From Planctomycetota bacterium (GTDB taxonomy: Bacteria > Planctomycetota > Phycisphaerae > Phycisphaerales > Phycisphaeraceae): a stretch of DNA of 64,000 nucleotides. Positions 1-64,000 of the stretch are shown piece by piece. The notes under the pieces are model-generated. The model was not told where the DNA came from and did not search any database. It saw only the letters and a list, made by a program, of their open reading frames with translations. The first letter of the stretch is position 1. The number at the start of each line of letters is the position of its first letter. The DNA lies in contig CP066225.1 in NCBI GenBank assembly GCA_016350165.1, forward strand, positions 1,984,001-2,048,000, given 5' to 3'. A program made the position numbers and the translations under genes.

Positions 1-419
1 TATTTATAAATGATAAAAATGAGCGTGGCGATTAATTGAATCGGTAAAGACAACCAAATCAAAACCATTCGCCAACCGCCTCTTGGCTTGCATATAGCCA
101 ACCCACCTAAAAAGAAAATAAAACCGGCTGGAAAAACAGCACCAGATATAAGAGTGAGCACTGCATAAATACCTGTTGTGATGACGTATCCGGGGTGAAT
201 GTAACCCACTAATTGCTCTGCGGTATACTTGGTAATTTCATCATAGTGCACTTCTGAATCTAGCCGACTATTGCAGGCTGAACAATGCACATAAGTCCGG
301 CGCACCTGTTCAAGTGGGATCACATAAAACAAATATTTTTGTGTAACCGCAAACTGAACTTTGGCTTGAACATTCTTCGCTTCACAAACAGGGCAATGTA
401 TCTTCACCATTTTATTCAT
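1..419 (-). CDS. Zinc-ribbon membrane protein, paralogue A1 (3' end outside window)
   Basis: This gene is open from an ATG at 419 (a second ATG is at 410) and runs off the left edge with no stop, so about 139 residues are visible. The N-terminus has a CPVC pair and a CSAC pair about 40 residues later, the same spacing as the next three genes. A conserved stretch around YTAEQLVGYIHP follows, then two to three hydrophobic segments separated by a basic GGWR turn. It is the first of four tandem same-strand paralogues. The likely picture is a cytoplasmic zinc ribbon on a small inner-membrane anchor. The function is unknown and I do not recognise a named family. Confidence 0.75.
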   Translation of the reverse strand, partial: MNKMVKIHCPVCEAKNVQAKVQFAVTQKYLFYVIPLEQVRRTYVHCSACNSRLDSEVHYDEITKYTAEQLVGYIHPGYVITTGIYAVLTLISGAVFPAGFIFFLGGLAICKPRGGWRMVLIWLSLPIQLIATLIFIIYK

Positions 420-513
420 TGCGACTATTTTAGATTGTTTCGCACTAACCATTGACTTCTCGGAGCATATGTAACAGAGCAGAACACTTCACGTTTTATC
501 ATGACAAATTAAA

Positions 514-987
514 TCAAGCCAGTAGTAATCTGACTGCCCCAGCAATCGTCATTAAAAATGCGAGCCAAATAATAAACATCCGCCAACCACCACGTTTCCA
601 ATTAAACATGAATGCGAACAATAAAAACGGAATATTTATGAAGACACCAGGCACTGCACCAATAGCTAATAAGCCAATTAAAAACACAAATATCGCGGTT
701 AGAGCCGAAGTAAAACCACCCGTCAACGGATAAATATTCCCTACAAGTTCATCTGCTGGCAATTGAGTCAATGCGTCGTATTTTAAAGCCGTCATGAGTT
801 TGCTTTTACATTGTCCACATTTAACATGTGCACGATTAAACTTGCTAAGTGTAATGCAATACAAAATTCTATTTTCGAAATATTCTCTGTATGGCTCGCC
901 GACAATTTCTCTTGTTTTGCAAACAGGACAGTGAATCAGAATATCATCACCTTGCTCAATATCGATTTTCTTTTGTGTAATAAGCAT
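514..987 (-). CDS. Zinc-ribbon membrane protein, paralogue A2
   Basis: This is a 157-residue paralogue of its neighbours. A CPVC pair near residues 20-23 and a CGQC pair near 57-60 form a predicted four-Cys zinc site. The family signature around LPADELVGNIYPLTGGF follows. Three hydrophobic segments fill residues 90-155, with a basic NWKRGGWR loop between the second and third. Upstream is a G-rich, SD-like stretch (GGCGGC). The gap to the next paralogue downstream is about 95 nt. The four genes may be one transcript or separately expressed duplicates. No catalytic motif is visible, and a scaffold, sensor or assembly role would be a guess. Confidence 0.8.
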   Translation of the reverse strand: MLITQKKIDIEQGDDILIHCPVCKTREIVGEPYREYFENRILYCITLSKFNRAHVKCGQCKSKLMTALKYDALTQLPADELVGNIYPLTGGFTSALTAIFVFLIGLLAIGAVPGVFINIPFLLFAFMFNWKRGGWRMFIIWLAFLMTIAGAVRLLLA

Positions 988-1030
988 TTTGCCGCCAATT
1001 TCTACAGGGTTTAAAACCTGCTATGACTAA

Positions 1031-1501
1031 CTATAAATTCATCAATGGAATATAGCCAAAGAAGTAAAACATAATCCATGTACTGACTTGAATCGCAAGC
1101 GCGATGTATGTCATTTTTAGCCGCCAGCCTTTTCGCCAATAGCATAAGAGCAATGAGATGCCAATGAAGATTGTTCCAATAAAAAGGACTGGACTAATTA
1201 GTAGTGCAAGTAGCGCAAAGCATGCACTTGAAAATCCATTTGCAGGATAAATATCACCAACTAGTTGGTCGGCTGTATAACGATGCAATTTTTCAAAATG
1301 CACACGTGATTTCAAACAGACTTTACATGCGCCACAATTCATTAATGTCTGGCGTTTATGCCCGATCGAAATAAAAAACATATACGTATCTGTAACTATT
1401 TCCAGACGTGGTTTACATAAGACATTTTCTTTGCGACATACAGGACAGTGAATTTCAATGTCTTCGCCTGTATATGTTTCTGTTTTTGTTCCTAAATACA
1501 T
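1031..1501 (-). CDS. Zinc-ribbon membrane protein, paralogue A3
   Basis: This 156-residue protein carries CPVC near residue 19 and CGAC near 56, then the YTADQLVGDIYPANGF signature, then three membrane segments with a basic YWRKGWR turn. It ends 43 nt before paralogue A2 begins. The zinc-ribbon half diverges more between copies than the signature around the first membrane segment, which suggests the ribbon carries the specificity (inference). An SD-like GGATGG precedes the ATG. The function is not recognised. Confidence 0.8.
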   Translation of the reverse strand: MYLGTKTETYTGEDIEIHCPVCRKENVLCKPRLEIVTDTYMFFISIGHKRQTLMNCGACKVCLKSRVHFEKLHRYTADQLVGDIYPANGFSSACFALLALLISPVLFIGTIFIGISLLLCYWRKGWRLKMTYIALAIQVSTWIMFYFFGYIPLMNL

Positions 1502-1595
1502 TTTGCCATCCGGAAATTAATATTCATTTATGTGATCAAGTATGTATACATTACAAATGATCTATGATGTGGGGTTAAAAAAACTTTTAAAGAAA

Positions 1596-2066
1596 CTATG
1601 AATTAGGAGCTGTGATTTGCACACCTATCATCATCATAAAGTAAACAAACTGAATTGCTATAGCAATAAGCGTAACAACACGTTGCCAACCACTTCGGTT
1701 GTAGTTAATCGCGAGTGAAGCAAGAACAGGCAGTAATCCAACTATTGGCAAAAAAGAAAGAGCAAGTGCGAAGATCGCAAGGACGCCGCCAGCAAATCCA
1801 TTTTCACGTATAAGGAAAGGGGCTAACTCATCAGCTGTATAAGCGGGTAGTTCATCGATCGACATTTTCGAGATCATTTTGCCGTTGCATTTGCTACATT
1901 TAACGAAGGGGGTTTGTTTACCGCCTATTGTCACTACAATAAGCCATTTAACTTTTTCTACATAGACGAAAGGATATCCATCGACATTATTTGTTTTACA
2001 AAGCGGACAGTGAATTTCAATAGATTCGTCGTATTCATGCTGAGTTTTAATTTTAGTGCCGTACAT
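1596..2066 (-). CDS. Zinc-ribbon membrane protein, paralogue A4
   Basis: This is the promoter-proximal copy of the four-gene array and has 156 residues. Cys pairs at residues 20/23 (CPLC) and 57/60 (CSKC) form the predicted zinc ribbon. YTADELAPFLIRENGF is this copy's version of the family signature. Hydrophobic segments cover residues 90-150 around a basic NYNRSGWQR turn. The start is well supported: GGAGG lies 7 nt before the ATG. It follows the DUF2585 gene on the same strand after a 38 nt gap, so it could be read through from that operon. The function is unknown. Confidence 0.82.
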   Translation of the reverse strand: MYGTKIKTQHEYDESIEIHCPLCKTNNVDGYPFVYVEKVKWLIVVTIGGKQTPFVKCSKCNGKMISKMSIDELPAYTADELAPFLIRENGFAGGVLAIFALALSFLPIVGLLPVLASLAINYNRSGWQRVVTLIAIAIQFVYFMMMIGVQITAPNS

Positions 2067-2104
2067 ACAAATGCCTCCGAGAATCGTTTTGAGTTATGTA
2101 CTTA

Positions 2105-2701
2105 TCAACCACCCTGTTGCCATTGGGTGAGACTATCCATGGGATAGATGAGGGCGATGACATTGAGGGTGAGGTTATCGCGGATGAAGTAGAGCATGGC
2201 AAGTTCGATGATGATGAAGATGATGAGCGTCTTTTTCCAGCCTAAAAGATAGGCGATCCAGAAACCAAGGCCACATGCGAGCAGATCGCCGAGTGAGTTG
2301 ACTACGGTGTCGCCGGTGTACCCTTGTGCGATAGTTTGGCGGTAGCGGTCAATGACGATGGGTGAATTTTCGAGTACTTCCCATGCGGCTTCAATTGTGA
2401 TAGCTGCAAGGAAGAGCCAGCGTTTACCGATTTTGATGCCGGGGATTTTATTGATGGGACTAAGCGCCCAATAGAAGATGAAGCCGTGAAGAACGTGAGA
2501 TAATGAGTACCAATCAAAGAGGTGTTGTGAATTATGTTCGGAGTTGACTGCGCCACCCCAAAGGCGAGGTTGGCCACATGCGCACCACCAGAGTCTACCC
2601 ATGTATTTCATTGCACCGACCATACCGCCGACAACGAGAAGGAAGACGAATGAGTAGATAGCCCAAAGCCACATTCTGATTGATGTTTTGATCAAACCCA
2701 T
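2105..2701 (-). CDS. DUF2585 (UPF0314) family membrane protein
   Basis: The 198-residue protein matches the DUF2585/UPF0314 family by its pattern: an N-terminal membrane segment, then WWCACGQPRLW, a polar region with HNSQHLFDWYSLSHVLHG, WEVLENSPIVIDRYR, and GDTVVNSLGDL before the C-terminal membrane helices. The conserved His, Glu and Asp residues inside membrane-adjacent segments recall a membrane enzyme, but no activity is established for the family. The start at 2701 lies 9 nt after the stop of the DUF1294 gene, so the two are very probably co-transcribed. A -10-like TAGAAT overlaps that stop, but I do not count it as a promoter. Confidence 0.82.
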   Translation of the reverse strand: MGLIKTSIRMWLWAIYSFVFLLVVGGMVGAMKYMGRLWWCACGQPRLWGGAVNSEHNSQHLFDWYSLSHVLHGFIFYWALSPINKIPGIKIGKRWLFLAAITIEAAWEVLENSPIVIDRYRQTIAQGYTGDTVVNSLGDLLACGLGFWIAYLLGWKKTLIIFIIIELAMLYFIRDNLTLNVIALIYPMDSLTQWQQGG

Positions 2702-2710
2702 GTGGGTATT

Positions 2711-3034
2711 CTACATGAGATGAGAGATCAAGTAAGCGATGATGGTGAAAAGAGCAATATAAAGTAATGAGCCGAGTATGAAGATGAGGATTGCGCGCCA
2801 TTTGAATGACCATTTTCTGGTTTTATGCCGCCAAATGAACATACCAAGGGCGCTGCCGAGAGGTGCGAAAAACATGTATTTATGCAGTGTTTTTTCGCTA
2901 ATACGTTCAGAATGAGATTTATTTGCGTCACGAACAGCTCGCCACTTGTCATAGCCATAGGTAAAGAATGCGATCAAATTGATGATGAACAAGATCGCGA
3001 TAAGTGTAATGTAAATGTACCAACGGGTTGGCAT
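2711..3034 (-). CDS. DUF1294 family small membrane protein
   Basis: The 107-residue protein has an N-terminal membrane helix, the YGYDKWRA motif, a cytoplasmic stretch with RISEKTLHKY, a second membrane-associated segment, FIWRHKTRKWSF, and a C-terminal helix. The DKxxA, E-T-L-H and RHKTRK elements in this order are the DUF1294 signature. Its biochemical role is unknown. There is no Shine-Dalgarno sequence. Instead TATCAT sits 6 nt before the ATG, which predicts a leaderless transcript that also covers the DUF2585 gene. Confidence 0.83.
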   Translation of the reverse strand: MPTRWYIYITLIAILFIINLIAFFTYGYDKWRAVRDANKSHSERISEKTLHKYMFFAPLGSALGMFIWRHKTRKWSFKWRAILIFILGSLLYIALFTIIAYLISHLM

Positions 3035-3040
3035 CTATTT

Positions 3041-3046
3041 ATGATA
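3041..3046 (-). promoter_or_regulatory. -10 box of a predicted leaderless promoter (DUF1294)
   Basis: TATCAT on the minus strand is followed by 6 nt and then the ATG at 3034, so the mRNA would start at or next to the A of ATG. No SD is present and no convincing -35 is seen. Confidence 0.5.
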
Positions 3047-3060
3047 GTTGAGGATGGGCG

Positions 3061-3116
3061 CAAAAGAAAACGCTTTTGTGTGTTGTGAGGGCTGTTCACA
3101 CAAAAGCGTTTTTTTT
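3061..3116 (-). terminator. Intrinsic terminator after GH38 mannosidase
   Basis: A perfect 16-bp stem (3067-3082 with 3097-3112) encloses a 14-nt loop. T-rich tails lie on both strands, so it ends the mannosidase transcript and could also act on plus-strand transcription. Confidence 0.85.
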
Positions 3117-3130
3117 TTAATTATTGTGGT

Positions 3131-6100
3131 TTATTTGAAAATAATGGATTTGATTTCGAATGGGTTTAGTTCGATATCGAGTTTACCATCGACGAGAGTG
3201 AGTGGTTCGAGTTTATCTTCGAGAACATTACAGAGCCACGCTTTGGTGACAGGGAGTGCAACGTTGATCGTGCTTGAACGCTTGCCTCCGGCTGCTTCAT
3301 AGAGACGCATGGCAAAACCGTCATCATCTTCGGCTGGTTTGATGGTGTCGATGACTACGAATGGGTCGGATGAGTTGAAGAGGGATTGTGATTCTGAGTT
3401 TGATGCGCCCTTGGCCCATGTGACGGGTGAGTTGAAAAGTGCTGCGTATTTAGGGGTTTTCGCATCGCGCCATGAACCGGCGTGCGGCATGACGGCGTAG
3501 CTGAATTGATGTACGCCGCGGTCAGCAGTCGCATCTGGGTAGCCGGTTGCGCGGAGGAGGCTGATGCCCATAACACCGTTGCGAACGAGGTATCCGTATT
3601 TGCAGTCACTGAATAGAGAGACGCCGTAGCCGTCTTCGGAGAGGTCGACCCAACGATGGCCGGGACACTCGAAGTGAGCAGTGTCTGTGATCGTGTTGGT
3701 GTGGGTTGTGCGTGTTGCGACGCCGAACTGCATTTCGTAGGTTGCTGTGTCTGAGAGAACATCAACGGGGAACTCAGCTTTGAGCATACGACAATCTTCA
3801 CGCCAATCGACGGTAGTGTCGAATGTGAGATGCTTTGCGTCTGCGTCGATTGTAATGTTTTGCGCAATGGAACTGTCGTTTCCGAAAGCGTAAGTGAGGG
3901 TGAGGCCTTGACGCAAATCGGACTGTGTTTTCAGTGGTTTTATGCTGTCCGCCTGAACGAGGTCTTCACCTGATTCGAGGAGAGATGGGTCAACGTCCCA
4001 TGCGCTCCAGATGGTTGGGTTGTCATTGTAGAGACGTAGACGATTGCCGGGGGCGGTGAGTGACTCGCGGTTGGTTTGCTTGTCGCTGAGGCTCACGAGT
4101 TGGCCTGAAGCAGCGAAGGTTGCGCGGATGTGTTTGTTTTCAAGCACATATTGATCGTTTGCTTGAGTGAGCGTTGGGGTGTCATCGGTGGAAGTAATTT
4201 TGCCTGAGCCGTAGGAAGGTGCTTCGATGAAAACGAGTTTCCCGTCTCCGTTTTCGGTGACTTCTGTACGATCGTAGCCAATGGTGTTGATTGGTGTTTG
4301 TACGTCTGAACCGTCGAGCCAAGCTGTTGCGAAATCTTGTGATAATGTTGTTGCATCATCGCACACATCTTGCAGTTCTTTATTGGTGCGTACATAGACT
4401 TCTTTAATTGAAGAGCCGGGGAGGATGTCGTGGAACTGGTTGACGAGAACGAGTTTCCAAAGCTCATCGAGTTTGGCTTTATCGTTTTTATCAGAAATTA
4501 CAGATAAAAACTCTGCATCGTGAAGCGCGTTTTCTGATTTGCGGTTGAGTTTTTTCGTAAGGCTGTGGGTCGTGAACGTGCCGCGATGGATTTCGAGGTA
4601 GAGTTCGCCAACGGTTGTGGGGATGTCGCGCGTGTTGTTTTCGAGACGTTCGAAGAAGTCTTGCGGTGAGCGGTATGTGACGCGCGGCACGCCTTGCAGA
4701 TCTTTGCACCGTCTGAGTGTTTCAAGCATTGGGAGCGTTGGACCGCCACCGCCATCACCGTGACCGAAGACGTAGTATGCATCTAAGCCACGATCGGAAT
4801 CTTTATAGTTAGAGACGTGATAGCGCATCTCTTTAATGGTTGCGACTGAGTTGTATGTGTCGGATGGTGGGAAGTGCGTGAGGATGGAGGTGCCGTCGAT
4901 GCCCTGCCAATTGAAGGTGTGATGGAGTGGTGAGGTAAAGCGGTTCCATGAGAGTTTTTGAGTGAGGAAATAGTTGATGCCTGAGAGCGCCATGATCTGC
5001 GGCAACTGCCCGTTGTAACCGAAAACGTCGGGTACCCAATAAACGGATGCGCGACTACCAAGTTTTGATTCATGGTAACGCTGGCCGAAAAGAAACTGAC
5101 GACAAAGTGATTCACCTGATGGGAGGTTACAGTCAGGTTCAACCCATGCACCGCCAACTGGTTGCCATTGACCTGTTTTAATTTTTTCCTGAATGCGTGC
5201 AAAAAGGTCAGGGTTGAGCTTTTCGACGATGTCGTATTGATAAGCTTGCGAGCAAGTGAACATGTACTCGGGGTAACGGTCCATGTAGTTGACGGCAGTG
5301 CTGAAGGAACGCTGACATTTACGATGCGTTTCTTCGATCGGCCAAAGCCAAGCAGTATCGATATGACAGTGGCCGATGGCGGACATTTCGTGAGCGATGC
5401 CGCCGTTGCGGTTTTGGAGTAATTCTTCAAGAATCATGTTGGCTTCATGCCACGTCTTGCGATCGTCTGCTTTATAAATGTTACAAATATGATTGAGGTC
5501 ATAGAAGAGTTTGCCAAACCATGCAGGGTCTGACACGTTTTTGATTGCTTCGCCGTCTTTAACATCTTCGGGTGCAAGATCTTTAATAAGCTGACGCAGC
5601 ACGTTGTAGTTGTGGTAAAGATCCCATGCGAGCTGATCGTATTGAGCGAGTTCACATTCTTCGAGCCAATAAGGGCTACGAAGACCGGTACTGGTTTGAT
5701 TACCACCTGCAAGATATTCGTCGCCGAACATACCGTTGCATGCGACTTCGATCATGAGATCAAGCGTTTGAGCTTCGGATACTGAATCGAAAATCATTGC
5801 TTCTTTGCGGCATGGATCGTCGAAGAGTGCTTTACTGTTGAGGCCTTGAATGGAGCGGCCGTTGATCCAGAGAAGCGCCTCTGAGTTTGAACTCCAGATG
5901 AAGTCGGCGCGATTGCCAACCCATGACTCTGGGATTTGGAATTGGACTTTGAACCAGAAGGTTGCCCAGGTTGGGCCGAGGGATTCACCCAGTGAAGCGG
6001 GACGGTAGGTGAGCTGAGTTGCTTGATCATGAGAGATACGATCAACGGGGCCTGCAAATTCGATTGAAGTTGCAGCAATTTTTTCAGGGTAATTTTTTGC

Positions 6101-6202
6101 CTGAAGTCGATCGCCTAGTTGTTGAATACGATCGAGGGTGTAACGGGGATAGCGTCCCATGACGCTGAAAGGGGCGGTCGTGCGGGAGGAATTGGATGTC
6201 AT
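3131..6202 (-). CDS. GH38 alpha-mannosidase
   Basis: This 1023-residue protein has the full alpha-mannosidase layout: an N-terminal beta region (about 1-250), the GH38 catalytic barrel starting at GHCHIDTAWLWP near residue 280, the nucleophile Asp at residue 392 in VPDVFGYNGQLP, the middle three-helix domain, and C-terminal beta domains. The HxD pair binds the catalytic zinc in this family. It should remove alpha-linked mannose from glycans. No signal peptide is seen, so it probably works in the cytoplasm on imported oligosaccharide. It is divergent from the GH2 gene across 389 nt, which suggests shared control. The SD is weak (GGTAG). The reading matches class II mannosidases of the YbgG/ManA type; exact linkage preference cannot be read. 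Confidence 0.93.
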   Translation of the reverse strand: MTSNSSRTTAPFSVMGRYPRYTLDRIQQLGDRLQAKNYPEKIAATSIEFAGPVDRISHDQATQLTYRPASLGESLGPTWATFWFKVQFQIPESWVGNRADFIWSSNSEALLWINGRSIQGLNSKALFDDPCRKEAMIFDSVSEAQTLDLMIEVACNGMFGDEYLAGGNQTSTGLRSPYWLEECELAQYDQLAWDLYHNYNVLRQLIKDLAPEDVKDGEAIKNVSDPAWFGKLFYDLNHICNIYKADDRKTWHEANMILEELLQNRNGGIAHEMSAIGHCHIDTAWLWPIEETHRKCQRSFSTAVNYMDRYPEYMFTCSQAYQYDIVEKLNPDLFARIQEKIKTGQWQPVGGAWVEPDCNLPSGESLCRQFLFGQRYHESKLGSRASVYWVPDVFGYNGQLPQIMALSGINYFLTQKLSWNRFTSPLHHTFNWQGIDGTSILTHFPPSDTYNSVATIKEMRYHVSNYKDSDRGLDAYYVFGHGDGGGGPTLPMLETLRRCKDLQGVPRVTYRSPQDFFERLENNTRDIPTTVGELYLEIHRGTFTTHSLTKKLNRKSENALHDAEFLSVISDKNDKAKLDELWKLVLVNQFHDILPGSSIKEVYVRTNKELQDVCDDATTLSQDFATAWLDGSDVQTPINTIGYDRTEVTENGDGKLVFIEAPSYGSGKITSTDDTPTLTQANDQYVLENKHIRATFAASGQLVSLSDKQTNRESLTAPGNRLRLYNDNPTIWSAWDVDPSLLESGEDLVQADSIKPLKTQSDLRQGLTLTYAFGNDSSIAQNITIDADAKHLTFDTTVDWREDCRMLKAEFPVDVLSDTATYEMQFGVATRTTHTNTITDTAHFECPGHRWVDLSEDGYGVSLFSDCKYGYLVRNGVMGISLLRATGYPDATADRGVHQFSYAVMPHAGSWRDAKTPKYAALFNSPVTWAKGASNSESQSLFNSSDPFVVIDTIKPAEDDDGFAMRLYEAAGGKRSSTINVALPVTKAWLCNVLEDKLEPLTLVDGKLDIELNPFEIKSIIFK

Positions 6203-6591
6203 TAGAAACTACCAATCGAGTTTATAAATACTGATAATACAAATAGTTTGAACATATTGGCGGTACGACACAGGCGGGTGTCAAGTCAGTATCATTGGCG
6301 AACATTAGCATAAAGCGTGTGAGTGGACAATAGTGCAGAAAGAGGTTTAGGATTAAAAGGTTAAACTGCGAAGAGTAAGAAAATCTGAATTATTTGTGGG
6401 TGAGAGTATTATTTGCTGCAAATCGCGGATTATAGAATATAATGCCGTACAACAGTATGACTTGACATGTTCGTAACTGTAACCAGCCAGCCGCGTTGTG
6501 AAGATAAAAAAGCAAGGGCGGCCATTCGAATACACGAAGTGATGTGATGAAAGATCCCAGAGCATTTCGTGTACCAACGATTGGAAGAAAT
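6203..6591. other. Divergent regulatory region between GH38 and GH2 genes
   Basis: This AT-rich gap of 389 nt must hold the promoters of both hydrolases. An in-frame ATG at 6544 exists upstream of the chosen GH2 start but lacks an SD. No clear operator palindrome is seen. Confidence 0.4.
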
Positions 6592-9500
6592 ATGTCGACC
6601 AGTACTGTTAGCACGTCCGAGGCGGCGATTGTATTTGCGCCTCAAGAGGGATTGGTAAAATTACCAGAACAACCATATCGACGCGAAATGTGCCTGAATG
6701 GAAGGTGGCAGTTTCAATCTGTCGCATTGCCTGAGGGTTGGGTTGCACGTCAGGGTATTGCGCCTGAGTTATGCGAAGTTGATCAGGGTGGTTGGGAATC
6801 AACACAGATTAAAATTCCGTCGCCTTGGAATGTGAATGTTTTTGCAAAATCTGATGGGCCGGACAATCGCACGTACCCGAGCTATCCTGCTGAATGGGAA
6901 GAAGTGGAAATGGCTTGGATGCAACGCGAGTTTGTTGTACCTGAGGATTGGGCTGGGCAAAAACTGTTTGTGCATTTCGAAGCGGTATGCGGCTTTGCTG
7001 AAGTTTATGTGAATGATCAAAAGGTTGGCGAACATTTCGATCTATTCTTACCGTTTGATTGTGATGTGACTGAACAGATCAAAGTTGGCGAAACTAATAC
7101 ACTGCGAGTTGGCGTGCGTAGTCCGCGTATGTTTGAAGATGCTACTTCATGTGGGCATCGTCCGTTCCCGGGTGGCTCAATGTGGGCACAAGAAATCGCA
7201 GGCATTTGGCAAGACGTTTATCTGCATGCTTTCTCACCGGTGCGTGTTTCTGATGTCTTCGTAAAACCACTTGTTTCTAAGGGTCAATTGGAACTTGAAA
7301 TTGAAGTAACCAATGACACTGACAAGCAGGTTAACGTTACGATTGATGGTCTTGTAAAAGCATGGTTGAACCTTGCAGATGATAGTCGCGAGACTGGCGC
7401 AGCGCCTAACTGGGCGTTAGGTGACGATGCGTTGAGTTTTGATCAGGCATCTGTTTCTGTTGAAGCAAATGCAACAGTGTCTATCACTGTTGAGACTGCA
7501 GTAAAAGATGAATTGCTGTTTTGGACACCTGATACGCCAAACCTTTATGCATTACTGCTTGATGTGCAGATTGATGATAAACTGGCTGACCGAAAATATG
7601 AACGATTTGGTTGGCGTGAGTGGACGATTGAAGGTAACAAACATTTATTGAATGGGAAGCCTTATGAATTGAAGGGCGACTCGTGGCATTGCCTCGGTGT
7701 GACACAGATGACACGCCGCTATCCTTGGGCATGGTACACAGCCATTAAAGAAGCTAACGGCAACGCTGCACGTCCACATGCTCAAATCTATCCACGCTTC
7801 TTCATGGAAGTCGCTGATGAAATGGGAATCGCGATTCTTTCAGAGACTGCGAACTGGGCGAGTGATGGCGGACCTAAGTTTGACACAGAAGTTTACTGGG
7901 AAAGAAGTGCTGAACACCTGCGTGGCTTGGTAAAACGTGATCGCAATCATGCTTCAGTTTATGGTTGGAGTACATGTAACGAAAACCGTCCGGTGATCGT
8001 TCACGTGATGCGACAAGCTGATTTGTTACCACGTCAGATTAAAGAATGGTACCGTTGGGCTGAGATCGTTCGCGAGCTTGATCCGACAAGGCCTTGGATT
8101 ACCGGCGACGGTGAAGAGGATGGTGAAGGCGCATTCAGTGCGACAGTTGGTCACTACGGTGATGACAACATGATGAGCAAATGGGCGGACTGCGGCAAGC
8201 CTTGGGGGATCGGCGAACATAGCATGGCTTACTACGGGACGCCTTCACAAGTTTCAAAATTCAATGGTTTGCGTGCATATGAATCGATGCAAGGCCGAAT
8301 GGAAGGCCTTGCTGTTGAAGTCTATGACTTGATTAGAATGCAGCGTAAACGTGATGCGTCCTATGTTTCTGTGTTTAATCTCGCATGGTATTCACTGCAA
8401 CCATTGCCGCTTGGGATGGATGACACATCACATGCACCAACACTTGAAGACGGTGTGCACTTTGCAGATTATGTTGAGAACAAGCCGGGCTATCAGCCCG
8501 AACGTCTCGGCCCTTACAGTGCAACTTTGAATCCTGGTTACGATCCGAACTTACCACTGTTCAAGCCGTGGCCGATGTGGGAAGCAATTCGTGATGCAAA
8601 TGCTGATGGCGGCCCTGCTGAAAGTCAGTGGAAAAATGCACCTGAACCTGCAGCACTTCCAGAATATCCAGATGTTGAGATGAAGCCGGTTGAAGTTTTA
8701 AGCAACGGCGAATCCAGCCTGAATAGCGAATTGAATATGCTTGGCATTACGCCAGTAGAAGTAGGCATGGGTCACCACTTGATCATCGATGGCCAATCAA
8801 CTCCTGAAACAAATCTTGCTGCAGCACGCGTCAGAATTATCCTCGAAGAAGGCGGCACTGTCTTTGTTTGGTCACCAATTCCTGAAGCTTTAGACACGAT
8901 CAACAAAATCTTGCCGACACCAATGGAACTGACCAATCGTGAAGCAACTTCATTCCTCACACATGAAAGCTCTTCGACACTCGGCCAACTTACACATGCT
9001 GATGTTTACTTCTGCGAAGTACAAAAAGATTCAGCGATGAAACATGGCATTGCAGGTGATTTCGCAGAACGAGGCAAGGTTCTAATCAGCGCATGTAACA
9101 CTGATTGGCCTCGCTGGAACAAAGTCTCTGAAACGATCAAAGCAAGTTCAGTTTTACGCAGCGAACACGAAGCAAAAGAATCAGGGCATGTTCTCGTTGA
9201 ACTCGAATCAGGTAAAGGCAAGATCGTTGCTTGTTCACTCTGCAACATCACTTCAACTGAACAAGGCACGAGTGTCCTACGAACAATCTTCACAAACATC
9301 GGCATCAAATCCGATCAAAGCAAAATCCTTGCTGAAGGTAGCGCGTTCGATACGAATGGCCGACTCCGCCGAGCAATCGTCGCTGGTGGATTCGGTGGTG
9401 CAACCATGCGTGCTGCATCGCAAGGTGAATGGGTCCCCGAAACATCCATACGACCTGTCGACAAAATGCCAGCCGGTGAACATACATGGTTCAAATCCAA

Positions 9501-9900
9501 GACCGACCAACTCGGCGTATTCGATTTCAACACGATGGGCATGAAGGGTAAAGACGATTTCCCAGTTGCTTATGTCAGCTTCTGGATCTGGAGCCCACGA
9601 CCGCTCGATGATTTGCTTGCTGAACCGGACATGCCACAACTTGACCTCATGCTGTCGGTCGATAACTCATACATGCTCTGGCTTAACGGCGAAAAGATCA
9701 GTGAAGAAATTCGTGAAGCAAGACCTGTTCGCGGCGAGTTCTGCATCGAAGCACTACAACTCAAAACTGGCTGGAACCACTTCCTCGTCAAAGTCATTGA
9801 AAGCCACGACGAGTGGGGCCTCTCCGCCAGCCTCAAAACATCCGACCAAGCGTTCCTCGATAAACTCAAGTCATCACTTGAAGGGCCGCAGGAAAGCTAA
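6592..9900 (+). CDS. GH2-family glycoside hydrolase (beta-galactosidase/glucuronidase-like)
   Basis: The protein is about 1102 residues from an ATG preceded by GGAAG; an in-frame ATG at 6544 would add 16 residues without an SD. An N-terminal sugar-binding jelly-roll (about 35-210, with NGRWQF and MWAQEIAGIWQDVYL) and an immunoglobulin-like domain lead into the TIM barrel. The acid/base Glu464 lies in STCNENRP and the candidate nucleophile Glu542 in GIGEHSMAYYG. A Rossmann-like domain (about 700-900) and a C-terminal jelly-roll follow, so it is longer than the classical enzymes. No signal peptide is visible. It pairs with the divergent GH38 gene as a glycan-degrading unit. Base composition shifts along the gene, from G>C to C>=G after about 8900. 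The substrate is not determined. Confidence 0.88.
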   Translation: MSTSTVSTSEAAIVFAPQEGLVKLPEQPYRREMCLNGRWQFQSVALPEGWVARQGIAPELCEVDQGGWESTQIKIPSPWNVNVFAKSDGPDNRTYPSYPAEWEEVEMAWMQREFVVPEDWAGQKLFVHFEAVCGFAEVYVNDQKVGEHFDLFLPFDCDVTEQIKVGETNTLRVGVRSPRMFEDATSCGHRPFPGGSMWAQEIAGIWQDVYLHAFSPVRVSDVFVKPLVSKGQLELEIEVTNDTDKQVNVTIDGLVKAWLNLADDSRETGAAPNWALGDDALSFDQASVSVEANATVSITVETAVKDELLFWTPDTPNLYALLLDVQIDDKLADRKYERFGWREWTIEGNKHLLNGKPYELKGDSWHCLGVTQMTRRYPWAWYTAIKEANGNAARPHAQIYPRFFMEVADEMGIAILSETANWASDGGPKFDTEVYWERSAEHLRGLVKRDRNHASVYGWSTCNENRPVIVHVMRQADLLPRQIKEWYRWAEIVRELDPTRPWITGDGEEDGEGAFSATVGHYGDDNMMSKWADCGKPWGIGEHSMAYYGTPSQVSKFNGLRAYESMQGRMEGLAVEVYDLIRMQRKRDASYVSVFNLAWYSLQPLPLGMDDTSHAPTLEDGVHFADYVENKPGYQPERLGPYSATLNPGYDPNLPLFKPWPMWEAIRDANADGGPAESQWKNAPEPAALPEYPDVEMKPVEVLSNGESSLNSELNMLGITPVEVGMGHHLIIDGQSTPETNLAAARVRIILEEGGTVFVWSPIPEALDTINKILPTPMELTNREATSFLTHESSSTLGQLTHADVYFCEVQKDSAMKHGIAGDFAERGKVLISACNTDWPRWNKVSETIKASSVLRSEHEAKESGHVLVELESGKGKIVACSLCNITSTEQGTSVLRTIFTNIGIKSDQSKILAEGSAFDTNGRLRRAIVAGGFGGATMRAASQGEWVPETSIRPVDKMPAGEHTWFKSKTDQLGVFDFNTMGMKGKDDFPVAYVSFWIWSPRPLDDLLAEPDMPQLDLMLSVDNSYMLWLNGEKISEEIREARPVRGEFCIEALQLKTGWNHFLVKVIESHDEWGLSASLKTSDQAFLDKLKSSLEGPQES
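7406..7420. repeat. CTAAY-N5-RTTAG palindrome, site 1
   Basis: CTAAC-TGGGC-GTTAG, inside the GH2 coding region and extended by one further pair (C...G) outside. Confidence 0.7.
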
Positions 9901-9921
9901 TCTCTTCCACATAAAAATAAC

Positions 9922-9957
9922 AAAGCTCACGCACCATCAAGGTCGTGAGCTTTTTTC
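9922..9957 (+). terminator. Terminator of the GH2 gene
   Basis: A 10-bp stem AAAGCTCACG/CGTGAGCTTT (9922-9931 with 9944-9953) is followed by TTTC, 21 nt after the stop. Confidence 0.85.
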
Positions 9958-9992
9958 TTGTATTCATATTTCTCACCCTACGCTCAGGCCAC

Positions 9993-10024
9993 AAAAAAAC
10001 CCGTCTCTGAAAACAGATACGGGT
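9993..10024 (-). terminator. Terminator of tRNA-Gln
   Basis: On the minus strand, ACCCGT and TCTG pair with CAGA and ACGGGT around one mismatch and a 4-nt loop, followed by a run of seven T. It lies 40 nt past the tRNA 3' end. Confidence 0.8.
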
Positions 10025-10063
10025 CTTCAATACTGTGCCATGCTCCAGCTTTTAGGCTGGAAA

Positions 10064-10135
10064 CTGGCCCTCAGGGACTCGAACCCCGACTAAGTGGACC
10101 AGAACCACTCGTGCTACCGATTACACCAAGGGCCA
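10064..10135 (-). tRNA. tRNA-Gln (anticodon CUG)
   Basis: The minus strand folds into a complete cloverleaf: acceptor stem TGGCCCT/AGGGCCA, a short D-arm, anticodon stem AGTGG/CCACT with loop TTCTGGT giving anticodon CTG, and T-arm CGGGG/CCCTG with loop TTCGAGT. The discriminator base is G, as expected for tRNA-Gln. CCA is not encoded (GTTT follows), so it must be added by a nucleotidyltransferase. A terminator hairpin follows. Confidence 0.93.
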
Positions 10136-10340
10136 AATTATTTTGTAACTCAAGTCAGTATCAAAGCTTGCGTTACTTCCAAATCGCTCACAACTAACAG
10201 CTGCTCGCTTCATCAGAGTTACGTATCCTACTAGTGTCCCCAATCTCAGTCAAACAGATATTCTGCATCCACAAGCGATGCACACTCTGCTTTACCTTAG
10301 CCATAAACCATTCATCTACAACTACTTGCAGACATCCGAC

Positions 10341-11063
10341 TCACTTCGTCCACCACCAATGCTTCGCACTTTCATGCAGTGCTTCGATCACCCCTGCCCG
10401 ATCATTTGATCCAAAAACCGCACTAGCACTAACCATCATATCGCAACCTGCTTCTGCACAATCATTTACAGTCTCAGGCGACACCCCGCCATCCATCTCA
10501 ACACGCATCGCGTCAGGTCCATTTTCACGCAACCACTTCACCTTCTCCAGCACCTCAGGCATAAACTTCTGACCACTAAAGCCAGGCCAAACACTCATCA
10601 CCAACGCCACCTGAATATCACCCAAATACTTCTCCAGCACCTGAGCCTGCGTATCCGGATTAATCACCAACCCCGCATCCATACCATGATCGTGAATCAT
10701 CTTGATCAGGTCCGCAGCATCCACACCGCTCGCCCCACGCTCAGGATTATCGCTGGTCACTTCCCAATGAAAACTGAAATTATTACTCCCAGCCTTTGCG
10801 AACTGCTCCACATAATCCTGTGGCTTCTCCACCATCAAATGAGAATCTAAGTACACATTTGGCAAATGTTTACGGACGCCCTTCAACATGTCCGCACCCA
10901 TCGTCAGGTTCGGTGCAAAATGGCCATCCATCACATCCACATGTAATAAATCCGATCTCTTCTCGATTACGTCGCGGCAATCCACAGCCATTTGGCCAAA
11001 GTCTGCCGACAAAATCGAAACAGCAACTAACGGGTGACTCGGTTTCTCTTTGATATCAATCAT
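10341..11063 (-). CDS. rpe: Ribulose-phosphate 3-epimerase
   Basis: The enzyme interconverts ribulose 5-phosphate and xylulose 5-phosphate in the pentose phosphate pathway. The TIM-barrel landmarks are all present: SILSADF near the N-terminus, HVDVMDGHFAPNLTMG (metal and catalytic Asp), DSHLMVEKP, MSVWPGFSGQKF, and VEMDGGVSPETV near the C-terminus with the second catalytic Asp. Length is 240 residues from ATG 11063, close to the usual 220-230. That ATG is chosen because TATGAT lies exactly 6 nt before it. An ATG at 11069 and the longest frame, starting at 11111, have no SD. The gene sits alone between the tRNA and an aldo/keto reductase. Confidence 0.93.
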   Translation of the reverse strand: MIDIKEKPSHPLVAVSILSADFGQMAVDCRDVIEKRSDLLHVDVMDGHFAPNLTMGADMLKGVRKHLPNVYLDSHLMVEKPQDYVEQFAKAGSNNFSFHWEVTSDNPERGASGVDAADLIKMIHDHGMDAGLVINPDTQAQVLEKYLGDIQVALVMSVWPGFSGQKFMPEVLEKVKWLRENGPDAMRVEMDGGVSPETVNDCAEAGCDMMVSASAVFGSNDRAGVIEALHESAKHWWWTK

Positions 11064-11069
11064 GGCCAT

Positions 11070-11075
11070 ATCATA
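11070..11075 (-). promoter_or_regulatory. -10 box of a predicted leaderless promoter (rpe)
   Basis: TATGAT on the minus strand, 6 nt before ATG 11063, with no SD. The start choice and the box support each other, so they are not independent. Confidence 0.4.
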
Positions 11076-11136
11076 CACCCATTTCCATTTCTCGCTGAAC
11101 ACCACACACACATCTCAACAAACATGACTCACAAAA

Positions 11137-11170
11137 ATGCCACCTAACCGACGATTAGATGGCATCTATT
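11137..11170 (-). terminator. Terminator of the aldo/keto reductase gene
   Basis: ATGCCA/TGGCAT plus CTAA/TTAG pair around one mismatch (11137-11147 with 11155-11165). On the minus strand the hairpin is followed by TTTTTG. Its loop region is one of the CTAAY-N5-RTTAG sites. Confidence 0.7.
11144..11158. repeat. CTAAY-N5-RTTAG palindrome, site 2
   Basis: CTAAC-CGACG-ATTAG, forming the top of the terminator after the aldo/keto reductase. Confidence 0.75.
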
Positions 11171-11192
11171 ATCTCTTCATTTGTCTCCTGCC

Positions 11193-12194
11193 TCACACCA
11201 GCGCATGCAGCTTCTTCGCATCAGCAGTCATCCGATCAATATCATGATCACCGAGGATCACTTCTCCGCCGCGCGCATTCGCCTCTGCTTGCTGCACATT
11301 CCTTGCTCCAACAAGCGCATGTGTTACGCCCGGCTGCTCAACCGTCCACGCCAACACCAACTGTGCCAACGTGCAATCATACTTCGTCGTCAACTCATCC
11401 CAAGCATCCAGAACATCAATCACCTGATCACGCACCGACGGCTGGAACCAGGGATTCCAATCCGCATTATTACGAATATCATCATCCGCAAACTTTGTCT
11501 CACGCGTTATCTTCCCCGTCAACAATCCCTGCTCCAACGGTTGGTACGCAAGAAACGCAATATGCTTCTCACGACATTCATTGATCACAGCTTGCTCCTG
11601 CTTTTGCGACAAAATCGAATACCGTGCCTGATCTGCAATCACATCACCAGACTTCAAATTCTGATCAAGTTCACACACTGAAACATTCGACACACCAATC
11701 GATCGTATCTTACCCTGATCCTTCAGTTTCATCAGCGTTGCCATCGTATCCGTCACAGGCATCGTCATGTGATCAACCGTTGGCCAATGCACCTGATACA
11801 AATCAATGTGCGTCGTGTCTAAGCGCTGCAAAGACTGTTCAATCTCAAACTTGATTGAGTCCGGCCGCGTATTCCTATACACATCCTTACCATACATATG
11901 ACCCATAAACGTTCCCGAAGCATCATCCCAACGCAAGCCACACTTCGTCGCAAGCACCACTTGATCACGCTTTCCTTTGATCGCTCGACCAACCACTTCT
12001 TCGGAACGCCCAATACCATAGATCGGTGCCGTATCTATTAATGTAATACCAGCATCCAATGCAGCATCTATCGCACGAATAGATTCTTTATCATCCGGGT
12101 CTTCACCCCAAATCGGCGACCCACCTGTCACCCATGTACCCAACCCGATAACGGATGCCTGTATCCCTGAATTTCCCAATGGTCTGTATCGCAT
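11193..12194 (-). CDS. Aldo/keto reductase
   Basis: The 333-residue protein has the aldo/keto reductase barrel: GLGTWVTGG near the start, DAGITLIDTAPIYGIGRSEEVVG with the catalytic Asp/Tyr pair, ATKCGLRW with the catalytic Lys, YQVHWP with the catalytic His, SIGVSNV, and the C-terminal ALVGARN NADPH-binding region. The family reduces aldehydes and ketones with NADPH in the cytoplasm. The closest style is the YajO/general-stress subfamily, but the substrate cannot be read. There is no clear SD (GAGAT at 7 nt). It is transcribed toward rpe but separated from it by a terminator. Confidence 0.9.
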   Translation of the reverse strand: MRYRPLGNSGIQASVIGLGTWVTGGSPIWGEDPDDKESIRAIDAALDAGITLIDTAPIYGIGRSEEVVGRAIKGKRDQVVLATKCGLRWDDASGTFMGHMYGKDVYRNTRPDSIKFEIEQSLQRLDTTHIDLYQVHWPTVDHMTMPVTDTMATLMKLKDQGKIRSIGVSNVSVCELDQNLKSGDVIADQARYSILSQKQEQAVINECREKHIAFLAYQPLEQGLLTGKITRETKFADDDIRNNADWNPWFQPSVRDQVIDVLDAWDELTTKYDCTLAQLVLAWTVEQPGVTHALVGARNVQQAEANARGGEVILGDHDIDRMTADAKKLHALV

Positions 12195-12741
12195 TACTTA
12201 TATCTCACATTTAACCTGTCTATTATCGCAATACCTCTATTCCTATCGGTATAAAGATACTAACTAGTCGAGCGTAATAATATGCCTCTCAACCACCTCA
12301 AAACCCGCTCACTATACAGATGAAGGGAAAACCCAAGCTTCGCCCAATACAATAATTTTCGCTGATCCGTCACTTAGTCACTTCTCGAACTTTAGTATTC
12401 CAAAAGGAATAACCCAATTTCATTGCGGTATTGTGCTCCGTCTACATGACTTTTCTTCAGAACATAAGCATATAAAACAACTCTTTTACAGTACATTTGT
12501 TACTTTCACGACCACACTCACAATGCTTAAAAACACAGCAATTGACGTTACACAAAATCTTCCATTGAATACCTCGCATCACATGAGCACACCTTCGTGC
12601 TCTTGTATTTTTTTGAATCACACACAGAGTGCCAGGCTCATAAGCTCTTCAGCAACACAACAGCAGGATATACAACCAACCACGCGTATAAGGCGCTGTA
12701 TGGATGCAACGCTATTCTGTCTTATTGTTACGGAGATGTAT
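12195..12741. other. Intergenic region before the VPTPA pair
   Basis: A frame open from 12433 is in phase with the next gene but has no SD. Its translation is Cys/Thr-rich and unlike the paralogue, so I read it as untranslated leader. The region is AT-rich with no clear hairpin. Confidence 0.4.
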
Positions 12742-13482
12742 ATGTGGCTTTTCAGACTATTACACAACAAGCACTGGAGACGCAGACCAAACAAAACAAT
12801 GGCCCTCACGGCTGCCGGTTTATCAACCATGATCGGTAGTCATGCCTATGCAGACAACGTTAACAGCGTTCTGCAGGATCAGGTTTCAAGTGGTCTCCAC
12901 TACTCAATCAGTGGCAGCTTGGACAACCTCGTCACAGTCGGTTGGGAATTTACAGCTAATTCCGATGACCTTTCAATCACCCAACTTTCAACACTCACAG
13001 GTGAAACTGGCAATACCGACTACATCACACTTTGGAACGCTGACACAAACGAACTGCTCGCACAAGTTGGCACCATCTCAGACACAGATGGTTGGCGTAC
13101 CGTTGGACTCGACAACGCAATCAGCCTCGAAGATGGCAGCAATTACGCCATCACACTCACAACAACCAACGGTAATCATTTTCGTTTCGTACGAGAAAGT
13201 TTCACCGAAGCTTCAACTGATGGAAACATCACCTACACCAACAGTATCTGGAACACCGGCTATGCCCCTTATTTCCAAGGCCCAAACGGCGTAGCACCAA
13301 TTCAGAATGCTAACAATTTCCCAGACGTCATCGGCGAATATCAATGGCTCGTTGATTTCGGTTTCGTTGATTCAAGCCAAGCTAACATCAATGAACCGAC
13401 AGCGGTCCCTACTCCCGCAGCATTTGGCATTGGCGGCCTCATGCTCGGACTCCTCACACTTCGCCGTAATAAACAAACTTAA
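12742..13482 (+). CDS. Secreted protein with VPTPA-type C-terminal sorting tail, copy 1
   Basis: The start at 12742 is set by GGAG 6 nt upstream and by alignment with copy 2, giving 246 residues. An Arg-rich N-terminus (WRRRPNK) is followed by a hydrophobic stretch ending in SHAYA, a plausible signal peptide. The body is a single beta-rich domain with the repeated-looking TLTGETGNTDYITLWNAD and EYQWLVDFGF signatures. The tail VPTPA, then a Gly/Leu-rich membrane helix, then RR is the layout of a PEP-CTERM sorting signal with Thr in place of Glu. An exosortase-like enzyme would be expected to process it (family knowledge). The domain is not recognised. It lies 276 nt upstream of copy 2. Confidence 0.82.
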   Translation: MWLFRLLHNKHWRRRPNKTMALTAAGLSTMIGSHAYADNVNSVLQDQVSSGLHYSISGSLDNLVTVGWEFTANSDDLSITQLSTLTGETGNTDYITLWNADTNELLAQVGTISDTDGWRTVGLDNAISLEDGSNYAITLTTTNGNHFRFVRESFTEASTDGNITYTNSIWNTGYAPYFQGPNGVAPIQNANNFPDVIGEYQWLVDFGFVDSSQANINEPTAVPTPAAFGIGGLMLGLLTLRRNKQT

Positions 13483-13503
13483 CCTTGAACACTTTTCCAA
13501 TCA

Positions 13504-13537
13504 CCTACATCCTCATACGTGAGGGTGTAGGTTTTTC
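13504..13537 (+). terminator. Terminator of VPTPA copy 1
   Basis: A 12-bp stem (13504-13515 with 13520-13531, one G-T pair), loop TACG, followed by five T. Confidence 0.9.
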
Positions 13538-13758
13538 TATGCGCCTTTACATCTCAATCATATCGAGGGCATTAGGGATTCGTCGGATAACAACTCGGGT
13601 TTTGAGTACTTGATTCAACACTAGCACATGCATTTGATATCCACTTGTAGTAGTAATTTAGGTCTCAGACGGATCCAAATTTCAATACTAAAAAACGCAT
13701 GCAATCCTTCAACACCATCTACCTTCATTGGTAGCCCTTTTATCGAGGAGACTCAGGT

Positions 13759-14511
13759 TTGAAATTGCTCAGAGATTTAGTCATACGACGTTCCTACGCC
13801 GAAGGCACAAAGCGCAAAATGCTCACAAGTGCCATGATGGGCGCAGCCGCTGTTTTTGCGGGTTCAAAAGCGAAAGCGTCAACAGTTGAAAGTGTACTCA
13901 AAGACCAAACAAACAGTGGCGGACACTACTCCATCAGCGGCTCAGGCGGCCTCAACACCGTCGGCTGGTCGTTCCAAGTAAACTCCGAAAACCTTGCCAT
14001 TAATGAACTCTCTACACTCACCGGTGAAAGCGGCAACAACGATCTCATCACGCTTTGGAATGCAGACACAAATGAGATACTCGCACAAGTTTGGTCTGTT
14101 GCCGACACCGATCAATGGCGCACCGTTGAACTCGACAACCTAATCGAACTTGAACAAGGCACGAACTACGGCATCACACTCACCAGTACCGATGGCGATC
14201 AATATCGATTCGTACGTGAAAGCTTCACAGAAGATTCAACCAGCGGCGACATCTCATACGGCGACAGTTACTACAACACTGTCTACGCAAACTACTACCC
14301 CGGCCCCAACGGCGTCGCACCATTCGACCGACTTTGGGACTTTCCAAATGCCATCGGCGAATATCAATGGCTCGTTGACTTCGGCTATATCGACACTAGT
14401 GCACCAACCGATCTACCCAACAACATTGCCGTACCAACTCCCGCCTCTCTCGGCATCGGCGGCCTCATGCTCGGTATCCTCACTGCCAGACGTAACCGTA
14501 AACGTGACTAA
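13759..14511 (+). CDS. Secreted protein with VPTPA-type C-terminal sorting tail, copy 2
   Basis: This starts with TTG: GAGGAG lies 8 nt upstream and no in-frame ATG fits the alignment. It has 250 residues and is a close paralogue of copy 1. A basic N-terminus leads to LTSAMMGAAAVFAGSKAKA, a likely signal peptide. The same beta domain follows, with TLTGESGNNDLITLWNAD and GEYQWLVDFGYID. The tail is VPTPASLGIGGLMLG, then more hydrophobic residues and an Arg-rich end. The identical VPTPA in both copies argues that the Thr is tolerated or preferred by the sorting machinery rather than random drift. The function of the domain is unknown. Confidence 0.84.
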   Translation: MKLLRDLVIRRSYAEGTKRKMLTSAMMGAAAVFAGSKAKASTVESVLKDQTNSGGHYSISGSGGLNTVGWSFQVNSENLAINELSTLTGESGNNDLITLWNADTNEILAQVWSVADTDQWRTVELDNLIELEQGTNYGITLTSTDGDQYRFVRESFTEDSTSGDISYGDSYYNTVYANYYPGPNGVAPFDRLWDFPNAIGEYQWLVDFGYIDTSAPTDLPNNIAVPTPASLGIGGLMLGILTARRNRKRD

Positions 14512-14522
14512 TACTCAATTAG
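14508..14522. repeat. CTAAY-N5-RTTAG palindrome, site 3
   Basis: CTAAT-ACTCA-ATTAG. Its first half supplies the TAA stop codon of the VPTPA copy 2 gene. Confidence 0.7.
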
Positions 14523-14540
14523 ACATTCTCACTCACACTG

Positions 14541-14569
14541 AAAAGCCCTCACATATTGCGAGGGCTTTT
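14541..14569. terminator. Bidirectional terminator between convergent genes
   Basis: AAAAGCCCTC (14541-14550) pairs with GAGGGCTTTT (14560-14569), loop 9 nt. The symmetric A and T ends suit both the VPTPA copy 2 gene and the AIM24 gene on the opposite strand. Confidence 0.8.
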
Positions 14570-14600
14570 GCTTTGAACCTAACGATCAACTGAACTTCAA

Positions 14601-15296
14601 CTACGACGTATATATTTCTTGGAAAGGTTGTACAACAACAAATCCAGCCCCCTCAAATTTCATTTGCAACGACTCACCCGATCCCCGCCCAAAGAATGTC
14701 TTTACAGATATATCCGTCTTCAGCTTCGGCTGCAGATTACCTGACCACGCAATGGTCGTATTTGGATCTGTAAAAACAGGCATACCCGGCTCAACAATCA
14801 GCACCATCGGATCATAATAAGATGTAATCGCCAATAACCCTTCACCCTCAAACCGCACATTAAACAAATCACCCGATAGCATCGCAACCATTTTCTTCAT
14901 CATCCGAATATCCCACTTAAGCGTTGGCTCAAACGCAAGAATATCATGCCCCGCTACATACAGTGATTCATTTCTAAGCTGCAAAATCGTGATCTTCTTA
15001 CCCAAATCCGAAAGGAACATCTTCCCCTGCCCTTGCACTTTCGTCAGCTGCGTCCCTTCATGAGACACCTTCTTTTTAAGCATCTTTCCAATACCGTGCT
15101 CTAAAATCCCTTCACGAGTAAACTTCAGCTTCCCCCGATACGCTGTCATCGACCCCATCTTAATCCAAACCATGCCATCAAGATTCACTTCCAACATACG
15201 CTGCGATTCAAGTTCAAACAAACCGTAATGCTGTTCTTTTTGTTGAGCATGCAAAACGATGTCTTCTAACGAATACTGGCTCTGGCTTTGTATCAT
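14601..15296 (-). CDS. AIM24 family protein, copy 1
   Basis: The 231-residue protein fits the AIM24 family: a beta-rich fold with GMVWIKMGSMTAYRGKLKF, a Gly/Glu region around EGTQLTKVQGQGKMFLSD, and the conserved C-terminal GRGSGESLQMKFEG followed by GFVVVQPF. The family is widespread in bacteria and near yeast mitochondrial AIM24. Its molecular role is unsettled, with links to membrane organisation and stress loci. No signal peptide or membrane helix is seen. The start has GGAG 6 nt upstream. It lies downstream of copy 2, which it closely resembles, and of a double zinc-ribbon membrane protein on the same strand. Confidence 0.82.
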   Translation of the reverse strand: MIQSQSQYSLEDIVLHAQQKEQHYGLFELESQRMLEVNLDGMVWIKMGSMTAYRGKLKFTREGILEHGIGKMLKKKVSHEGTQLTKVQGQGKMFLSDLGKKITILQLRNESLYVAGHDILAFEPTLKWDIRMMKKMVAMLSGDLFNVRFEGEGLLAITSYYDPMVLIVEPGMPVFTDPNTTIAWSGNLQPKLKTDISVKTFFGRGSGESLQMKFEGAGFVVVQPFQEIYTS

Positions 15297-15427
15297 GGCC
15301 TACTCCATATTCACACAAAATTGTATGGAGTCACGTCAGCACAACCACTAAACTCATCAAAATTTTCTTATCTTCATATCTCTTTTTATACATCAAGCTC
15401 CCATTCATGACTAAACATCCAAATCAA

Positions 15428-15453
15428 AAAAGCCCTTGTAAACAAGGGCTTTT
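15428..15453 (-). terminator. Terminator of AIM24 copy 2
   Basis: An 11-bp stem (15428-15438 with 15443-15453) with a 4-nt loop, followed on the minus strand by TTTTTT. It implies that copy 1 has its own promoter. Confidence 0.85.
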
Positions 15454-15479
15454 GCGTCTTTATATGTCTTAATTCATTA

Positions 15480-16193
15480 TCAAGATGAACTAGCTTGGAA
15501 GTACACCTCTTCATAAGGCTGCACAACCACAAAACCCGAACCTTCAAACTTCATCTGCAAAGATTCACCAGACCCACGCCCAAAGAATGTCTTCACAGAA
15601 ATATCCGTCTTAAATTCAGGCATCAAATCTCCCGACCAGGCGATCGTTGCATTCGGATCGGTAATCACCGGACGTCCCGGCTCGACCAGCAATGTCAGCG
15701 GTTCATAATGTGATGTAATCGCCAACAAACCCGTCCCTTCCAAACGCACATTAAACAAACCACCCGACAGCATCGCTGCCATTTTCTTCATCAACTTGAT
15801 ATCCCAATCAAGCGTTGGTTCAAACGCAAGCACATCATTACCATTCACAAAAATTGCTTCATCATTCAGCTGCAAAATCGAAATCTTCTTACCTTCATCA
15901 GCAAGATATAACTGTCCCTGCCCCTCTGCCTTCGTCAGTTGCGTCCCCTCACCAGATACCGCTTTCTTCAGCAATTTACCAATGCCATGCTCCAAAATCT
16001 TCTCTCGTGTAAACTTGATTTCACCACGATACGAGATCATCGATCCCATCTTCGTCCAGATCATGCTATCAAGATTCACCTCGAGAATACGTTCACTCTC
16101 AAGTTCAAACAAACCTTGCCCGCGATCTTTCTGTCGCGTCTTTTCAACAAACTCACTAAGCGAATAACGATTATCTATCTGAGACATATTCAT
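15480..16193 (-). CDS. AIM24 family protein, copy 2
   Basis: This 237-residue paralogue of the next gene downstream keeps nearly every family landmark: SMIWTKMGSMISYRGEIKF, EGTQLTKAEGQGQLYLAD, TDISVKTFFGRGSGESLQ and GSGFVVVQPYEE. AAGGA lies before the ATG. The stop of the zinc-ribbon protein gene is 18 nt upstream, and a CTAAC...ATTAG palindrome fills that gap, so the zinc-ribbon gene and this one probably share a transcript. The two copies differ mainly at the N-terminus and C-terminal end, consistent with a recent duplication. The role is unknown; a membrane-stress link is an inference from the family. Confidence 0.82.
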   Translation of the reverse strand: MNMSQIDNRYSLSEFVEKTRQKDRGQGLFELESERILEVNLDSMIWTKMGSMISYRGEIKFTREKILEHGIGKLLKKAVSGEGTQLTKAEGQGQLYLADEGKKISILQLNDEAIFVNGNDVLAFEPTLDWDIKLMKKMAAMLSGGLFNVRLEGTGLLAITSHYEPLTLLVEPGRPVITDPNATIAWSGDLMPEFKTDISVKTFFGRGSGESLQMKFEGSGFVVVQPYEEVYFQASSS

Positions 16194-16200
16194 TCCTTAT

Positions 16201-16215
16201 CTAACACTTGATTAG
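16201..16215. repeat. CTAAY-N5-RTTAG palindrome, site 4
   Basis: CTAAC-ACTTG-ATTAG, in the 18-nt gap between the zinc-ribbon gene and AIM24 copy 2. Its right half overlaps the zinc-ribbon stop codon. Confidence 0.75.
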
Positions 16216-16757
16216 CTTAATTTTTGACCACATTGATCACAGAACTTTGACCCCAACCCATTACTCACTCCACAACCTGAGCAAACAATATCTTTCAGCG
16301 ATGTGCCACACTGATCACAAAATTTAGATCCCTCCTCATTACCCGCATCACACTGCGGACAATTCACTTCATTTTCATCCACCTTCACACCACCCGCGCC
16401 CTCAGCAAAACCCTCTGAAATCGCAGACGCAAACGCCTTCACCCCCGGCTTCGTGCGCTTCCCCATATAGTTCACAGTATCCGAAGCAACCGGCGCCATC
16501 TCCGATGCCTGATACCGCATGATCGCACCCATATAACCAGCCTTGCTCATCCCCACACCAATCCCCAACAACGGCATCCCCACAAACCCCATCCAGAATA
16601 GCTTCGGCATACCTCCGCCACCAAAAGCACTGAAAAAATCAACCAATGCGATAATCAAAAAAATCCCACCAATAACGATAAAAATAGGCCCCACTACACG
16701 TAACAAATCTCGCATTGGCCGATGCCCACTCCCGGAAAGCTTCTCATAGTCATTCAT
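16212..16757 (-). CDS. Membrane protein with C-terminal double zinc ribbon
   Basis: The protein has about 181 residues from ATG 16757. An ATG at 16766 and a longer frame to 16832 lack an SD. Two hydrophobic segments lie near residues 20-65 (PIFIVIGGIFLIIALVDFF and a Gly-rich second helix). A linker follows, then two four-Cys ribbons: CPQC with CDQC, and CSGC with CDQC. This double zinc ribbon (DZR-like) faces the cytoplasm if the helices form a hairpin. Zinc ribbons next to AIM24 genes hint at a common complex at the membrane (inference). TACAAT lies 7 nt before ATG 16757, the leaderless layout seen elsewhere here. Confidence 0.75.
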   Translation of the reverse strand: MNDYEKLSGSGHRPMRDLLRVVGPIFIVIGGIFLIIALVDFFSAFGGGGMPKLFWMGFVGMPLLGIGVGMSKAGYMGAIMRYQASEMAPVASDTVNYMGKRTKPGVKAFASAISEGFAEGAGGVKVDENEVNCPQCDAGNEEGSKFCDQCGTSLKDIVCSGCGVSNGLGSKFCDQCGQKLS

Positions 16758-16764
16758 ACTCACC

Positions 16765-16770
16765 ATTGTA
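16765..16770 (-). promoter_or_regulatory. -10 box of a possible leaderless promoter (double zinc ribbon)
   Basis: TACAAT on the minus strand, 7 nt before ATG 16757. An imperfect GGTGAG sits between them, too close to the ATG for normal SD spacing. Confidence 0.35.
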
Positions 16771-16899
16771 ATAACTACACGGCTCACCGAGTAAGAATAT
16801 TTCTTTCTTAAAATGCAAAAATGAGAGAGCAAAAATCACAAATCCTTATTTAAAATACCAACATCACATAAATACGCCCTATTACAAAGGATTTGTCAC

Positions 16900-18258
16900 A
16901 TGCAACGTGTAACGATCTTCCTTATTTGTCTACTTTGTACCTTCATTTCATCCAAACTCTTCGCACTGGACATCATCGAATTCGGAGCCAAAGGTGATGG
17001 CAAAACCGATAACACTCAAGCCTTTCAGGATGCAATTGATGCATGTGCCCAAGCAGGTGGCGGCATCATCAACATCCCCACCGGCCAATATCTCATCAAG
17101 TCTCATCTCACCCTCCAACACAACGTGACCCTCCAAGGTCAATGGGTCGCACCACCAACCATCTCAAGACTTGATTCTTCAAAAACTGAATTGCCTTACC
17201 TCGATCAAACACCACTCGCTGGCACAGTTCTCCTCGCAGTCGAAAATGAAAATCAACCCGACAATCAACCTTTCATCACGATGAAAACCAACTCAACTCT
17301 CAAAGGTCTAACCATCTATTACCCCAATCAAGGCCACAACAACAAAGTCGTCGAATATCCATGGACCATTGCCTCCGGTGCAGGCGATAACATGTCCATC
17401 ATCAACGTACTACTCTTAAACCCATACAAAGGTGTTGACTTCGGCAGCCGCGCAACCGGACGACACTACATCAACGGCCTCTACGGCGCACCTATTTTTA
17501 AAGGACTTTATGTCGATCGCTGCCTCGACGTTGGACGCATCAACAACGTTCACTTCTGGCCCTTCTGGCGTGAAGCACCTGACACTATCAAAAACTTCAC
17601 ACGCCAAAACGGCGAAGCATTCATCTTCGGCCGCACCGATTGGCAATACGTAGACAACTGCTTCGCCATCTTCTACAAAACTGGCTTCAAATTCATTGAA
17701 GGCAAAGAAAAGCCACCCTACCACGGTGGCGGCAATGTTCTCCTCAACAAAAGCGGCGGCGACATGTGCCAATACGCAGTACTCGTTGAGCAAGTACAAG
17801 GTCATTCAGGCGTAAGTTTCACCAACTCAAACATCTTCGGCACCGTCCTCATCAAACCCGAAAACCACGGCCCCGTTAAATTCACCGGCTGCAGCTTCTT
17901 CGGCAGCGATAGTTCAAATGAAGACACACCCACCGCATCAATCCAATCCGCAGGGCACGGCCCCGTCATGATCAGCAACAGCCACTTCATCAAACTCTCA
18001 ACCGCACACCGTGGCAAACCATACATCATTGCCGACTCAGGTCGTATCTCCGTCATCGGCTGCACTTTCGCTGACATGAACACACCCGATGAACGCAGCC
18101 CATCACACATCGTCCTCAAAACATACGTCAAAGCAGCACGCATCGTCGCAAACGAATTTTTTGATCCAATGCGTATTCAAAACCATGCAGAAGGTGCAAC
18201 AGTTATCGAAAGCAACCTCAGTGGCACACAACACATCAATATGCCTCTCAAAGAATAG
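16900..18258 (+). CDS. Secreted pectate-lyase-fold protein, copy 1
   Basis: The 452-residue protein starts 8 nt after AAAGGA and opens with a typical signal peptide (MQRVTIFLICLLCTFISSKLFA). Residues 23-70 have the Pectate_lyase_3/GH28-related opening DIIEFGAKGDGKTDNTQAFQ with AGGGIINIPTGQY. The rest is right-handed beta-helix sequence rich in Asn, Gly and short hydrophobic repeats, ending with VIESNLSG. Such proteins bind or cleave acidic polysaccharides outside the cytoplasm. No catalytic set can be assigned with certainty. Its near-twin lies downstream. Codons are strongly C-ending, unlike the second half of the twin. Confidence 0.85.
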   Translation: MQRVTIFLICLLCTFISSKLFALDIIEFGAKGDGKTDNTQAFQDAIDACAQAGGGIINIPTGQYLIKSHLTLQHNVTLQGQWVAPPTISRLDSSKTELPYLDQTPLAGTVLLAVENENQPDNQPFITMKTNSTLKGLTIYYPNQGHNNKVVEYPWTIASGAGDNMSIINVLLLNPYKGVDFGSRATGRHYINGLYGAPIFKGLYVDRCLDVGRINNVHFWPFWREAPDTIKNFTRQNGEAFIFGRTDWQYVDNCFAIFYKTGFKFIEGKEKPPYHGGGNVLLNKSGGDMCQYAVLVEQVQGHSGVSFTNSNIFGTVLIKPENHGPVKFTGCSFFGSDSSNEDTPTASIQSAGHGPVMISNSHFIKLSTAHRGKPYIIADSGRISVIGCTFADMNTPDERSPSHIVLKTYVKAARIVANEFFDPMRIQNHAEGATVIESNLSGTQHINMPLKE

Positions 18259-18278
18259 AATCGCTACAAACCAAACCC

Positions 18279-18311
18279 AAAACACGAGCATTTTCATCGC
18301 TCGTGTTTTAA
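18279..18311 (+). terminator. Terminator of pectate-lyase-fold copy 1
   Basis: An 11-bp stem AAAACACGAGC/GCTCGTGTTTT (18279-18289 with 18299-18309), loop 9 nt, T-rich tail. Confidence 0.85.
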
Positions 18312-18483
18312 TATTCATATCTCAATCAGCACCGCACTAAAAGAATAAAAATAACGACAAAATTACCATTTTAAATGAGCGTGTATTCGATAAAATCATG
18401 CAGTCATTTTCACAACCTCAAATATGTGAGATGGCATCCGTAAATTAGTATTATCCCCGCACATTTAAATTAGAAAGCCTGTT

Positions 18484-19827
18484 ATGCAACAGCAAAACGA
18501 AAACTGTATTCCAACCGCTAACGAATACATTCCACACGCATTTTCCATCAACGTGATCGACTACGGTGCCAAAGGCAATGCAACCCATGACGATACACAA
18601 GCATTCCAAAACGCAATCGACTACTGCCACAACATCGGCGGCGGTGTCGTTCGTGTCCCTGCAGGTCAGTATCTGATTGCAACACATCTTTACCTCAAAG
18701 AAAACGTTACGATCGAAGGTGTTTGGCATGCACCACCGACCAATTCGCGTCACGACAAAATTAGTACCGAAGGGGTTCTCAAAGGTAAAAAGCCTTATGG
18801 TGGCAGTGTGTTACTCGCAGTCGAAGGTGAAGGTAATCCGGAAGGTACGCCGTTCATTACGATGCAGAACAACACGACGGTCAAGGGTTTATCAATCTAT
18901 TACCCCGAGCAGGGCCGCGATAATTCTGTCATCGAATTCCCGTGGACATTCCGCACCGAAAAAGGTTACAACCAATCACTCATCAATCTGCTGCTGATCA
19001 ATCCATACATGGCGGTTGACTTCGGTACACACGAAACACAACGCCACTACGTCAGTGGTGTGTTTGGATCGCCGATCTACAAGGGTATCGAAGTCGATCA
19101 GGGTTACGACATCGGCAGAATTACGAACGTACACTTCTGGCCGTTCTGGGATGAAATGCCTGAAGCAGTGAAAGAGTACACCTACAACAAGGGGATCGCA
19201 TTCTCTTTCGCACGTACCGACTGGCAATACGTCGACAACTGCTTCGCGATCTTTTATCACATCGGATTCAACTTCGTAGATGGTCGTTTACCAGGTGGTT
19301 ACGGCGGCGGTGGTAATGTACTACTCGACAAATGCGGCGGTGATATCTGTCATTACGCAATGGTTGTGGAACAAAGTCAGGTGCACTCGGGCGTGAGTGT
19401 GAGCAATTCAAATTTGTTTGGCACCGTTAAAATTACACCAACCAATGTCGGACCTGTGAAGTTTACGGGGTGCAGCTTCTTTGGTACGGATGTTTCAAAC
19501 ACGTGGACGAAGACAGGTTGTGTGAAAACCGCGAGTCAGAACGTGGTGATGTTTGGGAATTGCACGTTTACGAGGTTATCACCTGAACATCGTGATAAGC
19601 CATATGTTATTGCGGAGGAGGGACGCATCTCGATTAATGGGTGCACGTTTATGGATGAATGCGTTGATGTTGAACAGGGTGTGGATCACATTGTTCTGAA
19701 ACCATCTGTACGATCGGCGCGGATTATTGGGAACGAGTTTTATAACCCGATGCTGATTACGAATAATGCGAAAGGTGCAGTGTTGATTGAACATAATATT
19801 GGGGATACGGCTGCGATTGAAATTTAG
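18484..19827 (+). CDS. Pectate-lyase-fold protein, copy 2, without signal peptide
   Basis: This 447-residue paralogue of copy 1 begins directly with a polar stretch and then SINVIDYGAKGNATHDDTQAF, so no secretion signal is visible. The beta-helix matches copy 1 almost block by block (IYYPEQGRDNSVIEFPW, RTDWQYVDNCFAIFYH, GPVKFTGCSFFG). It may act in the cytoplasm or be exported another way. The SD is weak (AGAAAG). Codon choice changes inside the gene: the first half prefers C-ending codons like copy 1, while after about 19100 G- and T-ending codons dominate, even where both copies encode the same peptide. Confidence 0.83.
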   Translation: MQQQNENCIPTANEYIPHAFSINVIDYGAKGNATHDDTQAFQNAIDYCHNIGGGVVRVPAGQYLIATHLYLKENVTIEGVWHAPPTNSRHDKISTEGVLKGKKPYGGSVLLAVEGEGNPEGTPFITMQNNTTVKGLSIYYPEQGRDNSVIEFPWTFRTEKGYNQSLINLLLINPYMAVDFGTHETQRHYVSGVFGSPIYKGIEVDQGYDIGRITNVHFWPFWDEMPEAVKEYTYNKGIAFSFARTDWQYVDNCFAIFYHIGFNFVDGRLPGGYGGGGNVLLDKCGGDICHYAMVVEQSQVHSGVSVSNSNLFGTVKITPTNVGPVKFTGCSFFGTDVSNTWTKTGCVKTASQNVVMFGNCTFTRLSPEHRDKPYVIAEEGRISINGCTFMDECVDVEQGVDHIVLKPSVRSARIIGNEFYNPMLITNNAKGAVLIEHNIGDTAAIEI

Positions 19828-19855
19828 ATTGATCTTGTTTTGAAATTAGATGATG

Positions 19856-19887
19856 AAAGCTCGGCGCTTTGGTGCTGAGCTTTTTTT
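19856..19887 (+). terminator. Terminator of pectate-lyase-fold copy 2
   Basis: AAAGCTCGGCGC pairs with GTGCTGAGCTTT (two G-T pairs), followed by a run of T, 29 nt past the stop. Confidence 0.85.
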
Positions 19888-19900
19888 GTTTGAGATTCGG

Positions 19901-19918
19901 TTTTGTGCGCGCGTTTTG
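19901..19918 (+). repeat. TTTYGTGCGCRCG repeat, copy 1
   Basis: TTTTGTGCGCGCGTTTTG, just after the terminator of pectate-lyase-fold copy 2. Confidence 0.5.
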
Positions 19919-20199
19919 TTTGGTAGTTAGTTTTTGAGATGGTCTTAAATTGATGGTTTAAAATGCGATCTATGCGCGTATTAGTCGGATTTGTGAGCGA
20001 TATTGTTAAGTTAAATCGTAAGCAAAGGAGTTATGAATGTTGCGGCGCGCTTTTATGCGCACGGATGTGAAAGTTTATTGATTTTCGGTGACTTTCCCGT
20101 AGTAAGAAATGGGCGGTTTTAACTAGAAATGAAGTAGAAATGATTAGTTTTGTAGTGTTTTTGGTTAGAAATGCGTCGTATTTTGTGGGGCGATTGCGT

Positions 20200-20217
20200 G
20201 TTTGTGCGCGCGATTTG
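20200..20217 (+). repeat. TTTYGTGCGCRCG repeat, copy 2
   Basis: GTTTGTGCGCGCGATTTG, same orientation as copy 1. Confidence 0.5.
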
Positions 20218-20348
20218 ATTGGTTGTTGGTTTTGGTATGCGGTTTGCTTGTGTTGGGTTATTTTGGCTGGGTCCTCTACGAGGCCGGACCGGCCATTGAG
20301 GAGGAGAGCAAAAGATTTGGTTATGGATGGGGTGGCGGGATGAGGCTT

Positions 20349-20369
20349 CCGCGGAGCGTAGCTCCGCGG
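20349..20369. repeat. REP-like GC-rich hairpin
   Basis: CCGCGGAGC and its exact complement flank a 3-nt GTA loop, giving a perfect 9-bp stem with no T-tract. It resembles dispersed extragenic palindromes found in planctomycete genomes (family knowledge, copy number not checked). Confidence 0.6.
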
Positions 20370-20383
20370 CTAATGGTGAATTG

Positions 20384-20402
20384 TTACACTAAATCGTATC
20401 GT
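20384..20402 (+). repeat. Direct repeat 1 upstream of the KAP gene
   Basis: TTACACTAAATCGTATCGT, the first of three copies of TTNCACTNAANCGTATCGT. Confidence 0.7.
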
Positions 20403-20427
20403 TGGTTGGGTATGTAAGGTTGAGTTG

Positions 20428-20446
20428 TTTCACTGAAACGTATCGT
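20428..20446 (+). repeat. Direct repeat 2 upstream of the KAP gene
   Basis: TTTCACTGAAACGTATCGT, 44 nt after copy 1 (start to start). Confidence 0.7.
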
Positions 20447-20478
20447 CTAATGAAAACACGTGCGTGTCGGTGGTGTCT

Positions 20479-20497
20479 TTTCACTTAAGCGTATCGT
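20479..20497 (+). repeat. Direct repeat 3 upstream of the KAP gene
   Basis: TTTCACTTAAGCGTATCGT, 51 nt after copy 2 and 97 nt before the KAP start codon. Spacing of about 4-5 helical turns suits a regulatory array. Confidence 0.7.
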
Positions 20498-20593
20498 TTG
20501 TTAAAGAAAGAAAAGGTGGGTGGATTTTGGATTGGGTTGTAGAATGAGTGGCGTGGCAAAATCCTATCAGCAATGGGTGCAAAGGAAATATTG

Positions 20594-22006
20594 ATGTCGA
20601 AAGATATGTTTAGCAAAGAAGATGATCATCTGAATCGTGGTGATTGTGCGACGAATTTAACGCGGCTGATTCAAAGTCAAAGTGAGATTAAGGGGGAAGA
20701 AGGGGATGGGTTTGTGATGACGGTGAGTGCGCCGTGGGGGTTTGGGAAGACCTATTTTATTCGGCATATTTGGGGGCCGATGCTTTTAGATGAGGGGTAC
20801 AAGTGTTTGTATTACAACGCTTGGGAACATGATTTTGCGGATGATGCGTTTTTGTCTTTTATTCGTGAGATGGGTTTTTTAATTGACCAACTGGAGCATA
20901 AACAAACAAGTGACCCAATTGTTATGCGTAATACAAGGATGCAAACACTTGAAGCAGTTGGGAAATGGGATGTGGTTAAAAATAAGGCGGCTGATTTTTT
21001 AACGCGTAAAGGTGTGGTTCAATCTTTGACGACATTAGCGGGTTTGGCATTAGAGGCGAAAGGACTTCAGGGGGCGGGTGCATTTAGTGCGGCGATTGGT
21101 GGAGCGACCGATGCTGCTACTCAAACTGTTTTGAATCCTACGATTGGTCGTGAAGAGATCATGAAGCAGATGGAGTTAGATCAGGAACAGAATACGCGAT
21201 GTTTGATTGATGCATTCAAAGAGGCGGTGGGTGAGTATGTGGAAGTGATTGGTGAGGGGAAGCCGATTGTTGTGTTTATTGATGAGTTGGATCGGTGTAA
21301 GCCTACGTTTTCGATTGAGTTGTTAGAAGCGATTAAGCATTTGTTTGCTGTTAAGAATGTTGTGTTTGTGCTTGGGGTTGATCGGCAGCGATTGGGTGAT
21401 GCGGCATCGCATTTGATTGGGTTTTCGAAGGATAGTGCAGAAGGATATTTACGAAGATTTGTAGACATCGATTTTCATCTACCAGAAGTAAATTCGACAG
21501 CAATTTGGAAATATGAACTTGAGAAATTCACTGCTGATTTACAACAGACGAAAGCTATATCAAAGAATATTTCTAGTTATGTAGAATTAGCCCATATTTT
21601 GCAACTAAGTGTACGCGATCAACTACATTGCATAAGACAAATCAAACTAATACAGTCGATGTTTCTTTCTACATATAGTGTTAAACTTTCAATCACATTA
21701 TATCTACTGCTATTGATGGCCTATGATCAGAAATTTGCGACAAAATGGGCAACCGAAGGGTTTAAGGGCAAATGCAGCCAAACTAAAGAATTATTCTTCA
21801 ATTTTGCTCACAAAAATGCTGTCAATTCCAACGACCAACATATCTCCAAATTACGTGCAGCTTGTCACCATATTAATGAGGCCCTCAAGTGGATGTTACC
21901 TGATGATGAAATACCAATCGGCAATTCAAGTGCTACAAATCAAGTACTGGATTACTGCGTATTTGCATCTTCTATTGATAGTTCATACCAGAATATTACA
22001 TTCTAA
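20594..22006 (+). CDS. KAP-family P-loop NTPase
   Basis: The protein has 470 residues from ATG 20594, where AAGGA lies 9 nt upstream; the in-frame ATG at 20573 has no SD. The Walker A is APWGFGKT (residues 46-53) and the Walker B is VVFIDELDRC with Asp230, followed by FSIELLEAIKHLF, which is the KAP pattern. Between them residues 120-190 are Ala/Gly-rich and weakly hydrophobic, where other KAP proteins carry membrane helices. The C-terminal 170 residues are not recognised. KAP proteins include phage-exclusion factors such as PifA (known), so a defence role is possible. The 3' part (after about 21480) is clearly more AT-rich than its surroundings, suggesting a mosaic or acquired gene. Confidence 0.87.
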   Translation: MSKDMFSKEDDHLNRGDCATNLTRLIQSQSEIKGEEGDGFVMTVSAPWGFGKTYFIRHIWGPMLLDEGYKCLYYNAWEHDFADDAFLSFIREMGFLIDQLEHKQTSDPIVMRNTRMQTLEAVGKWDVVKNKAADFLTRKGVVQSLTTLAGLALEAKGLQGAGAFSAAIGGATDAATQTVLNPTIGREEIMKQMELDQEQNTRCLIDAFKEAVGEYVEVIGEGKPIVVFIDELDRCKPTFSIELLEAIKHLFAVKNVVFVLGVDRQRLGDAASHLIGFSKDSAEGYLRRFVDIDFHLPEVNSTAIWKYELEKFTADLQQTKAISKNISSYVELAHILQLSVRDQLHCIRQIKLIQSMFLSTYSVKLSITLYLLLLMAYDQKFATKWATEGFKGKCSQTKELFFNFAHKNAVNSNDQHISKLRAACHHINEALKWMLPDDEIPIGNSSATNQVLDYCVFASSIDSSYQNITF

Positions 22007-22051
22007 GATACAACCATTCAGTTTATATTTTTATCTAATACATCTTGAACA

Positions 22052-22086
22052 TAAAAAAAGCAGCCCGTAGTGAGCTGCCTTTTTTT
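22052..22086. terminator. Bidirectional terminator between KAP gene and pgk
   Basis: A run of seven A, then GCAGC...GCTGC, then C and seven T, so a T-tract follows the stem on either strand. Confidence 0.85.
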
Positions 22087-22099
22087 GTTTTATATTTAA

Positions 22100-22114
22100 C
22101 TAATCGTTGATTAG
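22100..22114. repeat. CTAAY-N5-RTTAG palindrome, site 5
   Basis: CTAAT-CGTTG-ATTAG, intergenic, 12 nt past the pgk stop codon. The symmetry extends to ACTAATC/GATTAGT. Confidence 0.8.
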
Positions 22115-22125
22115 TTGGGCGAGAT

Positions 22126-23316
22126 TTATTTCTCGTCGAGAAGTTCGACTGCTGCGAACTTTTTGCCTTCGAGCATTGCCAAAGAAGCACCGCCGCCGGT
22201 TGAGACGTGGGTGACTTTGTCTGCATAGCCGAGTTGTTTGACGGCTGCTGCTGAGTCGCCGCCGCCGATGATGGAGACTGCGTCTGATTCAGCGATTGCT
22301 TGTGCAACTGCTTTTGTGCCTTCATCGAATGGAGGCATTTCGAAGACGCCCATTGGGCCGTTCCATACAACAGTCTTGGATTCGCGAACGATGTCAGCGA
22401 AAAGTTTTGCTGATTTAGGACCGATGTCGAAACCTTGGAAGCCGTCGGAGATATCGTTGTCGACGATTTCTTTGTTGCAGTCAGAGGAGAATGCGTCGCC
22501 GCAGTTTGAGTCGATTGGGAGAACGATTTTGTCGCCACCCTTTTCGAGCATTTCTTTGGCTTTCTCTACGAAGTCAGGCTCGACGAGTGAGTTGCCGACT
22601 TTGATACCTTTTGCGAGGAAGAAGGTGTAAGCCATTGCGCCACCGATGATGATCTTGTCGCAGATGTTGATGAGGTTTTCGATGACGACGATCTTGTCAG
22701 ACACTTTAGCGCCGCCGAGGATGGCAACGAAAGGACGGCCTGGCGTGGCGATGGTGTCAGCGAGGAACTTGATTTCTTTTTCAACGAGGAAACCGCAAAC
22801 GGTTGGCTTGCCAGCAGCTTTCATTGCAGATGGGACAGCAACCATTGATGCGTGTTCACGGTGGCATGTGCCGAAGGCGTCGTTGACGTAGACGTCAGCC
22901 ATGTCAGCGATTGCTTTGCCGAACTCTGCGTTGCCTTTCTTTTCTTCCTTGGCGAAGCGGAGGTTTTCGAGGACGAGAACCTGACCTGGGAGGAGGTTGG
23001 CAGCTTTGGTCTTGGCATCGTCGCCGACGGTGTCGGTGGCCATGAGCACTTCGTTACCATCGAGGATTTGGCCGAGACGCGCGGCAGCTGGAGCGAGTGA
23101 GAAGGCAGGTTCGATGCCTTCACCCTTAGGGCGGCCGAGGTGTGACATGAGGATGACGGCGGCACCGTTATCGAGGGCAGCTTTGATGGTAGGGAGAGCC
23201 ATCTGGATACGACGGTCGTCGGTAATTTTGCCTTCGTTGAGGGGGACGTTGAAGTCGACACGGATGAGGACTTTCTTGTCAGCGACATCGACGTCAGCGA
23301 TGGTTTTCTTCGCCAT
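22126..23316 (-). CDS. pgk: Phosphoglycerate kinase
   Basis: This glycolytic enzyme transfers the acyl phosphate of 1,3-bisphosphoglycerate to ADP. Length is 396 residues, typical for bacteria. [11 protein letters not shown] near the N-terminus, [32 protein letters not shown] in the hinge region, and the C-terminal [13 protein letters not shown] and [12 protein letters not shown] nucleotide site are all present. The start is ATG 23316 with TTGGAG 9 nt upstream. A TTG at 23331 lies inside that SD and is rejected. It is monocistronic and divergent from ygfZ. Although coded on the minus strand, the coding strand has fewer G than C, against the usual purine bias. Confidence 0.96.
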
Positions 23317-23491
23317 GTTCTTACACTCCAAAGATTTAGGGGTGGTTGTGTTTTTGGATTATCAACAATAGTAGCCGGTTGGAAGGGGATTCCAAGCGGA
23401 TTGACGGGTCTTATTATATCGAAAAATTGAGGTGAGGTTAGGAGGGGGATGAGGCGGGGTGCGTGGAGGATGTGGGGATCGGGAATGGGAG

Positions 23492-23497
23492 TATAAT
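23492..23497 (+). promoter_or_regulatory. -10 box of a predicted leaderless promoter (ygfZ)
   Basis: TATAAT, a perfect consensus, followed by 7 nt and ATG 23505. No -35 is clear. A GGGAG 13 nt from the ATG is too far for a normal SD. Confidence 0.5.
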
Positions 23498-23504
23498 CTT
23501 GGAC

Positions 23505-24713
23505 ATGAATGAGAATCACGAAAATGGCGGCATGTTGGGCGGGGCTGATGAGGCGAATCCACTGATGCGGGTGCAGGAACAGATGGGTGGGATGTTCATT
23601 GCGTGGGGAGGTGAAGAGGGTGAGTTTACGGGGACGCCTTTGGTGGAATCGTTTGATGAGTACTATGCGGAGTATGCGGCGATCCGGCAGCGGGTTGGTG
23701 TGCTGCACTTGCCACAGAAGGCGGTGGTGAAGGTGAAGGGGAGTGATGCGAGTGATTTTCTGCATCGAATGATTACGAATGATGTGAATGGTTTGAAGGT
23801 GGGTGAGTCTAATCATGCGCTGCTACTAAATTTGAAGGGGCGGATTGATGTGGACATGATTGTGTTGAAGGTGAGTGATGATGCGATTTGGGTGGAGATG
23901 GATCAGCATAATGTGGGGCAGTTTATTACATCGCTTGAGAAGATGGTGTTTGTTGAGGATGTCGTGTTTGAGGATTGCAGCGGCGAGTTAGACCATGTTG
24001 CGCTGCATGGGCCTGCAAGTGTGAAGTTGGTTGAGAAGTTGGGGAGTGATTTGAGCGGGATTGAAGAGTGGGCTAATCGTGAGATAGAAATTTGTGGGAC
24101 GAAGTGTGTTGTATATCGAAGGGATGATGCGGGAAGCTTGGGGTTGCATGTGTTTCTGCCACGACGTGAGCTTGCGATGATTTATGGAGAGATGGTGAGA
24201 GCGAGTGGATGGGAAGCTGGGGCGGAGGTGGATGCGGAGTGGGCTGAGAAGAGGAGAGAAGGATTGAGGGGACGGCCGATTGGTTGGATGGCTTATAACA
24301 CGGCGAGGATTGAGGCGGGGACGCCGATCTGGATGATTGATTATGCGACAGATTCGCTACCTGCAGAAACGGGGATACTTGATGAGGTGGTGTCGTTTAC
24401 GAAGGGATGTTATCTGGGGCAAGAAATTGTGGCGAGGATGCATAGTCGTGGGCATCCTAAGCGCGTATTAGTTGGTGTGAAGTTTGAGACTGAAAAAATA
24501 GCGGTTGCAGGGAGTGGCGTTATTGTTGAGAAAGATGGAAAAGAGGATGTTGTGGGTGGGCTGACGAGTTCGACGGCGTCGCCGCTACTGGGTGGTAAGT
24601 CGATTGGGCTTGCTGTGATGAAATGGGGGAAACATCGGAAGGGTGTGAAGGTGAAGGTTGCTGCGGAAGATGTGGTTGTGGATGGTGAAGTGGGGAAACT
24701 TGGGGTGATGTAG
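23505..24713 (+). CDS. ygfZ: YgfZ/GcvT-family folate-binding protein
   Basis: The 402-residue protein has the aminomethyltransferase fold of YgfZ. VLHLPQKAVVKVKGSDASDFLHRMITNDV opens the folate-binding part (given here as a block of two motifs, LPQKAVVKVKG and DFLHRMITND). RIEAGTPIW lies in the middle, and the diagnostic KGCYLGQEIVARMH with its reactive Cys is at about residues 299-312. YgfZ proteins use tetrahydrofolate and support iron-sulfur enzymes such as MiaB (known from E. coli). The extra N-terminal 40 residues are Glu/Gly-rich. The start is not certain: a GTG at 23463 is in frame, but TATAAT 7 nt before ATG 23505 favours the ATG on a leaderless mRNA. It is divergent from pgk. Confidence 0.88.
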   Translation: MNENHENGGMLGGADEANPLMRVQEQMGGMFIAWGGEEGEFTGTPLVESFDEYYAEYAAIRQRVGVLHLPQKAVVKVKGSDASDFLHRMITNDVNGLKVGESNHALLLNLKGRIDVDMIVLKVSDDAIWVEMDQHNVGQFITSLEKMVFVEDVVFEDCSGELDHVALHGPASVKLVEKLGSDLSGIEEWANREIEICGTKCVVYRRDDAGSLGLHVFLPRRELAMIYGEMVRASGWEAGAEVDAEWAEKRREGLRGRPIGWMAYNTARIEAGTPIWMIDYATDSLPAETGILDEVVSFTKGCYLGQEIVARMHSRGHPKRVLVGVKFETEKIAVAGSGVIVEKDGKEDVVGGLTSSTASPLLGGKSIGLAVMKWGKHRKGVKVKVAAEDVVVDGEVGKLGVM

Positions 24714-24739
24714 CAATTAGAGTTTAAACAGGTCTAAAC

Positions 24740-24778
24740 AAAACACCCGCCTAATCATCGATTAGGCGGGTGTTTTTG
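24740..24778. terminator. Bidirectional terminator between ygfZ and the chemoreceptor gene
   Basis: A perfect 17-bp stem (24740-24756 with 24760-24776), 3-nt loop, T-rich on both strands. Its tip is a CTAAY-N5-RTTAG site. Confidence 0.92.
24751..24765. repeat. CTAAY-N5-RTTAG palindrome, site 6
   Basis: CTAAT-CATCG-ATTAG at the tip of the terminator shared by ygfZ and the chemoreceptor gene. Confidence 0.8.
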
Positions 24779-24801
24779 CAGTTGTGTGTACAACAGACGA
24801 A

Positions 24802-26811
24802 TTATGAGGCGATGCGGAATTGGCCGATGAGATGCTGGAGCTCTTCGGATTTCTGAGAGAGTTGTGTTGCAGCGGAGGCGGCTTGGTTTGCGCCTTCGGT
24901 GTTTTGAGAGATCACGGCTGAAATACCGGTGATATTACTGGAGATTTGCTGGGCAGCGGCGGATTGCTGTTCGGCTGCTGCTGCGATGTTTTGGATCATG
25001 CCTGCGACATCATCGGAACCTGTAACGATGGTTGCGAGTGCTTCGCCGGCTTGTTGAGCTTGAGTGACGCCGGACTCGACGGTTTGTTTGGAGTTGTTCA
25101 TCTGCTCGACGGCTTGACCAGTTTTGGTCTGAATGACGTCGATGAGTGAGTTGATATTGTCGGTGGCTTGAGTCGTGCGATCAGCGAGTTTGCGAACTTC
25201 GTCGGCAACGACGGCGAAACCGCGGCCATGCTCACCTGCACGTGCTGCTTCGATTGCTGCGTTGAGTGCGAGGAGGTTGGTTTGATCTGCAATATCGTTG
25301 ATGACGAGGATGATTTCGCCAATCTTGTCGGACTGCTCACCAAGTTCATTAATGACGTTACTAACGGTGTCGGTGTCTGCGGCGATTTGCTGAATGCCTT
25401 CGACGGATGACTGAACGATTTCGCCGCCTTCTTCTGCGGTTGAACGAGCGTCGGTTGCAGAATTGTTTGCGTTTGCAGCTTTCTGAGCGACTTCAACGAC
25501 GGATGAAGACATTTCTTCGATTGCGGTTGAGACTTGTGTGACCTGATCGGATTGTTCGACCATGCCCTGGGCCATTTCTTCGGCTGAGGCTGCGATTTCG
25601 GTTGCGGCTGATGCTACGTCATGGGTTGCGTGTGAAACTTCTGAAACAATGTTGTGTACTTTCTCAACAAATGCATTGAACCATGAGCCGAGTTCACCGA
25701 TTTCATCTTTGGAGTGTATTTCGACACGTTTGGTGAGATCGCCTTCACCCTGTGCGATGTCTTTGATGCGTTCAACGATTTCCTGAATTGGCTTGGTGAT
25801 ACCGCGAGTGATGAGGTAAGCGATTGCGCCGCCGAGTAGGAGGGCGAATGCAATGCCGCCGATGATGAGGGTTGATGCTCGAGAAACGGTGTCTCGTGTT
25901 GAGGTCGTGACTTCATGAGAGATGATGGTTGCATCGTTGACAATATCTGCTGCGAGAACGAGCATTTCTCCGCCGATTTCGCCGCCGAGTGTGTATGCAT
26001 CTGCGAGTTCGTCCCAAACCTTATTGGTTTCAATTAATGCTTCTTTGTATTCGGCACCGGCGGCAAGAACGTTGTTGAGCAAATCAAGGTCTGACTGTTT
26101 AGAAGTCATTGGAATGATGACATTGACGCTGTTGTTGAAGACATCGAACTTTTTGATCGCTTGCTTCATGAGTTTATCATCGCGGTTGACTTGCGCAAGG
26201 AGGTAATCAACAGAGATTGCATTGCCTGCATCGATGACATCGTTGATGAGTTTGATTTTTTGATTGCGTTGCTGAACTTCGACAGTGTTGTCGGCTTTTT
26301 CAGCAGCGAGTGCCATCTTTTCGTGTTGCGGACGAAGGTATTGACTGCAGAGATCTATGACTATGTTAGATGCTTTGCCCATATCGACGCGTAGGGCAAC
26401 GATGCGGTTGTAGCTATCTGAGATTGCATTGATTTGAGTGTCGTACTGGTCTGAGAGTACGAGCATTTTCTCGACGTCGTTTGAGACGTCTTCCAAGTTG
26501 TACTTAGTAGCGACACCTGAGATTTCATTGATTGCCACTTTGGCGGCTTTGATTTCTTCGTGTGCGGTATCGACAAAAGCGATGTCGCCGGTTTTATCGA
26601 AGCGGAAGACATTGAGTCGCGCGTTGAGAAAACCTGAGCGGACGCGAGCGGTTGCGTCGGTGAGGGGTGCAACTTCTCCTTCAATTTTGTTGACACTGTG
26701 ATTGATGTAACTCATCTGCAAGATGGCAGTGATGCCGAGGATTGCAGTGAGGGCGAGGACTAATGAGAATCCTATCGCCATTTTGACGCTAATTTTAAAT
26801 CGATTAAGCAT
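24802..26811 (-). CDS. Methyl-accepting chemotaxis protein
   Basis: The 669-residue receptor has the classic order: membrane helix 1 (about 10-32), a helical periplasmic sensor of the four-helix-bundle type (about 35-305), helix 2 (about 312-335), a HAMP domain (about 336-390, [14 protein letters not shown]) and a long coiled-coil signalling domain. The hairpin tip has [20 protein letters not shown] and [23 protein letters not shown], the most conserved receptor sequence, which contacts CheA and CheW. Gln/Glu pairs suitable for methylation flank it. There is no C-terminal pentapeptide for CheR tethering. GGAGGA precedes the ATG. The ligand cannot be read. A second receptor ends at 63606. Confidence 0.95.
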
Positions 26812-27670
26812 CAGTGTTCCTCCACTACTGATTAAGCGCCGAGACAGAATGAGTATTCTGCTGGAGCAGGTAGAAATAAGATATGGCCTTGGATCATCAG
26901 TGATTCTCTAACCAGTGCCCGGAATCACGTTGAATAAGAGATATGTCTAAAAATCTTAACTAGGCCCTGGATAGTAGAGGGATCGGCAAAAGTGATGGGG
27001 TAATCCAGTAACGCATATTAAAATGATTCAAAAGTAAAAGTTTCTTTTGATAAATTGATATCAAATAACGATTTAGTGGAAATGTTAGATTCGTAAAAAA
27101 CTGGAAAATTTGGTGGTAAAGACAAAAAGACAATTACACACACAATCGGAACAGGTGTCATAGAAGTTGATGTGATCAGCAAAAGGGAGGTTGGCATGAG
27201 AAATGACTGGCGGCTGATATGGGTGAATGTTTGAATTGTGAGGAAATTGAGTGTGATAGAAATGGCTGAAATGGTTCAGGAGTGGGAAAACCGCTGGTAA
27301 TTATGTAGTCAGAATGTTGGTTTGCCTGAAGTGGTAATTTAACAGAAGTCGTGATTTAGCCTGAGGTTCTGGTTAAACTAGGGTGTCACATACGGGGAAT
27401 GGAGGTCACGAAAAATACAGGGAGCGGGACCACTGAAATGGTGAATTGCGTAGCGCAATAACCATGAGAGGTGATGTGATTTCAAGGCTGCTCCGAGGTC
27501 TGATCCGATACTAGATATATCAGACGAGCAAGATTTGAAGATCAGCGTCGCTGAGTGCTTCTACCGAGAACGAAGAAATGATCGGCAGCCAAGCATTAAA
27601 AATTGGGTCAAGTCCTGCTGTGAGGACGACTAGAATAACTCAGATGCCAACGAATTTAGAGGGCAATTGA
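26812..27670. other. Long intergenic region before the STAS gene
   Basis: This 859-nt region has no gene of normal length. It includes the chemoreceptor promoter side, a 12-codon ORF with a strong SD (27196-27234), and a small GTCCT/AGGAC hairpin at 27612-27627. A long 5' leader for the STAS gene is possible. Confidence 0.4.
27196..27234 (+). other. Possible 12-codon leader ORF
   Basis: ATG follows AGGGAGG by 5 nt, a better SD than most real genes here, and reads MRNDWRLIWVNV before TGA. There is no homology to judge it by. It could be a leader peptide or chance. Confidence 0.2.
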
Positions 27671-28018
27671 ATGCTGCCTAATGGGATGGAAATCGAAATA
27701 GAAGGTCAGGTCTCGGTTTGTAAGATCGACATGCCTGAGGTTACGCATCTTGAAATGCAAGAGCTGGTGGATGAATGCATGTCGATCATGCGCAATGATA
27801 ACATCCGCAACTTTGTATTTGATCTGTCGCAGGTTGAGTTCTTAGCTTCGAGCTGCATCGGTGCATTGGTTTCGTTCTTGCAGGATATTGAACATGTGAA
27901 AGGCAAGATCGCGATTGCGAACTGCAAAGAGAATGTGTCGTTCCTGTTTAAGGTGACGAGACTGGATAGTGTGTTCTCGATTTACGATGATCTGCAAGAT
28001 GCGATCGATGCGTTTTAA
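27671..28018 (+). CDS. STAS-domain protein (anti-sigma factor antagonist type)
   Basis: The 115-residue protein is a single STAS domain: an N-terminal strand pair (EIEIEGQVSVCKI), NFVFDLSQVEFLASSCIGALVSF with Ser60/Ser61 at the site phosphorylated in SpoIIAA-like proteins, then a strand GKIAIANC and a C-terminal helix. Such proteins bind anti-sigma kinases or act in chemotaxis and stressosome-like switches. No kinase or phosphatase gene is adjacent, so its partner lies elsewhere. AGAGGG about 8 nt upstream supports the start. Nine consecutive C follow the stop at 28021-28029. Confidence 0.87.
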   Translation: MLPNGMEIEIEGQVSVCKIDMPEVTHLEMQELVDECMSIMRNDNIRNFVFDLSQVEFLASSCIGALVSFLQDIEHVKGKIAIANCKENVSFLFKVTRLDSVFSIYDDLQDAIDAF

Positions 28019-28070
28019 ATCCCCCCCCCTTTTAGCGCACATTCCCAAAGTAAGCGAATCTAAAATACAA

Positions 28071-28098
28071 AAACCCACGTTCGATTGAGCGTGGGTTT
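28071..28098. terminator. Bidirectional terminator between STAS and phosphoesterase genes
   Basis: AAACCCACG/CGTGGGTTT, a 9-bp stem with a 10-nt loop between the convergent genes. Confidence 0.8.
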
Positions 28099-28126
28099 AT
28101 TTATGCTTGTTTTATAGAAGGTGTAT

Positions 28127-28882
28127 TTAGCGACCTTCGAAAAGGCGTTGGCCGAGGAAGTCGTTGAGTTGTGGAATTTTTGAGACTTTATCCGCAACGG
28201 TTTGGACATCGTATTCGAGTCGTACAAATTCGATGCTGTCTTCATTCATGACTGCGTATGAAGCACGTGGATCACGATCACGCGGTTGGCCAACGGAACC
28301 AGGATTAACGATACATTTCTCATCTTCAGTGAAAGTGTACTTACCACCGAGGTCGGCGGGCGGATAGAAATCGGGTTCGTTGGTGAAGACGCCGGGCACG
28401 TGTGTGTGGCCAGTGAAGCAACGCCATTGAATGCGATCGTAAATCTGCTGCATCTTAACGGGTGCAGTAAGAACATCATCCGGGAAGATATATTCGTTGA
28501 TGGGACGACGTGGCGAAGCGTGAACGAAGAGGCCTTCATCAGTTAGTTTGCGGACATTGAGGTTGCCGAGAAACTCGAAACGTTTTTTGCGTTTTTCAGC
28601 ATCGGACTCCTGCTCGAACTGAGAACGGGTCCAGTAACAGGACTGTTCAGCGGAGGCGTTGAAGCTGGTGGGCTCGTAGAGGACGGCAAAGTCGTGGTTG
28701 CCCATCATGGCGAACTCACATTTTTCCATAACCAGATCGACACATTCGAGAGGGTTTGGGCCGTAGCCGATGATGTCACCAAGACAGATAATGCGCGAGA
28801 TGGATCGTTTCTCGATATCAGCGAGCACGACTTTGAGTGCGTCGAGATTGCCGTGAATGTCAGAAATCAGAGCGGTGGTCAT
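28127..28882 (-). CDS. Calcineurin-like metallophosphoesterase
   Basis: The 251-residue protein carries all metal ligands of the YfcE/MJ0936-type phosphodiesterases: ISDIHGN (residues 5-11), ICLGDIIGYGPNP, MMGNHDF, a His in FVHASPRR, and CFTGHTHVPG. IVNPGSVGQPRD near the C-terminus is typical of this group. It should hydrolyse phosphodiesters with two divalent metals in the cytoplasm; the physiological substrate is unknown. ATG 28882 has AAGGAAG at 8 nt, whereas the longer frame would need a TTG at 28906 with no SD. Confidence 0.9.
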   Translation of the reverse strand: MTTALISDIHGNLDALKVVLADIEKRSISRIICLGDIIGYGPNPLECVDLVMEKCEFAMMGNHDFAVLYEPTSFNASAEQSCYWTRSQFEQESDAEKRKKRFEFLGNLNVRKLTDEGLFVHASPRRPINEYIFPDDVLTAPVKMQQIYDRIQWRCFTGHTHVPGVFTNEPDFYPPADLGGKYTFTEDEKCIVNPGSVGQPRDRDPRASYAVMNEDSIEFVRLEYDVQTVADKVSKIPQLNDFLGQRLFEGR

Positions 28883-29056
28883 GGTCCGTACTTCCTTGGG
28901 AGTCAATGAACTGAGACATATAGTTTGACGTTGCTGGGGAGGATTGCAAGTCGGTTGCCCGTGATAAGTTGCGGAAAATGTGGGTTAATGAGGCTGAAAG
29001 AGGGTGTTGAGGGGATGTGGTTTATGCACAGGCCGTGAAAAAGCGTTACTTGCGGC

Positions 29057-29062
29057 TATATT
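29057..29062 (+). promoter_or_regulatory. -10 box of a predicted leaderless promoter (GT9 gene)
   Basis: TATATT followed by 7 nt and ATG 29070. No SD and no clear -35. Confidence 0.45.
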
Positions 29063-29069
29063 AGCTCTT

Positions 29070-30158
29070 ATGACCACTGGGAAATCGACAAAATCAGGCC
29101 TCACGCCAGATCAGGTACGACGTATCCTGATTGTACGCCCATCGGCTTTGGGTGACGTGGCGAGGACTGTGGGGATTCCGACATCGCTGAAGGCTCAGTA
29201 CCCGAATGCGAAGATCGATTGGGTGGTCAACAGTATGTTCGTGGATGTGGTGAAATCGCACCCAGCGGTGGATCGAGTGATCCCGTTTGATCGCAAGCGA
29301 ATCAGTAAATTTGGCAGGTCAATTGATGCGACGAAGGCTGGGTTCGCGTTTAGGCGAGAATTGCGTGAACATCGATATGATTTGGCGTTCGACATGCAAG
29401 GTCTTGCGAGGTCGGGGCTGATCACGTGGCTTAGTCAGTCTAAGCGTCGGATAGGTTTCAAGAATGCGCGTGAGATGGCGTGGCTTGGGTACAATTCGCG
29501 ACATCAGATTGATGAAACACATACAGTCGATCAGATGCACGGATTGATTGAAGCTGAAGGAATTGAAAGCATTAAAGATCTGCAGCTTTATTGTGCAGAT
29601 GAAGATGTGGCTTGGTTGGAGCAATATAAACAAGATAAATCGATTGGTAGTTATGCATGCTTAGCGCCGACAGCGCGGTGGATGTGTAAATGTTGGCCGA
29701 TGGAGAAGTATGCAGAAATTGGTAAACGGCTCATTGAAGAAAAGGTCATTGATAAGCTGGTTGTACTTGCTGCACCAAATGAACAGGATCAACTGACTTC
29801 GCTGACTCGTTTGTTTAATCATTGGCACATGGCTGAGAAGCTGATCATTCCGAAGACGACGGTTGGCCAAATGATGTGTCTAATCAAAGACTGCAAGTTG
29901 CTTGTGTGCAACGACTCAGCAGCCCTGCATATTGGTGTTGGGTTTGGGAAGCCGATTGCCACCGTGTTTGGACCGACAGACCCTGAATTTGTAGGGCCAT
30001 ATGATCGGATGGAGACAGTCGTACAGCCAGAAGCGGCAAAGATTGATGGATTTAAGTTTGATTACCGTGGGCATAAAAATGATCAATCGCTGATCAGTGA
30101 TGTCAGCGTTGAAGTGGTTTGGGATGTGATTGGGAATCAGTTGGGTTTTAGTTTTTAA
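29070..30158 (+). CDS. Family 9 glycosyltransferase (heptosyltransferase-like)
   Basis: The 362-residue protein begins its first Rossmann domain with RILIVRPSALGDVARTVGIP, the standard GT9 opening, followed by YPNAKIDWVVNSMFVDVVKSHP in two motifs. The donor-binding second half has CLAPTARWMCKCWP and LLVCNDSAALHIGVGFGKP then ATVFGPTDP. GT9 enzymes add heptose or similar sugars to the LPS core from ADP-activated donors. With lpxI in this window it points to an LPS-bearing outer membrane. A GTG at 29004 is in frame but ATG 29070 fits the family start. Its last 11 nt overlap the convergent alkD-like gene. Confidence 0.88.
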   Translation: MTTGKSTKSGLTPDQVRRILIVRPSALGDVARTVGIPTSLKAQYPNAKIDWVVNSMFVDVVKSHPAVDRVIPFDRKRISKFGRSIDATKAGFAFRRELREHRYDLAFDMQGLARSGLITWLSQSKRRIGFKNAREMAWLGYNSRHQIDETHTVDQMHGLIEAEGIESIKDLQLYCADEDVAWLEQYKQDKSIGSYACLAPTARWMCKCWPMEKYAEIGKRLIEEKVIDKLVVLAAPNEQDQLTSLTRLFNHWHMAEKLIIPKTTVGQMMCLIKDCKLLVCNDSAALHIGVGFGKPIATVFGPTDPEFVGPYDRMETVVQPEAAKIDGFKFDYRGHKNDQSLISDVSVEVVWDVIGNQLGFSF

Positions 30159-30843
30159 GTCGCTTTTGAATCCTTGGATTGCGTAATTCACTGAGCGCAT
30201 CTCTTGCGATCCAATTTGCAGTTTTACTATCAAACTCAAGCAATTCTTCAGCGAGCATTATCGCAATTTGGTTTAAAGCATAATTTCGCTTACCTATTCC
30301 TCGAATAGACCAATTCACAGCTTTCTTTACAAAATTGCGATCATCTGTCGCGTATTTACGGATGATTGGGAAAAACTCAACGAATTTTTCATTCGCAGCA
30401 CGCTTATCGTGTACCGCAAGGCAGGATATCATCACGAAACCTGCACGCCTAATATACTCTGAAGATTTGGGCGCCCATGCAGTTGGCCGCGACCATGCAT
30501 CACTCGTATAAACAAACAAGTTATTACATGTCTGATCACACAATGCCCACGAATCAAAATCTTTGACCCAACGGTTCATCAATTTAACCGTCATGCGATC
30601 AGGGTCTGCTGCCATGCTAGCGACAAATCTCGCTTCAAGAATAGGTTGTTCCCAAAGCTGGAGCGCGACTTCATGCGAATCAGCTGCTTGCTGTCGCAAT
30701 TGACCTGCAAGTTCGCGTAGATTGGGAATTGTAATTCCCAAATGCTCTGTCGTTGTAGGCTTGATACCAAGCTGATTCTGTCTCGTGCGGTCCTTAGTGC
30801 CCGCCAAAGCCCTGAGTTCTTTCACGATCTGTTCACAATCCAT
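30148..30843 (-). CDS. DNA alkylation repair protein (AlkD-like)
   Basis: The 231-residue protein is all helical, with HEAT-like repeats of the AlkD family: ITIPNLRELAGQLRQQ, ARFVASMAADPDRMTVKLMNRWV in two pieces, FDSWALCDQTCNNLF, and the C-terminal NFVKKAVNWSIRGIGKRN with GKRN typical of AlkD. AlkD excises bulky cationic alkylated bases without base flipping, using a Trp and Asp that are present in the central region. The gene has no SD; TATCAT lies 6 nt before its ATG. It is divergent from the RNase HII-like gene across 52 nt and convergent with GT9, overlapping it by 11 nt. Confidence 0.87.
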   Translation of the reverse strand: MDCEQIVKELRALAGTKDRTRQNQLGIKPTTTEHLGITIPNLRELAGQLRQQAADSHEVALQLWEQPILEARFVASMAADPDRMTVKLMNRWVKDFDSWALCDQTCNNLFVYTSDAWSRPTAWAPKSSEYIRRAGFVMISCLAVHDKRAANEKFVEFFPIIRKYATDDRNFVKKAVNWSIRGIGKRNYALNQIAIMLAEELLEFDSKTANWIARDALSELRNPRIQKRLKN

Positions 30844-30849
30844 TCACGC

Positions 30850-30855
30850 ATGATA
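30850..30855 (-). promoter_or_regulatory. -10 box of a predicted leaderless promoter (alkD-like gene)
   Basis: TATCAT on the minus strand, 6 nt before ATG 30843. It lies in the same 52-nt gap as the opposing promoter. Confidence 0.5.
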
Positions 30856-30860
30856 TCACA

Positions 30861-30889
30861 TTGGGGCTTAGCAACGATATCTGTATGAT
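30861..30889 (+). promoter_or_regulatory. Leaderless promoter of the RNase HII-like gene
   Basis: TTGGGG, 17 nt, TATGAT, 6 nt, ATG. This is the clearest complete -35/-10 pair of the leaderless set. Confidence 0.6.
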
Positions 30890-30895
30890 GTACAC

Positions 30896-31927
30896 ATGTT
30901 TATTTATGCTGGTATAGATGAAGCTGGGTATGGACCGCTGCTTGGACCGCTACTTATTGGGCGGTCGATTTTTGCGTTTCATGCTGAGGATAGTCAATCT
31001 TACCAGTGGGATAACTTGCCAAATGTTTGGAATCTGCTTGAGAAAGCGGTCACAAGAAAATTGGTTGGACGAAAACACCGCATTACGATTGGCGACTCAA
31101 AGAAACTGATCACCAAAGCAGCTGGCGTAAAGCATCTTGAAACGGGATTGCTTAGTTTTGCAAAGTTAACGCCGAGCTGGAAAAAATACGCTGCCCCCAA
31201 TGATCCAACTGAAGCTGCAATTTCATTAAGTAGCCTTTTCGATCTATTTGGCGAGCAGTCACATCATGATTTAAGTGGCATGCCTTGGTATGAGGTAAAC
31301 GAATCGCATCCATGGCAGCTGTTGCCAACAGCATCAGAAGCCGGTGAAATCGCGATTGCATCGGGCATGCTCAAACGTGAGATGGCACAGGTTGGCATTG
31401 AAATACTCGACCTCGGCGCAGCAGTTGTTTTTGAAAACCGATTCAACCAGATGGCTACAGCAACACGCAATAAAGCTTCAACCTCGTTCACATTCGTCGC
31501 TCAGCACTTGCATCACATTTGGCAAAACCATGGCACACACAATCCATGTGTATGCGTAGACAGGCAAGGCGGACGCACGAGGTATCTGCGTGTTCTGCAA
31601 ACCAACTTTCCTGATGCATCTATTCGCATATTAGACGAATCAACAGATCGCTCTGCTTACCAACTGACACAAGATAATCGTCAGATGTGTATTACGTTTG
31701 AAACCAAAGGCGAAGATAAACATTTCCCAATCGCATTAGCATCGATGGTATGCAAATATAGCCGCGAGTTGTTGATGCACCGCATAAATACGTTCTTTCA
31801 ATCACATGCTCCCGAACTCAAGCCAACCAAAGGCTACACCCAAGACGGCAGACGTTTTCTTGAAGATCTCGCACCACTTCTCCCTTCTCTGCAAATCGCT
31901 GCGGAAGATATGATGCGTATCCTGTAA
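30896..31927 (+). CDS. Ribonuclease HII-like protein, long form
   Basis: Residues 4-16 read YAGIDEAGYGPLLG, matching the RNase HII/HIII active-site strand with Asp8 and Glu9. Asp67 in GDSKKL and Asp222 in VCVDRQGG complete a plausible DEDD metal set. ALASMVCKYSRELLM near residue 285 matches the family's later helix. At 343 residues it is far longer than RNase HII (about 200), with insertions between the acidic motifs. It probably cuts RNA in RNA/DNA hybrids, but substrate range is uncertain. Codon usage drifts inside the gene from G-rich to C-rich near 31400. It shares a 52-nt divergent promoter region with alkD. Confidence 0.75.
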   Translation: MFIYAGIDEAGYGPLLGPLLIGRSIFAFHAEDSQSYQWDNLPNVWNLLEKAVTRKLVGRKHRITIGDSKKLITKAAGVKHLETGLLSFAKLTPSWKKYAAPNDPTEAAISLSSLFDLFGEQSHHDLSGMPWYEVNESHPWQLLPTASEAGEIAIASGMLKREMAQVGIEILDLGAAVVFENRFNQMATATRNKASTSFTFVAQHLHHIWQNHGTHNPCVCVDRQGGRTRYLRVLQTNFPDASIRILDESTDRSAYQLTQDNRQMCITFETKGEDKHFPIALASMVCKYSRELLMHRINTFFQSHAPELKPTKGYTQDGRRFLEDLAPLLPSLQIAAEDMMRIL

Positions 31928-31969
31928 ATCAAATCTCAATCAAATTGATACTCATAAATCAGCGCATAA

Positions 31970-32005
31970 AAAAAGAGAAGACGCCACCGGTAACAGCGTC
32001 TTCTC
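31970..32005. terminator. Terminator of the GHL10 gene (also faces the RNase HII-like gene)
   Basis: A 10-bp stem GAGAAGACGC/GCGTCTTCTC (31975-31984 with 31996-32005). On the minus strand a run of T follows. Confidence 0.88.
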
Positions 32006-32029
32006 AGGAGGTTTTTAATTTAAGTTGTC

Positions 32030-33547
32030 TTACTTCTTAGGAAGTGCAAGCACGTTCTTCTTAGAGAGCGTAGCGTTTGCACCCTGTGCAGTTACAACAA
32101 CCATCTCAACTTTACCCTTTGTGCCAGGCAAATCAACGATCGCGTTGCGTTCGGAAGATGGGAGGATGTCATAAGTCCACGTGCCATTACGCTTCACCTG
32201 GATGATCCAGTTGATTGCAGTCTTAGCATACTTCGCATCAAGCTTCACATAAACTGATTTTGATGTGATCTTAGAGATTTTAGCCTTTGGAAGTGCAGGT
32301 GCTTTAGTCTTGAGCCATGGTGACTCAGGAACAAGTGCTTTCTTCTTATAGACTGTGCTCTTGAGGTTGTCAGTCAAACCGCCTTGGTTGTTGACGAATG
32401 ACTTCATTGAGAAGTGAACTGTACCAGGTGCATCTTTCACGATGATACGTGACCATTGAACTTGGCGTTGAATTTCCTTCTTATCGTACTTGCCGCCAAC
32501 TTTATAGAGAGCGGTACCAGGCCAGAGGTGACGGCCTTCAGTGTTTTCACTTTCCCACCATGAGAGCAGGCTGATGAATGACTGATCTGGGTTACGGATA
32601 CCCCAGTAAAGCTGTGGTGTGAAGTAGTCGAGCCAGCCCTTGTTGAACCAAAGCTTCGCGTCAGCAAAGATCGCTTCGTACTGGTTCATGCCCCAAACAT
32701 GTGATGGGTAGCCAGGCTTCCAGATACCGAATGGGCTGATACCGAACTTAACGCTTGGCTTCACCTTCTTGAGTTCTTTGTAGAACTTCTCGATGAACTT
32801 GTTGACGTTATCACGACGCCAGTCAGACTTAGTGAGCTTGCCACCCTTATCCTTGTATGCTTTATATGTGTCAGCATCAGGGAAGTCGCCGTCTTTGGCA
32901 TCATGGTATGGGTAGAAGTAGTCGTCGATGTGAATGCCGTCAACGTCGTAGCGCTTAGCAACATCGAGGAAGACGTCCATTGAACGCTTCATCACTTCTT
33001 CTTTACCTGGGTCCATCCACATGAATGCGGAGTACTTCATGACCAGGTCAGGATTCGTTTCGTTGATGTGGCTCTTATCAAACTTTTTGCAAGTATTGAG
33101 GTGACCGGAACGGTATGGATTGAACCATGCGTGAAGTTCCATGCCGCGCTTGTGAGCTTCTTCAACAGCCATCTTCAGTGGATCGTAGTAAGGCTTTGGA
33201 GCCTGACCCTGTTTACCTGTGATGTAGTATGACCATGGCTCGAGATCAGACTCATATAGTGCATCTGCAGTTGTACGAACCTGGAAAATCACTGCATTCA
33301 GGTTCAACTCAGCACACTTATCCATGATGCCGATGAGTTCTTTTTTCTGCTGAGCAGTCGACAAACCTGGCTTTGTTGGCCAGTCAATGTTCGCAACTGT
33401 CGCAACCCATGCCGCACGGAACTCCTGTGGCACTTCCGGGATCTCTGCTAGTTCTTTACTAGTCGCAGGCTTAGCCTGAGCCGCACATGCCATAAAACCT
33501 GACATAAGGCCGACCAGTAATAACATTGTCCAACGCGAGTGTAGCAT
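32030..33547 (-). CDS. Secreted GHL10-family (DUF187) glycoside hydrolase-like protein
   Basis: The 505-residue protein starts at ATG 33547 with GAGGA upstream; the longer frame to 33586 lacks an SD. A signal peptide ends near AAQA (residues 20-26). The catalytic-type domain opens with FRAAWVATVANIDWP and continues with NAVIFQVRTTADALY, ELHAWFNPYRSGH, DGIHIDDYFYPY and VKFGISPFGIWKPGYP, which are GHL10 (YngK-like) landmarks. A C-terminal fibronectin-like domain (about 410-505) ends at LALPKK. GHL10 proteins act on cell-envelope or extracellular glycans, but the reaction is poorly defined. It sits at the start of an envelope-gene stretch. Confidence 0.9.
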   Translation of the reverse strand: MLHSRWTMLLLVGLMSGFMACAAQAKPATSKELAEIPEVPQEFRAAWVATVANIDWPTKPGLSTAQQKKELIGIMDKCAELNLNAVIFQVRTTADALYESDLEPWSYYITGKQGQAPKPYYDPLKMAVEEAHKRGMELHAWFNPYRSGHLNTCKKFDKSHINETNPDLVMKYSAFMWMDPGKEEVMKRSMDVFLDVAKRYDVDGIHIDDYFYPYHDAKDGDFPDADTYKAYKDKGGKLTKSDWRRDNVNKFIEKFYKELKKVKPSVKFGISPFGIWKPGYPSHVWGMNQYEAIFADAKLWFNKGWLDYFTPQLYWGIRNPDQSFISLLSWWESENTEGRHLWPGTALYKVGGKYDKKEIQRQVQWSRIIVKDAPGTVHFSMKSFVNNQGGLTDNLKSTVYKKKALVPESPWLKTKAPALPKAKISKITSKSVYVKLDAKYAKTAINWIIQVKRNGTWTYDILPSSERNAIVDLPGTKGKVEMVVVTAQGANATLSKKNVLALPKK

Positions 33548-33694
33548 TGCATCCTCTAACTTTTTAGAAAGACCATTAAATTTCAAACCAATCCAAAGCC
33601 CATTCTTTGCATCGGTGTCACATTCACTTTTTACTGTTCTGCTTTTTCAAAAAACAAAACGTCTACTTAATATCCAACAGGCTCAAACATGTAC

Positions 33695-33709
33695 CTAACC
33701 ATCAATTAG
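33695..33709. repeat. CTAAY-N5-RTTAG palindrome, site 7
   Basis: CTAAC-CATCA-ATTAG, free-standing in the intergenic region 148 nt upstream of the GHL10 start. Confidence 0.75.
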
Positions 33710-34291
33710 ACACATGGTTCTCTGACGTGCACTTGACCCTCAACCCACTCTTTTTGTTGGCTTTATCATAAACGATTGCCAAACATTGTGAAGCAACTTA
33801 CAGCCAACAAAAGATAGTCGGGTCAGATCAACAACAATGGCTCAATCTGTCACATTAAGTACATTATTTTCATAGCCATCAACTATAAAAAGGGTTGGCC
33901 CTCGGCCTCGAACAACACGCTCGCCTGTCTGATTTCACATCCCTACACCAAACAAATCCAGCTGCGCAGCTGTCCGCCCTCTCCCAGTGATGCTACTACA
34001 CACAATATTCTATAATTTTTCAGAATAATCGCCAGACATTTTTTGCCTGCTTCACAATCGTTTTTTGAGCTACGAAATCTTACAATCAACATAAATACAT
34101 GTACGAAAATTAGTTAAATCAATAAATATACATGACTCAAACTTTTCTATTTGTACGATGATTGACCAAATTAGCTCTATTGAACACTTGATTATAGAAC
34201 TATTTCACAAGACACCGGCATTCTATGCCTAATCCCCACAAGGACTTGCAACCATTTCGCTTCCCCAACCAACCCGCCAACAACATAAAAA

Positions 34292-34317
34292 CAGCATCAA
34301 ACTTTCGTTCAATGCTG
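34292..34317 (-). terminator. Terminator of SpoIID copy 1
   Basis: CAGCATCAAAC pairs with GTTCAATGCTG (two G-T pairs) around a TTTC loop; on the minus strand TTTTTAT follows. Confidence 0.8.
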
Positions 34318-34351
34318 CTACATCCCTACCATTTCTTCGGAGAAGAGAGAG

Positions 34352-35836
34352 TTAACGTCGCTTTCCAACCATTAAGCCGCCTAAACCTATCAGCATCAGC
34401 ATAGTCGTTGGCTCAGGTATCATCAGTGATGAACTCGAACCAGCCATGTTGTAATACACATCATCCATATATAGTTCAGCATCTGCTGTCCCCCAGAACT
34501 GAATCGAATCTAGTGAGAACCGCTCACCGATCTGACCATCCCCAGCACCGACCCATGCCTGCCAATCACTCGCATCATCCAGATCCCATTCATACTTATG
34601 CCACTGCCCATCACTGACGATGCTCTGCTTCACTCCACGATCGCCGGTTCCCAAATCCGAACCAAAACCACTCGCCTTATCATCCAAAGCAATCGATACT
34701 TCCGTATTCTGCGATGACGTTTTAAGCCACACACCAATCGTACCGGTTCCTTCTAAAATTGAATTGGCAGTTTTCGACGCAACTGTTGAAGCCTGAATAT
34801 TCTGAGCCCCAGCAATATGTCTCAAGAAAAACCCACTGCCGCCATTAGGATTACTTTCATCGTAATCAATGACAATCTTTTGCGATGCATCACCTGAGTG
34901 CACATTCGATGTCACCGCGTCATACCACGTTGCTGTCGTGCCACTACCAATATTCTTATTGCTGCCCGACATCTGAGGCGACCATCCAAATACACCTTCT
35001 TTTGATGCAAGATTTGCTGTCCCATCAGATTCAAAATCAGCTAAGTATCTTGATGCGAACGGCGACTGTCCTGAGTTAGGCTTCGTAATCACCGACTCAA
35101 TCTGAATGTCACCGCCATAGTAATACTTCAGGATATCAATGTAGTTCATCCCTTTGTCAGCCAAAAAATCTGCACCATTCTGCGACATACAACCACGATT
35201 CACAGGATTACTAAGCCAACCAAGCGATGAGCCCTGATTATTACTCCCCCAATTATTGTCAGGGTAGTTGTATGTGACATAGGTTTCCGTGCTATTCGTT
35301 TGCCAAAACGTTTTCGCAGTATTATCACTCGGACTCAAAGGCAACGTGCTCGGCTTACTCCCTGCAACATAAAACGAACAAATAAAACTATCGTTAAAAG
35401 CAACAATCTCACCTGATGTCGCATTCACCGCATCAATATGTTGCTGCCCAGCCGATGTATTCCAAGGCGTCCTGAAAACCTGAGCACCCTGCCCGTTTTG
35501 GATCGTCGAAGAAGTCGACAACTTATAATACGCATACGTTCTCGCAGCAACCGCCTGAGCTTTCAATGCCTCAGTACTCGCAGCACCATTCTCGCAATCC
35601 ACAACCCCCGGCAAGTAAACCCCTTCAAAATCATAAGTCCCATTAAACGTACTCCCAAACTCACCACCTGACACCGTAATCGAATCAATCCGTTCGACAT
35701 ACCCCATCGCCTCACCGCAAAAAACGCCAGCTAAAACCATCACACCACCAACTGCCGCACATCGTCCCAAGTTCGAAATCAGCCACCCTGCAGTACGCTC
35801 TTTAATACCATCTAATTCATCTTTCTTTCCAAGCAT
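34352..35836 (-). CDS. SpoIID-domain protein with PEP-CTERM tail, copy 1
   Basis: The protein has 494 residues from ATG 35836 (GGAG at 8 nt). After a signal-like helix (VGGVMVLAGVFCGEAMG) comes a SpoIID/LytB domain with YLPGVVDCENG and ALKAQAVAARTYAYYK, the core motif of sporulation protein D, a lytic transglycosylase acting on peptidoglycan. Residues about 270-460 form a beta-sandwich resembling carbohydrate-binding modules. The C-terminus is IPEPTTMLMLIGLGGLMV, then KRR, a PEP-CTERM signal. So a peptidoglycan-type enzyme domain is tethered or exported through the exosortase route. The organism is not a spore former by this evidence. Confidence 0.85.
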   Translation of the reverse strand: MLGKKDELDGIKERTAGWLISNLGRCAAVGGVMVLAGVFCGEAMGYVERIDSITVSGGEFGSTFNGTYDFEGVYLPGVVDCENGAASTEALKAQAVAARTYAYYKLSTSSTIQNGQGAQVFRTPWNTSAGQQHIDAVNATSGEIVAFNDSFICSFYVAGSKPSTLPLSPSDNTAKTFWQTNSTETYVTYNYPDNNWGSNNQGSSLGWLSNPVNRGCMSQNGADFLADKGMNYIDILKYYYGGDIQIESVITKPNSGQSPFASRYLADFESDGTANLASKEGVFGWSPQMSGSNKNIGSGTTATWYDAVTSNVHSGDASQKIVIDYDESNPNGGSGFFLRHIAGAQNIQASTVASKTANSILEGTGTIGVWLKTSSQNTEVSIALDDKASGFGSDLGTGDRGVKQSIVSDGQWHKYEWDLDDASDWQAWVGAGDGQIGERFSLDSIQFWGTADAELYMDDVYYNMAGSSSSLMIPEPTTMLMLIGLGGLMVGKRR

Positions 35837-36458
35837 CGATAATCTCCGTAACATTAAACTGATAATTGACATGAAAACAGTTAAATGAGCCACAGATTTC
35901 AGCAACGCTAAGTTTCCCACCCACTATCGCGTTGTTAGATCAATAAATTGAAATGCAATAATCGACCCATCAATTCTATAACTACTAAAACATTCCAACC
36001 AGAATTATTAAGATGCAGCAATACCCCTACACCACTATTGCGATCACACTCTCTCTAACCTCAAGATATATGCTTAGCTAAACTACTTAACTTCGCTTCA
36101 AGGTGAATTTAATTTAGTACTACAAAACAAGTCTAATATGCTATCTCAAATACCACACCTTGTACCCAAAGGAAGACATATCCATAGCCATAACAATTAC
36201 TTGCCTATCCAACCCTCAATTTCTTTACTCATCTATTCATCAATTAGCCAACTCAGCACTTTTACATTAAAGCCTTATTTATATTTTGACTTGCTATATA
36301 ACAATTAACTACCACTGACAGGCTAACCTGGCCTTCAAGTAATCCACAAATTCACACACGCCCGAAATAATCTACACCCGAATCGCACGCGCACAAAATA
36401 AAAACAGCACCAAGCTTTAACACTTGATGCTGCATAATTTATTAAACTTCAACATGTC
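35837..36458. other. Intergenic region between the SpoIID copies
   Basis: This 622-nt stretch has the copy 2 terminator at its left end and otherwise AT-rich sequence with no clear motif. A GTGCGCGTGCG word on the minus strand lies at 36380-36394. Confidence 0.4.
36405..36432 (-). terminator. Terminator of SpoIID copy 2
   Basis: CAGCACCAAG pairs with CTTGATGCTG (10 bp, one G-T pair), loop 8 nt, T-rich tail on the minus strand. It closely resembles the copy 1 terminator, so the duplication included it. Confidence 0.82.
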
Positions 36459-37976
36459 TTAGCGACGTCTTCTCAACATCAAACTCGCCAAGCCACCAAA
36501 GACCAACAATGAAGTTGGCTCAGGAATTGGAACCGGATCAGCAGACATATCATAGAACACATCATCCATATAAATCTCTGCATCCGAGTTACCAAAGAAG
36601 TGGATCGAGTCCAGCGAGAAGCGAGTACCAATCTCACCATCACCGCCGCCTGTCCAAGCTTCCCAGTACTCAGCATCATCCAAATACCATTCGTACTTGT
36701 GCCATTCGCCATCACCAATCACGTCAAACTTCACACCACGGTCACCTGTTGCGAGATCAGCACTGTTACTCCAGTCCTTATCATCCAATGCAATCGAAAC
36801 ACTCACATCATCTGCATCCGTCTTCAGCCAAACGCCAACAGAACCAGTTGATTCCAGAATCACGTTCGACGTCGTCGATGCAACCATGTTCGTCTTAACG
36901 TTCTGAGAACCCGCAACATGACGGAAGAAATATCCATCATAACTGTCTGGCGCACTTTCATCGTAATCAATCGTTATTAATTGGGCACCACCGCCACTAT
37001 GACAATTTGGATCTTGCCAATCTTCATCTTCATTCCACGGCGCATCGTAATATTCCGCTTTAGTTCCATCACCCAAATTCTTACTGCTGCTTGAGAAGAA
37101 TGGCGACCAACCAAACACATTTTCTTTCGAAGCATTGTTCCGCCAACTATTTGATTCAAAATCAGCTAATGCACGAATCCCAAACGCTTCCTGATCCGTC
37201 CACGTCTTCGTGAGAACTGATTCAAGCTGAACATCACCACCATAGTAGTACTTCAGAATATCAATGTAATTCAAACCCATACCGGCAAGGTAGTTCGCAC
37301 CATTCTGAGACATACAACCACGATTTATCGGATTACTCAATGACCCCAGTGTCGAACCTTGATTATTGCTATCCCAATTATTGTCAGGATAGTTATACGT
37401 CACATACTTTTCAGTCGGATATGCCCAAGATATCACTTTTTCAGTCTCGTCACTCGGACTCAATGGCAACGTTTTCGGTTTACTACCCGCAACATAGAAC
37501 GAACAAATGTACTTGCCGTTGAATGTCAGTATCTCACCAGCCGTCGCATTCACCGCATCTTTATGCTTTTGCTCTGGCGAAGGATTGTTAGGCGTCCTGA
37601 AAACCTGATGCGACTGACCATTCTGAATCTCACCACTACTTGATGTCATCAGCTTGTAGTATGCATACGTTCTTGCAGCCACAGCCTGAGCCTTCAACGC
37701 CTCATAACTAGCAGTACCATTTTCACAATCTACCACACCTGGAAGATACTCTTTTTCCAAATCGTACGTGCCATCAAACTGATGACCCCACTCGCCACCA
37801 TTCACAGTGACAGTATCAATACGATACGTGTAATCCAGCTTCGCCATCGCTTCACCACTCAAAAACAGCGGCGACGCCATGACTGCGCCGAGTAACGCGC
37901 CAGTACAAAGCTTGCGAACAGAACCTCCAACTTTGCATGACATAGCCTCGTCGGCTTTACCCACTTCGTTGTGCAT
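36459..37976 (-). CDS. SpoIID-domain protein with PEP-CTERM tail, copy 2
   Basis: This 505-residue paralogue of copy 1 starts after GGGAG at 8 nt. The signal region is LLGAVMASPLFLSGEAMA. The SpoIID domain has YLPGVVDCENGTASYEALKA with AVAARTYAYYK, and the same NRGCMSQNGANYLA and YIDILKYYYGGD blocks follow. The beta-sandwich contains GVWLKTDADDVSVSIALDDK. The tail is IPEPTSLLVFGGLASLML, then Arg. The likely role is remodelling of peptidoglycan or a related polymer at the cell surface (inference). An EDEDWQDPNCHSGG insertion distinguishes it from copy 1. Confidence 0.85.
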   Translation of the reverse strand: MHNEVGKADEAMSCKVGGSVRKLCTGALLGAVMASPLFLSGEAMAKLDYTYRIDTVTVNGGEWGHQFDGTYDLEKEYLPGVVDCENGTASYEALKAQAVAARTYAYYKLMTSSSGEIQNGQSHQVFRTPNNPSPEQKHKDAVNATAGEILTFNGKYICSFYVAGSKPKTLPLSPSDETEKVISWAYPTEKYVTYNYPDNNWDSNNQGSTLGSLSNPINRGCMSQNGANYLAGMGLNYIDILKYYYGGDVQLESVLTKTWTDQEAFGIRALADFESNSWRNNASKENVFGWSPFFSSSSKNLGDGTKAEYYDAPWNEDEDWQDPNCHSGGGAQLITIDYDESAPDSYDGYFFRHVAGSQNVKTNMVASTTSNVILESTGSVGVWLKTDADDVSVSIALDDKDWSNSADLATGDRGVKFDVIGDGEWHKYEWYLDDAEYWEAWTGGGDGEIGTRFSLDSIHFFGNSDAEIYMDDVFYDMSADPVPIPEPTSLLVFGGLASLMLRRRR

Positions 37977-38689
37977 CTCAATGTCTCCCTCAATTTAAAG
38001 ACGTATTACAGAACGCGACACGCCTGGCAATCTCCCTTGCCCTTACCTTCACACATACTCCCTAAATCTCAAATCACCAGCCGTGCACAGTGTGGTAGGA
38101 ACACTGCGAGCATAATTCTATAACTATAAGCACAATATGACCAGACTTTTTTTAACCAAACGTATATTCAAAACCATATAAAGCACAGGACATTGCTTTA
38201 AACCATGTAAATTATCTACTTTAACAATCACTCAAACACTTGCTCTCAATATTTCAAAAAGTATTGTCATTATCCACTTCCTGTTGTAAAATAAGCGAGG
38301 TTATAGAACAATAAATACTTGTTTTGTAACACATCTTTATGATTAACAAATAGTTGCAGACGTTTTGTTAATCTCATTTCGGGCGATTCATATCTGTTTT
38401 AATTGGTTCTTATTTTTACATTCTTAATTTTTGCTGTGGGTTATGTGCTTGTTTCTATACATGTAGTATCAAGCACGCTCCTACTTAATCATTGACATTG
38501 AGCACGTTTCATATCTTCATGCTTCAGCTCACCAACAATGATCCCACCCCAGCAAACGATTCACTTCTTCCGCGGGTATCCAAAGTCGATGTTTCGCTGT
38601 TGCTTCGCTTAAGCATCAGCAAGGTTCATATCAAAATCTACCGAGACTAATTTTCTATTTACATCTTCTACCTACGGAGGAACTATCCT
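37977..38689. other. Divergent intergenic region upstream of SpoIID copy 2 and a PEP-CTERM gene
   Basis: This 713-nt AT-rich gap separates divergent genes. No hairpin or repeat is clear, and promoters for both sides must lie here. Confidence 0.35.
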
Positions 38690-39439
38690 ATGAGAGGGAC
38701 ATTTTTCGCTTTGACTGGTGCAACTGCACTTTGCATTTCTACAGCTTCTTACGGTGCTGTTATTGTCGATGAAGACTTTGAGTCATACGCTGACACCGCA
38801 GCCATGGCTGCTGTTTGGGCAGACGGCCCCGGCACATTAGACGCAACCAACGGCTATGGTGGCTCAAAAGCTTTTATGCATGATGGCTCAACGGGTGACA
38901 ACATCCAAGGTCTGGCTTCTGTAAAGCCTACCGCTGCCGAAAATCTTGTACTCAAATTCAAGATGTCAAACGACGGCGACACAACCGACACATACCAATC
39001 TGTCGGGCTCCGCGCTATTCCTGTTGCCGATCCACACTATCTATTTGAAGTCGGTAATGTGCATTGGGTTGCCGGCACTTACAACGCAAGAATCCTCACC
39101 TTCCCCGGTTCCGAAACAAACTGGGAAACAGTATCCGAAGCAGTAGCACCATCAGGCTGGGATGAATTCACTGTTACCTTCAGCCTCGATGCAATCTCAA
39201 TCGATATCGACTTTGGTGTTGATGGCTCAAATGACGTGGCATATTCAGTTGCTCTTGATGGCTCCGAATGGACCAAAGGTTTCGATGAAATCCGCCTCGG
39301 CCCTCCATCCGGCGGCTCATCAGCAGGTGACACCGTTTACTTCGACGACATCCTCCTCGAAACAGTCGCTGTTCCTGAACCAGCCTCGCTCGCACTGCTC
39401 GGCCTCGGCGGCCTCGCTATGCTCCGTCGTCGCAAATAA
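38690..39439 (+). CDS. PEP-CTERM protein, copy 1 of a pair
   Basis: The 249-residue protein follows GGAGG by 8 nt. A short signal peptide (FALTGATALCISTASYGA) precedes VIVDEDFESYADTAAM, which opens a single beta-sandwich (concanavalin-like) domain ending with GDTVYFDDILLETV. The tail VPEPASLALLGLGGLAML, then RRRK, is a textbook PEP-CTERM signal that an exosortase would process. Proteins of this kind go to the outer surface or extracellular matrix. The binding partner is unknown. Copy 2 lies 460 nt downstream. Confidence 0.88.
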   Translation: MRGTFFALTGATALCISTASYGAVIVDEDFESYADTAAMAAVWADGPGTLDATNGYGGSKAFMHDGSTGDNIQGLASVKPTAAENLVLKFKMSNDGDTTDTYQSVGLRAIPVADPHYLFEVGNVHWVAGTYNARILTFPGSETNWETVSEAVAPSGWDEFTVTFSLDAISIDIDFGVDGSNDVAYSVALDGSEWTKGFDEIRLGPPSGGSSAGDTVYFDDILLETVAVPEPASLALLGLGGLAMLRRRK

Positions 39440-39899
39440 GTTCTAAAACAGTTCTCAAATTTAGATACAAAGCATCCTGAACTCCACGGGGTGCTTTGTA
39501 TTTGCGCCCATACCAATACAAAAAATGTACGAAAAAAGTACTTCGTTTATGCTTCTGCAAACAAAATACTTACAGCAAAAATTCAGAATATCCTGACACA
39601 AGAACACTTAACTTTTACTAATTTTTTCTTGTGCGTGCGATCAATATACGTATACTCCCTGCATATTATATAACTCTAAATACGCTTTCAGTGGCACCTC
39701 AATTTTCCTCAGTATGGGTTAGAGTTAATTCCAGATTGGTGATTATCAGAATATATGTGTGGCTCGTGGGCTCTTTTGAGTCAACGCAAGTTGTTCTACA
39801 TCAACTTGCATAAGCTATTGCAATCACGTCTTTTCGATTCGCAATGGCAATAGTTATCTATTGTTTTTTTCACACATCTTTTCTCTTGGAGGATTTTTT
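39440..39899. other. Intergenic region between PEP-CTERM genes
   Basis: Apart from the terminator at its left end this 460-nt AT-rich stretch shows no gene. Short ORFs in it lack SDs. Confidence 0.35.
39467..39503 (+). terminator. Terminator of PEP-CTERM copy 1
   Basis: ACAAAGCATCC pairs with GGGTGCTTTGT (11 bp, one G-T pair), loop 11 nt, then ATTT. Confidence 0.75.
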
Positions 39900-40631
39900 A
39901 TGAGACGCACTCTCCTAGCACTAACTGGCGCTGCGGCACTAGGCATGACCACCGCTTCATTCGCAGGCGTTATCTTCGAAGATAACTTCGACAGCTACGC
40001 TGACACTGCTGCAATGCAAGTAACATGGGGCAGCAAAGGCGCAGGCGAACTCACTGACGCGGCTGCACTAGGCGGCACAGGCAAAGCAATGTCACACCCA
40101 GCTGGCAAAGTCAACAGCATTTCGCTCGACAATCTCAAACCAACTGCATCAGAAAAAATCGTACTCAGTGGCACCTTCTATGATGACGCTGCTTCCAACA
40201 AGCGTATCTCAGTTGGCCTGCGTAACAATGCGAACCCGCTATTCGAATTCGGTATCTACAACGACCCTGTTGGCTACGCATCAAGAATCGTCAATTTCCC
40301 TGGCGCATCACCAAGTTGGGGATTAGTCGAAGCCACACAAGTCAAAGGTTGGCATACCTTCAACATCGAATTCTCACTCGATAGCATCAAAATCGCATTC
40401 GACATCAACAGTGATGGCGAAGAACTCATCGAATCTGCTACCGATCTCTCAGGCGATGAATGGGCTAACGGATTCAGCGAGCTCCGTCTCGGCGGCCCTT
40501 CAGACTACTCCTCAACTGGCGGCGGACTCCTCTTCGACAACATCAAACTCGAAACCGTTGCCGTTCCAGAGCCAGCTTCACTCGCTCTCCTCGGCCTCGG
40601 TGGTCTTGCTCTACTGCGTCGCCGCAAGTAA
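39900..40631 (+). CDS. PEP-CTERM protein, copy 2 of a pair
   Basis: The 243-residue paralogue starts at ATG 39900 with TTGGAGG 7 nt upstream; the longer frame from 39861 is rejected for lack of an SD. The signal peptide is LLALTGAAALGMTTASFA, then GVIFEDNFDSYADTAAMQ opens the same beta-sandwich as copy 1. FDNIKLETVAVPEPASLALL, then the Gly/Leu helix and RRRK, form the sorting tail. The tails of both copies are nearly identical while the sandwich domains differ clearly, so the ligand may differ. The location is predicted to be the cell surface. Confidence 0.88.
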   Translation: MRRTLLALTGAAALGMTTASFAGVIFEDNFDSYADTAAMQVTWGSKGAGELTDAAALGGTGKAMSHPAGKVNSISLDNLKPTASEKIVLSGTFYDDAASNKRISVGLRNNANPLFEFGIYNDPVGYASRIVNFPGASPSWGLVEATQVKGWHTFNIEFSLDSIKIAFDINSDGEELIESATDLSGDEWANGFSELRLGGPSDYSSTGGGLLFDNIKLETVAVPEPASLALLGLGGLALLRRRK

Positions 40632-40648
40632 GACACCCCCCGAATGTG

Positions 40649-40706
40649 ACACTTTTTACTAAGTGTGTTTTTCCGAACGCTCTGCCGCTTGGCAGAGCGT
40701 TTTTTA
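40649..40706 (+). terminator. Double hairpin terminator of PEP-CTERM copy 2
   Basis: A first hairpin ACACTT/AAGTGT with GTTTTT, then a strong 11-bp stem AACGCTCTGCC/GGCAGAGCGTT with loop GCTT and TTTT. Confidence 0.9.
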
Positions 40707-40876
40707 TCACTTACAACTCTTTTTACGACGAAATTCGTACATGTTTCACACAATCTTTTCCTTAGTTTTTTCGCCACAACATGACTTTTGCCCCTGTGTT
40801 TTATGCACTTTTATGTTAATCTGGGGTTCTCTATTTCAAATATAATTCCGCACATTATTAAAAGGACATGTTGATC

Positions 40877-41947
40877 ATGGCTAGTGACCGTAACTCAGAC
40901 TCAAGCCTGTCAAAAGTCGTCAAAACCGGCATGCTCACCGCCTGTCTCGCTACCGCTTCCGTCGCGATGACTGGGTGTAGCACTCAAAAAGAACTCAAAG
41001 TTGGTGAAAAGCTCCAACGTAACGGCAAAGAAATCGTCGTTGCTGGCCAACTCTACAACATCGACGCCCCTGTCGTCCTTTGGACCGACACTGGTGGCTA
41101 CGATGCTTACCGCGTCGAAAAACGCTTCGGCAAATACGACGACTCAAAATGGGACAATATCAAAGATTCCATCGACACGCCTAACCGCTACAACGTTCGC
41201 TTCGGCAGAACTTCACAAGGCGTCTGGAACGAAGAAGAAATCGAACAAATCCGTGGCGGCGGCTGGGACCTCGCTAAACTTCAAGACAAAGTCGATCAGT
41301 TCGTATACCACTACGACGTTTGCGGCACCTCCGAAGTTTGCTTCAAAGTCTTACACGACATGCGCGGCCTCTCCGTCCACTTCATGCTCGACATCGACGG
41401 CACCATCTACCAAACCATGGACCTCAAAGAACGTGCTTGGCATGCCGGCACCTCTAACGACCGCTCCATCGGTATCGAAATCGCCAACATCGGTGCTTAC
41501 TCTGCTGAAGCACTCAAAAAAGATGGCAACGCTCTCGATACTTGGTACAAATGGGACGAGGATCACAAAACATACATCAGCATCCCTGAACGTCTCGGCG
41601 ATGGTGGCGTAAAAACGCCTGACTTCGTCGGTCGTCCTTTCTACAACGACAAAGTCAAAGGCGAAGTCCAAGGCGGCGAACTCTATCAGTACGACCTCAC
41701 GCCTGAACAATACGATTCACTCATCAAACTCACCGCTGCGATCTCGGAAATCTTCCCGAAAATCGATCTCGTCTACCCAACAGACGAAAACGGCGAACTC
41801 ATCACCAAAGTTCTTCCAAACAACGGTGCTGACTTCCAAGGCTTCGTCGGCCACTACCACATCGCTGGCTACAAGATCGACCCAGGCCCAGCCTTCCAAT
41901 GGGAATACGTCATGGAAGAAGCCAAGAAGCTCAAAGAAGCTAAATAA
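40877..41947 (+). CDS. Lipoprotein N-acetylmuramoyl-L-alanine amidase (amidase_2)
   Basis: The 356-residue protein has a lipoprotein signal with lipobox MTGC at Cys34, so it should be anchored in the outer membrane facing the periplasm. The amidase_2 zinc fold is seen in FVYHYDVCG (first His), SVHFMLDIDGTIYQTMD, ERAWHAGTSNDRSIGIEIAN and the late FVGHYHIAGYKIDPG, giving the His/His/Asp-type ligands. It cleaves the bond between MurNAc and L-Ala in peptidoglycan. AAAGGA lies 10 nt before ATG 40877; an ATG at 40868 is too close to it. It could recycle or remodel the wall alongside the SpoIID proteins. Confidence 0.9.
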   Translation: MASDRNSDSSLSKVVKTGMLTACLATASVAMTGCSTQKELKVGEKLQRNGKEIVVAGQLYNIDAPVVLWTDTGGYDAYRVEKRFGKYDDSKWDNIKDSIDTPNRYNVRFGRTSQGVWNEEEIEQIRGGGWDLAKLQDKVDQFVYHYDVCGTSEVCFKVLHDMRGLSVHFMLDIDGTIYQTMDLKERAWHAGTSNDRSIGIEIANIGAYSAEALKKDGNALDTWYKWDEDHKTYISIPERLGDGGVKTPDFVGRPFYNDKVKGEVQGGELYQYDLTPEQYDSLIKLTAAISEIFPKIDLVYPTDENGELITKVLPNNGADFQGFVGHYHIAGYKIDPGPAFQWEYVMEEAKKLKEAK

Positions 41948-41951
41948 TCAT

Positions 41952-41966
41952 CTAACTCACGGTTAG
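41952..41966. repeat. CTAAY-N5-RTTAG palindrome, site 8
   Basis: CTAAC-TCACG-GTTAG, 5 nt past the amidase stop codon and just before its terminator. Confidence 0.78.
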
Positions 41967-41983
41967 TGATTCAAATCAAATTC

Positions 41984-42017
41984 AAAAAGAGTTGGCCAAA
42001 CGGTCAGCTCTTTTTTT
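41984..42017 (+). terminator. Terminator of the amidase gene
   Basis: A 12-14 bp stem (41984-41997 with 42002-42015, G-T pairs included), loop AAAC, long T-run. Confidence 0.88.
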
Positions 42018-42042
42018 TATGCCTCCCCTCCCCTTTAGTGCA

Positions 42043-42076
42043 TAAAAAAAGCGACACTCCAAATGAAGTGCCGCTT
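42043..42076 (-). terminator. Terminator of the second GH38 gene
   Basis: AAGCGACACT pairs with AGTGCCGCTT, loop 8 nt; seven T follow on the minus strand. Confidence 0.85.
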
Positions 42077-42100
42077 CTTATTCATCCTTAACTGCATGCC

Positions 42101-45001
42101 TTATGTCAGACGCACAGTCGCAATCCCCTTGCTCCCCACCGCAAACGAAATTTCATCGCCTTCAATCTTAACATCGCCATCAATAGCGTTGCTTTCAAAA
42201 TCAACCAGTTCTGCTTCTGAGAACTTAATCCACGCCCGACTCACTTTTAGTCGTGCAATATTTTCATCATCATGCGGATTGAAGACACGAATTTCCAAAC
42301 CACCATTCACCTTCTCAGTCGCCGAGAGCACTGCACCTTCAACCTCTAACCAGCCGCTGCATGCTGGTAATGTCGGTTTCTGGCCTTCGTTTCTACTACG
42401 GAAGTAGTCAACTTCTCTCTGACGCAACTGTGAATGACGAATAGACCCGACTCCATTAACACCGCCTGCCGCCAATTGTTGTCCAAGAACAAACATTGAC
42501 TCGCGATCAATTTCACCGTCCAGCACTTCAATCCAGTACTTGAACTTCAGATCGCCAATCAATTGGCCACCAGGCTCACCCTTCGTCATCACGGTACTTT
42601 GCGTACCACGGAACAATGTCAACGCGACCACGCGTTCATCATTATCCTGCACAGCACATTCCATCTGACCTTCACTCACAACAGCAAGGCCACGCTTACC
42701 ATCAGTCACACCAGCCCATGTAACCATTGGCTTCGTCTCAAGCTCTGGCTCGCGATACAGATTATTGTCTTCACGCAACGCAATCGGACGCTCAACAACA
42801 TCAAACTGACTATCCGCAAGATAGGTCTTCGCTTCCATCGCACCACTTGGCATGAGTACTCTCATGCGGTGATCCTTCGCAGCATTCTTAATGACCGTCT
42901 CAACTTCCAGTCTTGCCTTGCCCGGACGAATCGTCACGTAGGAATCAACGATTTGCTCAACGAACTTCTCGCTGCGGCAATTCATCTCGCCCTTGAAATA
43001 TTCTTCAGGCAACTGCATCACTGTACGAATACGCATCGTGCCAACGTTCGGACCGTCAGCAACAATCGCAACCATGCTCGGACATGCAACACTTGAGAAA
43101 ATCTGATCTGCAAAACAGCCGCCGTGATACCAACCGTCACCACGGTCAACACCATCTTCAAACGTCAGTACGCGATCGTACGCTTCGCCTGTTCGCAAAT
43201 CCTTGATGTGGAGTGAACCATTACTGTTCGCAGTCACTTCTAACAAACCGTTAGACATACTGCGTTCACTGGTTGACATTCCACTCTTCCAGTTATGTCG
43301 AGCGGCCCCCAACCCCATGGATGGCCGCTCATGATCCAAACAACTCACCTTCTTAAGTACATAAGTTGAGTAACCCATGCCAGCAACCTTCACCGGCATC
43401 GATACCTTCATCGCATTGTACTCAGTCGCTTCTGGGAACTTCGGCCCCTTCACGTCCAACTTCCTGCGATTCTTAATCATTCGCAACTTCTGTACTGGAA
43501 CCTCAGTACCTTCTGCATCAAACACTCTGAAAATCGGCTCATCCGCAATCTCAAAGTGGCAGAAGTACTTCTCAAGATCCAACGGCAACTCAAGTTCCAA
43601 CTCAACCGTCTCATCTAATGCCCGTGGCAAACTATTGAAAACAGTGACTCTTACTTCACCCTCTTCAAGATCACCCTCAACAAAGCTGGTGATCGCATTC
43701 GTTGCTTCAATCGTCAACCGTTCACCAATCTGCTCCGCCTGACTGAAACGGAACACCATATCTTCGTGAACCTTGTCAATACTGCAGCCACAAATCGAGT
43801 CATGCGGATGATTACGAATCAACCATTTCCATGCCACATCAAGGAAGCCCGCTGGGTACTCACGATCGAGCACCGCTTCACCAAAGATTCCCAGTGGTTC
43901 AGCCCACCGAGTCAATAGTGTTTCGCATTGTGCATTCCATTGCTTGATCCACACACGGCTACTCAACGTTCCCGGAATATGCCACTGTGAATCCTTACCA
44001 ATCGGATGCCGGCCCGGCTCACGCAACTCGCCTTCAACTTCGCGATCAATTGCTTCACCTTCATCACCAACGTACGCAATCAGCTCCTTCACATAATCAT
44101 CAAGTGAACTATGCACCACTTCAACAACGCCCGGCTCACACTTCCCGCCACCCGCGCCAAGCGCGTCATCACAACTCACTTCAACTTCTTTACCCATCCA
44201 CTCCTTCTTGAGCAGATCGTAATACGTGCGTTCCCACTCTTGGTGGTCGCCGCCATCAAACACGAGCAGCGGTGCGCCGTATTCTTCTTCGTCATCAGCA
44301 CTTGCGCCCGCGCCAACGCGTGCTGCTGAGTGCAATTTCTGTGTGCGTTGAACTTCAGTTGCCATGAAACGCATCAAACGTTCACGTGCTGATTCAGTTT
44401 CGAGCTTTGAATCATGTTTATGAGCTTCACGCACGTGGATCGCATAACTGCAGTATCCATCAAGGCCGAAGCGATAACATGGGAGTTTCGTGCCATCCGC
44501 ACCGGTCCAGTTGACCATGCGGACATCCATTTCATTCAAACCGCGCCAGAGCATACCGCCTTGGACGCCGAAACCCTTCTTCATAATCTGTGGCATCTGG
44601 CTGATGTGGCCGAACAAATCGCACACAAAACCAGCAGCACCAACAACACCTGTATCACCTGCATAATCGCGAGCTATATCTCTACCACGACGAATGTTAC
44701 GTACAAGTGACTCACCACTGACAAGGAACTCATCCGGCAGCACGTACCACGGACCGATGACCAATTTTCCTTCGAGCGCAAATTTCTCGATTTGTGCGCG
44801 CTTCTCAGGACGTACTTCAAGATAGTCTTCAAGAATAATGGCTTGGCCGTCGGTCTGGAATGGGCCGACGAGTTCACCTGATTCAAGACCATCAAGAACG
44901 CTGTCGAACATCTCGACTAAGCGGTAGCGATAGTGTTGGAAAGATTGGTACCACTCACGGTCCCAGTGTGTACTCAACACGTAGTGTGCGCGATGTTTCA
45001 T
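42101..45001 (-). CDS. GH38 alpha-mannosidase, second type
   Basis: The protein has 966 residues from ATG 45001 (GAGGTG upstream); the open frame continues to 45211 without an SD. The catalytic domain starts at once: HYVLSTHWDREWYQSF puts the zinc His12 and Asp14 near the N-terminus, and the nucleophile is Asp128 in FVCDLFGHISQMPQI. NHPHDSICGCSIDKVHEDM marks the end of the barrel, before the helical and beta domains. It lacks the long N-terminal domain of the first GH38, so the two are different subfamilies rather than recent duplicates. No signal peptide is seen. It likely cleaves alpha-mannosides in the cytoplasm. Confidence 0.9.
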   Translation of the reverse strand: MKHRAHYVLSTHWDREWYQSFQHYRYRLVEMFDSVLDGLESGELVGPFQTDGQAIILEDYLEVRPEKRAQIEKFALEGKLVIGPWYVLPDEFLVSGESLVRNIRRGRDIARDYAGDTGVVGAAGFVCDLFGHISQMPQIMKKGFGVQGGMLWRGLNEMDVRMVNWTGADGTKLPCYRFGLDGYCSYAIHVREAHKHDSKLETESARERLMRFMATEVQRTQKLHSAARVGAGASADDEEEYGAPLLVFDGGDHQEWERTYYDLLKKEWMGKEVEVSCDDALGAGGGKCEPGVVEVVHSSLDDYVKELIAYVGDEGEAIDREVEGELREPGRHPIGKDSQWHIPGTLSSRVWIKQWNAQCETLLTRWAEPLGIFGEAVLDREYPAGFLDVAWKWLIRNHPHDSICGCSIDKVHEDMVFRFSQAEQIGERLTIEATNAITSFVEGDLEEGEVRVTVFNSLPRALDETVELELELPLDLEKYFCHFEIADEPIFRVFDAEGTEVPVQKLRMIKNRRKLDVKGPKFPEATEYNAMKVSMPVKVAGMGYSTYVLKKVSCLDHERPSMGLGAARHNWKSGMSTSERSMSNGLLEVTANSNGSLHIKDLRTGEAYDRVLTFEDGVDRGDGWYHGGCFADQIFSSVACPSMVAIVADGPNVGTMRIRTVMQLPEEYFKGEMNCRSEKFVEQIVDSYVTIRPGKARLEVETVIKNAAKDHRMRVLMPSGAMEAKTYLADSQFDVVERPIALREDNNLYREPELETKPMVTWAGVTDGKRGLAVVSEGQMECAVQDNDERVVALTLFRGTQSTVMTKGEPGGQLIGDLKFKYWIEVLDGEIDRESMFVLGQQLAAGGVNGVGSIRHSQLRQREVDYFRSRNEGQKPTLPACSGWLEVEGAVLSATEKVNGGLEIRVFNPHDDENIARLKVSRAWIKFSEAELVDFESNAIDGDVKIEGDEISFAVGSKGIATVRLT
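43240..43254. repeat. CTAAY-N5-RTTAG palindrome, site 9
   Basis: CTAAC-AAACC-GTTAG, inside the coding region of the second GH38 gene. Confidence 0.65.
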
Positions 45002-45584
45002 ACTCACCTCAAAACCCGCACGAGGTGCGGTGTGATAAAAATTCTGTTTAAACGCCTTAATGCCTTTACATATCGGCACTAATAAACGCAGCTCAAGAGA
45101 ACCATCGCACAATCTGTGTGTTTTTCGGACTGTTGCGTTGCGATCCACCTGCCACGCGAGGGTGCGAAGCTGCGTTGGTGCATGCTGACATTTAAAGACA
45201 AAACAGACCAAAAAGCAATTGTATTCTTTTGGTTACAAATCTTTTTTTTATATCCAGATGTTACAAAGCGACAAATTTAGTTGTGAAGGGCAAATCCGGG
45301 GCAATTTACTCCAATTTAATCTCTTATATTTCATAGACTTACAGCAATTATATTTTTATAAGTCTGTAATAAGCCGAGCGTCAAAAGCCCGCCTAAAATA
45401 GAAGGTTCACCTATCGGTACTTACGATTCGCCTGTGCATGGTGTACGCCTTGTTATTTTCTGGGATCAGCAGGAGCTGACCTCCTATTGTAAATCTCTGC
45501 GTTTCATGCACTTAGATGGTGTAATTCTGGAAAATCACGGAGCGATTTAAAGCTTTTGCTTTAACGCGGAATGTTGAGGAATGA
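45002..45584. other. Divergent intergenic region between GH38 and SnoaL-like genes
   Basis: This gap of 583 nt holds the GH38 promoter side. The part 45390-45560 is less AT-rich and includes a small AGGAG/CTCCT hairpin, but I cannot match it to a known RNA. Confidence 0.35.
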
Positions 45585-46004
45585 ATGCGGAATCAAACCA
45601 TGGAATTGACAGAAGACCTTATAAAACAAATGTTTGTGCACATCGAAAATTCAGATTTCGATGCGTTTTTCGAGAATGTCCACGATGAAGTCGAATGGAC
45701 TGTGATGGGTTCACATGCGTTCGCGGGTACTTATAAAGGGAAGGAAGTATTCCGAAGCGGCACGTATGTACCTGTTAATAAAGACGTTAAGGACGGGGCA
45801 GTGCTGCATGTTGAGCATGTGTACCTGGATAAAAATGTTGCGGTGGTGGAGATGGTATCGCTGCCAACGGACTTCAAGAACAAGACGATGCGTAATACTT
45901 ATTGCTGGGTCTTGGAATTTGATGACAGCGCAAAAGCTGTGAGAGTAAGAGCTTACGTTGATCCAGCATTGATGCATAAGATGATGGTTGAGAGTTGTTC
46001 CTGA
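45585..46004 (+). CDS. SnoaL/NTF2-like domain protein
   Basis: The 139-residue protein fits the NTF2-like cone fold: an N-terminal helix (LIKQMFVHIENSDFDAFFENV), HDEVEWTVMGSHAFAGTYKGKEVF with the His/Trp pattern of SnoaL-type ketosteroid-isomerase relatives, then strands containing YLDKNVAVVEM and TYCWVLEFDD, and a C-terminal helix. Members are small enzymes or binding domains for hydrophobic ligands. No substrate can be read. The SD GAGGA is 4 nt from the ATG; an alternative ATG at 45600 is possible. It is followed by its own terminator. Confidence 0.8.
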   Translation: MRNQTMELTEDLIKQMFVHIENSDFDAFFENVHDEVEWTVMGSHAFAGTYKGKEVFRSGTYVPVNKDVKDGAVLHVEHVYLDKNVAVVEMVSLPTDFKNKTMRNTYCWVLEFDDSAKAVRVRAYVDPALMHKMMVESCS

Positions 46005-46056
46005 GGTGAGCCGAGCTTTGAAACGGCGGCGTGGTTGAATATTCGATGAATTTATG

Positions 46057-46088
46057 ACGTCGCGGCCTTGTCGGTCGCGACGTTTTTG
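46057..46088 (+). terminator. Terminator of the SnoaL-like gene
   Basis: ACGTCGCG pairs with CGCGACGT, extended by an inner GCC/GGT, loop 5 nt, then five T. Confidence 0.87.
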
Positions 46089-46100
46089 TGCGCGCGACTG
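46083..46100 (+). repeat. TTTYGTGCGCRCG repeat, copy 3
   Basis: TTTTTGTGCGCGCGACTG, starting in the T-tract of the SnoaL-like gene terminator, as copy 1 follows a terminator at 19887. Confidence 0.5.
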
Positions 46101-46188
46101 TAGACGAAGGTTAGCTGCTGCGTAAGAAAAGTCTGAAAATTGCTTAATAAACAGGCAGAAATTCGTACTTTCGCACCGGTTTTGTGCG

Positions 46189-46207
46189 CACGTTTTGACG
46201 TGCTGAC
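46189..46207 (+). repeat. TTTYGTGCGCRCG repeat, copy 4
   Basis: GTTTTGTGCGCACGTTTTG, nearly identical to copy 1 over its full length. Confidence 0.5.
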
Positions 46208-46406
46208 GAACATCGAAATGCGCACATTTCCGTGTGGAAAAGATGTAAACAACTGTTTTTGAGAGGTTTAATGCGATGAATGTCGGTGTTTGAGGGAAAA
46301 CCCACTTTTGGCCTAAAACGGGCAAAAACGGAACAAAACGGGTCAGAAATGGTCTGAAATGTTGAGTTTTTGGTGAGAAATGGATCGATTTTGAATGGTG
46401 TGCTCA

Positions 46407-46421
46407 GTTTCGTGCGCGCTG
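46407..46421 (+). repeat. TTTYGTGCGCRCG repeat, copy 5
   Basis: GTTTCGTGCGCGCTG, the most divergent copy. Confidence 0.4.
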
Positions 46422-46596
46422 AAGCACGCGATGTGGACCACTTGTGTAAACTTGGTTTTTAAATGCGTGTTACGAAAATCGATTCCTCGTTGACCACCCC
46501 CGAAAGTCGGTCATTGCGTTTGGAATGCTTCATTACGCTAAACTGCTGTTGAACATTGGGTTTTCCAATCCAGCAGATACTCACGTAAAAGACGAT

Positions 46597-47520
46597 ATGG
46601 CATTAAAAATGATTGAGATAACAAGTCGTACGAATCCACGGATCAAGCAGTTGGTGAAGCTGAGAAATGGCAGGAAGCGTCGCGCTGCAGGTGTGGTGCT
46701 GGCTGAGGGCGTTCGTGAAGTGACCCGCGCGATTCAAGCAGGTTTGTTGATGCGTGAGGTGTATATTTGCGAGCGATGCCTGGATCAGGATGAGACGGTA
46801 AAGGGTGTGGTGATGGAGTTGGTGGAGGCGGCTGACGAGAAGGTGCAGAAATTTGCACTGAGCGTGGAGGTGATGGAGAAGGTTTGTTATGTGGATTCGC
46901 CTGAGGGGGTGTTGGCGGTGTTGGATGCGCCTAACTGGGGGTTAGACAAGATGACGGAGATGGTTGAGGCGGAGAAGGATGATGAGGGCGAGGATATCAC
47001 GGCGAGTGGTGGTTATGGTGATGAGAAGAAAGTGTTTTTGGTTTGCGTGCAGATGGAGAAGCCGGGCAATGTGGGGGCGATGGTGAGGACTGCGGCGAGC
47101 GCTGGGATTGATGGCGTGATTGCTGCGAATGCTGAGGGGTATCCGGTTGATGTGTTTCATCCGAATGCGATCCGAACGAGTACGGCGGCGGTGTTTGATT
47201 TGCCAACAGTCAGCGCGGGTGAAGATGAGGTATTGAAATGGTTGACGGAACATAAGATCAAGTTGCTTGCAGCGACGCCGGCGGGGGCGGTGGACTATCG
47301 CGAGGCTGATTATGTGACGGGGCTTGTTGGTGGTGGTGGGATTGCGATTGTGATTGGGCCTGAAGATCGGGGTTTGCCTAACCAATGGTTAGAAGCGACT
47401 GATCAGAATGAGGGGCAAAGGGTTGTGATCCCGAACAAGTCGAAGATTGTCGATTCTTTGAACGCATCAAATGCAGCAGCGGTGTTGATGTATGAGGCAA
47501 TGCGGCAGAGAGGGATGTAG
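46597..47520 (+). CDS. TrmH/SpoU-family RNA 2'-O-methyltransferase
   Basis: The protein has 307 residues from ATG 46597; the frame is open from 46525. The N-terminal part (TSRTNPRIKQLVKLRNGRKR with VVLAEGVREVTRAIQAG) is the SpoU substrate-binding domain. The C-terminal part is the knotted SPOUT domain, with motif 1 NVGAMVRTAASAGIDG, motif 2 IAIVIGPEDRGLPNQW and motif 3 VVIPNKSKIVDSLNASNAAA. It should methylate a ribose 2'-OH in rRNA or tRNA using S-adenosylmethionine. The target base is not readable. No SD is evident. A Glu/Asp-rich insert (about residues 130-150, EKDDEGEDI) is unusual. Two CTAAY-N5-RTTAG sites lie in the gene. Confidence 0.9.
   Translation: MALKMIEITSRTNPRIKQLVKLRNGRKRRAAGVVLAEGVREVTRAIQAGLLMREVYICERCLDQDETVKGVVMELVEAADEKVQKFALSVEVMEKVCYVDSPEGVLAVLDAPNWGLDKMTEMVEAEKDDEGEDITASGGYGDEKKVFLVCVQMEKPGNVGAMVRTAASAGIDGVIAANAEGYPVDVFHPNAIRTSTAAVFDLPTVSAGEDEVLKWLTEHKIKLLAATPAGAVDYREADYVTGLVGGGGIAIVIGPEDRGLPNQWLEATDQNEGQRVVIPNKSKIVDSLNASNAAAVLMYEAMRQRGM
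46931..46945. repeat. CTAAY-N5-RTTAG palindrome, site 10
   Basis: CTAAC-TGGGG-GTTAG, in the TrmH-type gene; the spacer nearly equals that of site 1. Confidence 0.68.
47378..47392. repeat. CTAAY-N5-RTTAG palindrome, site 11
   Basis: CTAAC-CAATG-GTTAG, in the TrmH-type gene, overlapping the codons of LPNQWLE in motif 2, 447 nt from site 10. Confidence 0.68.
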
Positions 47521-47646
47521 GTTTGGATACCCAGCCTTCTCCCGCAGATGTCTATGATCACGAACGCGATTTAACTGAGAAAGGGCGATGGGTTGGAGCT
47601 CGAGATCTAAGGTTTGGGGACCATTAAGGACTATGCGGACTAAAAC

Positions 47647-48120
47647 ATGAATGAGCAAGACACAGCAAAACCCGCTAACAGCAACGAATTTATAAATGTC
47701 AATGTAACCTTTGGTATCAGAGCCGATGACCTCATCCCTGATGAGATGACTAAACTGCTTGGGATTCAACCATCACATTCCTTTGCACGTGGCGATGAAT
47801 ACGTCGGCCATATCAACTTAACAGAAAAGGGCGTCAGGACTCGGGAGCATGGCGTGTGGCAAGTAAGAAGCGAGGAGGTCGTTAAATCAGATGACTTACA
47901 AGATCACGTTGATTACCTCATTGACTTGCTCAAAGGTAAACAGGCAGAAGTGAAGACGCTCCTTGCCGACCCGGACTATTATCTGGATATTCGTTTTTGG
48001 GTTGAATGGCCCGGCTATATCCATTCATTCGGTATCCGGTCCGAATCAATCTCTTTTCTTACTTCATTCTGCCGAGACTTTAACTTTTCAGTGATAGGCG
48101 CCCCGGATGAAGATGAGTAG
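47647..48120 (+). CDS. DUF4279 domain protein
   Basis: The 157-residue protein fits DUF4279: VNVTFGIRADDLIPDEMTKLLGIQP (two adjacent strands and a helix), GVWQVRSEE, DHVDYLIDLLKGKQ and a C-terminal FGIRSESISFLTSF. Members are small cytoplasmic proteins, some of them immunity-like or found beside toxin genes, but the function is unknown. It lies 126 nt after the TrmH-type gene. No SD is obvious (GGACTAAAAC before ATG). Local base composition is more balanced than in its G-rich neighbours, which may hint at later acquisition. Confidence 0.75.
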   Translation: MNEQDTAKPANSNEFINVNVTFGIRADDLIPDEMTKLLGIQPSHSFARGDEYVGHINLTEKGVRTREHGVWQVRSEEVVKSDDLQDHVDYLIDLLKGKQAEVKTLLADPDYYLDIRFWVEWPGYIHSFGIRSESISFLTSFCRDFNFSVIGAPDEDE

Positions 48121-48183
48121 AGATAGTTCAAGAGAAAGCTGCCGAGGTCCGCAGCTAATTGAGTTGTAGAAATGCTTGCATAT

Positions 48184-48198
48184 CTAATCGATAGTTAG
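48184..48198. repeat. CTAAY-N5-RTTAG palindrome, site 12
   Basis: CTAAT-CGATA-GTTAG. The right half overlaps the stop codon of the DNA glycosylase gene on the minus strand. Confidence 0.72.
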
Positions 48199-49253
48199 TT
48201 GAATTGGGAGGCGGTGAAGGCGTCGGCTTCGGAGTTGTGCCATTCTGAGGCGGGTTTGGCGAGGTGGTCTTCGTAGTGATGCCACAGGTCGAACCAGTAG
48301 GCGAGGAACTGGTATGGGGCGTATGGCTTGTAGTGTTTATTGATTTTCTTGTCGAGACGTTTGTAGCCTGCGGGTTTGTCGGGGCGTTTGAGATCGTGCG
48401 TCTTGCAGAAGTAGCGATAGGTTTCCGAATCAATGGGGATATGGTTGTAGTGCGAGAGAAGTTGACAGAGGTTGGCTGCGGCGTATGGGCCTATCCCATG
48501 AATAGAGAGGAATTTTTTGTGGAGTTGATCGGTGGTGAGTGAGGGGTCTTCGAAGTCGCGGAGGTTTAGATCGCTGTTGACGATATTGCGTGCGAGTTCG
48601 ATGATGCGGGAGGCACGATAGCCGACTTTACAAAGGTTTTTAAGCTCTGTTTCAGTCAGGGCGGCAAGTTGATTTGGTGATGGGAATGCACCGCGGCCGA
48701 CGTTTTGAACGAGAAGTTTGTTCATGCGAATGGTGTTGGGCCAAGTGACGTTGCAGGTAGTGATGGTTTTGATGATGTCTTCGAAGAGGTTTGGTGAGCG
48801 GAGAAGGCGGCCGAAGTGTTTGCGTGCAGCTTGAGGATGGAGGTTATGAAAACGTGTGAGGTCTTCGTCGAGACGGAACATGCGACGGAATGCGTTTTTA
48901 ATGTGTGCGAGTTCGAGGTGTGTTGCGGGGTGATTTGTTTTGATGCAAAGGCGTGGTGTTGCGGTGTCTTTTTTCTGGAAGATTTGCGCAATGAGAAGGC
49001 GGTTATGTGAAAAGCGGAAGGGTCGGGTGAAGGTTTGTGTGATGGGGTTCCAATGGTTTGGTGAGAGGATGAAGAAGCCATAGGAACAGACGGTGTGTGG
49101 TAGTGAGAAGTTTGAGGGGGTGGCGAGGTGGAAGTGAGAACGTTTGTTGAATGATGCGATCTGTTTTGCTTCGCTGGAAGTGATGAAGCGTGGGAATGGA
49201 AGGGTAGACGCATCGTAGGCTGATTGATGGCTGGCGGAGAGCATCTGTTTCAT
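48195..49253 (-). CDS. HhH-GPD superfamily DNA glycosylase
   Basis: The 352-residue protein has an N-terminal beta domain of the AlkA/OGG1 kind (about 1-130) and a helical domain with FEDIIKTITTCNVTWPNTIRM, then the helix-hairpin-helix FLSIHGIGPYAAANLCQLL and the catalytic Asp in HIPIDSETYRYF. It should remove damaged bases from DNA by cleaving the glycosidic bond. A Lys at the bifunctional OGG1 position is not seen, so it is probably monofunctional like AlkA (inference). The Cys pattern of MutY/EndoIII iron-sulfur enzymes is absent. It is convergent with the DUF4279 gene. No SD is clear. Confidence 0.87.
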   Translation of the reverse strand: MKQMLSASHQSAYDASTLPFPRFITSSEAKQIASFNKRSHFHLATPSNFSLPHTVCSYGFFILSPNHWNPITQTFTRPFRFSHNRLLIAQIFQKKDTATPRLCIKTNHPATHLELAHIKNAFRRMFRLDEDLTRFHNLHPQAARKHFGRLLRSPNLFEDIIKTITTCNVTWPNTIRMNKLLVQNVGRGAFPSPNQLAALTETELKNLCKVGYRASRIIELARNIVNSDLNLRDFEDPSLTTDQLHKKFLSIHGIGPYAAANLCQLLSHYNHIPIDSETYRYFCKTHDLKRPDKPAGYKRLDKKINKHYKPYAPYQFLAYWFDLWHHYEDHLAKPASEWHNSEADAFTASQFN

Positions 49254-49395
49254 AGGTCACCACATAGGTTATAAGGCGTAAAAGGTCGTTAAAAACGTAT
49301 GCTGTGTCTATATGAATGATATGGATGAAATGATGGGTCTTAAAGGAAGATGAGGGGAAATAACGATTGTTTTTTATATTAAGAGTCGGGGCGTT

Positions 49396-49956
49396 TTATT
49401 TGCGGTGTACGGGGGGAAGCGTGGGGTTTTTGTAGTGATGCATGGAGTGTTGATTGGACCAAGTGTTGCGTTTTTTGTTTTCATGAAAGAAGAAACGCTC
49501 AGGACGGACGGTGAGAATGTTGGAATCCGGGTCGAAGGCGATTTGGCAGCGAGCGAGTGAGGTGGGTGATTTGTAGGGTTTAAGGCGACGGCCATCGGAG
49601 GTAAAACGGGAGCGACATTTGTGGCACTCGAAGCGGTAAGAATCGCGATCGAATGAGAGAAGGTTATTGTCTTTGGGGCAACGTGCAGCGAGGGCGACGA
49701 GCATGTCGTGGTCGTTGGTAACGAGGTAGACTTCGTGTTTATCGAGGTAGTCGGTATTGATGCCGGGGGTGATGTATTGGTCGGGTGACCCGATGTTGAA
49801 ACGAGCGGTTGGGATTTCGACGAGCGTTTTGTTATTAGGTGAGCCTGGACCAAGTTGGCGGCCTGGAACGAGGGCGAAGAGGATGTATGCGAGGATTGCG
49901 ATGAGGAGGATGGCGATAGTGATGATGGCGGGCTTGGGGAGATCCATGCGGTTCAT
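49396..49956 (-). CDS. Membrane-anchored Rieske-like protein with altered ligands
   Basis: The 186-residue protein has one membrane helix (residues 10-31) and a C-terminal domain resembling a Rieske fold: EVYLVTNDHDMLVALAARCPKDN, then FECHKCRSRFTSDGRR (given as two motifs), then LARCQIAFDPDSNILTVRP. Canonical Rieske ligands are C-x-H and C-x-x-H. Here the first pair reads Cys93-Pro-Lys and the second Cys111-His-Lys-Cys114, with a further Cys137. The two His ligands are therefore replaced and four Cys are available, suggesting a rubredoxin- or zinc-like site, or no metal. It lies downstream of the GT4/GT5 gene and may be an electron carrier or structural domain. Confidence 0.72.
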   Translation of the reverse strand: MNRMDLPKPAIITIAILLIAILAYILFALVPGRQLGPGSPNNKTLVEIPTARFNIGSPDQYITPGINTDYLDKHEVYLVTNDHDMLVALAARCPKDNNLLSFDRDSYRFECHKCRSRFTSDGRRLKPYKSPTSLARCQIAFDPDSNILTVRPERFFFHENKKRNTWSNQHSMHHYKNPTLPPVHRK

Positions 49957-50013
49957 GTTAATGTGAAGAGGATGGGTGGTCTAGGTTGCAATATGAATAG
50001 TGATGAAAAAGAA

Positions 50014-50039
50014 AACCCACACGAATGATTGTGTGGGTT
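50014..50039 (-). terminator. Terminator of the GT4/GT5 gene
   Basis: AACCCACAC/GTGTGGGTT, a 9-bp stem with an 8-nt loop; TTCTTTTTC follows on the minus strand. Confidence 0.82.
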
Positions 50040-50064
50040 GGGTTGGTTTTGTTGTTGTGTGCTT

Positions 50065-51531
50065 TTAGTTGTGTGCGTGAGTGGGGGTAATGTGATTGTA
50101 GAGTTCCATGCATTTGATGGCGGCGCCGTCCCATGTGAGTTTGCGGAGTTCGAGGTCGGCTTGCTTGCGCAGCTCGGCGGCGAGTGGTGGGCGGATGACG
50201 ACGTTGACGATGCGGTCGGCGATGGCGTGAGTATCCCAGAAATCGACCTTGAGTGCGTGGCGTACAACTTCGGCGACGCCTGAGGTTTTGGAGACGATGA
50301 CGGGGACGTCTTGCCGGATGGCTTCGAGTGCGGCGATGCCGAAGGGCTCGGAGACTGAGGGCATGACGTAGACGTCGGCCATTTGGAAGACACGTTGAAC
50401 ATCGTTACCACGAAGGAAACCTGTGAAGAGGACCTTGTTGCCGATGCCGTGCTTGGCGGCGAGTTCGATGATCTCGCGAGTCTTGTCGCCTGAACCTGCC
50501 ATGATGAATTTGATGTTGTCGATCTTCTCGAGAACTTTCTTGGCTGCTTCGACGAAGTATTCGGGGCCTTTTTGGTGCGTGATACGACCAAGGAAGAGGG
50601 CGATTTTGTCGTCCTTGTCGATGGTGCGTGGACGGACGGCTTGGAGTGGGGTTGTGATGCCGTTGTCGATGCCGTTGTAGACGACGTGGACCTTGTCTGA
50701 GGGGACATCGTAGCGGTTGCAGATGATGGACTTAGTGAGGTGTGAGACAGCGACGATGGCTGTTGCGGCTTGCATGCCTTCTTTTTCGATGGCGTAGATG
50801 GCTTGGTTAATGTCTTCGCCTGCACGGTCGAATTCGGTTGAATGAACATGGACGATGAGTGGGAGGCCGAGGGCGTGCGAGGCTGCGATGCCGGCGGGGA
50901 AGGTTAGCCAATCGTGTGCGTGGACGATGTCGTAGTCTTTTTTGCCACCACTGCAGAGGTCTAGCGCGAGGGCTGCGTAACGTTTTGCGGCAGCGTAGAT
51001 GTCACCGTCGTATTCAACTTCGGAGCCGGGCTCGTGGGAGACGGCGTGAGAAGTTGGAGAGTCGGGGTATGAGACGAAGCCGGGACGTGGTGAGGTGCGG
51101 ATCGCTTCACCAGCGGTTTTGGTGGAATGACGTTTGTCGTACTGCTTGGCCATCTCGGTGGGCGGAGCGAAGAAGGATGAGGAGGCTGAGGGTTTGGATT
51201 GCTGATATGGGGCTGGCACCTTAGCGGGGATTGCCTGGAAGGTGACGTGTGAGAAATCTTCGGTTGCAGGTTCTGATGGTGCGAGCTGCTCGTAGGTGAA
51301 AGTCGCGGCCACTTCTTCAGCGGATCGTTTACCGGGGGGGCTACCTGTTGGTTTAGCTTGAGGCGCGAGTAGGTTAACGTGAGAAGTAATTTCAGAGTCA
51401 ATTGCTTTGGGCAAGACGAATGTGATTTGCGCGCCACAATGGCCTAGGGCTTTTGTGAGTCCGTGACAGGCGGTCCCGAGACCACCGGCGATGAAGGGAG
51501 GGAATTCCCAGCCTAACATGAGTACCCGCAT
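50065..51531 (-). CDS. Glycogen-synthase-like glycosyltransferase (GT4/GT5)
   Basis: The 488-residue protein starts MRVLMLGWEFPPFIAGGLGT, the donor-side loop of starch and glycogen synthases. DIVHAHDWLTFPAG and VHVHSTEFDR follow. The second Rossmann domain has VYNGID, ALFLGRITHQKGPEY, IMAGSGD and MPSVSEPFGIAALEAI with the EPFG-x7-E motif. Residues 60-190 form a Ser/Pro-rich insert that the family usually lacks. Typical activity is transfer of glucose to a growing glucan, but the KTGGL of true GlgA is replaced here by GGLGT. ATG 51531 has GGAG at 8 nt. It is probably monocistronic. Confidence 0.88.
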   Translation of the reverse strand: MRVLMLGWEFPPFIAGGLGTACHGLTKALGHCGAQITFVLPKAIDSEITSHVNLLAPQAKPTGSPPGKRSAEEVAATFTYEQLAPSEPATEDFSHVTFQAIPAKVPAPYQQSKPSASSSFFAPPTEMAKQYDKRHSTKTAGEAIRTSPRPGFVSYPDSPTSHAVSHEPGSEVEYDGDIYAAAKRYAALALDLCSGGKKDYDIVHAHDWLTFPAGIAASHALGLPLIVHVHSTEFDRAGEDINQAIYAIEKEGMQAATAIVAVSHLTKSIICNRYDVPSDKVHVVYNGIDNGITTPLQAVRPRTIDKDDKIALFLGRITHQKGPEYFVEAAKKVLEKIDNIKFIMAGSGDKTREIIELAAKHGIGNKVLFTGFLRGNDVQRVFQMADVYVMPSVSEPFGIAALEAIRQDVPVIVSKTSGVAEVVRHALKVDFWDTHAIADRIVNVVIRPPLAAELRKQADLELRKLTWDGAAIKCMELYNHITPTHAHN

Positions 51532-52100
51532 TATGATTGCTCCCAATAAACGTGTTCACACGATCCGGAAATTGCAGCGTATGCAGAGCGTGAACAAGCG
51601 TAGGGTTGTTGAGTGTTACCGTATTGAATCGCTACATTAAACGAATTTCCGACGTTTAAATGTTTGGATTCACACACCCGCTGCCGTTGTGTACCGCAGA
51701 CAGCTTGAGCAGAGTTCACGAGCCGATTGTATGGCGCGTGAGGTTTATCGTTTCGTGTGAAGGTCAGCGTTACATCCATGGTCCGCCACCAAACCGAAAA
51801 GCTATCAAGTGTTGAATAGCTGTACACCAATTTGCAGTCATTTGAACAAAGCAAGACAGGCGGGGAGGTTGTCACAAAGTGACGGACTGCATGATGTCGC
51901 AGCGCACACGTTGCGTTAAGCGTACCAGCGCGGGGGAATATTTCAATTAGGGTGCATATCTTTTCCGTATTAAAGAGGTGAGATGATGATGAAAAAAGGG
52001 TGAGCTAAGGATGAATGCGTATCTTGATGTGGTGAGGGAAAGAAAAAAGCCAGACGTTTGCCTGACTTTGAGTGAATTCTTAGATGGGTTTTAATTGTGT
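51532..52100. other. Intergenic region upstream of the GT4/GT5 gene
   Basis: A 114-codon frame (51531-51875, minus) covers part of this stretch, but it is Ser/Thr/Asn-rich, has no SD and ends on the synthase start codon, so I do not call it. The terminator of the next gene (52044-52069) lies at the right end. Confidence 0.35.
52044..52069 (-). terminator. Terminator of the 156-residue unknown gene
   Basis: AAAGCCAG/CTGACTTT (one G-T pair), loop 8 nt; TTTTTTC follows on the minus strand. Confidence 0.75.
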
Positions 52101-52571
52101 TTAATCTTCGTCTTCGCCGGTCATGTCGCCGAGTTCGACGAATGCGAGCTGATATGCGAGCAAGAGGTCAGCGACCTGTTTAATGAGTGATGCGTTATTG
52201 AGATCGGATTCGCTACTGAATGCGATGGGTGTACGGAAGATGTAGCACTTTTCGTCATCGCGGAAGTGCTCGAAGTTGTATTGGGTTTGGGATGAACCGA
52301 GTTCAACAAGCTCATCTTCGAGGAGTTCTTCGAGTTTGTCGCCTGTGTGCATGAGGTCAGCTTCGACGGACTCGCTGAGCCAACGGTCAGGTGTTGAGAG
52401 AACGACATATATATTGTCAGCTTCAATGATGATCTGATACAGGGCGGGGACGTCGTGTGGGGCTTCGCAATTGAGTGTCACGTCGCTTGCGACAATGCTT
52501 GCGAACTGACTGTTTGGGGCGATGGCGTCTGCGACGGCGGCGAAAAATGTTGTGTGTGCTGTGGTTGTCAT
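52101..52571 (-). CDS. Uncharacterised acidic protein
   Basis: I do not recognise a family for this 156-residue protein. It starts with MTTTAHTTFFAAVADAIAPN and contains strands such as ALYQIIIEADNIYVVLSTPD, an acidic helix (KLEELLEDELVELG), CYIFRTPIAFSS and a C-terminal helix VADLLLAYQLAFVEL before a run of acidic residues. The size and layout recall small chaperone-like or YbjN-type domains, but no motif proves that. There is no signal peptide or membrane helix. ATG 52571 is preceded by TACAAT at 7 nt and lacks an SD. It is followed by a terminator. Confidence 0.7.
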   Translation of the reverse strand: MTTTAHTTFFAAVADAIAPNSQFASIVASDVTLNCEAPHDVPALYQIIIEADNIYVVLSTPDRWLSESVEADLMHTGDKLEELLEDELVELGSSQTQYNFEHFRDDEKCYIFRTPIAFSSESDLNNASLIKQVADLLLAYQLAFVELGDMTGEDED

Positions 52572-52578
52572 GATTGAT

Positions 52579-52608
52579 ATTGTATTGAACTGGTGTTTAT
52601 GGTGTCGC
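52579..52608 (-). promoter_or_regulatory. Leaderless promoter of the 156-residue gene
   Basis: On the minus strand GCGACA, 18 nt, TACAAT, 7 nt, ATG 52571. The -35 matches TTGACA at four of six positions. Confidence 0.5.
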
Positions 52609-52751
52609 GAATGATACACAGGCGGTTCGCGGCTGATGTGGGACAGGATATCAGGGTGAAAAGGCAGCGTCTAATGCGTGAGTGGGTGCGCGGTGATAGC
52701 GATGTGAGCGGGTAACTAAGGATTAACTTGTGGTTTGGGCGGGTGGAAAGA

Positions 52752-53603
52752 TTAGACCCCGACGACGGTGATGCCTGCTTCATTGGCGGCTTCGATGACG
52801 GCTGGCTTGTCTGCGAAAATGACCTGATTGGTTGCAACGACGAGACATGCCCCGCCAGCGGCTTCGAGGTTTTTGATGGTTTGGATGCCGACGGTTGGAA
52901 CGTCGAAGCGCATGTCTTTATTGGGATTAGGTGCTTTGAGGAGAATGAAGCCACCGGTGCGGCAGAGCTTGCCTGCACGTTTGATCATGGCATCAGTGCC
53001 TTCCATTGCTTCGACTGCAATGACTTCACGGTTTTTGACGGCAATGGCTTGGCCGATTTCGAGATCGTTCATACTCATGAGGATTGGCCAGGCGAATTTG
53101 ATGTCGGCTTCTTGCGCGGTAGTGAGGCCACGTTTGGTCATGACGCCTTGCGAGGCCATGTGTTCGGGGATGTATCGTGTTGAATCGATGAGTCTGACTC
53201 CACAGTTTTCCATCTCATCTGCGACAGCAGAGAGGAGTGTTTGGGAACGGCGGTCGTGCCTAAGGTTACGATACCAGATTTTAGCGGCTCTGAAATCGGG
53301 GATTTGACGGAACATGCCAAGTGGGTCGTACATACGAGATTTACGTACGCGGCCAATCATAACGGCTTCCTGGGCACCGAATTTTCGTAGTTGTTTGCAC
53401 CACTGGCCGATGCGGACGAGGCCGACGGGGGCGAAATGGTCACATAGAGAGGGGAGATCGGGGTCATATTGTCCCGCGAGGCCGACACAAGCGACTTTGC
53501 GGCCGACTGCGCGCATACCTTGTACTTCGAGAATAGGCATGCGTCCTTGCCCGGCGATGAGGCCGACGGGGGGTAAATCTGGGGAGGTATGAACCTGAGA
53601 CAT
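52752..53603 (-). CDS. lpxI: LpxI-type UDP-2,3-diacylglucosamine hydrolase (DUF1009)
   Basis: The 283-residue protein matches LpxI: VGLIAGQGRMPILEV at the N-terminus, GAQEAVMIGRVRKSRMYDP, RSQTLLSAVADEMEN, GVMTKRGLTTAQEADI, VIAVEAMEGTDAMIKRAG, GGFILLKAPNPNKDMRFDVPT-like C-terminal core (two motifs, LLKAPNPNKDMRFD and VGIQTIKNLEAAGG). LpxI cleaves UDP-2,3-diacylglucosamine to lipid X in lipid A synthesis, in the cytoplasm or at the membrane face. No other lpx gene is in the window. TATCAT 6 nt before the ATG, with TTGACG 19 nt further upstream, marks a leaderless promoter. Confidence 0.9.
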   Translation of the reverse strand: MSQVHTSPDLPPVGLIAGQGRMPILEVQGMRAVGRKVACVGLAGQYDPDLPSLCDHFAPVGLVRIGQWCKQLRKFGAQEAVMIGRVRKSRMYDPLGMFRQIPDFRAAKIWYRNLRHDRRSQTLLSAVADEMENCGVRLIDSTRYIPEHMASQGVMTKRGLTTAQEADIKFAWPILMSMNDLEIGQAIAVKNREVIAVEAMEGTDAMIKRAGKLCRTGGFILLKAPNPNKDMRFDVPTVGIQTIKNLEAAGGACLVVATNQVIFADKPAVIEAANEAGITVVGV

Positions 53604-53609
53604 GCGCAC

Positions 53610-53640
53610 ATGATACGCGAAAAGGGGGTTAGGGCGTCAA
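53610..53640 (-). promoter_or_regulatory. Leaderless promoter of lpxI
   Basis: On the minus strand TTGACG, 19 nt, TATCAT, 6 nt, ATG 53603. Confidence 0.55.
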
Positions 53641-53684
53641 GTAGGGGTATGTGGGTATGGGTGGGCTTGAAGAAGAGAAATAGA

Positions 53685-54161
53685 TTACTGGAAGTATTCG
53701 AGAATGATGTATGTGGTTAAAAGTGAGACGGGGCAACTGAACCAAGTTATGCATGCCCAGAACCAACGAGCGTGATTGTTTGAGCGGATGAGTTTTGAAC
53801 GATTGCGGTACCAGATGTAAATGGGTACACAAAGTAATGCGAAGAATGCGAGTGAGCTGGTGACAATTTGGATGAAGCCGGGGCCGGGGTTGTCGATGAA
53901 GTAAATGATTGTGATTAGAGCAGCGAAGAGGAGGGGGAAACCTGCTGAGATGGAGAGTGCAATGAGGCCAACAACGAAGGCGGCGAGCTTGGGCGTTTTC
54001 ATGGCGACTTGAAGTTTGAGTGCTTCGCCACATTCGGGGCATGTGTCAGAAGTGATTTTGTGGATGTTGTAATCACATGACGGGCAATGATCTTCTCTAA
54101 TCGCAAGATAGTCGAGAAGGAGTTTTTGATCTGTGTGTGATGATTGCGTTTGATCGGTCAT
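53685..54161 (-). CDS. Zinc-ribbon membrane protein, paralogue B3
   Basis: The protein has 158 residues from ATG 54161; the open frame continues to 54275 inside the upstream gene and is rejected. Residues 22-45 read HCPSCDYNIHKITSDTCPEC, a compact four-Cys ribbon, then ALKL and four hydrophobic segments. The layout matches the next two genes: PKLAAFVVGLIALSISAGFP marks the first helix. It starts 18 nt after the stop of paralogue B2. The ribbon is more compact than in the array at 1-2066 (Cys pairs 15 residues apart instead of 35), so these are a second family. The function is unknown. Confidence 0.8.
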   Translation of the reverse strand: MTDQTQSSHTDQKLLLDYLAIREDHCPSCDYNIHKITSDTCPECGEALKLQVAMKTPKLAAFVVGLIALSISAGFPLLFAALITIIYFIDNPGPGFIQIVTSSLAFFALLCVPIYIWYRNRSKLIRSNNHARWFWACITWFSCPVSLLTTYIILEYFQ

Positions 54162-54178
54162 GTGTGATATGGCTTTCG

Positions 54179-54661
54179 TTAGAGATTGTAAAAATAATCG
54201 GCTATGTAGAAGGTTAGAAACAGGCTGCCGAAACTGATGGGGGGAAATAAGCATGTGGCGAGGGCGGCACCCCAACGATTGGTGTTTGACTTTGTGATGA
54301 GTTTTTCTTTCGCTTTGAGCCAGAGGAAGAGTGGGATTATGAAGATGGCAGCTTGAATGAGCATACCTAAAGCAAGTATGCCAACATCACCTAACTCCGC
54401 ACGAGCTATCCATAGCCAAATAGCGGCAAAGAATGGTAGCGCGATGCTGATTGAAATACTGACGATGCCTAAGGTGTATGCGCCGAATTCTGTTACATCT
54501 TCAAATGCTAAACTGATTTGAAGTTCCTGCTTACAGCGTGGGCACGTGCTTGATGCGATTTGATACAAATCGTACGTGCAAGAAGGACAGCGCAAGTGAC
54601 GATGCTTGCACATTTCAATGAGGTATTGCGAATCGCTGTTTGATGATGATGGGGATGACAT
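54179..54661 (-). CDS. Zinc-ribbon membrane protein, paralogue B2
   Basis: The 160-residue middle copy has LRCPSCTYDLYQIASSTCPRCKQEL near residues 23-48 (given as two motifs, CPSC and CPRC), then TEFGAYTLGIVSISISIALP and three more membrane segments, the last near the C-terminus (GSLFLTFYIADYF). The start has a short GGA 7 nt upstream. It follows B1 after 32 nt. CPxC pairs 15 residues apart suggest a zinc knuckle on the cytoplasmic side with a four-helix membrane domain. No catalytic residue set is seen. Confidence 0.8.
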   Translation of the reverse strand: MSSPSSSNSDSQYLIEMCKHRHLRCPSCTYDLYQIASSTCPRCKQELQISLAFEDVTEFGAYTLGIVSISISIALPFFAAIWLWIARAELGDVGILALGMLIQAAIFIIPLFLWLKAKEKLITKSNTNRWGAALATCLFPPISFGSLFLTFYIADYFYNL

Positions 54662-54693
54662 ATCTGTTCCGAAATATTGCTAATTGCAGGTTT

Positions 54694-55170
54694 TTAAATG
54701 TCATTCATTACAACGACAAGGAAAAGAATCAAAAAAGATAAGGGGCATGCGATAATGTGAAAGAAGATTATCAAAGGTAAAGCGGCGCGGTATTTATTGA
54801 AGTACAGGTGATGATATTTACACCATAAAAATAGGGGTATTGCAAAGAACAGGCTTTGAGCAACTGTGTATGCAACAAAGCTGAGATAAAAAGTACCGGG
54901 GGAGATAACGAGCGTGCACAAGCCGATGACGAGGAGGAGGAATGGGATCGCGAAAGCGAAGCTAAGGTTAACGATGCCGAGGACGAATGGGATATGATGA
55001 GGATGTTTGGGGGTGATGTGTAAGTGTAAATTTTGGCCACATTCTGGGCAGTTGGTTTTGGTGAGGTTGCGAAGGTTGTAATTGCATGAAGGACAATGAA
55101 CATCTCTATTCTTGAAATAGTTCAGAAGGTATTGCGTTTCCCGTGATTGTTGAGGGGTTTGTGTTTTCAT
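54694..55170 (-). CDS. Zinc-ribbon membrane protein, paralogue B1
   Basis: The 158-residue leading copy of the B array has CPSCNYNLRNLTKTNCPECG near residues 24-43. PFVLGIVNLSFAFAIPFLLL and three further membrane segments follow. The preceding Ser/Thr/Gln-rich tail is short. All three B genes are on the minus strand with gaps of 32 and 17 nt, so they are likely one transcript from a promoter upstream of 55170. No SD is clear at this start. Ribbon sequence is better conserved than the membrane part, the reverse of the A array. Confidence 0.8.
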   Translation of the reverse strand: MKTQTPQQSRETQYLLNYFKNRDVHCPSCNYNLRNLTKTNCPECGQNLHLHITPKHPHHIPFVLGIVNLSFAFAIPFLLLVIGLCTLVISPGTFYLSFVAYTVAQSLFFAIPLFLWCKYHHLYFNKYRAALPLIIFFHIIACPLSFLILFLVVVMNDI

Positions 55171-55238
55171 GTTGGCCGGAAGTTAGGGGTGTTGGCGTGA
55201 TTGTAACATGATGGGATTTTATGGTGTGAGGGAATGTA

Positions 55239-55264
55239 AAAAAAGCCGCGTTTGAATGCGGCTT
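55239..55264 (-). terminator. Terminator of GyrI-like copy 2
   Basis: AAGCCGC/GCGGCTT, a 7-bp stem with an 8-nt loop; a run of T follows on the minus strand. Confidence 0.8.
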
Positions 55265-55290
55265 GTTTTATTTAAGATTGGATTGAGCAA

Positions 55291-55773
55291 TTATTCGTTT
55301 AGAAAAATTTGCAGCTCGGTGCGGTTATCTGGGGAATCGAAATCAATCCAGATTGTATATATTTCGCGTCCGTTGCCACATTCAAAAGATAGGTTGGCTT
55401 CGGTTGCAAGCTTGTAAAATTGCTCCCAAGCCTGCGCGATATTGGCCATACTGCCTGCGTATTCGATTGATACAACTTTTTGCGGTGGTAATTGCTGTAA
55501 CTGAAACTCATCTGAATCGACGGTAAGTCCTTCTTTTGAAAGAACTGGGATGGCAATAATGAGGTTCATGTGGTCTGGTTTTTCTGAGGGGCCATACTGA
55601 AATATTGCAGGGCCAGAGATACTGGTATCGAGTTTGCTATTGACGAAGTCAAAAATCTTAGGCAGGATTTCACCTGCTAATGATGGGATTTCTGCAAACG
55701 TAACATCCCGGGTATATGCTAGAACGGTAAATTGTGGGGCATCTTTGACGACCAAAGGGTTAGTAATAGTCAT
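55291..55773 (-). CDS. GyrI-like effector-binding domain protein, copy 2
   Basis: The 160-residue stand-alone domain fits GyrI-like/AraC effector-binding proteins: FTVLAYTRDVTFAEIPSLAGEILPKIFDFV in its N-terminal half, GPAIFQYGP, MNLIIAIPVLSKEG, KVVSIEYAGSMANIAQAWEQF and the final YTIWIDFDSPDNRTELQIFL. The fold is a pseudo-symmetric pair of beta-alpha-beta units that binds small hydrophobic or cationic compounds. Without a DNA-binding domain it may act as a sponge or hydrolase for such compounds (inference). It lies 65 nt downstream of its paralogue on the same strand. Confidence 0.82.
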   Translation of the reverse strand: MTITNPLVVKDAPQFTVLAYTRDVTFAEIPSLAGEILPKIFDFVNSKLDTSISGPAIFQYGPSEKPDHMNLIIAIPVLSKEGLTVDSDEFQLQQLPPQKVVSIEYAGSMANIAQAWEQFYKLATEANLSFECGNGREIYTIWIDFDSPDNRTELQIFLNE

Positions 55774-55838
55774 TGATTAAACCTATTGCTAAATGAAAAA
55801 TGACACAGGCGAACAGACAATTGTTTTAGCCTGAAAAA

Positions 55839-56333
55839 TTACTTTGCTACTGCGATTTGGATTTCAGTGAGGTTTTGCGGTGAACTATAGTCGATCCAGT
55901 TATGGTAGATCTCACGAAAATGAGATTGATTGAGTGACATTTGGCATTGCTGAGCTTGTTCTGAGATTTCCTGATAGGTTGAGCAGATGTTTTCCATGGA
56001 GCCGTGATGCTCGAGTGTAACGCAAGCGCATTCCGGGATTTCGCAAATGTGTATTTCAGGGGAGATACCATCAATTGGGCCAAGCGTTGGGCCTGACTCG
56101 ACCGGGAGGGCCATGGTGAGGTAGGTTTGTGAGTTTACTTCATCAAGCGAACCATCGTAAACGAATGTACATGCGCCAGTGATTTTTGCGTTGATTGATT
56201 CGGCAGTCTGGTAGAGGTAGGGAACGCATGCCTCAGCTGTGGGGGAGATCTGATCGACAGAAACCTTGCGGGTTATGGCGATAGCTGTGATGACTGGTAC
56301 TTGCTTATTGGCGATCATTTGTTGATTCTGCAT
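55839..56333 (-). CDS. GyrI-like effector-binding domain protein, copy 1
   Basis: The 164-residue paralogue has VPVITAIAITRKVSVDQISP, ITGACTFVYDGS, TYLTMALPVESGP, CACVTLEHHGSMENICSTYQ and YHNWIDYSSPQNLTEIQIAV. The sequence keeps the overall GyrI-like spacing, with extra Cys and His residues in the central strand. AAGGG lies about 7 nt before the ATG. Both copies end with the same EIQI/ELQI strand. Together they look like a small two-gene operon with unknown ligand. Confidence 0.82.
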   Translation of the reverse strand: MQNQQMIANKQVPVITAIAITRKVSVDQISPTAEACVPYLYQTAESINAKITGACTFVYDGSLDEVNSQTYLTMALPVESGPTLGPIDGISPEIHICEIPECACVTLEHHGSMENICSTYQEISEQAQQCQMSLNQSHFREIYHNWIDYSSPQNLTEIQIAVAK

Positions 56334-56492
56334 GATATATCCCTTCTTTTCCCTTATTACGCTTCAATGACTCATGACGGACTCGATGAAATGTGAGAAA
56401 TTGAAACGTGATAACACAGGTTAATCGTGAACATTATGCTTCGGCTTTCTGCCGGTTGTATTTGATTGAGCAAGAATCAATATATCTACTAT

Positions 56493-56507
56493 CTAATCAA
56501 CGATTAG
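56493..56507. repeat. CTAAY-N5-RTTAG palindrome, site 13
   Basis: CTAAT-CAACG-ATTAG, free-standing, 160 nt upstream of the GyrI-like pair. Confidence 0.78.
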
Positions 56508-56765
56508 TTGTATATTCGTTTATTTTGAATTGAAAACAATAACCAGAAACTCAATTTATGTTCTCTTATCTATTTGTATATATTTGTTTTATGCCCTGCC
56601 CTGCGGGTAAACGCAATGAGTGATTTCCATAAGTTGGGGTGGCATGCGCTGGCATTGCGATTGGGACTATATTTGTGCACTACTTTTAAATACATTTTTA
56701 GTACATAGTTAGCAAAAAAAGAGTTTTTATATTTTGGGTATGATTGAAGTTAAGGCAAAGTGACA

Positions 56766-56793
56766 GCAATTCGAACGTTGTGGTTCGAATTGC
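56766..56793. other. Hairpin with SOS-box-like core after lexA
   Basis: A perfect 11-bp stem GCAATTCGAAC/GTTCGAATTGC with a 6-nt loop, 37 nt past the lexA stop. No T-tract follows on the minus strand, so termination is uncertain. The core CGAAC-N6-GTTCG resembles, but is 2 nt longer than, the Bacillus LexA box. Confidence 0.55.
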
Positions 56794-56829
56794 CATATTG
56801 AGTTGTTTACAAGAATTGATGATACGAAC

Positions 56830-57450
56830 TTAGTAGGTACGGATGACGCCGATGACGGTACCTTGGATCTGAACACGGTTGGCATCAACAATGAGTGGTT
56901 CGTAATTATCGTTGGCTGGTTGCAGACGGACTTCGCCTGTCTTTTCGTGGTAGAGCGTTTTGAGTGTGGCTTCATCATTGTCAACGATTGCGACGACGGT
57001 TTCACCGGTGCGTGCTGTGTTGCGACGCTGACATACGACGTAGTCGCCGTCTTGAATGTGCTCGTCAATCATGGAGTCGCCACGCACACGGAGAACGAAG
57101 GTATTATCGCCGGGTGAACGTGATGCAAACAGTTCTTCGAGGTCGAGGTGTTCACGTTGTTCGACAGCTTCGATTGGGATACCCGCTGCGATGGTGCCGA
57201 CGAGTGGGAGGCGTGTGTTTTTTGATTCATCAGGCAACTGCAGATTTGGAGCAAGCCTCAAAGAGCGAGCCTTGTTCGCATCGCGTTGAAGTGCGCCTTT
57301 TTTGATGAGTGCTTCGACGTGTTCGAAGACGGTTACCTTGGAGACGCCCAGATCGTTTGCGAGTTGCTGCATTGTTGGGGAATAGCCCCGAGTCACGCGA
57401 TAGTCTCGGATCATTGTGAGGATCTGTAGTTGTCGAGGTGTGAGATTCAT
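56830..57450 (-). CDS. lexA: LexA SOS repressor
   Basis: The 206-residue protein has an N-terminal winged helix with recognition helix VSKVTVFEHVEALIKKG (residues 36-52) and a C-terminal S24-type peptidase domain. The cleavage site is Ala89-Gly90 in GTIAAGIP, the nucleophile Ser126 in RGDSMID, and the general base Lys164 in EATLKTLY. RecA filaments would trigger self-cleavage and derepress DNA-repair genes. GAGGAG at 7-8 nt sets ATG 57450; a TTG at 57465 is rejected. The gene overlaps the upstream reading frame by 221 nt. Its own operator cannot be placed; the upstream coding frame would contain it. Confidence 0.95.
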   Translation of the reverse strand: MNLTPRQLQILTMIRDYRVTRGYSPTMQQLANDLGVSKVTVFEHVEALIKKGALQRDANKARSLRLAPNLQLPDESKNTRLPLVGTIAAGIPIEAVEQREHLDLEELFASRSPGDNTFVLRVRGDSMIDEHIQDGDYVVCQRRNTARTGETVVAIVDNDEATLKTLYHEKTGEVRLQPANDNYEPLIVDANRVQIQGTVIGVIRTY

Positions 57451-57979
57451 GAGAGCTCTCCTCAATGGCCGCGGCGAGAAGTTGTGCGCGGCTGTTGGTT
57501 TGAGGCTGAGTTAGCCGCATGTGATGTGGCTGCTCAACCAAGTCTGGTGTTACGGGCTCGGTCTTAACTGAAGCAGCCTGTAGCGCGATGACCTGATCAT
57601 GCAGACGAGTCATTTGGCGATACTGAGCGTTCAGCCAACCGATCAACAGCGCGTATATGCTGAGATCGGCATTGCGATGCCCTGTGTTCTTCGGATTGTC
57701 CATACCAATGCGTGGCTGAGGTTCGACATGCTCAAATGTATCTGAGCTGCGTCTACTGGATACTTGGGCGTCTGAGTCAGCGTGACCTTCATCGGTAACT
57801 CTAAACGCATCCGAGCGAGCTCGCTTTTGTTTGCGAGGCCAACGTGCCCATGATGCAAAAGAGCCACCTGATTCGGTGTCGCTACTGGTTCCGGTATGCC
57901 GCTGAATGCCTCTGCCTTTGACAGCATACCGTGTCACGTAGTCCCCTCCAGGTCCGAGCATTACAAGTGGGTTTGCCAT
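57230..57979 (-). CDS. Uncharacterised polar protein overlapping lexA
   Basis: The 249-codon frame starts at ATG 57979 with GGAAG 9 nt upstream. Its first 176 residues lie upstream of lexA and look like real coding sequence: MANPLVMLGPGGDYVTRYAV, an Arg/Ser-rich middle, and a helix with LSIYALLIGWLNAQYRQMTR then LHDQVIALQ. The last 73 residues overlap lexA in another frame and are Arg/Ser/Thr-rich, so they may be simply a read-through tail. No domain is recognised. If it is translated, its mRNA would also carry lexA. A TATAAA just before the ATG is noted but not scored as a promoter. Confidence 0.5.
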   Translation of the reverse strand: MANPLVMLGPGGDYVTRYAVKGRGIQRHTGTSSDTESGGSFASWARWPRKQKRARSDAFRVTDEGHADSDAQVSSRRSSDTFEHVEPQPRIGMDNPKNTGHRNADLSIYALLIGWLNAQYRQMTRLHDQVIALQAASVKTEPVTPDLVEQPHHMRLTQPQTNSRAQLLAAAIEESSHESHTSTTTDPHNDPRLSRDSGLFPNNAATRKRSGRLQGNRLRTRRSTHQKRRTSTRCEQGSLFEACSKSAVA

Positions 57980-58300
57980 TTTATATCGCTTCCATCGTGC
58001 TTAGTATCAACGTAACCCCAATATATTGTGGGGCTGATTGCTTTCGTCGATACTTTTTTCGACGTCTGAAGCGGCTCGGCTTGAATGTTTATTAGACATT
58101 CTGTTTGGGTAATGTTAACCAACCAACACCCGAACGTCAAGACTTTTATCCAAAGTTATTAGCATTAGGCATTTATGTGATATTCGGACGATAAACGGCT
58201 ATGCAAAAAAGACTTATTATCGGACTAATCTTGAGTATATTTGAGCGAAACCACAAAAAAAGCGGTGACAGAATGCTGTCAGTTTGAATGCGAGATGACT
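57980..58300. other. Intergenic region upstream of the lexA-overlapping gene
   Basis: AT-rich, with the MFS gene terminator at its right end (58256-58281). No further feature is seen. Confidence 0.35.
58256..58281 (-). terminator. Probable terminator of the proline operon
   Basis: TGACAG/CTGTCA with a 4-nt loop, then CCGC and seven T on the minus strand. Confidence 0.7.
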
Positions 58301-59665
58301 TCAAGAAACACCGAGCTTCTTCTGAATTTGCTCAAGCGGGATGCCTTTGGTTTCAGGCATAATGAAGATAACCCAGATAAGTTGCAGAACCATCATGACG
58401 GTGTAGAAGGCAAAGATGATGCCGCCGGAGAATTCTGCGATCAGGGGAAAGGTCCATGAGATAAGGGCAGCCATGATCCAATGCGTGAATGCACCAAGTG
58501 ATTGGCCTCGAGCACGAACACGGTTTGGGAAAATTTCACTGATGAAGACCCAGATGACAGCACCTTGGCCGAAGGCGTGGGCTGCTATGAAGACAAAGAG
58601 TGAAATGAGCACGATCATGTTACCAGTGGGTGTGAAATCGGCACTATACGTAAAAAATGCAGTAGCCACGGTGGCGAGACTGACGATATAGCCGATGGAG
58701 CCGACAAGCATAAGGGTTCGCCTTCCAAGAAAATCTATCACCAGCAGCGCAAGCATTGTGAAGATGAGATTGACGAAGCCGATGGCGACCGCTTGAAGAA
58801 AAGCTGCGTTCGAACCTGCACCTGCGGACATGAAGATTGATGGCGCGTAATACAGAATCGCGTTGATACCAGATAGTTGATTGAACATTGCAATAGCAAC
58901 AGCTAGTGAGATTGGTACTGCGTATTTACGTTGTAAAAATCGCTCTCGAAGTGAATGATGTTTGATGTCGAGGGAACTTGAAATTTCGCTAACCACAACA
59001 TCGAGATTATCGTTGTCTGAGCCAAGTTTAAGAAGTATTGATTTTGCTTCATCGACTCGCTGCTTACTGATCAGCCAACGTGGGGACTGTGGAACAGCAA
59101 ATAACAAGAGAAGAAATGCAGCAGCAGGCAATGCTTCGATGCCAAACATCAATCGCCAATCAACGTTGCCGATATCAATCACTTTGATAATATAATTGGA
59201 GAAGAATGCGAGGAGGATGCCGAACACAATGTTGAATTGGGTCAGCGCAACAAGCCTACCTCGATATTTCGCAGGTGCAATTTCAGCGATATACATCGGC
59301 GACAGAACAGATGCGCCGCCGACACCCAGCCCGCCAATAAATCTAAAAAACACAAAAGAGTACCAGTCCCAAGCGGCCCCCGATCCAATTGCTGATATGA
59401 GATAAAGCAGGCCGATGACAAAGAGCATTGTGCGGCGGCCGTACCAATCAGCAGGCTTACCAAAAATCAATGCACCGAAAATCGTGCCTATCAAGGCGAC
59501 GGCAACAGTAAATCCTAGTTCGAAACTATTAAGCACAAAAACACTGCGAAGGTCTTCAACTGCGCCAGAAACAACAGCGGTATCAAAGCCAAAAAGCAAT
59601 CCACCAAGTGCTACTACGAAAGAGCACCATAAGACATACGAAGTATGTCGATTGGAAACAGTCAT
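58301..59665 (-). CDS. MFS transporter, sugar-porter type
   Basis: The 454-residue protein has twelve predicted membrane helices and the sugar-porter signatures: GLLFGFDTAVVSGA in helix 1, DWYGRRTMLF in the 2-3 loop, RFIGGLGVGGASVLSPMYIAEIAP with KYRGRLVALTQ, QSPRWLISKQR before the central loop, DFLGRRTLMLVG, and the terminal PETKGIPLEQIQ. Sugar porters move hexoses or polyols with protons. Its place 15 nt after the P5C dehydrogenase gene suggests a role with proline or a related osmolyte instead (inference). The start has only a weak GGGCGG upstream. Confidence 0.88.
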   Translation of the reverse strand: MTVSNRHTSYVLWCSFVVALGGLLFGFDTAVVSGAVEDLRSVFVLNSFELGFTVAVALIGTIFGALIFGKPADWYGRRTMLFVIGLLYLISAIGSGAAWDWYSFVFFRFIGGLGVGGASVLSPMYIAEIAPAKYRGRLVALTQFNIVFGILLAFFSNYIIKVIDIGNVDWRLMFGIEALPAAAFLLLLFAVPQSPRWLISKQRVDEAKSILLKLGSDNDNLDVVVSEISSSLDIKHHSLRERFLQRKYAVPISLAVAIAMFNQLSGINAILYYAPSIFMSAGAGSNAAFLQAVAIGFVNLIFTMLALLVIDFLGRRTLMLVGSIGYIVSLATVATAFFTYSADFTPTGNMIVLISLFVFIAAHAFGQGAVIWVFISEIFPNRVRARGQSLGAFTHWIMAALISWTFPLIAEFSGGIIFAFYTVMMVLQLIWVIFIMPETKGIPLEQIQKKLGVS

Positions 59666-59680
59666 ATTTTTTGCCGCCCA

Positions 59681-61261
59681 TTAATCTTTAAGTTCTGGAG
59701 CAAAGCCACGACGCATCGTATTTTCCGTGCAAACTCGTGGAACAGTAAACTGACGCAGGTAATACGCACCGCCAGCTTTTTCTCCCACTCCAGATAGACC
59801 AAACCCACCAAATGGTTGCCGCGAAACAAGCGCGCCAGTAATCGACCGGTTGATATACAAATTACCAACACGAAATTTCTCTTTCGCTAACTTCAAGTTG
59901 GAAGGTTTACGGGAGAACACGCCACCGGTTAGTTTATAGTTCGTTGCATTCGCAATTTTTAAAGCATGTTCAAAACTATCTGCCTTAATAATTGCAAGAA
60001 CTGGGCCAAAAACTTCTTCATTCGCTATTTTGTGATTCTGATTAATGCCTGTATAAATATGTGGCGCGACGTAAGGTTTACCTACACGATCTTCCAGGCC
60101 ATCGGGTACATTCAAACCTATCGCAAGCTTACCTTCCTTTTTTCCAACCTCAACATAATGTTTCACTTTTCCAGCAGCTGCTTCATCAATCAACGGCCCA
60201 ACATCAGTTCCGGGCTCCATTGGATCGCCAACAATCAACGTCTTCGTTGATGCGACTAAGCGATTTACAAACTGATCGTAAATTTCTTTGTGCACAATAC
60301 AGCGGGAGCAGGCTGAGCATTTCTGTCCTGAAAAATCAAATGCAGAAGACCGTACACCTATCACTGCCTGATCCAAATCCGCTGAATCATCAACAATAAT
60401 TGCATTTTTCCCACCCATTTCACTAATAACACGCTTTACAATCGATTGGTTTGATTGCGTATCATAAGCTGTGCGAATAATGTCCAAACCCACCTCTTTG
60501 GAACCTGTAAATGCGATGGTCGCAACTCTTGGATCTTTCACTAGAGCAGCACCGACTGTTTCACCAACACCCGGTGCAAATAAAAGAACCTGACGTGGCA
60601 CACCTGCTTGATGCATAAAATCCACAAGAATTTTTGCAATATAAGAGGTTTGCTCAGCTGGCTTGAGTATAACTGGATTACCAGTAACCAATGCGGCAGC
60701 AACCATTCCTGTTGCGATCGCAAGCGGAAAGTTCCATGGCGAAATAACAACGGTAATACCACGTGGCTCTCCCCAATGCTCATTCAACTCACCTGGATAG
60801 CTGCCTAATTTTTCTGGTAATGACATTTCAACAGCGCAACGTGCATAGAACTGTAAGAAATCAATTGCTTCACAAACATCTGCATCTGCCTCTCGCCACA
60901 CCTTACCCGATTCTTTGATGATGATGCCGGATAAATAATCCCTGCTTTGTCGTATAATCTCTGCAGCGCGCAGTAGTTTCGCAGCACGCTGGTACACAGC
61001 AATTGATCGCCAAAATTCAAATGAAGATTCAGCAGCATCAATCAATTTTATTGCCTGAACTTCATCGATAAAACGAACTGAATTAATTGTACTTTTATTA
61101 ATTGCTTTACTAAATGAATCGCGTTGCTGTTTATCAGAGAAATCACGCATCGGCTCATTTCGAAATTCATTTTGTTGATTCTGACGCTCTTCAATCAACA
61201 TTGAACCTGCAAGCCGATTCTCTGCAATCGTAGCATTATCTGATTTATTCGGTCTAATCAT
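59681..61261 (-). CDS. 1-pyrroline-5-carboxylate dehydrogenase
   Basis: The 526-residue aldehyde dehydrogenase oxidises glutamate semialdehyde to glutamate with NAD. Its landmarks are ISPWNFPLAIATGMVAAAL at about residues 172-190, NPVILKPAEQT (cofactor Lys), the catalytic Glu in VISEMGGKNAIIVD, the nucleophilic Cys in FDFSGQKCSACSR, and the C-terminal FGPVLAIIKAD. It follows proline dehydrogenase with a 4-nt ATGA overlap, so both steps of proline catabolism are translationally coupled. Here they are separate proteins; in many Gram-negatives they are fused as PutA. Confidence 0.93.
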   Translation of the reverse strand: MIRPNKSDNATIAENRLAGSMLIEERQNQQNEFRNEPMRDFSDKQQRDSFSKAINKSTINSVRFIDEVQAIKLIDAAESSFEFWRSIAVYQRAAKLLRAAEIIRQSRDYLSGIIIKESGKVWREADADVCEAIDFLQFYARCAVEMSLPEKLGSYPGELNEHWGEPRGITVVISPWNFPLAIATGMVAAALVTGNPVILKPAEQTSYIAKILVDFMHQAGVPRQVLLFAPGVGETVGAALVKDPRVATIAFTGSKEVGLDIIRTAYDTQSNQSIVKRVISEMGGKNAIIVDDSADLDQAVIGVRSSAFDFSGQKCSACSRCIVHKEIYDQFVNRLVASTKTLIVGDPMEPGTDVGPLIDEAAAGKVKHYVEVGKKEGKLAIGLNVPDGLEDRVGKPYVAPHIYTGINQNHKIANEEVFGPVLAIIKADSFEHALKIANATNYKLTGGVFSRKPSNLKLAKEKFRVGNLYINRSITGALVSRQPFGGFGLSGVGEKAGGAYYLRQFTVPRVCTENTMRRGFAPELKD

Positions 61262-62691
61262 TGCTTTGCTCTTTTATGTTCCAGATCAAGAATCTCATGT
61301 GGTGATTCTAGAAGAACGTTATCGGGAAGCCTTTCATGATCCCCTGCACGCAGCCATGATTCGTTCGATGTATTCTCTAATAGCCGCCTCACAAGATATG
61401 CCATGCCGGGCAAAAATTCGCCGACAGGCACGTATTCTCTCAGCCTGTAACCACGCTCAATAATTGCGACTTTGATTGAGTCAGCCATGCCATACAGCAT
61501 CTGCATTTCTATCGCATTTTTAGGAAGTCCCTGGCTCTCAAGTGTACTCAAAACTGAAGCAATAGAACGAACATTGTGCGAACCAAGTGCTAAATGAATA
61601 CCACCTTGACTGAGATCACGAGGAGTTGCTGTGAGTAAAAGATCTGCCACGCGCTCGTAGCACGCATCCGTTTCGTGCTTGTGCATCCACACAGGTATCT
61701 TCCAACCCATTTGTTGAGCATTAATCACCTCAAAATCCCAGTATGCTCCTTTTACTAAACGTACAGTAATTTGCCTTCCCGTTCTTTTAGTGAACTCTAT
61801 CAAATTATGTGCATCATCTTCTGCAGATCGTAAGTATGCCTGCAACGCAATACCTGCTACAAAATTGTATTTTTCGCAACATTGTTTAAAAAACTCAATT
61901 GTCAAATCTTTGAGTGCATAATTTTCCATATCAAAATTAATAAGTGCACCACATTGTACAGCTTGCAAGAGAATTGGTTTAATGGCTTGATCTAGTTTTG
62001 CTAGAGTCCCTTCAAAATCCATTGGATCAGCTTTCGTTACCAATGAACTGATCTTTAAAGACAGATTTGTACGTGGCACATTCGCCAGCATCCCCTCTTC
62101 AAGAATTAGTTGTGCCTTCCAGCTTTTCGTAGCCGTACTCAACTGCTGTACAAGCTCAAGATATCGAACGCGATAAGCATCTGTCTCTTCTTCACTCAAA
62201 CACTCTTCGCCAAGCAAATCGATACTGAAAGCAGTTTGTTTTTCCCACTGTTTTTCCAGTACAGGTAAGATTTCGTTTGCAGTCATCCCTGCAATAAAAC
62301 GCTTAGCCATATGTTCAATTTGTTTACGGGTCGTCATAGCCACGGCTGGTCGAAATATCTTGCCTGCTTTTAATGCTGTCGCCATCCCTAATGGCAAATG
62401 CACTTCAGGTTGCAAAAGAAAATCTGCCAGATAGCCATAGACTTGCGATGAAGTATGTAGCGTTGGCAATGTATCCACAAAACGAAAAAGCTGAACCTTA
62501 AAACCATGATCTTTCATCGCCCAGTCCATCAGTTTTTCCGTTGCAGAGAAAGCTTGCTTTGCTTCATGCTCATGCATCGCAGCAAGTAACTCACAACCAA
62601 TCTGCATGATGCGCTGTTCATCATAAACAGACACATCAGGTATCCGATTCATATTCTTGTGTTTTTGTTGACTGGAAGGATGATCAACCAC
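61258..62691 (-). CDS. Proline dehydrogenase
   Basis: The 477-residue protein has the FAD-binding proline dehydrogenase barrel: NLSLKISSLVTKADPMDF, INFDMENYALKDLTIEFF, GIALQAYLRSAEDD, RQITVRLVKGAYWDFE and the C-terminal EMQMLYGMADSIKVAI. It oxidises proline to pyrroline-5-carboxylate and passes electrons to the quinone pool. The N-terminal helical arm resembles the PutA one, but there is no ribbon-helix-helix regulator. The start is likely the GTG at 62691 with AAGGTG 7 nt upstream; an ATG at 62652 is the alternative. It leads an operon with P5C dehydrogenase and an MFS transporter. Confidence 0.92.
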   Translation of the reverse strand: MVDHPSSQQKHKNMNRIPDVSVYDEQRIMQIGCELLAAMHEHEAKQAFSATEKLMDWAMKDHGFKVQLFRFVDTLPTLHTSSQVYGYLADFLLQPEVHLPLGMATALKAGKIFRPAVAMTTRKQIEHMAKRFIAGMTANEILPVLEKQWEKQTAFSIDLLGEECLSEEETDAYRVRYLELVQQLSTATKSWKAQLILEEGMLANVPRTNLSLKISSLVTKADPMDFEGTLAKLDQAIKPILLQAVQCGALINFDMENYALKDLTIEFFKQCCEKYNFVAGIALQAYLRSAEDDAHNLIEFTKRTGRQITVRLVKGAYWDFEVINAQQMGWKIPVWMHKHETDACYERVADLLLTATPRDLSQGGIHLALGSHNVRSIASVLSTLESQGLPKNAIEMQMLYGMADSIKVAIIERGYRLREYVPVGEFLPGMAYLVRRLLENTSNESWLRAGDHERLPDNVLLESPHEILDLEHKRAKQ

Positions 62692-62927
62692 AAATCCACA
62701 CCTTTATCTCAGTAGTCGCGCACACCGCAACATACATGTGTACTAAATAAGTTACAGCAAATACTATTACCAAGTACCTATCAATGTTATCGCCTTAGTG
62801 ACATTATTCATGTGATACATGCATACCCTTCCCCCAGACCTCATTCGTGCAAACATACTCGCACACTACATCCATACATGTTCGACTTTAAAACCAGTAC
62901 AAAATACATTTACATCCTCAACCACGA

Positions 62928-63482
62928 TTACTTACTGTACTGCTTCACATATGTTTCTAAATGCTCATTGAGAAGTTGAATCACTTCTTCTGCATTCTTA
63001 GCCCTATAAATACAATCGTCGGGAATGTCACGATAACGCACGCGCTCATCCAGACATTGCCCCGCTAAACGTCCTGCCCAGCCTTCACCTTCAATCGCAA
63101 TCACGAGACGTCCGAAAATCCATGCAAAGCAAATCTCAGAGAGCGTACCAGCCGATCCACCTACAGCGATCACCGCATCTGACTGCGCAACGATTGCATT
63201 TCTCATATGCCCCAAGCCCGTTGGCACACCAACATCAACCCATTCATTCGCTTCACTTGCATCATGCCCCATCAAATAGCCAATCACGCAGCCACACTCA
63301 TATTGTTCCGAGTTATGCGCACCTTTCGATACCGCTTCCATCACTCCACCACGCCCACCACTCACAACATAATATCCATGATCAACCAGTTTCTTACCTA
63401 ATTCATAAGCAAGAATATACTGCGATGTATCTTGTTCAACATCGCCATCCCCTATAACTGAAATTTTAAATCGCGTCTTCAT
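62928..63482 (-). CDS. TIGR00725 family Rossmann-fold protein
   Basis: The 184-residue protein belongs to the TIGR00725/LOG-like group: FKISVIGDGDV at the N-terminus, YYVVSGGRGGVMEAVSKGAH, GVPTGLGHMRNAIVAQSDAVIAVGGSAGTLSEICFAW in the middle (as motifs GHMRNAIVAQSDA and VGGSAGTLSEI). LOG proteins release cytokinin bases from nucleotides using a PGGxGT motif; here it reads GGSAGT, so the activity may differ. It is cytoplasmic and monocistronic. No SD is clear. Confidence 0.82.
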   Translation of the reverse strand: MKTRFKISVIGDGDVEQDTSQYILAYELGKKLVDHGYYVVSGGRGGVMEAVSKGAHNSEQYECGCVIGYLMGHDASEANEWVDVGVPTGLGHMRNAIVAQSDAVIAVGGSAGTLSEICFAWIFGRLVIAIEGEGWAGRLAGQCLDERVRYRDIPDDCIYRAKNAEEVIQLLNEHLETYVKQYSK

Positions 63483-63555
63483 AACTCAATAATTTCTCAC
63501 ATACCCCACACAATGTTATTTATGATTTATATTCTATCGGCTTCATAATGCGCAT

Positions 63556-63584
63556 AAAAAATCCCTGATAACTTCAGGGATTTT
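63556..63584 (-). terminator. Terminator of the right-edge chemoreceptor
   Basis: AAAATCCCTGA/TCAGGGATTTT, an 11-bp stem with a 5-nt loop; TTTTTTATG follows on the minus strand. Confidence 0.88.
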
Positions 63585-63605
63585 AGTAATATTCTCATTC
63601 AACTA

Positions 63606-64000
63606 TCAAGCTGCTTTATCCTGTGGCACATCAATTATAAATCGCTCAACCAAAACCTGCAGATACTCAGCTTTCTCAGATAATTGTGCCGCAGCAATCG
63701 CAGCTTGTCCTGTTCCTTCAGTAACCTGTCTCGAAACCACTGAAATCTGTTCAACTGATCGTGTCACTTCACTACTAGCTGCTGATTGTTGTTCTGCAGC
63801 AGCTGCGATTGATTGAATCATTGCTGCTACATCGTTTGCACCGGATACAATCTTGTTCAAAGCTTCACCAGCTTCTGCAGCCTGATTCGCCCCTTCTTCA
63901 ACTTGAACCGTACCATCTGTCATTCTTTGAACAGCTTGCTTCGTATCAATCTGAATTTGATCAATGGATTTTGCGATCTCATCCGTCGCTTTGGTCGTAC
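63606..64000 (-). CDS. Methyl-accepting chemotaxis protein (5' part outside window)
   Basis: Only the last 131 residues are visible and no start is within the window. The helical heptad pattern [56 protein letters not shown] and AAIAAAQLSEKAEYLQVLV is the C-terminal half of a receptor signalling coiled coil, closely matching the same part of the receptor at 24802-26811 (for example GEALATIV and [11 protein letters not shown] there). The tail ends at PQDKAA without a CheR-binding pentapeptide. It is followed by a strong terminator. Confidence 0.88.
   Translation of the reverse strand, partial: TTKATDEIAKSIDQIQIDTKQAVQRMTDGTVQVEEGANQAAEAGEALNKIVSGANDVAAMIQSIAAAAEQQSAASSEVTRSVEQISVVSRQVTEGTGQAAIAAAQLSEKAEYLQVLVERFIIDVPQDKAA

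What the first reader, a model, noticed from the sequence alone, without database searches (positions are those of the whole stretch)
18484..19827. Skew switch inside a pectate-lyase-fold gene, visible against its twin
The first half of copy 2 has C-ending codons like copy 1; after about 19100 it uses G- and T-ending codons. Both copies encode GPVKFTGCSFFG: copy 1 writes it with CCC, TTC, ACC and GGC, copy 2 with CCT, TTT, ACG and GGG. The protein is intact, so neither inversion nor replacement of a whole gene explains the change.
Basis: seen in the sequence. Interest (0 to 1): 0.7.

Follow-up and report, generated by a model that had tools for sequence, protein, structure and literature searches.

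The report
Bacterial chromosome with many origin-like sites
The odd change of spelling inside this gene is one of many sharp strand-bias switches found roughly every 30,000 bases along this bacterium's chromosome, nearly all beside the same small DNA element, which suggests that the chromosome is copied from many starting points, whereas bacteria normally use one.

Summary
In detail: copy 2 (18484-19827) loses C-ending and gains G/T-ending codons along its length; copy 1 does not; the protein is intact. It is not a property of the gene. The genome matches Poriferisphaera heterotrophicis ZRK32 by exact length. In 0.86 Mb of it and 0.4 Mb of its congener, GC skew is a sawtooth: a sharp rise (about -0.4 to +0.35) roughly every 30 kb, then a slow fall, largely regardless of gene strand. 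An unprompted k-mer search around 34 rises found GYGCGCACAAA, the core of a dispersed ~440-bp intergenic element. In 20 further stretches picked by motif, 18 had a rise of at least 0.3 within 2.5 kb (background 29%). A sawtooth drawn from motif positions alone correlates 0.79 with the skew. Skew stays near -0.4 up to the element and turns over within ~3 kb on its 3' side; copy 2 lies in such a zone. Best explanation: the elements are directional secondary replication origins (about 150-170 extrapolated here) added to a main oriC near 2.51 Mb. Inversions, recombination and transcription fit worse. Replication was not measured; one rRNA gene and two motif-rich relatives with weak skew do not fit easily.

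The parts
16900..18258 (+). Copy 1, pectate-lyase-like protein (PF12708), wholly inside the negative-skew domain
18484..19827 (+). Copy 2, pectate-lyase-like protein (PF12708), spans the skew turnover zone
18631..19291 (.). Interval of the -/+ GC-skew switch (best point 19051)
19898..20336 (-). Origin-like element 1 (~440 bp, in the gap between copy 2 and the next gene); its 3' side points at copy 2
   Evidence: nhmmer family in both species; sequence
20201..20211 (-). Motif GCGCGCACAAA, first copy of element 1
20106..20176 (-). Array of CATTTCTAACC-like repeats (borders by eye); over the elements this stretch has ~10.4-bp periodicity
   Evidence: sequence; autocorrelation
20080..20105 (-). 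Box CTACGGGAAAGTCACCGAAAATC (borders by eye), recurring in several other elements
19902..19912 (-). Motif GCGCGCACAAA, last copy of element 1 (299 bp from the first; 149-150 bp is the commonest spacing)
45411..45571 (.). Second -/+ skew switch in the window (best point 45511, intergenic)
46085..46191 (-). Two motif copies (46085-46095, 46181-46191) beside the second switch
46280..46419 (-). Origin-like element 2 (partial profile match)
9741..19280 (.). Negative-skew domain (-0.29)
19281..30180 (.). Positive-skew domain (+0.27)
30181..33260 (.). Gradual + to - crossing (termination-like zone)
33261..45500 (.). Negative-skew domain (-0.23)
45501..59240 (.). Positive-skew domain (+0.27)

Best explanation
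The chromosome of Poriferisphaera carries a dispersed family of ~440-bp intergenic elements (typically two or three GYGCGCACAAA-type motifs ~149 bp apart, with a helically phased repeat array). Each acts, or acted over evolutionary time, as a secondary, directional replication origin. A helicase loaded at the element moves off its 3' side. The leading strand of the opposite fork starts from early lagging-strand primers laid within ~3 kb on that side, and forks then run both ways until they meet forks from the neighbouring elements. Strand-biased mutation therefore turns over just 3' of each element and decays towards the next one, giving the sawtooth. Copy 2 lies in that turnover zone, so its codons change from lagging-type to leading-type spelling. 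A main oriC near 2.51 Mb adds a weak chromosome-wide trend. SHOWN: the sawtooth, the element family, their association, the polarity and the offset. INFERRED: that the asymmetry comes from replication, that elements initiate it, and the primer model.
For: Sawtooth in both Poriferisphaera genomes: rises of at least 0.5 outnumber falls of at least 0.5 by 26 to 1 in 864 kb + 400 kb; increment skewness 1.2 and 1.5 against 0.11 in one 50-kb stretch of E. coli K-12. Direction as at bacterial origins (recalled): G and T excess after the rise; GC and TA skew correlate 0.56 and 0.49. Position outweighs transcription: in the outermost skew bins plus-strand fourfold GC skew is -0.80/-0.74 and +0.69/+0.83 for plus/minus genes of G000, -0.76/-0.63 and +0.62/+0.85 in G001; intergenic DNA follows too. 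Genes lean to the inferred leading strand (375 of 608, p=9e-9). Motif found without prior: 29 of 30 motif clusters lie within 2.5 kb of a rise (null mean 4.2, max 11, 2000 trials) and 29 of 34 rises have a cluster within 3.5 kb; 31 of 34 counting profile hits. Further stretches picked by motif: 18 of 20 (background 28.9%, p=2e-8), switch on the 3' side in 17 of 20. Whole genome: 241 motifs against 3 for the reversed control. Linear sawtooth from motif positions: r=0.79 in each species (circular-shift null max 0.28 and 0.43). Oriented mean of 47 elements: turnover on the 3' side. Another genus, G021: skew higher after the motif in 9 of 10 stretches. Weak global V (-0.080 left, +0.104 right of 2.51 Mb); the largest jump (0.98) and the only close pair of DnaA-like boxes in 624 kb are at 2.511 Mb.
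Against: No replication, copy-number or fork-direction data; skew is an indirect, historical record. The rises lack DnaA boxes (TTWTNCACA 1 within 500 bp, 2.2 expected; 6 within 1 kb, 4.3 expected), and no GC dip was seen at the switches. Gene co-orientation is only 62%; tRNAs 8 of 13. Gene strand has some effect: in weakly skewed regions of G001 fourfold skew was -0.43 in plus and +0.34 in minus genes, and codon positions 1+2 depend on gene strand. One of two 16S genes (215929-217437, minus) lies 3.4 kb right of a + motif (212537), where it would be head-on; the other (720216-721724, plus) is on the co-directional side of the motif at 709403; neither region was read. In G006 (50 motifs) and G005 (28) skew is weak. 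In the 20-site test, 2 fell just short (0.27, 0.29), 3 had the switch on the 5' side or at the motif, and one counted as 3' lay 5.5 kb away. Three of 34 rises have no recognised element, and one of 30 clusters has no rise. The r values come from the blocks in which the motif was found.
Confidence: 0.72

Rival explanations
1. Divergent long-range transcription: each element is a bidirectional promoter hub, and transcription-linked mutation over ~10-15 kb on each side makes the skew, as at divergent strand-switch regions of trypanosomatids (recalled).
For: Would give the same sign of skew on both sides; genes lean to the matching strand (375 of 608).
Against: In the outermost positive bins fourfold skew is stronger in genes pointing the other way (+0.83 minus, +0.69 plus in G000), and 233 of 608 genes oppose the domain. 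No transcript data were examined. The window's element gave no Rfam match.
Confidence: 0.08
2. Inversions or recombination in a single-origin chromosome, with the elements as recombination sites, so that blocks with opposite skew alternate; copy 2 would be a chimera of two paralogues.
For: Skew blocks alternate; elements are repeats, and many motif sites listed for G006 and G015 lie at contig ends.
Against: An inversion makes one sharp rise and one sharp fall; rises of at least 0.5 outnumber such falls 26 to 1. Turnover is gradual and one-sided. Copy 2 matches copy 1 about evenly.
Confidence: 0.04
3. Recombination-dependent initiation: elements attract breaks or D-loops from which forks start, so they are origin-like but not licensed origins.
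For: Same fork geometry; motifs are directional, as Chi-type sites are (recalled); 3' offset.
Against: The element is long, with phased repeats, more like an initiator-binding site. Simple end resection would give the opposite sign of skew (reasoning, not tested).
Confidence: 0.1
4. The elements were origins in the past but are silent now; skew is a fossil.
For: Skew integrates over long times; element copies in Poriferisphaera differ much from one another; G006 and G005 have motifs with little skew.
Against: Exact motifs persist at 241 places, and the oriented polarity is precise.
Confidence: 0.06

Closest known systems
Skew N-domains ('factory roof') at replication origins of human chromosomes (recalled; PMC9303276 seen in search listings only)
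   Same: Sharp rise at the origin, near-linear fall to the next
   Different: Here a bacterium, ~30 kb instead of about 1 Mb (recalled), and a defined sequence element at the rises
Single DnaA-dependent bacterial oriC; putative double oriCs (Gao 2015, PMC4403523, part 1 of 2 read)
   Same: Skew changes from - to + at the origin; a candidate of this type lies at 2.511 Mb
   Different: Dispersed elements show no DnaA-box enrichment and number ~150-170 by extrapolation; Gao writes that for bacteria there was then no evidence of two functional origins on one chromosome
Archaeal multi-origin chromosomes (Haloarcula hispanica, PMC3936714, search listing only)
   Same: Several origins on one prokaryotic chromosome
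   Different: A few origins with their own initiator genes (recalled); here a repeated short element (genes next to elements were not surveyed)
Iteron and ColE1-type plasmid origins (recalled)
   Same: Repeated protein-binding boxes in helical phase; directional start
   Different: The window's element has no match in the plasmid or phage collections at E 0.01; chromosomal and dispersed

Membership tests
Bacterial oriC (DnaA type) | GC skew turns from - to + at the site | tested here: met
Bacterial oriC (DnaA type) | Clustered DnaA boxes | tested here: not met
   TTATCCACA 0 within 1 kb of rises (0.3 expected); TTWTNCACA 1 within 500 bp (2.2 expected), 6 within 1 kb (4.3 expected). The 2.511-Mb site has one close pair
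Bacterial oriC (DnaA type) | AT-rich unwinding region | tested here: inconclusive
   no GC dip in the mean profile around switches, but it was not centred on elements; an AT-rich stretch was seen by eye at 2.511 Mb, other elements not compared
Bacterial oriC (DnaA type) | Next to dnaA, one per chromosome | tested here: not met
   241 motif copies genome-wide; dnaA genes at 2498075 and 2246839
Multi-origin chromosome (eukaryotic or archaeal kind) | Sawtooth skew with repeated sharp rises | tested here: met
Multi-origin chromosome (eukaryotic or archaeal kind) | Common sequence element at the rises | tested here: met
Multi-origin chromosome (eukaryotic or archaeal kind) | Replication shown to start at the sites | not testable with these tools
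   needs fork-direction or copy-number data
Multi-origin chromosome (eukaryotic or archaeal kind) | ORC/Cdc6-type initiator | not tested
   no search made
Non-coding RNA gene or riboswitch | Rfam match | tested here: not met
   at gathering thresholds only a tRNA in the window
Non-coding RNA gene or riboswitch | Conserved RNA fold | tested here: inconclusive
   23 elements, 568 columns, consensus energy -1.6 (shuffled columns 0.0) and -9.6 on the other strand (no control run): very weak
Transposable element (MITE-like) | Terminal inverted repeats, transposase, target duplications | not tested
   patchy copy number between congeners is compatible

The most novel reading that the evidence does not exclude
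Poriferisphaera and some relatives routinely replicate their chromosome from on the order of a hundred sequence-defined, directional origins (~150 in P. heterotrophicis), the first natural many-origin chromosome in Bacteria. The origins spread as a repeat family and may use a new initiator, for example the second DnaA, whose DNA-reading helix differs from the usual one (GRKTHSTV instead of GGRDHTTV).
Probability: 0.6. Interest if true: 0.97.

Novelty: categorically new. Interest (0 to 1): 0.92.

Why it matters
One origin per chromosome is treated as the norm for bacteria. A chromosome with an origin-like element every ~30 kb would show that the many-origin plan of eukaryotes also arose in a bacterium. 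It would raise how initiation is licensed without DnaA boxes, and it provides a natural map (element orientation, turnover zone, termination zones) for testing how strand-biased mutation follows fork direction. Two cultured strains make it directly testable.

Tried and rejected
Inversion, gene replacement or chimera. Transcription. DnaA boxes at the rises. RNA element (the fold test is weak rather than clean). Plasmid or phage source of the element (no match at E 0.01). The second DnaA as a marker of element-bearing genomes: two or more DnaA matches occur in 37 of 41 genomes, so it does not discriminate. Synteny of elements between the two species: underpowered, 13 reciprocal best hits among the held pieces. 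tRNA orientation: 8 of 13, uninformative. Orthologues of copy 2: none close in 40 relatives. A first motif pattern missed the commonest form and gave 16 of 34; corrected. G005 and G006 did not show strong jumps.

Rows dropped or limits: the lists are capped, only their counts are whole. The 20 test sites were picked by me from the capped list (17 of 20 below 1.7 Mb, most with two or three motifs), not at random. In one search, L128 and L164 (mixed orientation) were left out of pooled profiles, and only 5 of 10 G006 and 2 of 5 G015 stretches had DNA on both sides. In one search, 49 hits were merged to 47 elements. In one search, two very short stretches (L052, L085) were not used, and some relatives rest on 4-10 bins.

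Full report
WHAT WAS CHECKED. Copies 1 and 2 are adjacent intact paralogues with a pectate-lyase-like domain (PF12708). The codon switch in copy 2 is real (second half G3/C3 60/51 against 39/81 in the first half, p=0.0014; copy 1 unchanged, p=0.19), the quoted codons are right, and protein identity to copy 1 does not change at the switch. The change is gradual, about 18.6 to 19.9 kb.

GENOME. The window is 1984001-2048000 of a 5,234,020-bp chromosome. That is the exact length given for Poriferisphaera heterotrophicis ZRK32 (PMC10945688, passages read). The congener G001 (4,291,168 bp) matches P. corsica KS4 (PMC7783415, passages read). Identification rests on length and kinship.

THE SAWTOOTH. 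GC skew alternates in domains of about 10-15 kb. In 624 contiguous kb there are 22 rises of at least 0.3 between 3-kb flanks (17 of at least 0.5) and 14 falls of at least 0.3 (1 of at least 0.5); median spacing of the 20 rises of at least 0.4 is 30 kb. G001 shows 9 rises in 400 kb, median spacing 36 kb (profile of its first 200 kb). The mean G000 profile goes from about -0.4 to +0.35 within 1-2 kb and decays to zero over ~14 kb. Root-mean-square 2-kb skew is 0.33 and 0.27, against 0.05 in one 50-kb stretch of E. coli K-12 and 0.03-0.12 in 15 sampled relatives with fewer than 25 motif copies (4-20 bins each).

LARGELY NOT TRANSCRIPTION. In strongly skewed regions fourfold-site GC skew on the plus strand follows position for genes on either strand (-0.80/-0.74 and +0.69/+0.83 for plus/minus genes in G000; -0.76/-0.63 and +0.62/+0.85 in G001). 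Gene strand has a smaller effect, visible in weakly skewed regions (G001: -0.43 plus, +0.34 minus) and at codon positions 1+2. Intergenic DNA follows the domain. Genes are mildly biased to the G-rich strand (375 of 608). Genes were called with a simple home-made ORF caller.

THE ELEMENT. K-mers enriched within 600 bp of 34 rises of at least 0.4 in both species led to GYGCGCACAAA. Its clusters lie within 2.5 kb of a rise in 29 of 30 cases (null mean 4.2, max 11); the exception is in the 20-kb block without a detected rise. The window's copy (19898-20336) belongs to a family of ~440-bp intergenic elements found by nhmmer in both species. Genome-wide there are 241 motifs against 3 for the reversed control. 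In 47 elements the commonest motif spacing is 149-150 bp (16 pairs), and the stretch after the first motif shows autocorrelation peaks at 10-11, 21, 31 and 41-42 bp (0.32-0.36 against a background maximum of 0.30).

TEST ON FURTHER SEQUENCE. Before reading them I listed 20 motif sites elsewhere in the chromosome (note), picked from a capped list. Eighteen of 20 had a rise of at least 0.3 within 2.5 kb (misses 0.27 and 0.29; background 28.9% of positions). The switch was on the 3' side in 17 of 20, median +1.29 kb; one of these 17 lay 5.5 kb away. A straight-line sawtooth drawn only from motif positions, with a fixed 1.2-kb shift, correlates 0.790 with observed skew over 579 bins of G000 and 0.792 over 356 bins of G001; without the shift 0.737 and 0.789. 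Circular shifts of 5 kb or more give at most 0.30 and 0.44. These blocks include those in which the motif was found.

POLARITY. Aligned on the centres of 47 elements in one orientation, skew stays near -0.35 to -0.4 up to the element, begins to change just past its 3' end, crosses zero near +1.4 kb and levels at about +0.27 by 3 kb. This one-sided zone is about the length of one or two bacterial Okazaki fragments (recalled). I read it as the opposite leading strand starting from early lagging-strand primers of a helicase that leaves on the 3' side; this is inference.

MAIN ORIGIN. Mean skew of the held stretches is -0.080 left and +0.104 right of 2.51 Mb (right side: five stretches, 180 kb, one of them negative). 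The largest jump (0.98) lies at a 2.8-kb gap between called genes at about 2.5088-2.5116 Mb that holds an element, the only close pair of DnaA-like boxes in 624 kb (two boxes with one mismatch, 0.6 expected), and an AT-rich stretch; a dnaA gene lies about 12 kb from the boxes. So a normal main oriC may coexist with the dispersed elements.

SPREAD. In the 51 genomes of the family search the motif is enriched in G000 (241 against 3 reversed), G001 (145/5), G053 (95/3), G018 (52/13), G006 (50/2), G015 (39/2), G021 (33/0), G005 (28/2) and G047 (16/2), less so in G059 (15/4), G052 (12/0) and G057 (12/3), with large differences between congeners (G053 95, G052 12, G008 10); G011 (23/31) is not enriched. 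In 248 genomes drawn from the class, some others show excesses, for example G150 37/9, G140 30/4, G129 26/3, G083 21/3. Skew after the motif exceeds skew before it in 9 of 10 stretches of G021 (two by about 0.6, two by 0.35, the rest less; 10 stretches chosen from its 33 motif hits), 4 of 5 of G006, 2 of 2 of G015 and 6 of 9 of G005, G005 and G006 weakly. Many listed G006 and G015 motif sites sit at contig ends, as expected of near-identical copies; recent spread with little time for skew would fit but was not tested. By density, P. heterotrophicis would have ~150 (18 clusters in 624 kb) to ~170 (20 rises) sites and P. corsica ~90 (8 clusters, 9 rises in 400 kb); this is extrapolation.

LITERATURE. 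Searches for Poriferisphaera with skew, Phycisphaerae with replication origin, sawtooth GC skew in bacteria (no paper), N-domains with bacteria, multiple origins and the motif letters returned no paper that, in the listings or passages I saw, reports this pattern or motif. The listings count one 'GC skew' in the ZRK32 paper, which the search of its main text did not show; it may be a figure label. The library holds open-licence papers only. [quoted passage not shown] Of SkewDB (PMC8941118) and SkewIT (PMC7717575) only passages were read; a word search of each main text found no 'planctomycet'.

VERDICT. The pattern and its tie to the element are established in the sequence examined; the replication reading is the best fit but unmeasured. 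Counter-evidence is listed under the best explanation, notably a 16S gene that would be head-on to its nearest element and weak skew in G006 and G005.

Noticed in passing
G000 1967441-1982340 (outside the window): A 15-kb domain with GC skew of -0.62, reaching -0.7 in single kilobases.
   Followed up: no
G000 2246239-2247879, 2497697-2499130: Two DnaA genes; the second has a changed DNA-reading helix. Two or more DnaA matches occur in 37 of 41 genomes.
   Followed up: partly
window 20573-22006: KAP-family P-loop NTPase directly beside element 1.
   Followed up: no
window 14601-15296 and 15480-16193: Two similar adjacent ORFs on the minus strand; the first is AIM24-like (PF01987), the second alike by eye only.
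   Followed up: no
window ~20270-20302; G000 ~2509285-2509306: A short stretch with GGTCC and GGACC arms (possible hairpin) next to the element; GGTCC occurs near 12 of 47 elements.
   Followed up: no
G083 contigs C53, C104, C114, C498: The same 11-mer in inverted pairs 357-359 bp apart in another family of the class, perhaps a different repeat.
   Followed up: no
G053: Elements often made of two TTTGTGCGCACAAA palindromes 110-113 bp apart, many copies, while congeners have few.
   Followed up: partly
window 44791-44801: A motif copy inside the coding sequence of a GH38 alpha-mannosidase-like gene, 0.7 kb from the second switch; may be chance.
   Followed up: no
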